NCBI GenBank assembly: GCA_011800805.1
Contig: MPNW01000085.1
Location: 105,190-169,189 of the forward strand
DNA from: Hirudo medicinalis
Taxonomy: Eukaryota; Annelida; Clitellata; Hirudinida; Hirudinidae
Reading direction: 5' to 3'
Length of the DNA: 64,000 nt
Shown here: in pieces, positions 1 through 64,000 of the stretch
Position numbering within the stretch: the stretch's first letter is position 1
Layout: each line of letters opens with the position of its first letter
Notes under the pieces: model-generated
Told to the model about the DNA's origin: nothing
The model's input: the letters and a program-made list of their open reading frames with translations, nothing else
Databases searched by the model: none
Translations under genes and position numbers: made by a program

Positions 1-1338
1 AAAATAATTCGAATTTAACAAGTATTAAGGAAATTATCCGATTTGTAAACACTCCAGTCTCAAATGAAATTGAGCCTAGCATAAAATGTTCCAAGCAACA
101 AATTTTGCAATCAAAAAGGTGCTCTTGAGCTTATCTGTAAAGTTTTATGAGCCACCCAAATAAATGAAAAGTTAGTTGAACATTTGGTGATTCAGCATCT
201 GCAAGCTTTTTGAAGTTTCCTATATTTACTTCGGAAAACAAGCAATTATTACGTTGTACTGCATCGAGGTTAAGCTCATTTTTTCTTTTGCTAAAAATTA
301 ACGATTATTGCAATTAATATCTGAAACTCTTCGTTAATTTATTGGATCTTGAAAAGACTTTGGAATGCTTTCCTCCGCTTGAGATAAGCTCATGAGATGT
401 TGAGATGTTGGAATGCAGACTCAGGATTTCATTTACACTGCAGTCTTGCATTCGTACATTTGCACACCGAATGACTTGGAAATCTTAGACTTCAATGATT
501 CCAATTATTTTCAAACATTGATTTCTAAATTCAAATCGATCTGATTGGAAAATGTCTTTAAATAGTTTTTAGTTTATACATAATTATACATTATATTATA
601 CATAATAATGTCTTTAGTTTCGCATCAGCAACGTAATTATTCAACCACAACCATTTCCTTAAAAATTTTCTGATAAGTTAAGAATATAAATATTCATGCG
701 AGTAAATAGAATATAAGTTTTCAATGAAAGCGGGGGGTCCTCTCAATTGAATGACTTCGAAGCGGATGTTCAGAAGAGAATCTAAAGCTTCTTGAATGCA
801 TAAAGGGGCTGAGTAATGTTTACAATTCATCCAAAGTTACATTAAGATTGATTATAAGTTACAAAACATGATTCGTCAGGTGTTGGATGGAAAAGCATCT
901 GCTCAACACCGGTTTATCAGTTGTTTGTAAACAATGGTTCAGACTGTAAAACTTGCCAACCGGTTTCACGCAGGGGTGGAACTGTGACGCCATAACGGTA
1001 GAAGGCAACCCTAGAGTGCTATAAAGCCCACATTTACGAAGTGATATGGGATGTTAAGTCTGAGACGTTTTTGGATTCTTGACAGCATTTTGAACAAGTA
1101 TTGAATTTGGTTATATTAATAGAAGAATATTGTTAACTTAATGGGGGTGATCATGAAGCTGCCCTAATACATAGTATCTGAAAGCGATCGATGACGATAA
1201 CGATTATGATAATGACGTTTACGATGATTATGACGATTACGATAACGACGGTGGTGACGACGATGATGATGACGATAACTATGATGATGACGACAAACGT
1301 TATCATGTTATGCAGGAGACTTCATCGACAAGAGTTGA
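1..1338. other. Upstream region of SLC13 gene 1, no gene seen
   Basis: No convincing exon was found on either strand. The stretch is AT-rich. From about 1188 to 1290 there is an imperfect GATGAC/GACGAT-type simple repeat that produces a spurious Thr/Met/Ile-rich frame. The SLC13 start codon lies about 50 bases after this repeat, so promoter and 5' UTR should lie here, but no clear TATA box was picked out. Confidence 0.6.
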
Positions 1339-3485
1339 ATGTCTACGAGGCGAACCAGGGATGTGCCTATTAAGTGGCAGTTATGGAGATACCGCAACAA
1401 CATTTTCGCCATCCTGACTCCCATCGTTTTCTCGCCTATCCTTTTCATTTATTCCTCTCCGGTTGGTTGATTGGCTGCTATTTTTGGAAGTGACGCTAGA
1501 CAATAAATAAGGCAAATGCTGTTATAATTGGACTATTGCTAACATTGGCTATTTATTTATTCATTTATTCGACCACTTTTGTAGTGGTTTCGTGGTAAAA
1601 ACATGATTAACACGACTGTTGTCCTGTTGATGCTACAGTATTACGTTATGTCATTATTAGCTCATTATATGTTAATTAATAACGATAATTATACCTTCTT
1701 AACATTAACTGAAATTATATTAACACATTATTACTATATTAACACGTCACTACAACAGAATTGTAACAGTTATTCATTGAAGCATCCGCGCGGTTAAAAG
1801 TGGTCGCTTCAATAATGGTTTTCCAATGAGTTTGTACGTTATTAATTCGCATTCTCCTGAATTAAATGTGAATTCGTAGTGAATGGTTACTGAATTAATG
1901 CACATCGAATGCCTTAGTAATGTAATAATTCACAAAATATTTGTTGTAATCTTAACTTTAATCTTTGCACCAAAAGGCAGCGAAATGTGCGTACGCCATT
2001 CTTGTCATGGCAGTTTACTGGATGTCAGAAGTGGTTCCAATGGCGGTCACAGCTCTCCTGCCCATTGTTTTCATGCCATGGTTCGGCATCATGGACTCAA
2101 GAGACGTCTGCCAACATTATCTCAAAGTGAGTCATCCCTATCGTGTTTATGAGGTTTTTAAATAAATAATTTTATCCATTGCTTCGTTAATTATATTATG
2201 TATGGCATGCAAGTAAGCTCGGTGAGTTGTGTTCCTGCATTCGATGGTAAATCAAAATCGCATTCGTAACTCAAGTCGTGCCATGTTAACGGTTCCATAT
2301 TAAGTTGTTGTAAGCTATTATTGTTTTAAGTTGCAAGTTAATGTTAAGCGCTCCTAAAGCTTGCGCTAAAAAAATAAAGCGGCAATCCAAGACGATCATT
2401 ACGTGTAACTGAGCTGAAACATCTCGTGGTACTTTAATGATATCCGCATGCTCTTTTTGTGGATATTTTGTTATAAATTGTTCATTGATCAAACATGAAT
2501 GATAGAGAGGTCCATTGATATTTGAGACATAATTCATGACAAACACCTGCACACTCTCAGCACAAATTCCTAATGCACTCCACGCATTAAAACAATTACC
2601 AACGATGTTTGCGTTCTTGGATCGACTGTTAACATTTACCAGGAAGTGGAAATAGTGGATTTATGGCGACGAACGTAAATAACTTTTTCATTTGTTGAAC
2701 AATTTTTAATTTTCCAGAATTAAATTTATGTATTTTTCTACTATAAGTTATATATTTCATGATTGTACTGCAGCATCTAATTATGCGCATATTTATGAAA
2801 TTTATTCGTCTTCAAAATGTTTATTTAAAATCCTTTATTGAGTCGAAAGAAATAACAAAATATATGTACAACTTATAGTAGAAAATACAATTTTATCTGC
2901 TCAAGGGTTCTAAGAGTCCATAGGGAATGACATCCTGCTGTCTGGACAACACCACATTTAGTAACCAGTTATGTGTCTGAGGGACGGAGAATGAATAGTA
3001 ATTCAGGTGTCAATGAAATAATGGCGAATCAATAATGAAGGGTTTGACCTTACGTTTGAAGGAAGATAAGTTCGATTGTTTGAATATGATAGGAATTTTT
3101 AAATATATTATTGGGTCCAAACATGGTTTGAAATGTAGTATGATGGATCTGGCAAAGGAGGGTTTGCGTCTTGGCATGGATCGCATAAGGATTTAATGGT
3201 GATGGCTTTACAAACAATTTATTAAATAAGCAAGGAAGACGATCAAGTTTGTGCATGAAAATACCATGGTGATAATTAATTTGATAGATTTTAAGAGAAA
3301 GGGTAAAGAGGAAAAGAAAATTAAGAGAAAATTTCTCATTAAGAGAAAGGAAAGAACTTTTTTGAAGAAAGGGTCAGTGAGAGTTGTGTGGTAAGTACCT
3401 AAATATCTTTTCTGGAGTTTAAGCAAGGGAAGTAGGTAAAATGAGTAATAAGATGCCAAAACCAGAATACAATAATTTAGAAATG

Positions 3486-3517
<32 letters not shown>

Positions 3518-6500
3518 AATTATTATTATTATTTAGGCTTTGATAAGGTTTCAGTTATCATTTGACATCCGCGAGCCTTGGATATGGATGCTTTTATGAG
3601 ATTTTGATATGGAGATTTGCTTATATTTTCAAATTCAAACGGTCTCACTTATAATAATAATAATAATAATAATAAATTACTAATTAATGTAATTAACTCT
3701 AGGATGCAAACATGTTGTTCTTCGGAGGTTTGGTGGTTGCAGTGGCAGTGGAGAAGTGGAATCTCCACAAGAGGGTGGCATTGAGGGTCCTCATGCTTGT
3801 GGGAGGAAAACCCTGCTGGTATTAATCTTTATTACTTTTCGTTAAAGTTCATTATTTTGATTCGATTCTTTGATTATTTGAATGCTTATTATGTTAAAGT
3901 GATTTTCATTTTGATTGGTTGTAAGTGATTTCATACACCGTTTCAAATACTTGGTTTTGTTTCGGTGAACTCCATTGTTTACTGCTGCCATGAAAATTCA
4001 ATGTTTGACGATCGTGAAATTGAATAGAATTTTAAAAAATATTTACGCCCACACAGGCCCTTCATCTCGATTCACGTCACGGTGTCTATTGCAATGTTCT
4101 ATTCGTGCGTATCTCCGTGCAGGCCTCTGTTCCTATCCATCTTATCGCCATTTTGTGCAAAAATAGTTGCTGAAGGCCACAACGACCTTTGCCTGCAGAG
4201 TAGTGCAGTCATTGGACATGGTTTTCAAATGACAATCATAAAATAATTAAAAAAAAATTCAAGGTTCTTTTATGACTGCTGCTGTTCGTTGAAAATCTGT
4301 CAATTTACGTATTAGATGTATTAAATTTGCAATTTAGATGTTGCATCCAATGATTCGCAAGACTTCGAAACTTCAAGAATTAAATCATTTGTTATAATAA
4401 GAGACCTGGTCTTCATTTTTGTTTCCTGGAAGTATCGTGAAGATGTAGCACTTTGAAGATATAAAATATGCTCAACGAATTATTTCCAGAGGATATTGAA
4501 CAGTCTATGATTATGATTATGATTATGATTACGCAACCATTGCTGTTAAGGTTTAATAACATGAAACCTTTTTGAAATATGGACGAAAATATCAAATGTT
4601 CTAAAAGTCCGAATGGCAAACAATAAAAGGCGTCATTGAAGTAATTCAATGAATGACGAAATTACTCAACGAAGAATGCACTTTAAAATTGCGTTTCAGG
4701 ATCATGTTCGGATTCATGAACGTGACAGCCTTCCTTTCCATGTGGTTGAGCAACACAGCCACCACCGCCATGATGATACCAATCGCTCATGCAGTCCTAA
4801 GAGAATTGGGTGAACATCGGAAGAGGGTCAGGGAGGCCTCCTACTCCAAACTTCCTTATCGTCCAGATGGTGAGTGCTTCTTTCTTTTGGAATGGATTTT
4901 TTAAAATCGAGTTTAAACATGAATTCAGCCTCATATTTTTTATGTGGACCAAAACGTAATTACCGACCATAAGAGTTATGAATTAGCCGAGAAAAAGTTG
5001 AGGAAATGGTTGGAATTTGAACAACCTTGAACTGCAGCAGCAATAGCAGTAAAGCACGGAATAGCTGAATTCCTGAGATATTCCTGCTCAGTTACTTCCT
5101 ATCTCTCCAATTTCCTCCTTAAAAGTTTTATTACTAATCGACTAAAAGGAAATTTACTGTCAAGATGGAAGAATTCGAGATGGAAGAATTTTTTTATTGA
5201 AATTTTTATTAAGGCGTAAACACTGATTGCACAGAGTAACAAAACATGTTTCACATCGCATCACAAGCAAATTTTCTAAATTATTTAATCCATTTAGATG
5301 TTTATTAATTGCATAATTATGAGAATATCATCCAAACTGTAATTTTCAAGCATTTTTTGTTGTTGAATGATCAACTTCCAATCATTTAATACTTCGCAAT
5401 GTTACAACAAAAATTCAATTTTATATCTCTTATTTAACAGGGGAACAGATTCCGATGGAAATTCAAATTACCAGGGAGGATTCAGATTCTGACTGCTCCG
5501 ATAACCCACCTCCAGAGTCCACAGGAGGGAGGTATGTTTTGCCTGCCATCCCCAAAAACGATAGTTGCATCATGGAGGATGATGATGATGCTTTGGGATT
5601 CCCAAAGAATGAAACCTGTTTGACCCTCATGGAGGTGGATTTTCCAATGATTGACGATGATTCTCCAATCACCTTCTCATCGACTCAAGACCGCAAGTCT
5701 CTATATTGCAACGTTATCACGGAAGCAGGTGAGGTGGTTGACAACCCCAATGCCAACCGCATCCAGCAAAAGCCCAAAAGAATCGGAAAAGTGACCATTC
5801 TTTCTCCATCTTCCTCTCAAACTTCGTTGGCTTCCAAAGACCATCACCTCGTTCCACCGAGCAGACAACTTCACTTTAAGCCACAACCTACCATTCCCGA
5901 ACAATCTCCAGGTTCACTTGAAGATGACGAAGAAAACGAGGAAGAGCACTCAAGAAAAAACCAAGTTGCTCAACTAAATAAGGAATCCAATGAATCAGCA
6001 CAACTTGCTCCAGAGGAAGATCACGTGATAGAAGGAAACCCCACGAGAGAGGAAGTAGAGGAATTGACAACGAAGAGTGAAGGTAATGCCTCGGATCAGG
6101 TAAGTCAGAGTAAACAGAATGAAACCAGACCAAGTTCAAGGACTTCAGTGTCCAGATCATCAACACCTGTTGATGTGCAACCAAGGGTAACAACTCCAGC
6201 ATTAGAAACTGCAGACTCCAGATCCTGCAATTCTAATGAGGTTGATGCTGATGGAAAAAGCATCAAATCTGGCGAAGAACAAGGATACGAAGTCAAGAGT
6301 CAAATTGAGGAAAATGAGGATGACATCAAGGATGATAAAGATTCCTCAGAAAATAATGAGAAAACACAACTCCTATCTTCGAAAGAGAATTTACGAGGTT
6401 CTACGTCGACACTTTCTGGTGCTCATCAGGATGCACCCGAGCATAAAGATCAACAAAGAAAGGGGGACTCTGTCAGACTGACTTTAGAGGAAACGAGAGA

Positions 6501-9500
6501 TTCACCTCTCAAGGGAGACGGTGAACAGAACAACACCACATCAAACGGACCCGTTTCCATCATTGTTGGCATGACAGAGGAGGAAGAAGAAAATTCTCCG
6601 AGACTCGCTGTAACATCGGATGCTGGACTGCCAAAGAACGAAAGTTCAGTCCTCCTTTTGACTGAGGCAGAGAAGAAAAGAAGACGTTATGTCAGCGCTG
6701 GGAACAAGTGAGGTTTCGTTTATTAATTGACAGATGCAGAAGCTAAATAATTTGTAATTTCATATTTTCTGTGACATCTCAAGTGCTTGATTGCATTCGT
6801 TGAAGCTAATGTTCTCATTTAAACGACGAAGCTTCTTAGANNNNNNNNNNNNNNNNNNNNNNNNNNNNNNNNNNNNNNNNNNNNNNNNNNNNNNNNNNNN
6901 NNNNNNNNNNNNNNNNNNNNNNNNNNNNNNNNNNNNNNNNNNNNNNNNNNNNNNNNNNNNNNNNNNNNNNNNNNNNNNNNNNNNNNNNNNNNNNNNNNNN
7001 NNNNNNNNNNNNNNNNNNNNNNNNNNNNNNNNNNNNNNNNNNNNNNNNNNNNNNNNNNNNNNNNNNNNNNNNNNNNNNNNNNNNNNNNNNNNNNNNNNNN
7101 NNNNNNNNNNNNNNNNNNNNNNNNNNNNNNNNNNNNNNNNNNTTTTTCTTCACCACTGCTCTGAGTTCATCAACATTGCGAACGTGAATATTTCATTGGA
7201 TGGAATGGAGTCACCATTCCACATTCAACATCGGATTAGGATATATCGGCCGCTAAGATTTCAAATGGTTCCGTTATTTCTCAAGCGTGGATACGAAAGA
7301 TGCTTAGACTTAGAAATTTTAGAAATCGAAACAGTTTTTAGCATTTACATTTACTACTTAATTTTTACGGAATTTCGCAAATATTTAGAAAATATAAACC
7401 AATAAAATTGAAACTTATGAAAATAAGATTTTATGGAAGGCACTCGGACTGAAATTCCACTTTAAAAAGTGAATTCCACTTCAATGTTTTCCTTTTAAAA
7501 GAAAACTGACGACTGTGACTTTAAATTGAATCCCGCGCAGACCAATCCGGTTGCTTTGAAAGTTTGACGCAAAATGCTTTCTGTCATCAGCTTGTAAATC
7601 ACATTACATTGATAATTTCCCAAGCCTCCAAAAACATGTTTTATATTAAAATTCATAAATCAATTTATTTGAAATTTAAACTTTAATGTGCTTAATTTAC
7701 AAATGGAGTTTTGAGGCACTTAATCCAATATAAACACTCTCACGTGTATTTAACAATTTATGGCGAGTCCGAGAAACATCTTTAAGAATTTGGATCATTA
7801 ACTTTAAGACATTGAGAGGCTTATTAGTAATAATTATTACTAATTACTAATTAATTTATGTAGTGCAATATAATTACTAATTAATTTATGTAGTGCAATA
7901 TAATTACTAATTAATTTATATAGTGCAATAATTTCTTGAAAGCACAGAATTATCTTATTGCTAATATCTTACTGTTTTAGTGAATATATTGAATGTCATT
8001 CTTAAGCAATCATCATGTGAAACATTTCCAAGCAGCTTAAATGTTATAAATTGCTCACATTGCATGACATTATTAAATTGTACAAACAATCGACAAAACA
8101 TTTCATTGGTTTAATTAACTCAACCAATTTGCATTAACTCACACAAACAAAACCCATCAGTAATTGAGCGATGAAGTACGTAGTTAATTCTTATTACAGC
8201 ACCACCCTGGGTTCGATGAGTGAGGACCAGGGCGACGGGGCTCCTAAAGACCCCCTCTTCAAGAAATTCGGTCGCGCCCTCAAGTTGAGCATCGCATATG
8301 CTGCCAACATCGGAGGTACTGCCACTCTGACGGGATCAGGACCCAACATCGTATTGAAGGGTCAAACAGACGAGTGAGTTATTTATTATATTTATGATTT
8401 TAAATAAATTAAATCAGTTATTTGTAACAATATTTGTGCTTTACATTAATTTGAAATTATGATTACAATGATGGATTTTAAACATTTCACATTCAATGCT
8501 TTATTGCTTCAGTTATTTCGCCATAAATATTTAGACTATTTTTTTTTAGCTTTTCTTGAAATCCGAAGTTACTTAATTCAAATGTTTTTTATGTTTTATT
8601 CCTTTTCAATCCATGCTTTTGTCTGAAATTTAATCCAAACACAATGACAAAAACATTGAGACTGAAGTAAATAATCCTTAATCCTTAACAATTACTTGCT
8701 GATGGCGTCACAGTGCTTCAACTTTGGCATCGATAAAATGTTGTCTATTTCCAGGATGTACGCAGGAAAAGCTGGAATTAACTTCAGTTCGTGGTTCGTC
8801 CTGGCCCTCCCAAACATGTACGTGGCCCTGCTGCTCAGCTGGCTCTGGTTGCTCATACTCTTCCTTGGTCCCAGGTGGCTGAACTTTTGACTTTTTCACT
8901 GTTGCCTTTCATTGACAACATTTCAATAGCATCAACATCATCACAGTCATCGTCATCACAAACATATGTTTGCGTTATGACTCGGCGCATAAACAAAAGT
9001 TTTATTGTAAAAACTAACAATAGTACAAACAATGCTAAACCCTGATGCTAAACCTTGCAAGTGCAACACGTGGTGGTGGAATAGAATTTAAAATTGAATG
9101 AAATGTATTTTGAATATCAACAAACTTGTATTTTAATTTGTTTATTTTACAAACCATTTTAAAGGTGGATTATTCGCTGACCAAGCAACAGTGCACCGAA
9201 TTGTATGTTTTAAGTGCATACAAATTGGCCTTCATATATTTTTGTATTTGTTTCAAGTGATTCAATAGTCATACAACTTTCAGTAAAAATGGAAATATCC
9301 AATATAATCCGATAATAATACATTAGTGATCTTAAAGAGTCGTGCAATCCGTTCCATTCCATCAGTTGTGATGATCGACTTTGTTTCTTGACAAATAGTT
9401 GAAATTCATTAACGTCCGGCATTGAAATGGCGTCAATAAATTCAGAAGAGAGTGAGGAAGGTTTGTAAATGATTTTTCCAGGCAGGCTTTTCGATCGACA

Positions 9501-12500
9501 AACACGAAGGAAGAAGAAAATACAAACGTCGAGAGCGTGTCTGACATCATAAGGAGGGAATACAGAAGACTTGGTTCCATAAGGTGATTGCAATTCCTTT
9601 TAAGTCGGTTGTTGCAGGATTAAGGTTCGAGCATCAGTCGTCACAGAAGGATTTTGCTCAACTTCTTAAATCAGAACATCGGGTAGGAGAATTAGTCCGA
9701 GAACATTGTGCACATTTTTGCCTTGTGGGAAATAAACTATAAACTCGTCTAAGTTGTTTTCTAAATAAGCCTTGATGGATTCAACAAATAGTTCATTTCC
9801 ACCCCCAGTTTTGCAGAAGTGGCTGTCTTGCTTCATTTCCTTGTGCTGGCTGGTCTCTGGTTGGCGAGAGATCCTGAGTTTGTACCTGGATGGGGTAGCC
9901 TCATGTCCAACAGGTGAGCGTTTAACGTTTAAGTGTTCCCAATCTTTCTTCTTTCCGTGATATTCGCAGTGCATACATTAAAAGAATAACTAGACAGAAT
10001 AATTTGAATGTAACGTGTTGAACGTTCACTACAATAGCGAAGTTTAAGTGAACCAAACAGATGATGTCTGATATTTGAGCAGCTTCAATTGATTCCAAGG
10101 TGATATGAACTGCTAACAAACATGATTCATTTGCCACGTGACTAATCCAAATGTTCATTGCTAAATTAACCGGCTAATTTATATTCATTCCCGGAAGAAA
10201 AATCTACGAATATTAATTAGCTAATTTGCATAAATTATGCTCAAGGCACAATCCATACGTGGAGGATTTTCTGTTATCCATTGTTCATTTCAAGATGGAA
10301 ATAATGTGGAGACCAATTAATTATGCATTGAAAGTTAATTAATTATTCAATTAAAGATGATGATTATTCATGGACTCAATTCCAATGCAGTTACGTCACA
10401 GATGCCAGTGTGGCCATCACCATCTCCACACTTCTCTTTATATTTCCTTCCAGTCTGCCGGAATTCTGCCAGTGGAAGAAGGGCGAACAAAGTAATTATT
10501 TGCTCATAATTAATTGTCATAATTATTTTTAAAATATAATGGATATAATATGATAGCATGTTCTTCAAAACCCTTAAATTCAGAATTCGTGAAGATGGTG
10601 GTGATGGTGATGATAATATTAGTGGTGGTGGTGATGATGACGATGACGAAGATGATGATGAAACATTTAGCCAATCGTGCAAATGAATAAATGTGACTAG
10701 TAATAACAATATTATTATTATTATTATTATTGTTGTTGTTGTTGTTGTTGTTGTTGTTATTATTACTATTGCCTCAATTTATTAATTATGATAATTATAA
10801 CCCAACAATCGCAAACAGGTGAATCTCCCTCGAATCACCACCACAAGTCTTCCACAGCTCTCTTGGACTGGCAAGTCGTCAACAAACAAATGCCATGGGG
10901 TGTTTTGCTGCTCCTTGGAGGAGGATTTGCTCTCGCTGATGGGTGCAAAGTGAGTGCCCGCTTATTTTCCTGAAGAGAGATTGCTTTCCTCCCCTCCAAT
11001 GGGGGATTTTTGTCTCTAAACAAAACATCTTTAACAGGATCGATGAATTCATTCCAATCTAAAGTCCTAATGAAATTTTCATTCTGAACTCTGTTCTTAC
11101 TCCATCTCATGAATATTTATAGATGTCTGGTCTGTCCACTCACATGGGCGAGTTGTTGATCAGCTTTCAACATCTTCCACCTTACCTCATTGTGGTCATC
11201 CTGTGCATAATCACCATCATCCTCACCACGTTCACCAGCAATGTGGCCACTGCCACCATTTTTATGCCAATCCTTGCTGAACTGGTGAGTGATTAATAAT
11301 AATAATAATGATGATGATGATGATGATGATGATGATGGTGATGGTGATGGTGATGGTGATGGTGACGACGACGACAATAATAATAACAATAACAGTAACA
11401 GTAGCAATATCAATATCAATAACAATAACAATAATAATAATAACAAAAACAACAACAACAATAATAATAATAATGATAATAACAATAGTTAATTTGTAAG
11501 GCGCCATGTGCTTAGCGTCAGAGGCCGTTATTGAACTGTGTCCAACAATTCAGTCATGCTTGCATTTTGATGTTTGAGCACATCGTGTGCAGCACATAAA
11601 GTTGAATTAAAGTTAAAATTGAACAAATAACGGACTTTATTGGTCGGTTTTAAACTTGCGTCCCTAACTTGTGGAGGGGATGGAATGTCATCATTTAACT
11701 TATAATAAATACGACTATTTTTTATGCGCTTCGAGTTGAGGTTCTTTGGAATTTGAATTTTCTGAGCTTCTCTTGTGCTCTGTTTTGGACACCAGACCAT
11801 TTAAAGTGACTGCATTTTGTTTGTTTCACAGCAAAATCTTTGGTAATGGAAGTGATTTGTGAACTATGACCTGTCCTTAAGACCACTCCTTTGCATTTAA
11901 AAGATTATAATCGCTTCACACGAATGCAATTCCGTATTGATTCTTTGTTGGCGACCCGTTGAAGTTTTTCTCGCTTTTTATTTGTGCAGTCTTTCTATTC
12001 AAAAGCAGGTTTTATGTGGTAAAAGCATTACATGCATAGCACGAAGCACATTCTTCCATGTCATCCGATGTTATGCAGTGTAATGCAATGTTATGCCATT
12101 TATCCAATAATGCAAACATTAATTGAATGGTTTACTTTTTCGTGCAACGATGAAACTGCTCAGCTCACTGAGTTGCAACTCAATTGGAAGCAATTGTTAA
12201 CGCCGATTCATCACCATCATCGCAGTGTGCAAGATAATTGAAAGCAGCTGTCGGAAATGCAAGAGTATGTACAAAACATCTGATGTGCTCTAAATGGGCT
12301 CCTATTGGGAATATTTACGAGGTCCTCCATTTGTACAACTGATCGATATCCAGGATTTCGTGGCACTCCGTCTGCGCACGCCCAGCATTCGTTCCTAACG
12401 CGCACTCTGACTCGCAGTGAAAAGATTCCCGTTTTAAGCCATAAATAAACTTGAGCACAACTTTTTTGTTGCACTTCTTGAGAATGCTGAAAGTGACTTT

Positions 12501-13437
12501 TATCAATTTCTTCTTTTCATTTCTGATTTCCACATCAGAGCATTCATTTTACTCGTCCGCCATGTTCATCCACAGGGATTTCTCAGTTTCGTCGAGCACA
12601 TCATCGTCATCATCATCATCATCATTAATTAAACAGCAAAGTAACTAATACGTTACAATTCAATAGGCCGAGTTGGTGCACGTCCACCCATTGTACCTGA
12701 TGCTTCCAGTCACCATCTCAGCATCCTTCGCGTTCATCCTCCCAGTTTCCACTCCTCCTAATGCCATCGTGTATGCTCACGGTGACATCAAGATTAGAGA
12801 CATGGTTTGTGATCCTTTTTTATTTGTCCATAAATCTCGTTTCAATTAAAGATTAAATAATTTTAATACGAACATCGATTAAAAGTTGACTGACTGAAGT
12901 AAAGTGCAGTTATTGGATTTTGTGCAACGAAATAATATTGAGGTTGATTTAACGTCGTTATTTAATGAAATGTAATATTTATTATTTTATTAATTTTATT
13001 TATTAATATTTATTTTTTTATAATATGTAACATACAGACAGAAAGCATACTTAATACTGTGCATTAATAGTATGCTCCACACTAATCGTGAAAGATGTGC
13101 TGTGCAATGTTGTGCATCGTGCGTTGTGCATTGTGCAGCATTGATAAAATAAACTCTGTTTATGCGATTTCATCGATACCACGTTTCTCTCTTTCAGGTC
13201 ATGGCTGGCATACCACTTACTGTTCTGTGTCTGGTGGTACTGCAAGTTGCCATCAATACATTGGGTTACGCCTATTTCGACCTCGGTTCCTTCCCTTCCT
13301 GGGCTTACCTGGGGAACGCCACATCGCCTAACTTGGGGACGCCCTCACAGTCTTCGCCCTTCAACAATTCGTCGTTAAATTCGACACTGGGTGATGATTC
13401 TACGATGTTCTACGAGGACTCGAAGGTTTTTGCGTAA
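1339..13437 (+). CDS. SLC13: SLC13-family sodium/carboxylate symporter with giant cytosolic insert (gene 1, 14 exons)
   Basis: Plasma-membrane Na+-coupled di/tricarboxylate transporter of the DASS (NaDC/NaCT/INDY) family. Proposed exons: 1339-1461, 1977-2126, 3703-3818, 4700-4869, 5441-6707, 8200-8373, 8755-8874, 9482-9583, 9809-9913, 10391-10491, 10819-10949, 11123-11284, 12667-12804, 13198-13437. They total 3099 nt (1032 residues plus stop), all phases match, and all introns are GT-AG. The ATG is preceded by an in-frame TGA. Family marks: EKWNLHKR, first SNT motif intact ([10 protein letters not shown]147-T149), second motif TSNVAT (S892-V894), [10 protein letters not shown] before the last helices. 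The family is usually about 550-620 residues; the excess is exon 5, roughly residues 187-608. The second intron of the TSNVAT region is absent in genes 2 and 3. A 302-N gap lies in intron 5. An AATAAA follows at 13707. Substrate within the family cannot be told from sequence. Confidence 0.9.
5441..6707 (+). other. Exon 5 of SLC13 gene 1: 420-residue acidic, low-complexity loop
   Basis: One 1267-nt exon encodes the loop between the first SNT hairpin and the conserved ALKLSIA segment. The corresponding exons of genes 2 and 3 are 192 and 186 nt. The encoded segment is rich in E, D, S, N, K and Q, has no hydrophobic stretch, and repeats a short motif: PKNDSC, PKNETC and near the end PKNESS. It ends [11 protein letters not shown] before the next helix. 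It starts after the conserved GAT-G codon split and ends at AA|GTGAGG, the same phase as in the paralogs, so it is an expansion of an existing exon and not a separate gene. It is probably intrinsically disordered and cytosolic; its function is unknown. Confidence 0.85.
6841..7142. other. Assembly gap of 302 N
   Basis: A run of N lies inside intron 5 of SLC13 gene 1. Flanking exons join in phase without it, so no coding sequence need be missing, although an alternative exon cannot be excluded. Frames reported across it are meaningless. Confidence 0.99.
7842..7931 (+). repeat. Three-copy 30-bp tandem repeat
   Basis: The unit is built on TAATTACTAATTAATTTATG followed by TAGTGCAATA, repeated three times in intron 5 of SLC13 gene 1. 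The third copy has one change (ATG to ATA). No coding or regulatory role is apparent. Confidence 0.85.
11293..11492. repeat. Compound trinucleotide microsatellite
   Basis: Blocks of (AAT)n, (GAT)n, (GGTGAT)n, (AAC)n and (AAT)n begin about ten bases after the 11284 splice donor of SLC13 gene 1. They give open frames in every register (poly-D/N, poly-M, poly-L/S), none of which is a gene. Confidence 0.95.
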
Positions 13438-14676
13438 TAATAAAATTCTTGGGAATCGAATAGAGCGTCAGTGTTGTTAGGATGTGAGTAGTTAGCATGA
13501 CGTCATCGTCGCCTCATCGCTGACACCACCAACCTTTATTGACCAACCTCCGAGAATCTCCTTTTGTTGTTGGAACATTGTGAATCGATTATTTTCAATT
13601 TCAATTGTAAAAACTGCATCCAATTATCTTTTCATTCAATGGCGTTGTTTTACCGAGTTATCTTCGCTAATGTTGCCGCTGTTTTCGAAAAAGTCGTTGT
13701 GGTTTGAATAAACATTTGCATATGTAAACATCATTCTAATATCAGTTTACCTTCGCCTTTTGTAAGTCACTTGACTCAATCTTTAGGATCGTTATAGGCT
13801 CACATCTTCTCGACGGTTGAATATTTGCGGTGTACTTCATAGCATCATTAGGAAATATTCCACCTTTCCACCTTTATAAGTCCTGCTGCTTCAAATCATG
13901 TCATCCTTAAGTCACTGCTTATATATTGCACAAAATATTCGAGCATTCCAATGCATCTACACTTTTACTTGAAGGCAATCATATTTTCGTTTGCCTCGAA
14001 GCTTACAAGCATGAACATTAACACGCTTTTCAACAGATTCTCATAGTTTACCTCGCTAAATTATATAATTATGACCTAAGATTATTTTTGGTCGCAACTT
14101 GGCAGTATTTCATCTCTCTGTGACTTACGATGTGTCCAGTGTCATCAAGTTTGCCGCCAGTAAAGTTTTTGAGCATTTTTTTTTCTCGCTTCGATTTTTA
14201 TGAGTAAATTTTTTCGTTTGAAGCAATGATTTAATTTATTTTCAATCTCTGAAAACAAAACGCGAAAAAGGAATTTTTAAGAATCGGAAAGACATTGGAA
14301 ACATAATGACTTCAAATGAATTAAGTCTTCGAAAAGGAAAGGAACAATAATCTCTTAACTGGGAATAAATGGTGACTGATTCAAAGGTTGATTTCTAGTC
14401 ACTGAGATAATTTTATTGAAGTCATGAAGAGCAACAGATGCGCGGAATATATGGAGAAAGTCGAATCCGGGTGGCAGGTACCACAAGCTTAACGGATGCC
14501 GGTGCAACAAGCTTCATCTGCTCCTGATGGATCTACTCACAACCGACTGCACTAAAGCTGATGACACATGCTTGTTGAAACTGCTACTGGCTAAACATCG
14601 AGCATCGCGCTAAACATTGTCGTCCTCGTCGTAGTCATCGTCATCTTCCATCACCACTATCTTCGTCATGATCGGG
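13438..14676. other. Convergent intergenic region between SLC13 genes 1 and 2
   Basis: The 3' ends of two convergent genes face each other here. AATAAA on + at 13707-13712 and AATAAA on - (TTTATT at 14412-14417) are plausible polyadenylation signals. No further exon was recognised. Confidence 0.6.
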
Positions 14677-17600
14677 TCAAGGAGCGGAAGGTTCGGAACA
14701 TCTGAGACTTTTGATCCACGTGGGCCAATGACCAAGGTCAAAGAACATGTAGGCCCAGGTGTTGATCGCGAGGATGAGCATTGCGTTCGTTATAAAACAC
14801 ATTACCAATCCTGCTTTCATCTGGTTTTGTGAGTGAATAAAATGATAAATTATTTAAGCATAGTAAGCACCTTTTAGAGACACAAGCCTTAAATAAATAA
14901 GACGAAATTACCATCTGTCCTATGGTGATGTCTCCGTATGAATAAGCGATGGCATTTGGAGGAGTTCCAACCGGGAGGATGAAAGCAAATGATGCTGAAA
15001 TGGTGACTGGTAGCATCAGATAAATGGGATTGACACAGGTTTGATCAGCCACCTGTGCCAGGATTGGTATCATGATGGTGGTGGTTGCCATGTTGCTGGT
15101 AAACTGAGTGATCAGTGTCGCTACCAAGGTCATGATTAGACTGACAATGACGGCCGGAAGGTGTTTGAGGGAGATGAGAAACCTGCCTATTGAGTCGGAG
15201 AGTTTTGACATCTGCAATGTGAAAACCCAATGCATTATATTAGATTTGTCTGTTTAATTACTTGATAATTAAATTGTTATGATGTTAATGTTAGAACTGA
15301 CTGAATTATTTAAATTATGTTTTCAGACTGCATTCAAGACATTCAAGAATAATTTATTGCTCTAAGAACAAATTGGTTCAATTTCTTTAGTAGGCGTTGG
15401 CTTTGGATCCATTTGAATCAACTTCAAGTGAAAGGATCATCTTCTTGTGCTTATTTATTGATTATTTATTGAGAGGACATCTATTAAAACACTATTTTTA
15501 TGTTTCATGAAATACTTATAAACTCTTTCTGCTTAAAAACTCTTTTGCTTTTTCGTTTAAACATCTTCGTTCTATGACTATAAAACTTTTGCATCAACAG
15601 TGTTGAATTTAACAAAAATATGCTTGTATTAATACCTTGCATGCATCAGCAAGTGCAAAACCCCCACCCAATAAAAGAATTACACTCCATGGCATCTGCT
15701 TGTTGGCAGTGGGCCAGTCCAGGATTGGTGGAGCTGGTCCTGGTGGTGCTTCATCTATTAAACATTTGTCGGTTAATGAAAATATTTGCGATTATTAAAT
15801 TTTATACTAGGTAATTAATTGGATAGTTACTTATGTTAGTGTGATCAAATCAATTTGGTTGAAAATGGTAATAATATAATTTTAGCAAAATAAACAAAGC
15901 AATCAAAAATACTTTAAAATAAAATCTTTTAAACAGCTGTTTGTGCATTCCGCTTAAATATTTTCTCCTTAAACACGTAAACCAAGAGACGACACGAAGT
16001 AATATTAGTTCCAAGTATTAGTGGAGAAATCAATGAAAACATTTAAGTTGACCAATTGCAATTGGAAGAGGTTGATCGACTGATGACGATCGACATTTGA
16101 TCTTAAATACTTAGTGTTGACAGTGTTTGCCTGAGACAAATAATGGTACCACATGATTATCATGTAAAATATCAACAATATCATCATTTACAGAGCAGAA
16201 AAGCAAGCGTCTGGAAACAGTGGTTTTCAGCTAACATTAGTTTTTACTCAACATTATGCGCGTGGATAAATGAATGAATGTTTCATATTTGAGAACTGAC
16301 CTGACTTCCTTCTGAAGCACAAGTAGTTCGGACATCTTGAGGGGAAGATGAATAGGAGAACGCAGATTGTAATCGCAACACTGGCATCAGTGACAAACCT
16401 AAAGTTGACTTATGATGCCAATCAATCTGCTTTAATCCGAATGCTTTAATTTTTTAGTCACTTATTATTAGGAATTTAACTTAGTTTTCACTTTAGAGAG
16501 ATTTTTCAAATTAGAAATAAATATGATCATATTTGAAAACCAACGAAGTGATGACTGTTTTCTTGGTCAGTATGGTCAGTCCATCAGTGTGATTCTTCAC
16601 GTTGACAACCTCTTCATGTCGTAACAAATCAGCCCATCCAGGGACGAACTCAGGCTCCCTCGTGACCCAAAGAAGTGCCAGAGCCAAGAAATTTATTGCC
16701 ACCACTAATTCGGCAAATCTTGAAGCCATCAAAAAGACAGCAACATTTAAACAGTTATTATTGTTATCAACACTTAAGAGAGTTCAAACTCACGTTATTG
16801 ACCCAAGCTTAACATATTCTGATCTAATGACCTGATTGGCCGTATCATCTGGTGGTTCCGTGGATTTTCCGAAACTCTCTTTCACTCCGAAGAATATGAC
16901 GAGGAGGAAAATCCATGCCAAAATGAGATCAATGATCATCGAAGGAAAACCGATGACAAGCCATGAGGTAAAATTGATCGTTGATACTGAGTAGAGTCTG
17001 AAAATCATTGAGCAGTTAAGTAAGAGGGAATGTTATGTTGTGTCTGTGTTAAATGGCCTTAGAATTATTTGTCATTGCGTTGTTATTTATTACCGCTGAA
17101 GACTGAATAGCAATGTTTTATTCTTGGAATTAATATAAAACTTCAATAATTATTATAATAACAATATACTTCACGATTCAGAGTTGTCTCAGTAAGAAAC
17201 TTTATCAAAATTTAATTATTAAAAAATTGTTAGAAAAATAATTTTGTCCAATATTTAAAGAAACATTCTTGCAAAATTGTAAAATAATTACAAGAAGTTT
17301 TTTTGTTAGTATAAATATTAATTATGAATAATTTAATATTATTGTACTAATAATGATCAAACAAAATAAGGTAAAGTTAACATATTATTTAAAACAAAAT
17401 ACAGTCAAAGTTAACATTTCTAGTTGACCCTTGAGAATGATATTTGGACCACAGCCGATGAGAGTACCTATTCCTCCAATGGTTGATGCAAATGGAATGG
17501 ACAATTTCAGAGCGGTTCTAAAATTCCTAAATTTCATATTGCTCTGTTTTTCTTCTGGTGCTAACGAATCATCATCCCTTTTGATTCGTTCCACCTCTTG

Positions 17601-18673
17601 TCTGAAATTCGTATTTTTGGAGAACTTTGGTTTTCATTTTTGAATTCACTTCGTAATTTAAAATTTGGTAAAACATGTAGAGCGAATAAAATATCGCTAG
17701 ATAAAAGATATCATTCAGCAAAAGCGTAATTAATTTCCACTCACCCCAAGCTTAATATACTAAGCCTGCAAAAGAAATTCGAAATTTTAGAAATTGCAAT
17801 CTAACGGGTCGACTTCGGGTTCCTCTCCATCTTTTGACTTTTCTGTTTGAAGATGTTTCAAAGCCATTTGTTTGATCCTATTATCATCAAGTTGAGTGAG
17901 TACAGCTTGCGCTATGGGCATCATCATGGCAGTGGTGGCAGTGTTGTTCAGCCACATGGAGAGGAAAGCTGTCACAACCATGAAGCCAAAGATGATCCTT
18001 GAATTATATTCAAGAATTATCTTAATATCTCTCTTGTCATGTTATCGAATAACACTAATATTTCGAGTTGTTTTGGTGATTGAATTATGAGTTTAAAAAC
18101 TTGTATGGTTAACCATTTGGGTTTGGATCCCACAAGCATAAGAACCCTTAATGCCACCCTCTTGTGAAGATTCCATTTTTCCACTGCTACTGCAACTAAC
18201 AGTCCTCCAAAGAACAACATGTTTGCATCCTGGCAAAATATTTTGTTTCATAATTGCGCATAAAAACTTTCGAACCAGAACTAAAACGACATCGACGAAT
18301 ATTATTGAAGCCTTACTTTCAAATAATTGACACAGATATCTCTCGAATGCATGACACCAAGCCATGGAAAGAGAACTATGGGAATGAGGCTGTAACTGCC
18401 ATGGGGATGACCTCTGTCATCCAGTACACTACCATAATCAGGATTACGTAAGCACATCTTCCTTGCTATGATATGGTTTCGGATTCTCTGATGTAGATTA
18501 CAATGTTAGTATTAATGAAGTGGCTTGCCTACCTTTTCACTCCAGAATATCGGAATTGGTAGAAGCCACAGTGGAGTAAGAATGATGACGAGAGTTTCTT
18601 TGATGGCCCAAAGTTGTTTCATTAACGGATACTTTTGTCCTTGATTGGCACCGTTTCCCTCTACGTCAGCCAT
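14677..18673 (-). pseudogene. SLC13: SLC13-family symporter gene 2, near-intact but with a one-base frameshift
   Basis: Na+/carboxylate symporter paralog on the minus strand. Exons in order: 18533-18673, 18317-18465, 18114-18229, 17806-17997, 17416-17601, 16794-16997, 16545-16718, 16301-16398, 15636-15754, 14912-15211, 14677-14820, giving 1823 nt. Nine of the exons can be matched in length to those of gene 3, but exon 2 is 149 nt against 150: one C is missing in the run GCC-CTC (around 18386-18390, + strand GAGG against GAGGG). The frame then meets TAG eight bases later, after about 75 residues. With one base restored the sum is 1824 nt, a full-length protein of 607 residues. Everything else (splice sites, SATTG-type loops, TSNMATT motif, [14 protein letters not shown]) is intact. 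It is either a very young pseudogene, a polymorphic null, or a sequencing error. The first sodium motif reads NNT instead of SNT. Confidence 0.8.
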
Positions 18674-20034
18674 TTCTTTGCTTGAAATTTTATCCTGAAA
18701 AAGTTTTTCAAAAATATGACGATGAAAACAATACTTTAATAATTTTCATGGAATCTGTGTTAAGATAAATATGACATAATATAAACACAAAAGGTAGTGC
18801 AAATGACCTTGTTTCAATATTTCTTTTTCCCTTTATAAAGAAATAAGCCAGAAATGAGCCACTATCAAGAAAACTAAATTCCTTTTTAGGATCCTTTGCC
18901 GATACTTTATAGAATTAAATAGGCATCTGTGAAGTGTTTATAACACTTTCGAATGCCAAAGCATGATCGGTCCTTAATCGACACGGGTGCCTTTAGCGTG
19001 TCCTCTGACGTGCATAATGCCAATGCAATTCTGCTGCTGCAGTAGGGGATCCCATTGCGATGTGTGATTTACGCTACGTATTAGAAACCTTTTTTGAACG
19101 GTAATCGGTGACTGCTGCACGTTTATTATTTTGTTTAATAACAGTGAACGCGTTTCGGAATTAACGATGAAGTCATTTGAAGTCAAAATATTACCATAAA
19201 CAGCTTATAATGGTTGCTAGTTATGCTGATATTTATAATATTTTATAATCTATGTTTTTTTTCCATAAACTATGAAAATAAGGGTCAAATTTGAATTTTA
19301 AGACGTTAAGCTTTGCAGGCGCGAAATATTTCGATCACACTACGAATCCTGGGAATAAAAATTTGTCTCGCATTCTTCTGAAGTGAATAGATTTTACAAT
19401 TTCTGAAAATCAAGTCGAACAATTAGATGTTCGAGCATTTCCGAAAAATTTTAAATATTCTAAATATGGATCATAAAGTATTTGATGTCTACAGAAAACA
19501 AATCAATATTAAAAATGTATAAGTAGTGAGGAATTTTAATTATTAATACTGCCTAAAATATATTTCACCTTTGATTAAATATCGCAAAAGAAATTCAGAG
19601 ACACATCCCTCTATGGAAATTAATTCGTCAACCTTGTTTTTAGTTTACGAGTTGACTTGTTTTTTTGTTGGTAATTTTTATATAATTAATAACTTTACAA
19701 GGGCTTCACAAGCTCTTCACATAATTTCATTTCAAACTATTACATTTTATAAAAAATTTTCAGCTTTTGCGTTAGAGGCCTTTCCAAAAACTTCTTTGAA
19801 ATCGGCGTATTAAACCGATTCTGTATATTTTATTAACAACACAGTCTAAAAAATTACAAATCTATTAAATTCGCAGTCTTAAGTTTTAAAAATATCGATA
19901 ATATTTTTACATGAAAATCTTTTTTTTATCAAATTCCCCATAGCTCTAGTATTAGGACATATTTGATGATATAATGTTTATTAAAAATAATTGACTCTGT
20001 AATTGTGTGACTTCAGTGAAATTACTAGTCAGAT
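18674..20034. other. Intergenic, between tandem SLC13 genes 2 and 3
   Basis: AT-rich spacer with no supported exon. It should contain the promoter of gene 2 (upstream of 18673) and the 3' end of gene 3. AATAAA on - (TTTATT at 19977-19982) lies about 55 bases after the gene 3 stop codon and is a good polyadenylation candidate. Confidence 0.6.
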
Positions 20035-23000
20035 TCAGGGGCCGGTGTTACATCGAGTATTCTTGATCCAATCTGGCCACTTGCCAAGGTCGAAGAACAC
20101 GTAGCCCCAAGTATTGACGGCAAAGACAAGAACCACGTTTGTTATGATACACATGACCAAGCCTGCCTTCATCTGATAAACATTGCATTTATAAAGTTTT
20201 AGTAAGACAATAAATACTAAAACGAATTGGAAAATATTTTAGGAACATGATTAAATAATTATTGTATTTTCTACCATTTCATTATGCTGAAATATCATGG
20301 AGGAGATCGTAAATTTCATTCGAGTTACTCAATCTTAGCTTAACTAATTTAACTAACTTATTCATTCTCTAGAATACGACAACAATAATATTAACAACAT
20401 TTATTTGTAGTGGTTAAGACCTAGGCCTGCATAATAACCACTTCTTACTTTTAATTTTTATTATCCATATTTGCTTAGGCCCAGTGGCGGATTGGCCAGT
20501 TTGTCAACTTGCCTGATGGCAAATGGATCCCTTTAGGCAGTAAATATTATGGGACCTCAGGCCGAGTGCAAAATTAATTTTAAAACAGGCCTGGGTGAAC
20601 AAAATCGGAGAAGGGATGCTTGTGAGATGGAATTATGTTATTCTCTTATTAAATGAATAGTGGAGTAGATACTAGACCTCCTTCCAAACAGTCAAAGATA
20701 TTAGAAAACCCTAAAGTCACGACTCTCAATCATTCCTCCAAAAGCGAAAGCCATCTTCCTTTTCCACCAAGCGACGTCATAAATGCTTAGACTTTTATAT
20801 TCGTTATCAAGATCAAATCATAACACTGTTGATGTCGGTGATCGCCGATGTGAGTGGTCCAGGGTGGGCCCCTTTTCTCCTGGCAACCAATATTTTCGGA
20901 CCCAGTCCTCCATTGCTTAGGCCTATCTTAAATTTGTCTACTGCGTTCGCATGGATGGTTTCATTATCTAATTTAATAATAATTATATTCCCTAATGATA
21001 ACCATGATGATTTCACAATGCTAACAATTTACTGATTTATTTTTCATTATTTTTTTGTTTGTTTGTACAATTACGGCAAAGTTATTTCAAAATAATTTCT
21101 TAACATTTTGATTGTTTTATTATTACGTTATTGATGACAAACAAAAGTGTTACCATCTGTCCTATGGTGATGTCTCCATACGAATAAGCGATGGCATTTG
21201 GAGGAGTTCCAACCGGGAGGATGAAAGCGAATGATGCCGAAATGGTGACTGGCAGTAACAGATACATAGGGTTGATGCAAGTCTGATCAGCCACCTGTGC
21301 CAGAATTGGTATCATGATGGTGGTGGTTGCCATGTTGCTGGTAAATTGAGTGATCAGTGTGGCCACTAAGATCATTATCAGACTGACAACAAATGCAGGA
21401 AGATGTTTGAGAGAGATGAGGAAGTTTCCAATTGAGTTTGACAGTTTTGATGCCTGCCAACAGAAGCTACAAAGTTTTAATTGTGCCGCAATAATAACAA
21501 TTTTTCATTATATTTTCTTTGCATTGAGGTCAGACCTTTTCATGTACTAAATATTTGTAATTATTTTCTGTTTTTGAACAAATTAGCATTTCTATTAGGA
21601 AAATAAATTAAAAATGGTCAAAAACTTATTCTTGAGTCAAATGTTAAATATTGAATTAAATTTCGTGATATTTGAAAATCGGTTAAAAGAAATCACTGAA
21701 TCAAGTAAATGGAAATAAATCAGCTTGTAACAATAAACTGACAATTTAAGTCCCTTGGGAATATCATGAATTGGACCATCATCTAATATGATGAAGTAAG
21801 TATGAATATAGATTATGTGGTAAAACTTTGTACAAGCTTCAGGGTACAAGTTGGCTCAGAGAGTTTGCTTTCCTGCGAAGCTAGTAGAAGCAACAGTTGT
21901 TACGTGTCGTGTTCGCAGCCCAGTTTGCACCACCAGAAAGTGCCTCTGGGAAACGCTCTGCAAATGGTCCAAATATAAATGGCCCCTGATGCTTAAGCTC
22001 ATGGCGATATACAAATTCACTTATTATGCCCTGTTCAAAGATTGCTATGTTAATTATTGAAATTAAATATAAAAATATATAGGTTTTATTATATATAACA
22101 TTTGTATTAATACCTTGCATGCATCAGCAAGTGCAAAACCCCCACCCAATAAAAGAATTACACTCCATGGCATCTGCTTGTTGGCAGTGGGCCAGTCCAG
22201 GATTGGTGGAGCTGGTCCCGGTGCAGAGTCATCTTAAAACATTTTCAACGTAACAACTAAACTGTTCTAATTAATTTAAAATAACAAATTAATAAAAATT
22301 ATTCAATTAATTATTATCCAAATATCATTGCAAAACCTTAATGGTAATTGGGAAAGTTGCAACTGAAAATGCAACTGAGGAATGAATGAAAAATGGTTCT
22401 TAACTTTTGTCATGTCAAGAAAACATTCGATGTTAAATTAATTAATCAGATAACTAAATATTTTGTTGGTCTCTTGTGCAGCCTGAGATCTAAATTTGAG
22501 AATGAACTGCTACCTCCACTCCTTCTGAAGCACAAATAATTTGGACGTTTTGATGGCAAAATGAAGAGCAGAACGCAAATTGTGATCGCAACACTAGCAT
22601 CAGTGACGAATCTGGAAATTTAGAATTTTTTGAATTTTTATCCAACATATTATGTAATTATGTGATATTATATGAAAATATCAGTCACTTTCTAACAATA
22701 ATAGGTCAATTTTAATCAAAGTAAAAGTAAAGAAATGCCACTGGAAAAATTAAATGAAACTTAATATCTATAGTGACAATATCTACTTCAAAGTCTTAAA
22801 TATGCATACAGATAAGTTATTATTTCAGAGAAAGGGTGATCCTACATAACAAACCTTATAAGGTTGGATCGATAAATTCAGACATTAAATACCACCAAAG
22901 TTTAATTTGCAGAAGTTGGTATTCTCGATCAAATCACTGTTAATTAATCCCATATTTCGACAATAGTTGGGCAAGCTTCACATAAATGTGTCGGTGTGGT

Positions 23001-24942
23001 GGTACAAAAACTTCATAGTGGAGTTTTACGAATATTATGGTTTATACAATTCCACATGAAAGTTTGAGGTGAAAAATGCATAAAAATTTAAATTTTGTAA
23101 AAGATACGTTTATAATAATCATAAACTTACGATGTAATTTTTGTTTGCTTGGTTACGGTCATCACATCTCCAGTGTAATTTCTTAATTCAATAGTCTCTT
23201 TGTGTTGCAAAAGTTCTGCCCATCCAGGCACAAATTCAGGTTCCCTGGTCACCCAAAGAAATGCCAAACTCAAGAAATTGATCGCAACCACCAATTCAGC
23301 AAATCTTGAAATAATAATTAAAAAAATAACAATTTTACTCATAAATGTTTTGAACATTTTACAAATTTTTGGTCAGACTTAAATTACATGAAATCTCACG
23401 TTATAGACCCAAGTCTAACATATTCAAATCTTATTATTTCGTTGGCCGTATCATCTGGTGGTTCAGAAGACTTTCCGAAACTCTCTTTCACCCCGAAGAA
23501 TATGACGAGGAGGCAAATCCACGCCAAAATGAGATCAATGATCATCGAAGGAAAACCGATGACAAGCCATGAGGTAAAATTGATCGTTGAAATCGAATAG
23601 AGACTGAAAAATATCATATTAAAATATTCGTTATTGCGCAAATAAATAATATCATTTGTAAAATAATAAATGTTTGAAAATTTTCAAAGACAAATCAAAT
23701 TTTATGTTAACATTTCAAGTTGACCCTTGAGAATGATATTTGGACCACAGCCGATGAGAGTACCAATTCCTCCAATGGTTGATGCAAATGGAATGGACAA
23801 TTTCAGAGCGGTCTTAAAGTTTTTAAATTTCAGATTGCTCAGTGCTTCTTGATCAGCTATCGCATCTTCTGCTATTTTTATTTCTTCTCTATAAAATAAA
23901 AATAAATGTACAATATTTTTTATTTTATTTTAAAATACTTATTTAAATTATGTATTCTTTATGTATTCTTATTCACATATATTTTCAATCTCAACCATCA
24001 ATGTCATTTCGCTGTGGTTCGTTATTCACCTTGAAATTCAAATGAAATGGAACCTCACTTTGTCATCTTTGAATCTTGGACTCGTTTTAACTCAGTTTTC
24101 GATTTTGAAGTTAATTGTTTAACTCTATTGTTATCGAGTTCAGTGAGTACAGCTTGCGCTATGGGCATCATCATGGCAGTGGTGGCAGTGTTGTTCAGCC
24201 ACATGGAGAGGAAAGCTGTCACAACCATGAAGCCAAAGATGATCCTTGAATTATTTTGTAACAGTTTATTTAATTAAAGTTTATCTCTATTTCAGATGCA
24301 ATTTCTTTAAAAGTCTCATTGTTTCTCAGAACGAACCACTTTGGTTTAGAGCCCACCAACAGAAGAACCCTCAATGCCACCCTCTTGTGAAGATTCCACT
24401 TCTCCACTGCCACTGCAACCAACAGTCCTCCAAAGAACAACATGTTTGCATCCTGGAATTAGGAAATCGAATTTGATTCTCCAAATTATTTGATCACTGA
24501 AAGCAAATTCTAAATTCATCCCAAGTTTCCGTATATAATATTTTTAATAATTTGTTCTTGGTTAACCTTTAAATAGTTGACACAGATATCTCTCGAATGC
24601 ATGACACCAAGCCATGGAAAGAGAACTATGGGAATGAGGGCTGTGACTGCCATAGGAATGACCTCTGTCATCCAGTAAACAATCATAATCAAGATCACGT
24701 AAGCACATCTTCCTTGCTGTTAATTAATTTTAATAGACTTGTATTTGCATTTCAGTATAGTTTACGACAAATAACCAAACCGGTTCGTTCCAAAGAATGA
24801 CAATCGGCAGAAGAAATAGCGGCGCGCAGATGACGATGAGGGTGTCCCTGATGGCCCAAAGTTGCTTGCCTATCGAATAGTGTGATCGTTGAGGTGAGGC
24901 TTCTGGAGCCTCTGCTTCGATTTCTTCAGTCGATTTGTTCAT
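20035..24942 (-). CDS. SLC13: SLC13-family sodium/carboxylate symporter (gene 3, 11 exons)
   Basis: Intact tandem duplicate of gene 2. Exons in order: 24781-24942, 24567-24716, 24337-24452, 24059-24244, 23712-23888, 23400-23603, 23131-23304, 22514-22611, 22114-22232, 21154-21453, 20035-20172. They total 1824 nt (607 residues plus stop), a normal length for the family, and every phase matches. Features: first helix ending [81 protein letters not shown], and the second sodium motif TSNMAT (S501-M503) before [16 protein letters not shown]. The first motif is NNT (N160-T162) where the family has SNT. The short cytosolic loop (about 60 residues) contrasts with the 420 residues of gene 1. A decayed SINE sits in the intron at 21843-21982. 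Confidence 0.92.
20470..20925. repeat. Probable interspersed-repeat debris in gene 3 intron
   Basis: Segments beginning CAGTGGCGGATTGGCC (near 20482) and a G/C-rich tract near 20858-20930 stand out from the AT-rich intron and look like worn termini of interspersed elements. No ORF, inverted repeats or target duplication was established, so this is a weak call based on base composition and familiar terminal wording. Confidence 0.3.
21843..21982 (+). repeat. tRNA-derived SINE, copy a (diverged)
   Basis: Begins GGTACAAGTTGGCTCAGAGA (A-box-like) and contains GTGTCGTGTTCGCAGCCC (B-box-like), followed by the GC-rich family body and an AAATATAAATGG stretch. It belongs to the same family as the copies at 25460, 34554, 37440, 52833 and 58862, and is the most diverged. 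It lies in an intron of SLC13 gene 3. Confidence 0.75.
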
Positions 24943-25459
24943 GTCTTCATTTGGAGTTTAAAATCAAGAGAAAGACACCGCATCGTTATAACATTGGGTT
25001 TTGTTTGAATCCTGCTTACAATCTCAGAATGACGTAATGAAAACGTTGGATTTATTTACATGACTTTGCGGTTGTGCTTCATTGCAATACTGTATACTTT
25101 GAAATTCTTTAATGCTGAATTTATTATTAAGAGATTTTTTTTGGTTGAATTTCTGCTGATTGTTGAAATAGTGATTAACATAACAAAATATAACAAATAA
25201 CATATCTTAATCAGTAAAATTTATTTCTACATTGATAAATAAATTAGTAAGCTGTAGTTAAGTAAATTATTAAGTAATTTAGTAGCAATTAATATTGTTT
25301 AAAATAAAATCACATCAGTTGCTTAAAAAGTGATCGGCAGTTAGTACGAGTAATGTCGTTTATTAATAGCCATGAATACAGCACAAAATAATTAATATAA
25401 TATAATAAATCTATCAATTTTATTTATTAAGATAAAATTTTTATTGGTTAACTGTTTTT

Positions 25460-25614
25460 TGTATTTAGCCGATCTTTTGAGTGCCTTTTTGTATCCGAAT
25501 GGGATGTGAAGGCACTTTTTAATCGATCTACCATTATATAGCGCCCCTACCCAAGGGCGCTCCCTGGCGGTGCAGGCTGGGTTGCGAACATGACGCATTA
25601 CGACTGTTATTGGC
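25460..25614 (-). repeat. tRNA-derived SINE, copy b (5'-truncated)
   Basis: Reverse-complement match to the SINE family. It retains AACAGTCGTAATG, the B box (TGTTCGCAACCC), the CTGCACCGCCAGGGAGCGCC body, and the same tail as copy c (CACATCCCATTCGGATAC, AAAGGCACTCAAAA, GGCTAAATAC). The A-box end is missing and an unidentified open frame begins where it should be. Confidence 0.85.
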
Positions 25615-25853
25615 ATTTGCTTGGTTGGCAGTTCAGATAACGTTTGCCAGAGATTTCTTTGCCATTTTTATCGACAGTGACATCCAGTGACATTCGATGA
25701 CATTCAACGTAATCAAAATACCGACATGAAAACGGTTGAATGTCATTTTCTTTTACAAGTTGGAAAATGGATTTCATGAGAAAATAGCATGGTTTTCCGC
25801 CTAAATATTGCATGAATCTGGATGTCCGATAAGCTTTTGCATATTTCTTTCTT
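25607..25853 (-). CDS. Unidentified protein-like open frame, 81 codons, no clear start
   Basis: The frame is open from just after a TGA to a TAA at 25607. The stretch around FSCRYFDYVECHRMSLDV has balanced, protein-like composition with several cysteines (GGKPCYF, YFDYVECH, LNCQPSKC), unlike random AT-rich frames nearby. No family was recognised. The 3' end runs into the truncated SINE copy b, so this may be a terminal exon, an exonised fragment or a transposon piece. No splice acceptor was convincingly placed. Confidence 0.25.
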
Positions 25854-26456
25854 CATCCAGAATATTATTCCCATCTTTACGAGTATATTAACTATATACA
25901 TCTCTTTAAATTACTTTCTTGGACATTGGTAAATATCTGATCTCTTCAGGGATTGGGTAATACAAGGTAGATCACGACTGACTAGTGAGTATGTCCGACG
26001 AGGACGGAAAACGTTTAAAACTTTTAATCCCATTTATTCCATTCCATTATATTCACTTTATAAAGTTGAAACTTCATTCAAAAGATATTTTAAAGGATTT
26101 TAAAATCGGTCGAGGTAGTGGGGAGGGGGGATATTTTTTACGTGTGCATGAATATTATAACAGTATAGTACTGGTGGATTAGCGGCAAACAATTAATTTC
26201 ACACTAAAGAAACATAAGGAAAGCACTTGTAATTTAGCTATCAAAACATATAATATGTAATAAATATTCTTGTCGAAAGCTTTCCTAATCTACTGGAGCT
26301 GCATTATGATCAATAAATTATTTATGAATTATGCGGATTTAGGAAAATATCAAGGGGCAAACTAACAGGGGAAGCCCCCGTGGTGACGCCTATAATCATA
26401 TCTTCACATAAATAAAAATAATTGCTGTTGCAAAATAACTTTTTAAAGAATATCAG

Positions 26457-29047
26457 TTAACATTTTATTTCAAAATCTTCCTTCTTCCAGACGAGGTCTC
26501 CGGCAATGAAAGTAGCTTGAACGTGCAGATTGCCATCGAGAAGAATGAAATCAGCATCAGTTCCAAAGTCCAGAGTTCCCTTCCTGTCTTGGATCTTGAG
26601 GACGAGAGCAGGATGGAGGGTGGCTGCCTCGACTGCTTCTACGATGCTACTGCCTAATTGGGTCATTTAAAATGCTAATTAGAATGATCACTAAATGTTT
26701 AGTTTATTAAGCAGAACCAACTGTGCTATTGAAATTAATAAAAATTGAAACCTAGAAATATTACAATTATATTATTAATCATATTTATTAATCGAAAATA
26801 AATTTTTATTTTACTAGAATAAAATGACTTAATTAATTAATTTACATTCGTTTTTATAAAATTTAATCGACTGATTTTGTAGTCTAATTTCGAATCAATG
26901 GAAATGCAAATATACCTGTATTTTCATGGAAAAACCTGACGCACTTGTCCATTGATGCAATACTAAAAAGTAAAAAATTAGAATTTAAACACCTAGCAAT
27001 AATTGAGCTTTATTCATGGTACTATTTCAATTAACTAACGCTAGCTATGCAATCGAAGCCATTGTTTGACCATACAATCAAATTAATAATTTATCCAACC
27101 TTCCACAGAGGGTGTTTGTGCCTGCAATGACAGCCCTGTTGCCAGTGACATCGATGACTTGTTTGCCCAAGTGGTGTGTGCCTTCCTGAAGACCCATGGC
27201 AGAAATGGCATCAGTCACCAAGACCAGACCTGAGTTACTCATTAATTGTTGCCATTTATTTTCAATGTCAAATCGAAATAGAATACCAATGAATCTAATT
27301 TGTCCGCAATAACAAACCTTTAGGATGGGTTTTATAGGCAATCGTAAGAGCAGCAGGATGTGCATGAATGCCGTCAGCAATTATTCCAAAGAACAGATCT
27401 GGAGAATCGGGCTTGAAAGCTGAGGCAAGAAGACCTATCAGGTTTGGATTGCGGTGATGGAACTGAAAAGTCATCATAAAACTTTAAATATTCGGTGATG
27501 CAGTAAAAACTGCATTACTATTAAAAAAATGCTAGAAATGCACGAACCGGTAGCATTGCGTTGAAAAGATGTGTCAACATCCTGGCTCCCTTAGAGAGGG
27601 CTTGTTCTCCCGTTGATAGATCAGAAGAGGAGTGGCCCAGTGACACGACGACGTCTTTTTCTTTCAAGTAACTGATCACATCAAGGGCTCCAGGCAATTC
27701 GGGGGCAAGTGTAACGATGGCGATGTTATCCAGGTGATGATAAAAAGTTTGAAGTGTTTCAACGCCGTCTTCAAAGTTGCTTACGCAATCTTTTTCGTGT
27801 GCTCCCTTCATTTCCTTGCTTATAAATGGTCCTTCCAAGTGGAGACCTGAAGTATTATTATCATTCTGTATCGGCACTGGAGAACCCCATAGCGAAAACA
27901 AATAAAGAAATCCGTTCCTATCATGACAATCCTGTGGTGAACGGGACCTTAATAAAATGTCCTTCTCCAAAAAAAGAAATGAAAAACTCGCGCACAAAGC
28001 AATTCAATGCTCTAAAACAAACCCAACAAAACGATCTGTTTCATGTTTTAATATTTTTAGCCGATCCAAATCGACGGCATGAATTATTAATTAGCGCCTC
28101 CTAACATTCAGATGCAATTTAATTAGGTCTCTTGAGACAATTTCCATCACTTGTCATTATAAATTCCTCACAAGTTTCAAATCTCAAAACAAATTCAAAT
28201 AAAAAAAAAGTTAGTATAAAAAAAATATTATAATATAAAAGGCGCCATCTACGAGGCAACACTAAAAATAATAATTTCATGTGAGATTCATATTTAAAAA
28301 ACTTCGCAATTTCAAGAAAATGTGATTCCGAACGTCTTGTTAGCGACAACAATGTATGATAACAGTAATAATTTCAGCATTCAAATACGCATCCACAAAT
28401 AATAAATGTTCATCAAAATAAAAGTGATACAACATGATTCAAAGTGAACATAAGCTGCGATGACTTCCAAGAATTCAGAGGAGACTTAAAACTCACCCAA
28501 AACTCCAGCACCATCCTGACCTCCATTTTTTTTCTGAACCTTCACCAAAGCCTGGAAAAGAATTACAAGTACGTATAATTTTCCTTATTTACAATAATAT
28601 TACATTTGAATCCTTTTTAATACCTTTTGGTAAATGTCGTTCTTGCTAGTGATAACGGTAGGGCAAAAAGAAGTCACTCCATGAGCTAAAAGTCCTTTGG
28701 ATACTTTTGAGATATTCTCGCAAATGTTCTCTGGATCGAGAGTGAAATCGCAACCAAAAGCTCCTGGAACAAATACACTTAATCAGACGATTGCAATTTA
28801 TTAGCCTCTAATTAAGAATTAACTAAGACATTGCAAATGACGTACCATTTATTTGGAGGTCAATGAACCCAGGAAACAAGTAGCAACCCTTGCAATCTAC
28901 CATCACTCCTGAAACAATCTTCTCATCGAAAAAGAGCCCATCAGGTCGGATGATCTTTCCATCGCGGATCCAAAGATCTTCTCTGACGATCTTGTGATCC
29001 CTTATAATTCGACAGTTCACGAACTGATAGACGAGTCCACTTTGCAT
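26457..29047 (-). CDS. AMDHD2: N-acetylglucosamine-6-phosphate deacetylase, copy A (8 exons)
   Basis: Cytosolic enzyme of the NagA/amidohydrolase family that removes acetate from GlcNAc-6-phosphate, giving glucosamine-6-phosphate in amino-sugar salvage. Exons: 28846-29047, 28624-28763, 28497-28551, 27548-27846, 27318-27462, 27100-27229, 26916-26962, 26457-26653. They total 1215 nt (404 residues), close to the roughly 409 of vertebrate AMDHD2, with matching phases. Visible signature residues: [10 protein letters not shown] start of the barrel, metal ligand E137 in LHLEGPF, H204 in SLGHSS, H225 in THLFNAM, the DGIHAHP loop, and catalytic D287 in [10 protein letters not shown]. The start at 29047 is the first ATG of the frame. 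A second copy lies in inverted orientation at 35168-38687. Nothing suggests inactivation. Confidence 0.95.
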
Positions 29048-30239
29048 TTTCGGTTGCAAATCTAGTCCCTTATCGAAACACGAGATGCCCTTTTATGTTG
29101 CTGGCAACCAATCATATGATGCACTTCCGCATGTAATGCACACAAAGCATTATGTTCAACTCTGACCTTCCTAAACCTATCGGTTTAGTCCCTTAAGCCC
29201 CACTGAGATTCAGTTGTTAGAAGTCGTTGCGTAACACATTTTTATGTCATTCATTGAAACTTTGTTTAACTATATACGAATGTTTGGGCATAACCTAATC
29301 CTTTGCCGCCAAGCTATTCAAGTCTCCTAGAAGTTGACAGTGACCTTGTTGCGCAAGGATTGCAATCCAGCACAAACAATCTGCACCACAATCTGATAAC
29401 CAAGCTTCATTGACAGAGTTTGCAACTTCAACAAACACAAGCGAACTTCACTTCTCAGTTATTTATTACACTTCATCACCTCAAATGACCTCGTCAAGGA
29501 CAACCATCTTTACGGACCTCAATTCCTAGACTACGTCATCGCAATGAAATTATTAGCGTAACCACAATAAATTGTCTCGTTAATAAATTTAAATGCTACC
29601 AAGTCTCTCACGTGAGAGATGAAAATATCATCTACTTTGATGCCGTGTTTTCAAATCAACAAAGCAAACCAGCTGACATGATGGAATTTGCAAACTATCA
29701 CAACAACCAGAATAACAACAAAGGTCCTATTAGCTGCAATAATAAGAGTGCCAGTAACTTCAACGTAACTGTGGCGAATGACCAGCATGTAAGCACCCGT
29801 CATGATCTAAATATCAGAATGATGCTCGTGATCGCTAATAACTGGAATAACTTGGAAAGAACATCAAACACGTAACTTTGACAACGACGCAGCGATAATA
29901 CCATTGGAGCTTGTGAGACAAAATTGCAAACAATTGGAAATGTTTTCAATGTTTATGAGCACAAGAAATGGAAATTATTTGGAAAGTGGATCTCGAATGT
30001 ACAAAATAATTCATTTCATACCACATTAGCAAACAAACTACAATCCATAGCGTGTTAGCAGATAGAAACATAAGGAATGATTTTATTTATTTTTAGAAGA
30101 TTTATAAAGCAGTGGAGCAAATGAAGACTGCTTCTGAGAATTGGATGAATTTGAGGCCCTTGAAGGTGAAAAACGAGATCTCATTGGTGGTCTAGGAGAG
30201 GGCAAATTAGCTCTCCTGCTCTCAGATTGGCTGTTGATG
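29048..30239. other. Intergenic between AMDHD2 copy A and Bicaudal-D
   Basis: Contains the AMDHD2 copy A promoter and the Bicaudal-D 3' UTR. TTTATT at 30082-30087 gives AATAAA on -, about 155 bases after the Bicaudal-D stop. A plus-strand frame at 29612-29875 is N/Q-rich, has no recognisable family and is not supported. Frames at 30083-30337 are alternative registers of the Bicaudal-D last exon and 3' UTR. Confidence 0.6.
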
Positions 30240-33200
30240 TTAAGCTTCCGAATGCGGGTCCTGGTCGGGAAAGAGATCGACGGAAATGCCGTGACTCTGA
30301 AGTTTCTTGAGGAGTACGAGTTTGTGCTGGATTGCAATCCTTAGCAGACTGTTGAGGGTCTTTCGTTCCAATTCCGAACAGCTGAGCTGCAAAGCCACAG
30401 AGAAGAAAGTCATTAGAATCGAAGAAGAATGAGAAAATAAGAAATAATTGGGTGAGAAATTCTACCCTCTCCTGTAGATCATTCATTTCACTGGAGTACT
30501 GATCACATTGCTTGATGAGAGTTTGTTCTGAGACAAACTTCATTCCTTCCTTTTCCTTCAGCCCATCTATATCCCTCTTCAGATCCTCCACCATTCTCAT
30601 CTTCATCTTCATCTCTGCATCGTGTTGTTGTTTCAGCTTGTCGATGCTCGATTCATAAACGGATTTATTGGCTGCCAGCATCTAAAATAACAAAAAGACC
30701 ATAAAATAAATGAACAATCACAACTTAGCACAAAACCCAAGAGAATGAAACATTAAATCAAATTTTATGCGACACATTGAATTGAAAACCATGTCATTCT
30801 TCATCACAAATATATGTATTTATCTCGTCACAAATGTATTTATCATGATTGTTGATGATGCAAACCTGTCTGAGGGACATCATTTGTTCAGTTTTAGCAG
30901 CAAGAAGAGATTGAAGTTGGAAAATCTGTTCGTGGAGTTCAAAGTTGGATGAACACGGAGGTGCATGTATGGCCATGGATTGTCCATTCAAGAAGGAGGA
31001 AGTGAGAGAGGAGGATGCCAATGATGACGATTCCCTTGCCCGGATGGCAACTTTCGTGTCGAGCATTCTGTTGGCAACTCGTCGAGAATATCTTCGTTTG
31101 GAAAAAGGAAAACATCCAAGCATTAAAAATAGGGACTTTAAAATAATGAAATATAAGAAGGTTTCGTTTTTTAGTAAAACAATATTATCTTCTCTAAACA
31201 AATCGGAGCAGATCTGAATTCCGAGCTCCATCGGTTCATTGTTTAGATAGTTAATAGAATAACTTTGAAATGTTTGTAAACAGGTAAAGACTATCCTCAC
31301 CAATCAATAGCTTGTCAGAAACAAATGACTAACCTCATGAGATCAATGGATGATGCTAATAACTTAGTGCAGTCCACCTCCATCATCCACACAGACTCAT
31401 CAGCAACTGATAAAAACGATTAATTTATCTTCATTTCAATACTGTAAGTAAATATTGTAGATTTTGTTCCAAATGCTTCTTGCAATTAAGAGGCTTTGTA
31501 AAAATTGTGAAGTTTTGTTCAAATAAAATTCGATTCACCACATAAAGTGATTATGAATTAGGATCTTCTTATTATGAACTCAACTCAACCTTAGAACAGG
31601 CTTAAAACTAATCTGCAATTGGTCTGTTTAGTTCAGGTGAATTGAGAGTGCAGCATAATGTGTAGGTGAATGAAGTTGTAAACACCTGGGGTATTCTTTG
31701 GCAAAGTCTTTGAAAGTACGAAGGAAGGGATGCGACTCTTGGGAACGTCTCCATCGGAGCGACCGACTTTGGCCCGAACAGAAGCCTTTCTGGCATCGAC
31801 ATGAGTCATGGCCTTCGAGTTGAGACTCTCCTCGGCAGCACCGCAGAGGGTCGCGTACGTCGACTGCGCTTCGGTCACCATGTCGAGCAGGACGACCCTC
31901 AAATTCTGCAAGCACCTCAGGGCATCATCCATGTTCTCCTCGTTCGAGGAACTCTCAGTTTGGGTTCCAAGAGTTGATGTTTCTACATTACAATATTATG
32001 TAGTTAGTCTTTCGAGCAGTAATATGACAGTGAGGTTGCTAAATGTTGTTACAACTTTTAAATTCTCAATTAGTACACATCATTCACAACAAACCTTTCA
32101 ATATGACCAACTCCACATTCTCCAAATGACCTTCAATATTTATCTGCAGCATGAAATGTAAATAAATTCAAACGATCACCATTAAAAGGTGCAAATTCAC
32201 AATATTAACTTTTTTTTTAGCAAATATTAAACTTTTTTTCAATGAAGCAAAGGCAGGATGAAGAAAGAATCAGAAATGAATAAGCCGTATTCACCTACAA
32301 GTTCTCAACTTTTGCACAAGATGATTAAATTCAGCCATTCATCCAAACAATGTTACAACAATGTCCTCCCATCAATCTGAAGTACAAACCTCATCAGTCT
32401 TGTTTTCCAGAGTCTGCTTCAAATCTTCAACTGTTTTACTGAGTTTCAAGTTTTCCATCTCCAAATGCTCGATATTTGCAACATACTCATCATGACTCAT
32501 CATCAACTCACTCATCAGATCTTTAGACTTCCTGTTTTTTGGTTTCTTTGTCTCCTTCCCATCAGAGGTTTTATTGGGGCAATTACTTTTAACAATGGCC
32601 GAAACATCTTCCAGACTGTCATTCATGATTGCATTCATTTTTTCATGATCTTTATCAACATCATCACCATCTTCTTCCTCATCATTGCATGTCATAAATC
32701 CATCAAGTAATGCAGAGATGTTGTCAACTGAAATATCTCCTGCCATAGAAGATGGGCCACCAATAAGGCTGTGCAGGGAAGCCACAGTCGAAGCATTCAA
32801 GAAGGAACCCTCATCCGATAGCACTCTGGAATCGAGCTCCCTCTTGTATCTCATCTTCATCTCCCTCTCGTCCCTCAACATGTCATTTGTTTCCTGAAGA
32901 CTCCTTTCCATTTCAACTTTTAGTGAGCTGTGTCTTTTCAGCTCCAATGATATCTCATCCACTTTCTCCAAGAGTCTTTTGTTTTCTGATTGGATGGCAT
33001 CAAAGTGTTGCAAGGATTTCAGCAGATGTGAAACCTGCAGTTGAAGTTCCACATTGTCTGACTCAAGGATGTCACAATTCTTTAAGGCAAAACTTTCTCT
33101 GAATTCACAATCTTTCAAATCATCTTTTACTTTCTTTAACTGTAAATTTTCAGAAAGTAATTTTAGCAAGAAAGGTAAATAAGTCAATAAAACTGACAAT

Positions 33201-33898
33201 AAATGAGATGCAGTAGTCACCTGTGCTTTTGTGTTCTCATTCAGTAACTGGCTTTGCTTCCTGAGTTCCTCTAATCTGTCCCTTTCCTCCAGACTATGGG
33301 ACAGTTGCTTCCTGTAGCTTCTGAGTTCATTCTCTAGATCTTCTCTTTCCCTTTTGCTCATCTCTTCTTGGACCATTCGCTTCTCTTCTTCTGCAATGTC
33401 AGCCTCTTCCAAAGCTTTGTTGTGTTGTTGCATTGCAATAACAACCTATTAATAACAAGTGATAAAAATCAGTGTCTCACTAATCTGATAAATTTAACAT
33501 TTATCCATTAATTTGATAATTGATAACGACCTGATATATATAAATTTGTGGGTTCCAGATCTTTTATAATATTATATTATTACATAATAGTGAAAGCAAA
33601 TGTTCCTATTCTCTTTAAATAGATTTGTTATTTCCTTACACTTTAACGATAAAATAATTACCAAAATCTAAAAATGTCCAACCTCTTGAGCACAATTCAG
33701 TTGAGCTCTGAGATTCTCCATTGAAGCCTCCTTTTGGTCCAACAGTAATTTCAACATTTTCTTTTCTTCGAGAATTGCCAGTCCATACTCAGCAGCATCT
33801 GCTTTTTCCTTGTTACTCCTTTCTAGATTCATCTTCAACTGCTTCAATTCACTTTGCAAGTCATCAGACTTGTCAGTTCCTGATGCATCTTTATCCAT
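30240..33898 (-). CDS. BICD: Bicaudal-D dynein adaptor homolog (9 exons)
   Basis: Cytoplasmic coiled-coil adaptor linking dynein/dynactin to cargo. Exons: 33683-33898, 33221-33445, 32390-33139, 32095-32143, 31686-31982, 31334-31406, 30866-31067, 30466-30681, 30240-30386. They total 2175 nt (724 residues) and all phases match; vertebrate BICDs are longer, roughly 820-980. The N-terminus holds the CC1 box AAEYGLAILEEK (AAEYG at 35-39), which in the family contacts dynein light intermediate chain. Residues about 73-397 are almost wholly coiled coil, with the family-like KKVKDDLKDCEFRE. The C-terminus (CDQYSSEMNDLQER joined to ERKTLNSLLRIAIQHKL) matches the conserved cargo (Rab6/Egalitarian) helix. 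The last exon is read in a frame that six-frame ORF finding does not show; its two other frames are also open. The middle (31000-31070, 31700-31980) is less conserved and its small exons are less certain. Confidence 0.9.
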
Positions 33899-35167
33899 TT
33901 ACAACTCTCAATTGAAACATTTCTAGAGTAGCCGTAAATTAGAATAAAAATTCATTGTTAAAAAGTACGAAAACCTGGATATTAGTTACCGGCTCTAATG
34001 AAATGAATCGTTCATCTCAAAACAACGGCGCCGCAGTTAAAAGTGAAGCTATGTTATTAAAACGTTCAATTAAATTTACACAAAAAACATTATTTTAAGC
34101 AAAAAACAATATTGTAAACAAAAAAATGAAAACCAATAAAATCGTTTCAATTTTATCATCGGAATAATTCATAAATAGCATTTTTACTGCAACTGTTGTT
34201 ACAAGTTGCAAATCAATCACTCTTACAAAATAATTTTAAAATAATAATTAAAAAAAAAAAACACGAACATTATAGGTCCCTTTGAGTACTTCAATACCTG
34301 AAGTGACAACACAAATCTGTGCCTGCAGCACTGTAGGTTAAGCAAGCCGATAATGTTATCTAAAAGTGGGTTGAAGTTCGAATACATTAAAGATATAACA
34401 ATAAACTTTGAAAAGACTAATTGACAAAGCTTGCCAGTTACAGTGTTAGAGTGATAATGCAATAGTTTATGAGTCGAGACTATCATCAAATTGACTAACT
34501 AATTTATTCTATTAATAATAGAATAAAACCATCTACATCTACAGTATTTTTTTGGCGTGCAGGTTGGCCGAATGGGTTGCGTTCCTGCATGCGGTCGTAA
34601 TAGCAGCAGTCGTAATGTGTCGTGTTCGCAACCCAGCCTGCACCGCCAGGGAGCGCCCTCGGGTAGGGGTGCTATGTAAATGGTAGATCGATTAAAAAGT
34701 GCCTTCACATCCCATTCGGATACAAAAAGGCACTCAAAATATCGGCTAAATACACAAATACGGTTTAAGATTTTTGAGGTTATTTTAACGATATAGTAGG
34801 TGTCTAAAGATAAAAGATCATATTAAAGCATATTAACTTTCTTCAGAGAAAGCTTCCCTCTACATTAGTGGTCTTGAAGATCTGTTGAACATACGCCACT
34901 CTGATCAAACTCTGTATCGTTGTGGTTAACTAATTATACATATTCCTTCGTGATTGATTTTTTTACAGTTCTAAATATAACCTCATAAATTATGGCTTTA
35001 ATTTAAGTTTATTAATGTGGTTAATTAAATTAAAATTTAAATTAAATAATCTATTAATTAATTCTAACAATATGACTAATGAAAAACTGATAATCATTTT
35101 CGTGATAAGGTAAATAGTCTGGCGTTTAATGGCGCTGAGATTTTAATCCATATTTTAAACATTTGGG
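33899..35167. other. Divergent intergenic region, Bicaudal-D and AMDHD2 copy B
   Basis: Promoters of both divergently transcribed genes must lie here. It contains SINE copy c (34554-34756) and otherwise AT-rich sequence with homopolymer A/T runs. No exon was recognised. Confidence 0.6.
34554..34756 (+). repeat. tRNA-derived SINE, copy c
   Basis: Full head: GGCGTGCAGGTTGGCCGAAT (A box) and GTGTCGTGTTCGCAACCC (B box), with the terminal CAGCCTGCACC pairing the 5' GTGCAGGTTG as in a tRNA acceptor stem. The body is rich in GCGCC and the tail is shared with copy b. It lies in the divergent promoter region of Bicaudal-D and AMDHD2 copy B. Confidence 0.9.
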
Positions 35168-38100
35168 ATGGTGAACGAGGGACATATCGAAGCAAATTCA
35201 TCTGGAAATGATCGTTTTAAATATGAGAAAGGAAAACTTTACCAGTTCGTCAATTGTCGTATTTTGAGGCAACACAAAATATTTGAAGAAGATTTCTGGG
35301 TTCGTGATGGTATAATAATGAACCCGGAGAAGATATTCTTTGATGAAAAGAAACGAGCAGATTATATAGTAAATTGCAATGGATGTTTCTTGTTTCCTGG
35401 CTTGATTGATCTTCAGATAAATGGTAAAGATTTCTTGCAATTTTTTTGTAAAATGCTGAATGTATGTATGTGTGGCTTTTTGCTTATCCAGTTGTGTTTA
35501 ATTGCAGGAGCCTTTGGGCGTGACTTTTCATTAGCTCCGGAAAATATTTGTGATAACATAGACACAGTCGCCAAAGGATTACTTGCTCATGGCGTCACAT
35601 CTTTTTGCCCAACTATTGTTACGAGCACACCTGATCTTTACATACAAGTAAGCTTAAGTCGTCCAAAATAGATAGGGAGTACCCATTTTTTTTTACGATA
35701 TCTCAACCAATATGTTACGAAAATTACTCAAATTCTTAGTATGTTGTGTAAATTGTGCTTCAAAAGTTTTACATTGAATTTGGTGAAATATTATTTTCAA
35801 ACTTCATAAAAAATCCCAAAAATGCGTTTTTTCAGCATCCAAAAAAGATAGGAAGGCAACATGAAAAGTCAATAATAACAACACAAATTTATATTTTTGA
35901 CACCATTTTCTCTATTATTTCAAAACATCTTTTGTTCATCGACAAAATTAATTTTTTTATAAAGTCTGATTCCAGATTATTCCAGGAGGTCCTGATGGCA
36001 TCTTCCAACTCCGATTTAGAATTAAATTGTCTTCCATCTTTGTAGACCAGTCTTGACAACTTATCCCAAGCATTTTCAATTGGATTGAGATCAGGAAAAC
36101 GAGCTGACCAACTCAAAACATTTATGTTTCTCTCTTGGAAGAAGGTCCTTGTCAGTTTGGAAGTATGGATCGGAGCATTATCTTGCTGAAATACATAATT
36201 AGCAATATATCCTCTCAGCAAAAGGCAGGAGATTATTTTCCAGCACTTTCATATAATCTGCTGATTTTTGCTTTCCTTGTAGAAAAGCTAGATCAGTGAG
36301 TCCATCATGTGAAATTCCTGCCAAAATCATGACTGTTCCAGCTCCGTGATTTCTGCTTTAAAATAACTCCTTCTCTAATCTGAGATCATGCCAGTAAAAC
36401 TGATAACCATCAGGTCCACCTAGATTGAATTTTTTTTCATCAGAAAAAATTATGTTGGTCCAACCTTCTCTCCTTGATAACATTGTTTTGGCCCACTGAA
36501 CTCTGGCAATTTTGTGGTGTTCTTACAGAGCTGGAACCTTTAATCTCTTTTCATATTTTAAAATTTTGCTCGCATTTAAGTAATTTATTACTATATACTT
36601 ACAAACAATGAAGTTCATTTGCACCTTGTTAAATTAATTTTATAACTCAAATGCAAACCCCTTCCTATCTTTTTTGGACGGCCCAAAAGCACATTTTTAC
36701 GTAATTTACGAGTTTTAATTATTCTATGAAGTAAAAATTTTACAAGATGTTTTATATGTGACCTAATGTCCAAATTTGAATAAATTCCATTATTTGATGT
36801 ATGAGAAATTTGCATAAAATATGCGCTCCCTATCTATATTGGACGGAGTGTACAATGTATGTATAAGAATACATTATGTTTGTCTTAATTTAAGATTCTT
36901 ACAAGAGCAAGCAAGAAAAAGGGAGGGAGACAAGGTGCAGGTGTAATAGGTGGACATTATGTTTCTATGATTTAAGTCTATAGACTAAATTTGAATCATG
37001 TCAGTGAAATATTTATTTAATTTGTAATGCAATTCATTCAGGCCTACATTTGGAGGGACCTTTCATAAGCAAGGAAATGAAGGGAGCACATGAGATAGAA
37101 TGTATCAGCTCTTTTGAGGATGGCATTGAAACCCTTCACACCTTTTATGGACACTTGGATAACATTGCCATTGTCACCCTTGCCCCTGAGTTGTCTGGGG
37201 CCCTTGATGTGATTGGTTATTTGTCTGAGAAGGGTGTGGTTGTATCTCTGGGTCATTCTTCAGCCTGCTTGTCAGTTGGAGAGCAAGCTGTTAAAAGAGG
37301 AGCCAGATTTATCACTCATCTCTTTAATGCAATGCTACCCGTTAGTTGAGCAATGATGATGATCTTTTTAATGTCAATCAGTTTTTTAATTTTATGAAAC
37401 TTTATTTATGGGATTCCAATCAAAACTTTACTCATCTTTGGCGTGCAAGTTGGTCGAATGGGTTATGTTCCTGCATACGGCGGTAATAATAACAGTCGTA
37501 ATGTGTCGTGTTCGAAACTCAGCCTGCACTGTCGCAAGCACCCTTGGGAAGGAGCGCTATACAAATGGTTAACAAGAAGCGCCTCTATGCATATGGCGCT
37601 ATATAAATGAAATACATTTATTTTAAGAAGTTGACCATGAACAAATTCATCAGGAAGGATAAACCATTTCCCAAAATAATTAATGGGGTTTCAAAGACTT
37701 TTACTAATTTAGTTCTTAATAGGATATTGAAAGTTGTTATTGATATTATATTATTTTTATATTATGATCAACATAGAAATAATTTTTAATTAATGTAATT
37801 TCATGATAAAATGTCAATTGTAGTTCCACCACAGGGATCCTCATCTTGTTGGACTCCTGTCAGCTGAAAACACTCCAAAGATTTACTATGGAATAATTGC
37901 AGATGGCATCCACACTCATCCTGCTGCTCTTAGGATTGCCCACAGGTCTCACCCCAAAGGTGAAACATTTTCTCTACATTACCAATAATTGTGATCAAAA
38001 TTTAATTTCATTTCACTGGCTCTGTTTAACATTAAATAGTTTAATCTTGTACAAGAAATCTATTGACACTTGCTTTCACGATTCTGATTGTGATGCGTTA

Positions 38101-38687
38101 TCTTTTTGTCAAGTTTTTTTTTATGACTGTGGCAGGCATTGTGTTAGTGACTGATGCCATATCTGCCATGGGTCTTCAGGAAGGCACACACCACTTGGGC
38201 AAACAAGTCATCGATGTCACTGGCAACAGGGCTGTCATTGCAGGCACAAACACCCTCTGTGGAAGGTTGGATAAATTATTATTAATTTCTTAATAAAACA
38301 AAGTGATGGAACAAATGTGGGGAGAATTATCAGGTTTATTTTTCTGTTGACCAGCATTGCATCATTGGATCAGTGTGTCAGGTATTTCCATGAGAATGCA
38401 GGTCGGTTGCATTACAAGACATATTTTGTAAGTCTCCATCATTTCATTTTCTTTAATGCATGCCAATGATTTTCTCAGCTAATGACATCATAGAAGCAGT
38501 CGAGGCAGCCACCCTCCATCCTGCTCTCGTCCTCAAGATCCAAGACAGGAAGGGAACTTTGGACTTTGGAACTGATGCTGATTTCATTCTTCTCGATGAC
38601 AATCTGCACGTTCAAGCTACTTTCATTGCCGGAGACCTTGTCTGGAAGAAGGATGATTTTAAATTTGAATCCAAAGAACGTATTTGA
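35168..38687 (+). CDS. AMDHD2: N-acetylglucosamine-6-phosphate deacetylase, copy B (8 exons)
   Basis: Second AMDHD2 gene, inverted relative to copy A. Exons: 35168-35423, 35508-35647, 36895-36949, 37042-37340, 37824-37959, 38136-38265, 38355-38401, 38479-38687. They total 1272 nt (423 residues). Five exon lengths (140, 55, 299, 130, 47) equal those of copy A; exon 5 is three codons shorter and exon 1 has 18 extra codons at the start ([20 protein letters not shown]). The metal ligands and catalytic Asp are conserved (E155, H222, H243, D302). The N-terminal exon differs widely from copy A, whereas exons 6 and 8 are almost identical to it. Intron 2 carries a Tc1-like element and intron 4 a SINE. 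Both copies look functional, so they may differ in expression or N-terminus. Confidence 0.93.
35657..36850 (-). mobile_element. Tc1/mariner-type DNA transposon with IR/DR termini, transposase decayed
   Basis: An element of about 1.2 kb sits between TA dinucleotides (35655-35656 and 36851-36852). Each end carries two direct repeats about 165 bases apart: outer GTCCAAAATAGATAGGGAG at 35661-35679 and its inverse at 36826-36844, inner TCCAAAAAAGATAGGAAG at 35838-35855 and its inverse at 36661-36679. This is the IR/DR layout known from Sleeping Beauty-like Tc1 elements. On the minus strand the DDE domain is readable: [12 protein letters not shown] (first Asp), [10 protein letters not shown] (second Asp), [10 protein letters not shown] (third acidic residue), the last two in an open frame at 35889-36221. 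In-frame stops and frame changes upstream indicate it is inactive. Confidence 0.88.
37440..37620 (+). repeat. tRNA-derived SINE, copy d
   Basis: Head GCGTGCAAGTTGGTCGAATG, B box GTGTCGTGTTCGAAACTC, body GCGCTATACAAATGG, then a second GGCGCTATATAAATGAAATA block. The tail differs from copies b and c and matches copy e, showing two subfamilies. It lies in intron 4 of AMDHD2 copy B. Confidence 0.9.
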
Positions 38688-39053
38688 AGTTGTAGTCAGC
38701 ATTATGTTATGTTTTTAAAATTTCAGTGGTTTGTTTTTTTTTTAAATCATTTTTTGGATAAGTTTTTAAATTTTGGTTAATGTCTGGAATCATTTCCATT
38801 GATGGAGTAAGGTACACTTATTTTTGGTTTTCATTAATGATTGATTGGCCTTACAAGCAGATAATAAGTTCAAGAAAATTGAGGTAATGTGACAAGTTAT
38901 TACATAACAATGATAAGATGTTGTATTAACCAAAAAATTAGTTGCGTCTTTGTTTACATAACGTGTTTCCTACATTTCGTCCGTCGCTACTGTTTAATCC
39001 TGGCTGTTCTAGTCATTAGACCTGGCCATATCTACTGGATTTATAGAGTTTAA
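38688..39053. other. AMDHD2 copy B 3' flank
   Basis: AT-rich sequence with no supported gene; it joins the decayed non-LTR element. Confidence 0.6.
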
Positions 39054-40300
39054 ATGATCTTGAACTCTCCCAGCACTCTGATCAGATCAATTCTTATTCG
39101 TTCCTGCGCGTGGACTACTGAACATCTCATTATCGCCATGTTTGTTTACAGTTCGGAGCTTCTTTGCTCACTCAACCCAGCTCCTGACAATAGCCGAATT
39201 GAAAGAACCCTAAGAAAAGTTCTCTTCAAATTCAAAATATGGCGTACCCGCAGTTGTTCCTCATCCAAAACAGGGAATTTCGACCGTACTCCTAATTACT
39301 CGCCCAGCACTAGACTCGAACACTCTAAAATTGCTTCCTCGCAACTTAAGATTGGGTCGCTCAATTCGAGGTCTGCTGCCAGCAAAGCCGCCCTACTTCA
39401 CAACATCTTGCAAGAAAGTCGCCTCGACGTGCTTGCAATCACTGAAACCTGGATTCCTTCAGATGCACCCCAGACGATCAAAGCTGACTTAGCTCCTCCG
39501 GGTTATAAAGTGATTCACCAGTGGACTCTCCACCGAGAGCAAGGGTGGCGGCCTGGCAGTTGTTGCTAAAGACTACCTTCGACCAGTTCCAGCCAAGCTT
39601 TGAGTCGCTCTCAGTAAAAATAATATCACAGACGTGGTCCATCTTACTCCCCGTTGTCTATCGCCCTCCATCGTCTTCAAAATCTCGATTTATCTCTGAC
39701 CTTAAAACTCTGATTGACCAACTAAACAAACAACCTCTTCCCTTCTTACTTTGTGGCGACTTCAACTACCCACTCACACCTCAATTTGATGATGAACTGT
39801 CCCTCCTACTCAGTAAGCACAGTCTCATTCAGCACATCAACTTCCCCACTCACAACCTTGGCCAAACGCTTGATATTGCCATCACTCCCTCCAACCAAAA
39901 CATTTCCATAAAAGTCTCCGGCAAAAATGTCACGTTCTCGGATCATCTTCTTTTAGAGTTCACCACCGACATCACCGTACTTCTCGGCCGAAGAGTTGGT
40001 CTCTTGAATCGTCGACGTCGGAGACCGACAGCTGTCTCCGGCCTTCCTATATTAATTTCGAAGAAGGTCTACTGGCTTCGCATGTGCAAAATCAAAAATG
40101 AGGCTGCTTCCGCCGTCTTCGTCAGAACCATTGTTTCTTCTCAGCTCAACAGAGACTTCCCATGTGTTGCCTGGAATGAACTACCATATCTGGAGCTCTT
40201 CAAACGTCACCTGAAGATCCATCTTTTCAAAAGGGCATCATGAATCCAGGTCAATGGGACACAAGGCGCCTTATAAATGTATTATTATTATTGTTATGTA
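39054..40300 (+). mobile_element. Non-LTR retrotransposon, endonuclease joined to C-terminal tail, RT missing
   Basis: Two overlapping frames encode an AP-type endonuclease: LKIGSLNSRSA, LDVLAITETW, then after a frame change near 39540 PVVYRPPSSSKSRFI, LLCGDFNYPL and FSDHLLLEF. Directly after about 39975 comes a stretch ending FVRTIVSSQLN and LELFKRHLKIHLFKRAS, the kind of sequence at the C-terminus of such ORF2 proteins. The reverse transcriptase that should lie between is absent. The copy ends in GGCGCCTTATAAATG plus a (TTA)n-type tail near 40281. It is inactive (frameshift and deletion). Confidence 0.8.
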
Positions 40301-43280
40301 TAATTAACACTTAAGATTATCCAATCTTAGTGAGGAAGTGATAAGCCAGGATTAAAAGTGTTAAACCAGTAATTTGGAGATTTTATGAAAAAATACGAAT
40401 ATTTCTGTTCGAACTTCAGCAAAATAAAATTGTACGTTTCAAATGTCCTAAAATAATATTAGGCTACTTTGCGTTCGAAAATTTGCACTTGTTTTCAGCG
40501 AAATTATTTTAAGATGATGTTATTGTGATCTCTGCTTACGATGACATGTGATTTAGTACGCTTCTTTTGACAAGATTGTTATTTCTTGCTTGGACTTCTC
40601 ACAATTTTTACCTTCATATCTTCTCTCCTGTGAACTGCACTTGACTACTTTCCCATGGAAAACATCATCTATGATAATTTGTATGTTTTAACGTATCAAT
40701 CCTGCATCATGAAATAGATAACCACGAATTATTGTCTTTTATTTTTTTATTTATTCACTGAATCCTGCTGATATTTGCACATCAAATTAAATCTTTGTCA
40801 AGATTGTTTGCGGGTTCTTAAAAATTTAGTTATTCAAGACAATGGATGAGCTGCCATAAACAATGCCAGCGAATGAGATCGTTAGAAGCACATAGCACTG
40901 GTAATAACAGAAGCCCCTCCATTTTATTCCAGCCATGCACCAGTCATTGAGCACCTCCTTCGTGCGAGTATGGCAATCATGAAATTTCATTTTTTATTTC
41001 GTCTGAAAATATTTTTTAGGAGGAAGACATTATTTTACATTTGTTCTTTTAGGGCCAATCTTGTCAAATTATTGTTCTTTTGTTATTACCAACGAATTTT
41101 GCAAATTACGATAATTTTTTATCTCAGCCAAGAAATTTACAAGTTTTGCACTCAATCGTCTTGCTCTAACGTGAACCTCTCCTGAATAATAATTTTTTAC
41201 TACCAAAATATCTTCGTTTCGAAATATTATAGAATTCATTCAATCTCAGAAATGTGACGGCAGTGCAATTAATAATTGCATCTATTATTAGTTAAAAGAT
41301 GACGTTGATAAATACCAGTTAGTTTTCAAGAGCAATGCTAGTGGACTGTCACAGTCGTATGAAACATGTTCGCGGTCAAATTCAATGAACATTTCCTAGG
41401 AAATGAGACAATGAAAAGCCAGATTTGAGCCTCACGAAGGAAAATTCGCTGAAGAATGAGACGTGCTGAGGTTGAAAACATGGAAATATGTGATGTTGTT
41501 GTGAAGGAGTAACGAAGGAATAAAAGCTGTTTGTTGGTATGCCTCTGCAGAAAGCAACCAGCCATAATTAATCGTAATTATGCTACTTAGGATAATAATT
41601 ATTATTTCAGACATGAATTATAACAACGTTATTATTATTAACTATCACTTATAATAATGCTATACTTGTAAGAGTGTTGCAGAACTAAGATGATTACAGA
41701 AACAATCATGTTTCGTTAAAAATATCTTCAAAATATTGTTTCAGCCCGAAGTCCGAAAATCAACATTTAATTAATATTTTAGCTTCACGACACTTTCCAG
41801 CTTGTCTCACACACCACGAACTCACAATTAAATTCGAAATGTTCAACTTGCAAAAATGTAAAATAATTTGTCTTCTAGTTATGTCTTCCAAGGGCAACTC
41901 TAATCTCGTTTGATTCTTAATGACTTAATTAACTAACATTTAATAATAGGTTAATAATAATAATTAGTCGGACTCATTATAAGTTAAGTGGTGTTGTATC
42001 CTAGGAGCTCAGGTGGATGGAGTAAGAATGTCGAATAAATGCAAGAATATTCCCGGCTTTATGACGAAATCTCGACCATTATGTGATCACTTGCAGAACT
42101 CCTCACTAATTCCCATTTTTGCAATCCACGCTGGCATCTCCAGGCAGTATTATGGTAATGATGATGAGAAGAATTTAATGATTGGCATCGCTTAAATGCT
42201 GTCACGTGTGCGCTTTCAGAGATCCGCGCAATTTATTTGGCGCCAAATTACCGGCAACTGTTCGTGGGTAGCAATAGAGGGCAATTATTGTCTTAAATCT
42301 CAGGAGGGAGAGAAATGCTTTATGGAAGAATAGATGATTATGATGATAGTGCATGTGGTTATGGTGACGATGATAGATTTCAACGCTCATCTCGCTTGCA
42401 ATACTGTTGGGACTATTATTTCAGTCAATATTTTTTTAAATATCCATTTATTAATTATTCAATATTATTTAATAGTAATTAATAATTTAACTATTAATAT
42501 ATTATATAATTAAATATGTAATTGATTTTATATGTACTTAGATTATAGATGTATAATTATATAACAATTTAATAATTATAATATCATTATGTATTATAGT
42601 ATAATAATTAATTAAATAATAATTATTATTATTATTGTCATGTAATATTATTATGTATGATTATGTATAATAATCAACATTCAGGCTTAATCATAAGTTT
42701 ATCGCAATAATAAAAGATTCTGAGCATCTGAACATCGTTATACAACGTGAAAGACTCGGAATGTTTCTCAAAATTATTCTGTTTTTGATAACTTATCCAA
42801 GCTTTATTTTCGGTAAAATATTCTTCAAATGGGGAGTATTATTAAGTTAAGTTAATTATTAACATTTTCTTTTCAACTGCATTGAACACTGAGTAAGCTG
42901 TCGGAGCAGAACAAAGAAGGACCATCGATTTTAAAGATGATGATTATTACAAAAATAATAAAAAAACCCATAAATAATAAAAAAAAATATTAAAAATAAT
43001 AAAAAGAACAAGAAATAATGAAAAAAATTCAAGATGAAACAATTTGTCATGACAAATTGATGATTATGAACCAAACAAGTGTTAACGTGAAAGACGAAGA
43101 AAATAGGATTTGTTAGATATTACTAATAATAGTTATTAATAATTTATCACTATACAGTTTAGATATAGAATAGATTATTACTATTAATAATAATAGTTAC
43201 TAATAATTAGGTAATAATAATAATAAATACCTAACAACAATTGTTTCAACTTAAGATTAATAATAAGATATTATAAAATA
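40301..43280. other. Gene-poor AT-rich interval
   Basis: No exon with a recognisable family was found on either strand. Short frames (for example 40970-41185, 41338-41565, 42013-42195) lack protein-like composition. From about 42410 to 42680 and around 42950-43260 the sequence is almost pure A/T with ATT/TAA repeats. Confidence 0.55.
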
Positions 43281-43696
43281 TGGTGACCCGTCAAAATAGT
43301 CCAGGGCAAACAATAGTCCGGTTAGAACGGCCCAAAATAAATTATTTTAAAAACTTATTTAATTAAATGAAATTGTAAATTAGTCACATTAAATTAGTTA
43401 CATTGTGAGATTGTAAGCAATTCCATGTAAATAATCGAGAGTTTCTGTGTTGCAAACCGAGATTCTGCTCTGATGTTCCGTCTTTCTCTTCCGATGTGCA
43501 GTGTTCTTTTCCCAGTAATCGAGCACTGGATCAATTTCTCTCGGACAACTTTCCACCGACATTTCCAATGCATTTGTGACGTCAACCCTTGAAACACAAC
43601 ATAAAGCCAAAGGATCTTGACATGGACACGGATGACTAATTTATACTTTAATTTAGTTAAATAAGTTTTTAACTTGGGCTGTTTTGACGGGGTGCC
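43281..43696. mobile_element. Short DNA element with terminal inverted repeats (MITE-like)
   Basis: The left end (from 43281) reads GGTGACCCGTCAAAATAGTC and the right end, reversed, GGCACCCCGTCAAAACAGCC. The flanks ATAAAATA (43273-43280) and ATAAAACA (43697-43704) look like an imperfect 8-bp target duplication. At 416 bp it is too short for a transposase. Frames inside (43394-43732, 43398-43610) overlap each other and are not clearly any known family. The superfamily is undetermined. Confidence 0.6.
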
Positions 43697-43704
43697 ATAA
43701 AACA

Positions 43705-44226
43705 TTGTAACAAACTTTAAAATTTCTTGCAATTAGTTACATGGAAAGGCTTACTCATTGCGGCTTTATTTGTTAATTCTAATTAATTTATTAAAGTTGC
43801 CTTCCATTATCAGTTAAACTTAGATGTCTTTGGTCAATTAAGACCATAATTAGTTATTCATGAGAATCAAATACACTGTGAAATCAGTACGTTTATTCAG
43901 AAGATTAAGACTGTACAATGTACATGTTTGCCAAGCACATTATGCATATTCATTAGGTGACAATGGAGTTCATAATTGTGTCACAATGCTAAACAAGCTT
44001 TCATGAAAGTCCTCGAGACATAGATTAGGCACGAATTATCCACAAATGAGACATTGAGAATCAACTGACGAAAAGATCGAGGCATATGAAAGACCCAATT
44101 ATGAAGAACTATCTCCAGAGAAATAGGTTCAAAAATCTCACCGGACACCATGAAACCATCTCGTCATCAAACTTGAATGACGAGTCAAAACAGCTTCAGC
44201 GATTGGTGATGAATGCTGGAAATCAA
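43705..44226. other. 3' flank of the GPCR gene
   Basis: Downstream of the minus-strand receptor. No further gene was seen; the plus-strand frame 44086-44283 partly shadows the receptor C-terminus. Confidence 0.55.
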
Positions 44227-45681
44227 TTAGAAAAATTTGGCTCCCTCGAACGATGTTCCGCTATATCGGTCCTGGTTTGGTAGGCTTCCCCTGCTATGAT
44301 GCCGGTTGTTCCTTTTGACAATGCCAGCCCCAGAATGATCGGCGGACAGTCCATATTCCTCAGTGAATCTCTCTGTCCTCATGTGGCTGTTGATGTTTAC
44401 ACAGCGACAGAAAATAATTTCTTTGAACGGCTTTCTGAAGTCTCTGTTGAAGCGAGCGTAGATGATTGGATTCAGCAGACTGTTGGCAAACCCCAGCCAG
44501 AGGAGAAGAGCTGATATCCAGTCCGGCACTACAGTTCCAGCTGGCAAAAGAGGTTTGACTAGAGCGAGTATAAAGAAAGGTAGCCAGCAAGCCACGAAAC
44601 ATCCCATTATTATGCCCAGTGTCTTCGTTGTTTTGCGCTCCTTGGAAGCTGATGGCAGTTTGTGGAGTCCGGAATTTGAGGATGGACGATGGTGGAGAAA
44701 ACTGACATTTTTCAGACTTTTACGAGGAGGTTCAGAATGACCGACAGCGATTGCAGGGTCTGGAACAGCGAGGTTCGTGGGCGACGTTGCACTGTGTTGA
44801 GCAGATTCATCGACGCCATTTCTACTGTGGTTAGACTGAATGGAATTCTTCGACTGTAGGCAAGGTTTGCGGCTGCTGCTACTCTCGATGGAATTCCTGT
44901 CGACCCCACCTGACCTTGATTCGCTCGATGCTTTTTTGTTGGAGGTGATGGAAGACGCGAAGGAGCTCGTGGATCTCAGCGGTCGGTGATCTTGCGGAGC
45001 GGACATGAGTTCAGATTTATGAATGCGGGACGACACGGCATAGATGCGGTAATAAATGAAAATCATTATCGACAGAGGGAGGTAGAAAGCTCCTATCGTG
45101 GCATAAAACTGATAACCAATGGCCTGACTCAACTCGCAGACCTTGTCCTTCGGTTCGGCCTTCCAGCCAAACAACGGAGGGATGCTTATAAGGGCAGAGA
45201 GGAGCCACACCGAAAAAATCATGAGAGCCATCAGAGCCGGCGTTCTTTTCATGGCGTAGTCAAAGGGTCTGGTGATAACGAGGTATCTATCGATGCTGAT
45301 CATGCACAGGTTCAGTATGGAGGCCGTGCACAAGAGGACATCCAAGGAGGTCCAAACGTCGCACATGGTCGTTCCAAGTTCCCAAGTGTTCATCACCTCG
45401 TACATGGCTGCCAGGGGCATGTCTGCCACCGCCACCAGAAGATCGGCCACCGCCAGAGAAACTATGAGCAGATTCGAGGGGGTTCTTAGTTTCTTGACGA
45501 TGGCGACTGCGATGCAGACGAGAACGTTTCCTACAATCGTTCCAATGATGATGAATGTGCAGGCCATCAAGATCAACACTGTCTCCCAAGTCGGGTATTT
45601 CAGTTGAATTTCATTTATGGCGGAGGTAGTTTCATAAAACGAGGAGGAAGACGAAGTGATGGCGGTGATGTTGGTAGCCAT
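44227..45681 (-). CDS. HTR7: Serotonin receptor, 5-HT7-like (single-exon class A GPCR)
   Basis: A 484-residue seven-transmembrane biogenic-amine receptor in one exon. Landmarks: N-glycosylation site near N4, GN of TM1 (N52), SLAVADL with D80, disulfide pair C107 and C182, amine-binding D114 in TSLDVLLCTAS, DRY at 131-133, long basic/Ser-rich third loop (about 215-345), CWLPFF at 365-370, NPIIY at 404-408, then FCRC as probable palmitoylation site. 5-HT7 affinity is suggested by LDVLLCTASILNLCMISIDR, the second extracellular segment PPLFGWK...DKVCELSQAIGY and ATIGAFYLP in TM5. Other amine receptors (5-HT1, octopamine) are possible but fit less well. The start is the first ATG of the frame. Oddity: TM2 has ADMP where aminergic receptors have a hydrophobic pair before MP. 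Upstream untranslated exons are not visible. Confidence 0.9.
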   Translation of the reverse strand: MATNITAITSSSSSFYETTSAINEIQLKYPTWETVLILMACTFIIIGTIVGNVLVCIAVAIVKKLRTPSNLLIVSLAVADLLVAVADMPLAAMYEVMNTWELGTTMCDVWTSLDVLLCTASILNLCMISIDRYLVITRPFDYAMKRTPALMALMIFSVWLLSALISIPPLFGWKAEPKDKVCELSQAIGYQFYATIGAFYLPLSIMIFIYYRIYAVSSRIHKSELMSAPQDHRPLRSTSSFASSITSNKKASSESRSGGVDRNSIESSSSRKPCLQSKNSIQSNHSRNGVDESAQHSATSPTNLAVPDPAIAVGHSEPPRKSLKNVSFLHHRPSSNSGLHKLPSASKERKTTKTLGIIMGCFVACWLPFFILALVKPLLPAGTVVPDWISALLLWLGFANSLLNPIIYARFNRDFRKPFKEIIFCRCVNINSHMRTERFTEEYGLSADHSGAGIVKRNNRHHSRGSLPNQDRYSGTSFEGAKFF

Positions 45682-46844
45682 TTTGCAGTCACAGACCTCG
45701 ACACAATTTCGTTTGCTGCAGATTCGTCCGTTTCATCGCATTGAGATGAACTCAACTTCTAACGTTGATGTTTCATTCTGGACATTTCTTGGAAATTGAA
45801 AACAAATTATGCAATTAAATTTAAAATCCAGACAAATAATTTACCTTCCGAGGTTCAGCTGGAAAACGGAATCCAGAGAAGCATCTGAAACCGAAGAAAG
45901 TTTCCAGGATTCTGAGAAGCTTTCGCCGAACAACAAAAAGGGGCGGCAGAGAAAGATGGAGTAACGAAAGGAAGAAGTGGAAAACAGGAGAGAGGGAGAG
46001 GTTGCAGAAGATGAACGAGATGCTAAGATGCAAAGGGTGAGTTCTAAATTGATGAGATATCAACTAAGCCGTGCAATCACGCAGATCAAACCTTCCACAA
46101 GTCTCTTATTCCTCGGATGATAAACAAAATCTTGATCTATTGCCTCGACATTGCAAGAAAAGATAAAAATGAATCAAGTTCTCATAAAAATTCTCAACTT
46201 TTAAAAATTGTCCCGATAAGTGCACCTTCTATTCTGTTCATATTCTGCTAATGAATCAATGGTTTGTGAGGGATTCCGTGTGTACTGCATGTTGAGCAAC
46301 TTCGAAGGAAAGGTTCGCAGGAAATAAATAAAAGAAAAATAAACATCGTGAAGAGATGGAAATAAGATTAACTTGAAAGGAGACCGAGTGTGTGCAGGAA
46401 ACTTTGATTCAAATAAGACCGTGTGAAATTTTGATGAGAGATAAAAAGATAAGTGGGCTGATAGATTGACGGTCAGAGGGATGGATCTGAAGGATGTGCC
46501 GATTGGTGGATGTTGAATAATTAAGTATGATTAAATGAGATGTGGATGGCTGTGAACGAAACCGATAGAGTGGAAGGCACTTCTATGGTTTACAAACTCA
46601 CCTCATGAGATAAAGAAGTTGAAAATTGGATCTCCACGAGTACAACTCATTTTCGAAACAGTTACTTCAATGAAATGATCGTAATCACATGAATATTAGC
46701 AAGATGTTATTATAACGATATTTATAATCATATTTATAGATATAATTATAAATTGCACTTGCAAATGAGATTGGTGAGAAAAATTGCTCGTCATTCAGAC
46801 CAGCTTGAGAGAGTTTCCTAAAGAGAACAAAAGTTGTTAATTTG

Positions 46845-47025
46845 CCATCATCATCATCATGATCATCATAATCACCATCATCGTCATCGTATCGTCGTTG
46901 TCATCATCATCATCATCATCGTCATCATCATCGTCATCGTCATCATCATCATCACCATCATCATCACCATCATCATCACCATCGTCAACGTCGTCGTCAT
47001 CATCGTCATCATCATCATAAGCAAC
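46845..47025. repeat. (ATC)n compound microsatellite
   Basis: About 180 bases of ATC/GTC/ACC triplets produce open frames of poly-H/R and poly-I/V. It is a simple repeat and not a gene. Confidence 0.97.
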
Positions 47026-47215
47026 ACTTCACTCACCAACAAGTGTGGGTTACATAAGGATATTTGTAGCTCACCGTCATCTGATTGTAATCGTGGATTG
47101 AAGAAAATAATTCGTAATTATAATAATAATAATGTAAGCTGCGAAGACAATGATATCAAATCATCTTACAGATAATGCTTAATGCTTCTTATTATTTCAT
47201 CAGTTTTAATTAACA

Positions 47216-47310
47216 TAAAAAAAGATCATTAACATAATAAATAATTAACATAACAAATGATCATTATCATAATAAATGATCGTTAACATAATAAATGATC
47301 AGTAAAATAA
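47216..47310. repeat. Tandem repeat with unit near AACATAATAAATGATC
   Basis: Five or so imperfect copies of a 16- to 19-base unit (TTAACATAATAAATGATC-like). No coding content. Confidence 0.8.
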
Positions 47311-50300
47311 GCACGTCGTTAAATGTTCATCAATCATAATAAATCAATTCTTCAAATTAAAACATCTCCAAAGTAAATTAAAGCCAAGGAATATGCAATT
47401 CTGATATAATTCCATATTTCTACCATGGACAAATAAAATGTTTCTTTGGGATAATAAGGGGTTTAAGAAGGCAGATTTCTTGTTTTTAATATGATTCATT
47501 TAAGTATTAATGGCATAAATTCATCATGCCAAATTATTTTAACGATGTTATTATTCTTCATCTATTTTAAAATTGATCACATTCTTACAAACCAATGCAT
47601 GAAACTACAGAATCTTATTTTAGCAGAAACGTCTGCTTTTTGTTGAGTGTGAATCGAGAGGTTCAAAGAGTCCATTATTAATGCATTATTAATGCTTCTA
47701 ATGTGTTGATGGCATCGTCTCGTACTATTTATTTTAACAGCGTTCTTACCTCGGAATCATCCTAATCACTATCACCACCACACTCGTCGTCATCATCATC
47801 ATCGTCGTCGTCATCGTCGTCGTCATTATCAAGTTCAGAGCCTGTTGAGGCACCATGTTAATTTACAAGAGAACAAATGCAGAACCAACGTTTGAGAATT
47901 TTTTTCAAATTTTTTGCCCTCCTCGGCAAGGTCTGATTCCCGGTGAAGCAGGAGTTTTTACGACGAAAACAACGAAGAAAGAGTTGGGAAAATGATTCGA
48001 CAAAAAGTGAACATTTGTTAGGACTTCTTATCTTCCATCCATCAGGCTCCTTGTAAATCTCACATATTTCCCCATTTTCTTCAACGTGCCGCTCAGTTTT
48101 CAAAGTTACTCAATCACCAACATTCATGTTCGTAAAGGTTCGTGCTGTTCGTTTGAGCACGAGAAGTAACGTGTTCATAATTCCAGTTCAAAAGGCAAAT
48201 TACTGATGCCACATCTTGAAATGAGCATCACAAAATGCTAATAAAATGATTGAATTACTTGAAAACCGATAACTATAATAAGCGAATTTATGCAACTATT
48301 TGTATTTAATGGATTAAGTCATCGAGTTATGTTTCATAACAATGCAGAATCTAGAATAATTTCGATTATAGAAACGATTATAAAATAAATATTTAATGCT
48401 GGGAAAGATTCAAATTTAAAAGTATTGATTTGAATTTGTTAACAAATTAATGAAGTTGGAATCCTCTCGCGAAAGTAGCGAATCATTGATTTGATTTAGA
48501 GTCCTCCAGGAATGACACGAAAAACGAAGGAATTTCTCAGACATGATGTTGTTACTCTTCTCCATGTTATAACTCCGCGATGAAGGCTTCACTTAGAAGG
48601 AAAACAAACTATGTGCTTCTCTCTCGCTGAGATTGATGGATCTGGAGGTGATGATGATGGCGATGCTGGGATCAGTAACTAAATTGAAAGTAGAAAACAA
48701 CAATGCTAAACTTTAACTATAATTTCCACTATAAAGTAGTCAGTATAACTAAGTATAACTAACTTTAACTCACAAAAGCGGAACTAAAACATCTGTGGCT
48801 GGTGATGACGACGATGGAAACAAATGTTATTAAAACTCATGAAATGTTGCTAATGAAAGTTGGTGGGGTTTGTTACAATTGCAACTGCTAGTTGCTGTTG
48901 ATTTAAGCTGAAGCCGAGGGAGCAAGCATAACGTAAAGGCAGGCATCAGTTTCACATTCTCTTTCAACATATTAAGCTGACCTCGCATAGTATGTAAATG
49001 TTTTATGTTGATCTTCTTAATAAAATATTAATTATATTATTTACTCGTCACTGCATTCAGCACTCGTCAAGAATAACTTTTACAAATATGAAACGTTCTC
49101 ACAACCATTATAATTTATTCTTTTATATAATGCTCTAATCATTTATACAACATTAATTTTCATTAATTTTAAATTTTCATACAATAAATTTTATTTCTGA
49201 TTGCAATTTAATGTTTTAACTTCATAATAATGTTGACTACCAATCTAATTTTAATTAATATTATAATAATATAAGTGTTATTAATTGATTATTTTATTAG
49301 TAATACATTATTATAATATTAATATTGATGAAAGTAAATTTTCAATTACCACAAATTAGCTTCAGTAAAGGAGTCTTTTGTTGCCATTTTCAGTTTCAAG
49401 TTCGACAGGCGCGTCCCGCTAATGCGCAGACGGTGGAAAAGGTGTTTTAGGGCGCATGATCTTTAGCGTCTTCCGTGATTGAATGTTCCCTAAAGGCATT
49501 TTTAAAAAGAAAGTCGATAAACGAAAGAAGGAAGCAACAGGTTGCTCTAATTTAAAGTTAGTATTAATGTGATATTAATGTAATGCTGTTATTTGTAATA
49601 ATTAATCTATTATTTTTATATCTATATATATTTTTAATGTGAGTGGAGAAACTATTAAACAATACACAACAGAAAAGAACCACAACAAAAAAGTTAAACT
49701 CAAATTTAAACTCAGATATATCAAAGATGAAAAATAATTGCAGAGACATTGATGAAGATTTTTTCTTAAATTAGTTTTTAATAATGCGAGGAAGAATATC
49801 TTCCTTTACATTCGTAGATACCTTATTAAAGTTTAAAAATTTAAATACCAACTTCATGTTAATTATTTAATAAAATATGAATTAGCAGTATTATTACTAC
49901 GTTCATTGGAGGCAATAGAAGTTATGGAATGGCAACGTTAAAGTCATTCTGAAGTTTAAAATTACATGCAAAATAAACTGAAAATCAATGGAATTTGCCT
50001 TGTTTCCTTGCAAATAACTTGCTTTGCTGGAAAATTAAAAACATCTGTCTGTTCCTTCCGCAGAGAATCTATTTTTAGATCACCTGGAAGAGGATGAAGG
50101 AATGTCCCGACGACGGAAATGATGATTGTTTTGTTTGCAAAAAGTGAAGCTTTAATTATTTATAATTAAATTCGGATTTTTAGAAACTATTAGTTTTAAG
50201 ATCTTAACACATATTTTAAAATAGTTTCATATTAATATATTTATTAATTCCTAAATTATAACCTCGTTAATATGTGAAGGCTGAAACATGATGATGATGA

Positions 50301-51806
50301 ACTAGGAATGGAAAGTTCTGGAAAAGCTGTTGGGTCTTTTGGGAAAAGACTTTTTAGGTTGTTGATGAATTGTTGAATGTGCTATGCTTTCATCTTGTTA
50401 AGGTTGCTAACTGAACAACAAGTAGAGTCTGTAGCCTTCAACAGCCATAACATAATGTATATTATTGATTTCTTTTAACAAATAATAATAGCATTTATAA
50501 CAAATACTATTTCGTTAATTAAATTATTAAAGGGTGCTGAACCTGATCAAGTTCAGTCTCTTTAACAACATCCTCCATATGGGCAACAAAATTCTATTGT
50601 GGTGTTTACTTATGTTTTTGTGATGCATCACTGCCCATTAGCTGTAATACTTCAGACTTCTTTGCCTTCATAGAAAAAGAGGGAAGGGTAATTTCAGGCG
50701 TAATCATTAAAGTTTGTTTATTGTTTGGTGATTGACTCAGGCGGAAGGTCGGAGCCCATAACTTCAATATTTGGTATCGTGATGCATTTATCTTTCAATC
50801 TCAATTTTTCTTTTACTTATATTTCTGATAGATGGTTCTCAAATTTTCTGAGTAAATTGGTGCCCGCTGGATGGGGTACAAGTTTTCAGGACACTTGTAT
50901 TCTTTGTCGATTAAATTCTGTCTTATATTCATAATGAGTTAGTGAGTAATAGCGATCAAACAAAAGAGGTTCTCGCCAATTAAATCTAGTGTAAGGACTA
51001 TTGAAGATCAATTTATTGCATCATCATAGACTTTATTTCACGATAATTCTGTGATATCACTGACATATGAAAAAGAATAGGTCCTATGTGACTCTGATAG
51101 TAATAGTCTTTTTGAACTTTGCCAATTTAAACTTGCACATAAGCTGAGGGTATGATGGGGTGGAATCGATTACATTCTTACCCTTAGTTAACAAGACTGG
51201 CAGCTCGGCTACCACCAAGAAGAGAAGAGTCATCTGAAGCATGCTTTTCATATTGTAATTCCATTCTTTATCTCCTCAGATACATTTTAGACTAATCCCA
51301 TATTTGCAGCTAAAGTATATTTGTTATCATTTAAGACATCCACCTGAAAGGTTTCATTCTGGAAAACCTCATTCTAGATGTCCCTGTGCTCTTCTTGACA
51401 CTGACATGTAAAACATTATTTTCGAAACTACTACTTGTTTGCAGTATCCCACTGCGTACATTAAATGAATTTTAATTTGAGTTTCCTTCAATGTTCAGTG
51501 ATGCATCATGGCCCTGCAGAATTGCTAATTTTTTTTTTTAATTTTGAGCAATTTATTCAACCAAGCACCTCAATAATAAACACCAAAGCAACACAAGAAC
51601 CAAATAAAATAACTCAAGGGTCAGCCTTAAGGAAACGCACGCTTCCGCTATCAGACTGACCCTCATTAACACATTACAAGTAGGCACCGTAAGAACAAAA
51701 GTAAATAAATGAACTATTTAAAGAACACCGCGCAATATGTACAACTTGTAAGACTTTTTAAACAACAGATAAAGAATATTGAAAGGACAAGATTGAAATT
51801 GACCTT

Positions 51807-52330
51807 TTATTGATAATGGAATTGAAGAGTATAATTTTGGACCATAACATTGAATAGAAAAGAGTTTGAAAGTAGATTTAGCAAATGAGGGACTATGTTC
51901 ATGTGTGGAACGAAGAAAATGAGTAGGGTTATTGTAGTTATTACTGTCAGAAAAAAAAACAACCTGAAAAGTATCTTGGGGATGGCATTACAATCATAGG
52001 AAAACATAAAAATTGCAATTTGTAAACTATGGATTTGATGAATGCTTAATAGGTTATTGTTAGCAAAAGTTGACTTAGTTGGAGATGAAAATGGTAACNA
52101 ATCATAGGAAAACATAAAAATTGCAATTTGTAAACTATGGATTTGATGAATGCTTAATAGGTTATTGTTAGCAAAAGTTGACTTAGTTGGAGATGAAAAT
52201 GGTAACAAGAAAACAATCTGAATAATCCGCTTTTGCAAAAGGTTTAACCTATCTAAATGAGAATGATAAGTAGAAGCCCATACAATGTTGCAATAAGGTA
52301 AATAAGAGAAAAATACAATAGAAGAGTTAT
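51807..52330 (-). mobile_element. Non-LTR retrotransposon ORF2 C-terminal fragment
   Basis: The minus strand reads LPYCNIVWASTYHSHLDRLN and LLQKRIIQIVF, then LPFSSPTKSTFANNN, IHQIHSLQIAIFMF, the typical region downstream of the reverse transcriptase in non-LTR elements. Frameshifted and truncated. A 107-base stretch of it is duplicated around a single N (52099), most likely an assembly artefact. Confidence 0.65.
51992..52206. repeat. Perfect 107-base duplication around a single N
   Basis: Bases 51992-52098 and 52100-52206 are identical, starting AATCATAGGAAAAC and ending GATGAAAATGGTAAC, separated only by N at 52099. This is what an unmerged overlap of two contig ends looks like. Confidence 0.95.
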
Positions 52331-52499
52331 TTAAATATAAATAAATGGGCGGATTCTTGAAATAACATCAATGTTTCTAGCTATTACATATTGAATATGA
52401 GAAATGTGTTGTGGATTCTTCCTAAAACCAAATTGAAAGTCATTTAATAAATGACATTTGTCAAAACAATCAGTCTACTATGTAGACTAATCACAAGAT

Positions 52500-54560
52500 T
52501 CTTCAGCTTGTTAAGTGCCACAAATTAGTCAATCTTTATTTCTTCCATTTCTCCTGGGTAGGCCATCAGATTGAGCTGCTGACCATCCTCAAAACTATAT
52601 TTAATGTCGACTAATGAGATATACTGGAAAATGCTTTGAGGACTTTTTCATCCTTTCGGATGATGAAACCCTTGCATTTTAAGAAGCTTCCGAGTTTTGC
52701 GATATATTTTCCCAATTTCAGACTTCCTCCACTCAAGTATGACATAGCTATGCATGGGCACTGGAACTGCCAAAGCATTTATCGCCGATAATTTTTAGAA
52801 TTCAGTTCTGATCTGAGAATGAGCCGCATTCTGCGTGAGGGCTGGCCGAATGGGTTACGTTCCTGCAATGGCAACAGTCGTAATGTGTCGTGTTCGAAAC
52901 CGAGCCTGCACTGCCACAAGCGCCCTTGGGAAGGCGCGCTATATAAATGGTTAACAATAAAGTGCCTTTGACGCTATGCTTATGGCTTTATATAAATGAA
53001 GTACATTTACATTTACGTGGATATATTCTCCTTCATCGCAGAGTGTTGGATGCTATCATTCTCATCAATATCGAGTATTTGTATGCCTCCTCTTCGTCGG
53101 GACTTTGAATTGAAGTCTTTTCATAAATTGGCATGTTTTGGCCTTTGATTTGTTTGCCATCCTTAGTTATAGTAGTAGCACACTTGTCTAAGCCGAACTT
53201 CGTGTTAATATCATCAGTGAAGGTTTTTACTATGGCTAAGGTTTTACTGAGATGGGCCTCAGTTCTGTAAATATTTTAAGTCATCCATGGAAAGTAAATG
53301 TGATATTTGTTGATTTGATTCTATTTTATTTCCTATGTTTAGTTTATTGAGCATGTTAGATAGGGGTACTAAATTTAAACAAATATGGAAGGGCGAAGGA
53401 GTCGCCTTGGAAGATTCCTCTCTTAATGCTACTCTTACCAGTTTTTGTGCAACCCGACTGATGATATAGCATGAGTTCAGTTTTCCAATCTCTTATTGAA
53501 TATTTCACAAATCGGGTAATTGTGTCATACATACATATTGAGTGATGCCAAAATCCAGGAATGAGGCACACTCATGAATGAGTCAAAGGCTTTCTTGTAA
53601 TCAATCCAAGCCGTGGCCAGATTCCTCTTCATTCGTTTGGTAGTGGTTACAACCATCTTGTTGATAAGCAGTCGATCCTTACAACCCCTTGACCCCCTCT
53701 ACGACCTTTTTGCTCAATTGGTAATATGCTGTTTTTATCTAAGTGATTTTAGAAAAATGTTTGATATAGCAGCGGTTAATATTTTATGTAAAGTAGGCAA
53801 ACAAGTTATTGGACAGTAATTTTTGGGATCGTTTTGATCTTTACCTTTTGAGACAAGGAATGTAATACCAGAAGTTACCCAAGATAGGATATTTTCAGGG
53901 TTTTATTTTTGTTCATGTCAGGGTTTCTGTCTTTCCAAAGTTTCTTTTTTGTATGATTGTAGGCCCAAATTAGTTATTTGAACTGTTGTTTTGTCCATTT
54001 CTGTTTTATTTGGAGATGTACTATTGTTGGGTGCCATCCTTGTTGCCATCTCATCCTTTCTGTCTCTTTTCATTCCAATTTTTTTCTCTTGACTCTTTCA
54101 ATGTAATAAATTTGGCCTTCTGACCAGGATAACATAGAAATATCCAGGTTCTCCTCTCACATTATAGCTTAATTTTTCAGCCTCACCAGTTTTTTCTTTC
54201 TCTTTGGCCTTCTTTATTACCAATCTCTTCTGGTTCTCTATCTTCCCTAGACAGGTCAGGACTAATGATCAATGATTTAAACTTTATCTTTTTTTTTTTA
54301 GCTAAACAGCTTTCTAAAATCATATTCTTAGTTGTACAAATTTTACTGTTGTTTTGGTCTGCCTTTTTTTGAATCTTCATTTTTCCTGCCCATTCTGGCC
54401 ATGCTCTATGGTAGTCTGAGGTTGACGACTCGGCCTATTTGCTGCTTCTTCAATTCTTGTATTTCATCAATTCACATCTCAGAAAAGTCCCTCCTCCTCC
54501 TCCATGATTTGCTATAAAGTTCTCAGCTGATCTATCTAATTGGTCATAATTCAGCCAACT
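52500..54560 (-). mobile_element. Decayed reverse-transcriptase element
   Basis: Minus-strand pieces in several frames follow the order of a retroelement RT: NYCPITCLPTLHKIL (near 53770-53830), GCKDRLLINKMVV and ATAWIDYKKAFDS (53600-53680), then FWHHSICMYDTITRFVKY, WKTELMLYH and IKRGIFQGDS (53356-53571). This corresponds to RT motifs up to the region before YADD. N-terminal lysine-rich pieces lie at 54183-54380. Many frameshifts and a SINE insertion (52833-53014) show it is dead. Confidence 0.75.
52833..53014 (+). repeat. tRNA-derived SINE, copy e
   Basis: Head GCGTGAGGGCTGGCCGAATG, B box GTGTCGTGTTCGAAACC, GGCGCGCTATATAAATGG, then a degraded GGCTTTATATAAATGAAGTA tail as in copy d. It is inserted into the decayed RT element. 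Confidence 0.9.
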
Positions 54561-54659
54561 ACCTTATTCTTGAGACATTACAAAAATTCAAGCATTCTTT
54601 TGGTAATAAATCCTTCATTCAGTCAGCAACCACCAAACTGATTAATTTATCAAATTCAT

Positions 54660-55108
54660 TGTTTGTGTAGCGACTCTTTAGATAATATAACAGTATTTCT
54701 TAATCTGGACGCTAACAACTGGTAAGTAACACCAATAATGGAAAAGGATGTGTAATAAGACTGTTCGAGAAAAAGTTGAACAGATCCTTTCAATGGTTTG
54801 TCTGCATGTTTCATGGCAACGAGATTTCTTTTCGACATCTTTTCCTACATGCAAACATGATGCAAAACATCTTTTGCGCACTATTTTTCTCGTTATTTAG
54901 AGAATTATTTAAAAGATGTTGCTGATGGGAGTGAATCAGCAAAATGGGTTTTCCGACAATCCAGTAAATGTTTTTTAGCAATAATATCGGACGAAAGAGT
55001 GGAAATCAGAAAACTTGGACTTCGTCTAATCTTGAAGGCAAGGAAGAAGCGAAGCAGCATCATTCAAAGACATCAGAATAGTCCACCTGCCGAATTTCAA
55101 TTTTGATG
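54660..55108 (+). pseudogene. Fragment of an uncharacterised multicopy invertebrate protein
   Basis: Plus-strand pieces in shifting frames: RYLENYLKDVADG, SKCFLAIISDERVEIRKLG and LRLILKARKKRS (54890-55060). I recall similar wording (an 'AMLTD-R--IRELA-RRILKAR' stretch) from uncharacterised, transposon-like proteins in invertebrate genomes, but cannot name the family. There are stops and frame changes, and no intact gene. Confidence 0.3.
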
Positions 55109-55879
55109 TTAAAGTATGCAAGGTGACAGCCTTTTTTTGCTTGTAAGGGGTGGGTGCAGAGGCTTATTTGCCTCCACCACCAGGCTGGACTCCACCTGGC
55201 ATTGGCCATTGCAGCAATGTGTGAAGCTTGTTACCGAGGCTTCAGCTTTATCAAATATTCTAATGAAAAAGACAAGTAAGATTCAAGTAACCTGTCACAA
55301 ATGTTCAATACCTACTGAAGCTTTTTCCATCTCCCTATACACATAATCTTCAATTATCATTTGTGTTAATAATTGGTTTGACAAAAAGACACATTCGTTC
55401 TGAAAGTTTATTACGTTTTATATCGATATAAAATACGATCGTATCTAGAGGGATAATACATCCCCTATAATTACAGTTCTCCACCTACAAACAAACTCTC
55501 AACAAAGTTTCTTAGAAACTTCTTAGGTAGGTAGAGATGTAGTTCCACATATGTAACATTTGCTGGCATCAAATTTTTCATTTTTTGCTTCATCCATTTG
55601 TCTAATGAAGCCCTCATTTTGGTGGCCTATTAAAATGATTCAATTATAAGTCGACTTAATTAGCTATTAATCAATTCCATTACTTTTCCAGACACATGAG
55701 ACGTGTATCTTGCTGGCAGAATTTTCAAAATAACCTTCAGTGTATCCAAGGATATCCCTTAAACGAGATGTGCAAATGTTTGAAGAGGTGCGCCTCCATT
55801 TGGCTCCGTCGTTATCAGCCTTACAAACATATTAATTTATTACAACCATTGATAACACATAATCAAATTAGCATTCTAA
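55109..55879. other. No gene seen
   Basis: Short open frames on + (55116-55346, 55696-55902) have no recognisable content. The interval lies between transposon remnants and may be further element debris. Confidence 0.5.
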
Positions 55880-56632
55880 CTGTAGCGTTTATTGTCAAAT
55901 AAAAACATGACAAGGCCAAGCTCTAATTCACTATGGCGTAAAACGCGCGGGTGCGACACTATCCTCCTTTCCAAATTCTGGCACTTCTGCATGCTGCGCT
56001 TGTGCCTGAGCTGGTTCTTCCATAGCCTGCTCGGTAACAGACAGAGGAGGTTCCTTAGAGAAGCGTCTTCTTGTGGTTCCATCTTGAAGTCTTACTTCAT
56101 AAGATCTGTAGGGCAACACTATCGTCTGATGGAGCCTTTCTGCCAATCACACCGATCATCTGGCTTGAAACGTACATTCAATTCTGCCCGATATTCAATG
56201 AGGGTCTTTCCATGGCAGGCATGTAAAATGCCGCTTGTTTCAGCTTGACAGCCTTCATAATTTCTCGCATTCTTATGCTATTTCGTCTGCAGGAGTATGT
56301 CTGAAATTGGCATCAATGTGCGGGTGTGTCGACGGAGGATAGAGAGGACTGGATGTGTGGTGAGAAATCTCCCATTTCTTCATGAAATACTTAAAATCCT
56401 TCGAAAGAAAAGATGTGCCATTGTCTGAGAATACTATTTTTAGTATTCCATGGTGCGCAAATTGACCTTTCAAACAGCGTATCACATCAGAAGCAGTTTT
56501 GCTGAGATGTCGATCCACTTCGAAGTAGCTACTTGAATAGTCTGCCACTATGAGGTAGTCACGTCTTCGGAATGTGAAGATGTTAACTCCTACCTTCTGC
56601 CAAGGTCGTTCTAGAATTTCTTGTGATAGCAA
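55880..56632 (-). mobile_element. Ty3/Gypsy-type integrase and C-terminal fragment
   Basis: The minus-strand frame 56273-56632 is an integrase core: ERPWQKVGVNIF, YLIVADYSSSYFEV (first Asp), IVFSDNGTSFLS (second Asp), and WEISHHTSSPLYPPST where the catalytic Glu region follows. Further 3' (55931-56230) a post-integrase piece reads PYRSYEVRLQDGT. Upstream coding is interrupted by Merlin-like sequence. No LTRs were found. The copy is incomplete and inactive. Confidence 0.8.
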
Positions 56633-56635
56633 GAA

Positions 56636-57225
56636 GCAATTAGTTCATCAGAGGTCCCCCTCATTCTTTTGAACTTGTCCTTCGCACATCTCCACAAGTT
56701 CTCAACACCATTTGTATGAACGCCATTTGGAGCCACAAAGGTAACAGAATGGTTTACAGTGGCATGATCCAAACCTGTGACAGCTGTTAGGTTTACGTAG
56801 GCTGCCCTCCGATCGCTCCAAACTTTCGTTCCTGTAGGGCAAATAATAAATGTTTAATTTACTATTAAAAGATTGTCTCATATCGAGTCTATTACCTGGC
56901 GATATGCGCTGCTGTATGATTGGTAGCAGTGTAATGCATCTGGGGTACTTCAACCAAGAAGACCTCTTTTGTCTCTTGATCTATGCCATCTCTGCCTTCC
57001 TGGTCATACTCGCCGATTCCTCATCCTCTATGGTGCTGAAACACTCATCAATTTGAACCATATGCCCTGGACCTCCGATTTATATAGGATGATCTCTCAT
57101 CCAATACATACAGAGATCCCGGTGCATGTTGAACCAATCGGGGAGAGTGTGGCATGTGCTCAATTGGAGCAATTCCCCAACAGATGCTTGACTTATGTCA
57201 CTCAGTGACCAGTAGTAAGTCATCT
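56636..57225 (-). mobile_element. Merlin-like (IS1595/ISXO2-type DDE) transposase remnant
   Basis: Minus strand, several short frames in order: ISQASVGELLQLSTC, LPDWFNMHRDLC, IGGPGHMVQIDE (first catalytic Asp), ITLLPIIQQRISPG, then after an acceptor-like TGCCCTACAG the segment KVWSDRRAAYVNLTAV (second Asp), LDHATVNHSVTFV, GVHTNGVENLWRCAK (third catalytic residue position). The motif order and spacing are those of Merlin transposases. Stop codons are present. It abuts the Gypsy integrase. Confidence 0.75.
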
Positions 57226-57879
57226 GCATGTGATGTGAATATAATAATATATTAAACTACATTTTCTGCCAACGAAGAAAAAAATCAGTCAAATAATTAC
57301 AGTCATCTAAATAAATTATCTGGAAAGATAATATCACCATAATTCATTTGTTCAGTGGTATGTTGTATTTTCCATAAAAGCTTCCATGTCGTACTGATTT
57401 ATGGCATTATTTGTTTGAACATCTCCAGATACAATCATCGTTTGTGATGTTTCTTGTGCGCAACGTCATTGGTGACTGACATTGGCAGGCTTTATGGTTG
57501 CTCAATAAACCGTGGTCCACAGCCCATCTCGTCAGTCCCTCGTTTCGTATATGTCATGATTTAGCTGTATCGAATATATCCCGGAAACGTCGGGATATGC
57601 AACTGCCATTGTAAGTTAAAAATGTTTGACGAAGACAGACCAAAACGCAAGAAGATCACTACTAGACTTAAGGAAAAAAAGCATTCAAAATAAAAGATCC
57701 TAAATGGTATAATTTATTTTATTTTACTTCATTTCCATAGGGGCAGGTTACTTTTAATCATCTGATGATCGTCATTATTAAATTATTATTTATAGCAATG
57801 GTAAAAAAAACTAGTACAATAAATAATTATATTGACTTACTTTATTAATTCATTAATTTCATAGTCGCAAGTTACTTTT
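57226..57879. other. Unassigned spacer between transposon pieces
   Basis: AT-rich sequence without recognisable coding. The order gag/protease/RT start (57880-58600), spacer, Merlin, integrase implies that most of the Gypsy RT and RNase H has been lost or replaced here. Confidence 0.5.
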
Positions 57880-58610
57880 AACCATTTAGTGGGCGGAGTT
57901 TATTTTGATGGAAGTTCATTTTGTTACGAATTTTGATTCCGGCAAATTCGTCGGTTTTACCTGGTTCCCTTTGGTTGGATGCTTGGTGTTGCTCCAGTTG
58001 TTGGAGTTGTTCATTCTTGACTCTTGTCTGAACAACCATTGGCATCCTTCTTAAAGGCATTTGAACTGGGGGAACCTATGGATCAACTTTAAAAGTAATC
58101 TTTCCAGGGAGCTTGCCATATCCTCCAAACACATCTGTAAACTTGTCTGTCCATTTGCTGTCATTCTTCTCGGTTTTTAGCAAACAGATGGCATCTACAT
58201 TGTCTCGGACCAAATCAAATTCTTTACACGTTTCAACACCCAGCAAAGGTCGCTTGTGAGTGCTTGTGACAAAACTTGACGCATCCGTTCTGTCTTGTTC
58301 GATGGTTGATGAATGGAAGAGTCACAGTGCCACGAACTTTCAGCTCTGTGCCATCGATCATATGTAATGCAGTCTTGGCGGGTTGAACGGGAACGTTGAG
58401 GCGCTGTGCGATGCTAGATGGTTACCTTGCCTTCCGCCTTGACAAACCAGAGATCCGGGTCGGCGATGAAGAACTCCGGTAGATTGACTGCTGCGACGTT
58501 GGAAGTCCCGGTTGATCTCCCTTGTCTGAATCCAGATCGATGAGGTTGTCCATCGTGAGCTCTGTCGTCTGGGTCACCAATTTGTTGCGGATCTGACAAA
58601 AACACAACTG
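57880..58610 (-). mobile_element. Ty3/Gypsy gag-protease-RT start fragment
   Basis: Minus-strand pieces in changing frames: NLPEFFIADPDLWF (gag start, 58414-58530), then LKVRGTVTLPF, and further on FGGYGKLPGKITFKVDP with MPLRRMPMVV (57880-58140), the usual lead into the Gypsy RT. It is presumably the other half of the copy whose integrase is at 56273-56632. Degraded by frameshifts; no LTR identified. Confidence 0.65.
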
Positions 58611-58861
58611 ATATATTTACAGGTTTTTATTCACAGAAACAGAGTCCACAGAATGAACACCACTCGAAAGGAAATCGCATAGTCAGCAATGAGCAAGAGT
58701 ACAAGTAAGACTAGGACTCAAGCCTGACAGAGAAAGAGTCCTAAGGAAAGGTAAGCGTCAAGTGAAGAGTCCGGAGGAAGAGAGGAAGAAGTGTGAGAGT
58801 CGCTATTTATTTATTATTTATTTGATTAAAGTCCGTTGCATAACTAAGATGATTTGGACTT

Positions 58862-59014
58862 AATGAGCGTCAGGGGCGCTTAGACCATTTATATAGCGCC
58901 GACTCCCGGGGGCGCTTTGTGGTGGTGCAAGCAGGGTTTCGAACACGACACGTAACGACTGTTGCTTTTACCGTCGTTCGCAGGAACGCTACCCTCTGAG
59001 CTAACTTGCACCCC
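58862..59014 (-). repeat. tRNA-derived SINE, copy f (best-preserved head)
   Basis: Reverse strand begins GGGGTGCAAGTTAGCTCAGA, a near-canonical tRNA A box, has GTGTTCGAAACCC as B box, and its GGTGCAAG start pairs with CTTGCACC at the end of the tRNA-like head. It is followed by the GCGCC body and GGCGCTATATAAATGG. Confidence 0.92.
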
Positions 59015-60409
59015 AAGTTATATTAAATCATAATTAATCCATGAAGAAAATATATAATAAAGACTTAATAATATTAAATGAAAGTTATGGTAAAAGTCTA
59101 ATAATATCGACACACAGAATCTGTTAGGTCCCAAATGGAGACGTAGATCCATTAAAAAATGCTTCCAAAATAGATTTTGTAAATAATATACTATACTATA
59201 ATATAATAATTAGATTTTGTTAGATTCTATACTTTAATATACTATCCTATAATATAAATTAGGTTTTGTTAGATTAGCTTCTTCGTCAATGATTAGTCTA
59301 AAATTAAATTAACTTTAGATTATTGAGATGTGTTGACCTTCAGTCACCTTTAGTGACAAAAGTAGGATTTTTATCGTTTCAATCATTCATGTTTGCATAA
59401 AAGTTTAAATTAAAGCAAAAATAATATCGCCAAAACATAAGTAACGAAATAACAGCATGCATCCTAACAAATTAAAGACTAAATGTTAACGGACTCGGAA
59501 AAGTAATGTCATAATGTCATAAGTCACTTGGTGGCACAATGCCAAGGGTACGTGGAGTGCAAAGCAAACTTTTCCAATGAGTTGGTTGCTTTGAACTTCA
59601 AAATGAAAACGCCCCCTGTGCAAAACAAACCTTCTGACTAATTTCTGGTGGAGCATTGGTGAAGAGTTCTTTCAAATTATTCCAAATTATGATGATCACT
59701 TAAGAAATAGAATAAACCCAAATGATTTCGCAATATTTTGAGGTTCAAATAAAATAAAATGTAAAAAAAAATGGAACTTCGTGTTGAGAAACTCAGTTTT
59801 ACTTTTCAATATTAATTTCGCGGAAGCAATTAGATAGGCATAACAATTTTAGGTATAAAATTTATAATGTCATATAATACTATTATTATTAATATTAATT
59901 TTAACAATATATTTTATATATATAACGGTGCTTTAGAATTGTTAAATGATGATAACCTAAATGAATTCAGAATATTGGCCATCTCTCCAAACTTTGAGTA
60001 CATTGAAGTGACTTGTTCTTCAAATTTTATGGAAATATTTTAACAAAATTAATGTTAAAGAAGCTGTTGCTCATGCACTATTTTAACTAAATAACTTGCT
60101 TGGTTTCTTTGGTATTTTGGTCTTTTGAGGCACCACTCTTCTTGAGGACCCCAACGTCGGCCCAACATTTTTCTATTTGAACAATTTCAGGAGTCCTGTC
60201 CGACCATTAAACATTCCAAATTTCCCCTTTTAGATGATTCTCAGCTTGCCAAGCCACTGCAGCACCAACTTAGATCCATAGTTGGTTCTCTTTTCTTTCT
60301 TAACATTTCATACTTGCCAGGAGAAGATTGTGAAAAAATTGTTGATTTGTGCTTTTTAATTTTGAGTTTTCCACGGAAAATATATACATATATTCAAAAT
60401 ATATGCATT

Positions 60410-60444
60410 AGGGTTAGCCTAACCATAATCCTAACCCTAACCCA
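60410..60444. repeat. Short interstitial telomere-like tract
   Basis: The sequence TTAGGGTTAGCCTAACC is followed by AATCCTAACCCTAACCC, two short head-to-head TTAGGG/CCCTAA runs. It is only about 35 bases, so it is an interstitial trace and not a chromosome end. Confidence 0.7.
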
Positions 60445-61204
60445 TTCTTATTTTTAAGCGAGAAACGAGTTAATTGAACAAAACTTGCATCTATTGTGAA
60501 TGCTAATTAATTTTAGCTATAATTACCTAATCTTTATGACAACTTTAAATCAATGTGAATTTTGTAATAAATGTGTAAAACGAAATTTATTTCTAAATTG
60601 AATGTTTTTTCTTCAAGAAAATATATTGAAATGTATTACATGGTCCGTAAACTTGGGTTTCGAGAATTAATAAAGCAGCTATTTAGTTCAAAAAGTATTT
60701 GTAACATCTATTGGTTCCATGCTTACTTAATATTCATCGTGAATAATCATAATTAATATTAATAAGCTAACAATCCCTTTATGACTATTTACTTGAATAA
60801 AACTGAATGCAAGAGTTTTGAGCATCTGAGCTTCTGAGTTGTCTGGGCTACAGGCGGAATGCCGTGGGATCTGGTTTGGGATGGTTGGTTGGTTGGTTGC
60901 TTGGTTGTTAATTAATGTCCATTTCTTTACTAGATGATTAGGACGTTTGGTTTGGGGTGTTATAGCTTTTGTTATCTGGGAAACTTGGTTTTATAGTTTC
61001 TTATTTATATTCCACAATATTCCAGAAAATCCCTTTATATTCATAAAAGTACTCAAATACAGAAAACCATTTTTATTATTATCCACTTCTGAACTGAATA
61101 ATTAGTGAATAAAACCAATTGCAAACTATTTAGACATCTAGCGAAACCATTCGTCGTACAGTATGAACATTCTACCTGGTTAGATAAACACCCATGATGT
61201 CGAT

Positions 61205-61268
61205 ATTTGCTGAAAACTTTGGAATATCTTAGGAATATTTGCTGAAAACTTTGGAATATCTTAGGAAT
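61205..61268. repeat. 32-base direct duplication
   Basis: ATTTGCTGAAAACTTTGGAA plus ATATCTTAGGAAT occurs twice back to back. No function is evident. Confidence 0.9.
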
Positions 61269-61355
61269 ACTTGTGCTTATTGGTTTCCATGCAATGTTTT
61301 CTTAACCATCTCTGTAACTCCAGATTTTTAGTTGAAAATTCGATTTCAAATTGAT

Positions 61356-61361
61356 TTTATT
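61356..61361 (-). terminator. Candidate polyadenylation signal for the peptide-precursor gene
   Basis: TTTATT on + is AATAAA on -, about 175 bases after the TAG stop of the two-exon precursor gene. Placement is plausible; use is unproven. Confidence 0.5.
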
Positions 61362-61535
61362 GCGCATCATAAAGACTTTAAATCATCAGCTAGGGTTTCG
61401 CTTTAACAGTTGAGTCAAAAATAAGAATTCATAGTCATGACGACAGAAATTGACTTTAAAAATCATGAAGGAAGTTTGAGATTTGCTACCACGAATCGTC
61501 ACATTTGGTTGGAAAGGGTTTTTGCCAACTGGGAA

Positions 61536-62024
61536 CTAATATTTGGCTGTGCTTGGTCTAGTCCATTTTCTTGTTGTCCTGGTGCTTGGTCTAGTCCATT
61601 TTTTTGTAGTCCTGGTGCTTGGTCTAGTCCATTTTTTTGTTGTCCCGGTGTTTGGTCTAGTCCACCTTGTTCTGGTGGTGGGTTTGACCCATTTTGGTGT
61701 TGTTGGTTTCTTAAAGGGATCTCTAAAGAACTTTAAGGGCAGTTCTTCAGCTTCTCCCAGGACCAGTTCCTCCTCGCCTACAGCAGGAAATTAACTTTAT
61801 TGACTCAAGTTCTTTTCAAACAAAATTATTTACAAATGCTTTGAGTAGTTTTTAATTTTTGAGACTTTAGTAAATAAATCATGCTGAAATCATGATCTTA
61901 AATCACAACTTATTTAATGTTAAGATCATTTAAGAATTATTTTGCAAATAAACACACCTTGAGCCAATCCAACGACCAGCCAGATCGAGAACAAGCAGAC
62001 AATTACCAAGTGAAGGAATTTCAT
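61536..62024 (-). CDS. Secreted repeat-peptide precursor, 102 residues (2 exons)
   Basis: No known family was recognised. Exons 61958-62024 (67 nt) and 61536-61777 (242 nt), joined over an intron with GTGTGT donor and CTGTAG acceptor, total 309 nt. Exon 1 encodes a textbook signal peptide (MKFLHLVIVCLFSIWLVV, then GLAQ), probably cut near residue 21-23. Next is an acidic spacer (EEELVLGEAEELPLKFF, about 24-41), then a basic, Pro/Thr-rich repeat region from about 44 to 102. A 33-base DNA repeat gives units WTRPSTRTT separated by KK or RK: a WVKPTT unit, WTRPNTGTT, WTRPSTRTT twice, and C-terminal WTRPSTAKY. Signal peptide plus acidic spacer plus dibasic-separated near-identical peptides is the layout of neuropeptide prohormones and of some cationic antimicrobial precursors. 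There is no Gly before the cleavage sites, so C-terminal amidation is not expected. Overlapping plus-strand frames lack a signal peptide and splice support. Confidence 0.75.
61541..61690. repeat. 33-base coding minisatellite
   Basis: Four to five copies of a unit containing GCTTGGTCTAGTCCATTTTT (+ strand). Because 33 is divisible by three, every frame stays open and the plus strand also gives repetitive ORFs. The minus-strand reading belongs to the precursor gene. Confidence 0.9.
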
Positions 62025-62146
62025 TGTTCTACAAAATTATACTATGAACTTTGACATTCGATTCGATATTCAAATAATTAAAATGCGAGAATGTAGGCCA
62101 CAAAACGTTAACCAATATTAAGTAACTTTTTGAAATTTATTGATTT

Positions 62147-62154
62147 TATTTATA
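62147..62154 (-). promoter_or_regulatory. Possible TATA box of the precursor gene
   Basis: TATTTATA on + reads TATAAATA on -, about 125 bases upstream of the ATG, leaving room for a 5' UTR of roughly 90 bases. In AT-rich DNA such a match is weak evidence. Confidence 0.3.
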
Positions 62155-62784
62155 TTTGAATTTATTTTAATAAAGATCTGTCAAACCTTTGGATTCGTTA
62201 AAATACAATTTCAAACGAGATATTTTCTTCAAAAAACTCGATGAATTTATGTGCTTTTCACAAGTGCTTTTGGCTTATGCAATGCTTTTGAAGATTTCAC
62301 GTCATGAATCTTTACTCGGCTAATATTTTTGATACTCCAAAATACTTAGATAAAAATATCGTAGCACAGTTTCAATGAGCAGGTAGCACTGGTAAAGATG
62401 TCAAAAGTCAATTGGTGAATGAAGAGAAAGTTTCAACTGTTGTTGTTTCAAAGTGTTGTGAATGATTTCTAACTTCAAAAGTTGGAATGAAAGTATCTTC
62501 GTAATGGAATAAACACGGGGAGTCTGAAAAACTCCAAGATTATTTTTTGAAATGTTCTAAAATTAATCTATAAAATAGAAAGTACATGTCTGTCCCAAGA
62601 ACTCCCAAACGTTGAATTTGAAAAACTTGAGCAACTTGAAATTTGCCCACGTCATTCTTTGTGCCATTCCTAGGTCAACTGCGCCATTTTCGATTTTCAA
62701 CTTTCAATTTTTCCAACCTTCACCTTTTCCTCAATCGCAAACCAGCTTTACACTCGAGAGCTACTGAAAAAGAGGAGCATTGTA
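62155..62784. other. Upstream flank of the precursor gene, no gene seen
   Basis: No exon or repeat of note was recognised on either strand. Confidence 0.55.
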
Positions 62785-62849
62785 CTCCCGCATGGTCTAA
62801 TGTTTAAGACTTCACGATGGCAGCAGGGGTTCGAGTCCCGTTGCGGGAG
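62785..62849 (+). repeat. tRNA-like sequence (tRNA-derived relic or SINE head)
   Basis: 65 bases with a perfect 7-bp acceptor stem (CTCCCGC with GCGGGAG), a 4-bp D stem (GTCT with AGAC), an exact B box (GGTTCGAGTCC) and an A-box-like TGGTCTAATGTTTAAG that recalls tRNA-Glu/Asp. No anticodon stem can be formed and the length is short of 72, so it is unlikely to be a working tRNA. It could be the head of another SINE family, as the following T-rich stretch suggests. Confidence 0.6.
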
Positions 62850-63815
62850 AACCGTCCTGATCACCCAGTTAGTTTGTTGTTGTTGTTTTTTTTGAGGGCA
62901 AGCAAGCAGCTGGCTGAATTTATATATGTAGTATATGACTGGCGACACCTGGTTTAAAAAAGCTAGTATTACATAAGAAATAAGAGTAATAATAATAATA
63001 ATATAATCATCACAGTAATATCATCACAGTGTAATAAGAGTAATAATAATAATAATAATGTAATCATCACAGTGTAATAAGAGTAATAATAATAATAATA
63101 TAATCATCACAGTGCAATATCAATGCTTTGCATTAAAAGTGTCGATTCTGTTCTTATTGCATAAGATAAATAAGACATGTGAAACACTCACGTTTCACAG
63201 CCATTCTACTGATCAGTGAATTTTCAAATCGCAAATAAATGTCATAATTCAAGTGTGAAACACGATTCAGAAGTTGAGAAGAATTGCCAATGGATGGAGA
63301 AGTGAAGGACAAAAGCCAGCTCAGCTCATCTCTCAGACTTTGAGGTTTAGACAGAGTTTGAACTGCAACTTAAGCACTCTGTCTTTACCAAATTGAGCAA
63401 ATATTACAATCACTTTATGTTTAAATTCTGTGAAAATATATGTTGTCAGATTTGTTTAAATTCTTGTTTGTTTTGTTGTTTTATTTCGTGTGAGGCCGTA
63501 TGGTTAATTTTGTATAGTTTTACTTCAAATAAATTTGGAGATTATTTAATTTAATAAATTATTTAATTTGACAAATTATAGCTTAATTCAGGCTCATCAT
63601 TGGAATAAAAATCCCCAATCTATATTTCAGCGAACAGATTTTTATGATTAAAAAAAACAAGGTTCAAACTCATCAATTCATTGGTAATCAATTTTAATTC
63701 AACATTTTCTGAAAATCGACTAATAAAATTCTCATTTCAATTGATCTTGTTTTCCCGGATGATCCCATTCTTCAGATCTCTTTTAGCCTTCTTGAATTTG
63801 TTCCAATCTGTATTA
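62850..63815. other. Intergenic with tandem (TAA)n-containing repeat
   Basis: From about 62980 to 63110 a unit of GTAATAAGAG plus (TAA)n plus TATAATCATCACAGT is repeated three to four times. The rest is AT-rich with no supported exon. Confidence 0.55.
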
Positions 63816-64000
63816 TTAGGCTTCTTCATCCTCCTCCAGTTCTTCCTCATCTTCGTCATCAACTTCAACTTTGTCTTCTTTTTCTTCTTCTTTTTCTTTG
63901 TCTTCTTCTTCGCCCATTATTTTTGGGAGCCCGTGATAAGCCATCATAACGCCTAAGCCAAATCGTAAAATCAATAAACCGGTATTTCGGTATTTGCCAA
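63816..64000 (-). CDS. 3' end of an unidentified gene, acidic C-terminus (partial)
   Basis: The frame is open from the window edge to TAA at 63816. It reads GLLILRFGLGVMMAYHGLP, then KIMG, followed by a 31-residue tail made almost wholly of E, D and K and ending EEELEEDEEA. The hydrophobic part is faintly reminiscent of DoxX-type membrane proteins (LLRxxLGxxFxxHGLxK), which is only a guess. The 5' part lies outside the window. The acidic tail could alternatively be read as starting at the internal ATG. Confidence 0.4.
   Translation of the reverse strand, partial: GKYRNTGLLILRFGLGVMMAYHGLPKIMGEEEDKEKEEEKEDKVEVDDEDEEELEEDEEA

Follow-up and report, generated by a model that had tools for sequence, protein, structure and literature searches.

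A putative two-exon gene of Hirudo medicinalis predicted to encode a secreted, cationic precursor with repeated WTRP peptides

Leeches serve as model animals in neurobiology and are a source of bioactive secretions, and lineage-specific repeat precursors are common in animals. The foot protein of Perna is an adhesive of Trp-containing decapeptide repeats, in which secreted repeats carry Trp, Thr, Pro and Lys, and lumbricin is a Pro-rich antimicrobial peptide of annelids, leeches included. Insect Pro-rich antimicrobial peptides are produced from multi-copy precursors with a pre- and a pro-sequence (PMC11678341), while the annelid Platynereis possesses non-amidated W[I/L] peptides as well as precursors without recognised homologs (PMC3890597). 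A published screen for multicopy neuropeptides requires either five or more dibasic sites, spaced 5-25 residues apart, or three or more amidation sites (PMC8557429), and W-x-x-W/C is described as the acceptor motif of C-mannosylated Trp-repeat adhesive proteins (PMC8433626).

Within a 64,000-nt stretch of contig MPNW01000085.1, hereafter the window, we read from the sequence a two-exon model on the minus strand. Exon 1 (62024..61958, 67 nt) holds the ATG and the predicted signal peptide MKFLHLVIVCLFSIWLVVGLAQ and ends in phase 1. It is followed by a GT-AG intron of 180 nt (61778..61957, minus strand; AAG/GTGTGT ... CTGTAG/G) and by exon 2 (61777..61536, 242 nt including the TAG), which encodes an acidic leader, GEEELVLGEAEELPLKFFRDPF, and then cationic repeats. 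The junction 61777/61958 keeps the frame, and the predicted product of 102 aa, MKFLHLVIVCLFSIWLVVGLAQ-GEEELVLGEAEELPLKFFRDPFKKPTTPKWVKPTTRTRWTRPNTGTTKKWTRPSTRTTKKWTRPSTRTTRKWTRPSTAKY up to the stop codon, comprises in order a signal peptide, the acidic leader, one W-V-K-P unit and four W-T-R-P units. The repeat region (61539..61691, minus strand) reads WVKPTTRTR, WTRPNTGTTKK, WTRPSTRTTKK, WTRPSTRTTRK, WTRPSTAKY. The n-region and cleavage-site features of exon 1, together with a 12-residue hydropathy maximum of 3.08, fit a signal peptide, whose cleavage would probably fall between GLA and Q. This would leave a mature protein of 81 aa with 23.5% Thr (19/81), 25.9% Lys plus Arg, 11.1% Pro, 6.2% Trp and no Cys, and the computed net charge at pH 7 is -4.2 for the leader and +17.8 for the array. 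An AATAAA lies at 61356..61361 on the minus strand, 175 nt 3' of the stop codon. The sequence-only reading had proposed this minus-strand layout, with a split signal peptide, an acidic spacer, five related units and a downstream AATAAA, and its coordinates, phase and splice sites all match what we find.

The splice sites were scored against a background consisting of 20 background loci and the remainder of the window, by a simple home-made measure. The donor, AAG/GTGTGT, agrees with 8/9 consensus positions, a score equalled by 0.5% of 24,488 background GT sites, and the acceptor at 61777 reaches 12 points, equalled by 3.4% of 25,890 AG sites; each is the top-scoring site among those listed for the locus. 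A similarly home-made filter for signal-peptide-like ATG starts (12-residue hydropathy of at least 2.4), chosen after the sequence was known, was run over both strands of 250,289 bp. It returned 13 starts, of which 6 had a nearby phase-1 GT, and this corresponds to about 0.6% per 500 nt of one strand. With the hydropathy cut raised to 3.0, the counts fell to 2 and 0, respectively.

Codon usage was evaluated with a model trained on 7,671 codons from 29 long ORFs, and the coding range (112 windows, mean 0.085) was taken from those same training ORFs. Taken as a whole, the CDS has a score of 0.065 bits per codon, within this range and equalled by 4.5% of 4,903 noncoding windows, and the score of its 50 non-repeat codons is equalled by 2.1% of noncoding stretches. 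In the leader, the log-odds of 0.307 per codon (27 codons) is the best among the six frames; the intron scores below zero in all six. Exon 1 scores -0.087, the lowest of the six frames there, two of the others containing stops, and the repeat codons in the WTRP frame are near zero (-0.014). Thus, the splice sites, the rare signal-peptide start and the codon usage of the leader favour a real gene, and the codons of exon 1 and of the repeats give no added support.

At the DNA level, the repeats form a 33-nt tandem array at 61549-61664 with 3.5 copies, in which units 2, 3 and 4 differ pairwise at 2-3 of 33 nt. Because the repeats are almost identical in DNA, the amplification appears young and no purifying selection is visible; the differences between units, too few and too young, were dropped as a sign of selection. 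Since one further minus frame and also plus frames are open through the array, an open frame there does not count as evidence of coding, and the unrepeated parts were tested instead. Two antisense frames cross the array, and both are probably its reverse face. The one at 61437..61736 (plus strand, 99 aa across the repeat) has no Pfam match at E<=1 and was ruled out as a gene with its negative codon score of -0.055. The other, at 61543..61794 (plus strand; scored for codon usage as 61540-61791), would encode a hydrophobic product of 83 aa from a TTG, and its only Pfam match is a sub-threshold one to FA_desaturase (12.1 bits, cut-off 29.7). Its codon score of 0.062 does not exclude it when set against 0.065 for the CDS, and it was rejected because the minus strand has the predicted signal peptide and the splice sites.

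Searches for relatives returned none. The full precursor, compared with 5.8 billion proteins by a search that requires shared exact 5-residue words, gave 134 candidates, none at E<=1. With a length-extended probe designed to reach orthologs with more units, scoring of the 8000 candidates that had most words in common with it gave no match at E<=10. Pfam and PDB held no relative of the precursor, and exon 2 gave 53 pattern matches in viral and 194 in prokaryote contigs, none of them confirmed by tblastn. The sequence-only reading had linked the repeat to no named family, and the protein, Pfam and PDB searches yielded none. In the animal's own genome (133 Mb, 1,557 contigs), protein, DNA and pattern searches, which score the best candidates only and in the case of DNA skip very common words, found no second copy of the locus and, among the best-scored candidates, no second W-x-R-P array. 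A pattern of W-x-R-P pairs gave 24 matches, of which 6 are the described locus on both strands and the other 18 are close to the reversed-pattern control (16); in a second pattern search of this genome, 4/6 matches were the described locus, with 1 in the control. Of two literature matches, a cone-snail conkunitzin (PMC3040727) has a single WTRPS and no WTRP repeat, and the SwTRPs of a leech paper (PMC11748453) is a gene name.

The sequence-only reading had described the units as separated by dibasic residues, and this holds for the three units that end, in the same register, in KK, KK and RK. It does not hold for WVKPTT, which is not immediately bordered by dibasic pairs, so that cleavage at the dibasic sites would yield a 23-mer, PTTPKWVKPTTRTRWTRPNTGTT. 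The precursor contains n=4 dibasic pairs, KK45-46, KK70-71, KK81-82 and RK92-93, none of which is KR or RR; KK is a poorer convertase site than KR. This number does not exceed chance, as 5.19 pairs are expected from the K/R-rich composition (P(>=4) = 0.84). A Gly-Lys/Arg amidation signal is absent from the precursor sequence. When the published multicopy screen was applied as regular expressions, in the form that PMC8557429 gives, the precursor passed at four dibasic sites and failed at five, one site short, and the three-amidation pattern was unmatched. The mass earlier suggested for WTRPSTRTT, 1061-1062 Da, is wrong, the computed MH+ being 1105.575; the corresponding values for WTRPSTAKY and PTTPKWVKPTTRTRWTRPNTGTT are 1109.574 and 2683.443.

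The locus can be compared with several described systems. As in the apidaecin- and riptocin-type insect precursors, a pre- and pro-sequence, here acidic, precedes several short, cationic, Pro- and Arg-containing copies; by contrast, it has no PRP motif (RP occurs 4 times) and 11.1% Pro, is rich in Thr and Trp, and joins its units by KK or RK and not by a conserved oligopeptide (PMC11678341). It resembles lumbricin in being annelid, Cys-free and rich in Pro and aromatic residues; however, the lumbricin sequences examined carry no tandem units, and lumbricin-1 showed no similarity to the precursor in BLASTP (best match 3 residues, E 6.6). The Platynereis W[I/L] proneuropeptides combine a signal peptide, only predicted in the present precursor, with repeated non-amidated Trp units as found here, but the WI peptides have two Trp 6-7 residues apart (PMC3890597), whereas here there is one Trp per unit. 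The precursor also has one dibasic site fewer than the multicopy screen of PMC8557429 asks for. With the Perna foot protein it has in common a tandem array rich in Trp, Thr, Pro and Lys; unlike in that protein, the repeats here are few, they have dibasic junctions and W-x-x-W/C is missing. That acceptor motif, as given in PMC8433626, has 0 occurrences in the precursor.

Whether the locus is a gene at all, and whether it is read in the WTRP frame, can be weighed on the same evidence. It could be that there is no functional gene, and that a noncoding 33-nt array lies beside a chance signal-peptide-like ORF, that a gene has decayed, or that transcription runs from the plus strand. This is what the lack of any paralog or ortholog in the protein and own-genome searches would suggest, and a stop-free stretch of 28 codons is not rare (21% of 16,007 stretches); the array is also open in several frames, with an antisense frame scoring as high as the CDS. 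Against it, a rare signal peptide, an 8/9 donor, a strong acceptor, a matching phase and a coding-like leader all coincide, and we consider such a chance arrangement improbable; that a real secreted gene is present here is, in our judgement, very likely. Given a gene, we are nearly as confident that the frame is the WTRP one. In a possibility that the sequence-only reading had not raised, a real secreted gene might instead read the array in the other minus frame through an acceptor at 61722 (TTCTTTAG/A), with a rival exon 2 at 61499..61722 (minus strand; EIPLRNQQHQ...GLDQAPGQQKN... repeats) and a neutral, Q/N/G-rich product of 96 aa with GLDQAPGQQKN units. The acceptor exists, the frame is open across all repeats, and the repeat codons score +0.107 in it vs -0.014 in the WTRP frame. 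Yet this acceptor is the weaker one (10 points, equalled by 18% of AG sites, vs 12 points and 3.4%), and the leader discriminates between the frames, since its score is 0.307 when read in the WTRP frame, while the other frame has a stop upstream of the acceptor at 61722. We give this second frame only a small chance.

For a product in the WTRP frame, the sequence-only reading had offered the layout of a neuropeptide prohormone or of a cationic Thr/Pro-rich defence peptide. The former proves weaker than had been stated, and the latter appears to fit the composition better. A clitellate-specific neuropeptide or hormone prohormone, in which convertases would cut at KK and RK, a carboxypeptidase would trim the ends and non-amidated nonapeptides of the WTRPSTRTT type would signal through a receptor, is unlikely in our estimation, but a serious contender. 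It would account for the predicted signal peptide, the leader, the in-register dibasic pairs at three unit ends and the spacing of the four dibasic sites (5-25 residues), and it stays in play because annelid neuropeptides include non-amidated Trp peptides, among them those of Platynereis, where precursors without recognised homologs also occur (PMC3890597). Against it stand the number of dibasic pairs (4 vs 5.19 expected), the absence of KR, RR and amidation signals, the unmatched screen, and the open-licence PMC literature, in which no WTRPS or WTRPN repeat peptide appeared among the matches listed.

Rather improbable is an uncut secreted repeat protein, that is, a basic Thr/Trp-rich component of mucus, cocoon, cuticle or saliva whose Thr residues may be O-glycosylated. 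Thr makes up 19 of the 81 residues, composition alone accounts for the dibasic pairs, and structural proteins that are secreted typically contain short tandem repeats; however, the protein is just 81 residues long, C-mannosylation motifs are absent from it, and an acidic leader followed by a unit-wise repeat is commoner in peptide precursors than in uncut structural proteins. The explanation that we tentatively place foremost, at somewhat less than an even chance, is a secreted, cationic, multi-copy peptide precursor of a defence-type effector, encoded by a gene found once in the genome. A role in defence or secretion is slightly favoured over a neuropeptide because the dibasic pairs are at chance level for the composition, because there is neither an amidation signal nor a KR or RR pair and the screen is missed by one site, and because insect antimicrobial precursors likewise consist of a pro-sequence and repeated Pro/Arg-rich peptides (PMC11678341). 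The absence of PRP motifs and of any similarity to lumbricin-1 weighs against this reading.

If this defence-type precursor is indeed transcribed and secreted, its signal peptide, encoded by exon 1, would be removed on secretion, and the acidic leader may keep the basic array quiet within the secretory pathway. Cuts at KK/KK/KK/RK would then release PTTPKWVKPTTRTRWTRPNTGTT, WTRPSTRTT twice and WTRPSTAKY once. The released peptides would work extracellularly as cationic effectors, most probably in host defence or as a mucus or salivary secretion. Peptide copy number would be amplified as in the apidaecin-type multi-copy precursors. The exon structure, frame, repeats and charges on which this scheme builds are established as properties of the predicted sequence; transcription, secretion, cleavage and activity are inferred. 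A bolder proposal, possible though doubtful, is that the 33-nt duplication gave rise to, or recently amplified, a leech-lineage gene releasing undescribed non-amidated Trp-Thr-Arg-Pro nonapeptides of a new annelid signalling or defence class, and that the choice of 3' splice site between 61777 and 61722 could yield two secreted repeat proteins.

Gene finders readily overlook short precursors that are split by an intron and bear repeats, and repeat masking easily hides them. If expressed, the locus would offer nonapeptides that can be tested for by their known mass, and it would be a clear example of a secreted peptide gene of recent origin. No known mechanism is overturned, as lineage-specific multi-copy secreted precursors are a well-known kind; the value lies in a sharp and cheap prediction consisting of one splice junction and a set of peptide masses.

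Several other features were observed in the window. The frame at 44230-45732 (minus strand), open in one exon, encodes a serotonin-receptor-like GPCR whose best PDB matches are to 5-HT1A. Over 96% of its length it shares 61% identity with a protein of Helobdella robusta, more than with any other named annelid among the 120 matches listed (Capitella 53%, Paralvinella 50%, Owenia 47%), and it is 96% identical to one further protein entry. This one marker places the DNA near leeches. Two inverted copies of one multi-exon gene lie at 27081-29092 (minus strand) and 35159-38290 (plus strand), and their last exons share 47 consecutive identical residues. We take them, from their sequence, to resemble N-acetylglucosamine-6-phosphate deacetylase; the three exon ORFs that were scanned matched nothing in Pfam at E<=0.1. 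The segments 4653-4901 (plus strand), 14741-18041 (minus strand) and 21103-23683 (minus strand) contain exons of sodium:sulfate symporter (SLC13-like) genes, two at the least and perhaps three, an assignment based on a PF00939 match in one scanned exon, 14741-15253, and for the others on likeness to that exon or to each other. Coiled-coil exons resembling Bicaudal-D occupy 30184-33445 (minus strand), with PF09730 matched at 32375-33445 and weakly, below the cut-off, at 30184-30681.

Mobile-element remnants are present at 35892-36248 (minus strand), 39509-40240 (plus strand), 56276-56644 (minus strand) and 56614-56853 (minus strand), and include DDE_3 transposase, endonuclease-reverse transcriptase, integrase core and IS1595/ISXO2-like DDE domain types. 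At 63816-63998 (minus strand) lies an exon whose match to DoxX is weak and below threshold (21.0 vs a cut-off of 23.6 bits). An extended acidic tail follows the match, and the upstream part of the exon is outside the window. Finally, a 108-bp tandem duplication, 98% matching, is located at 51990-52208.
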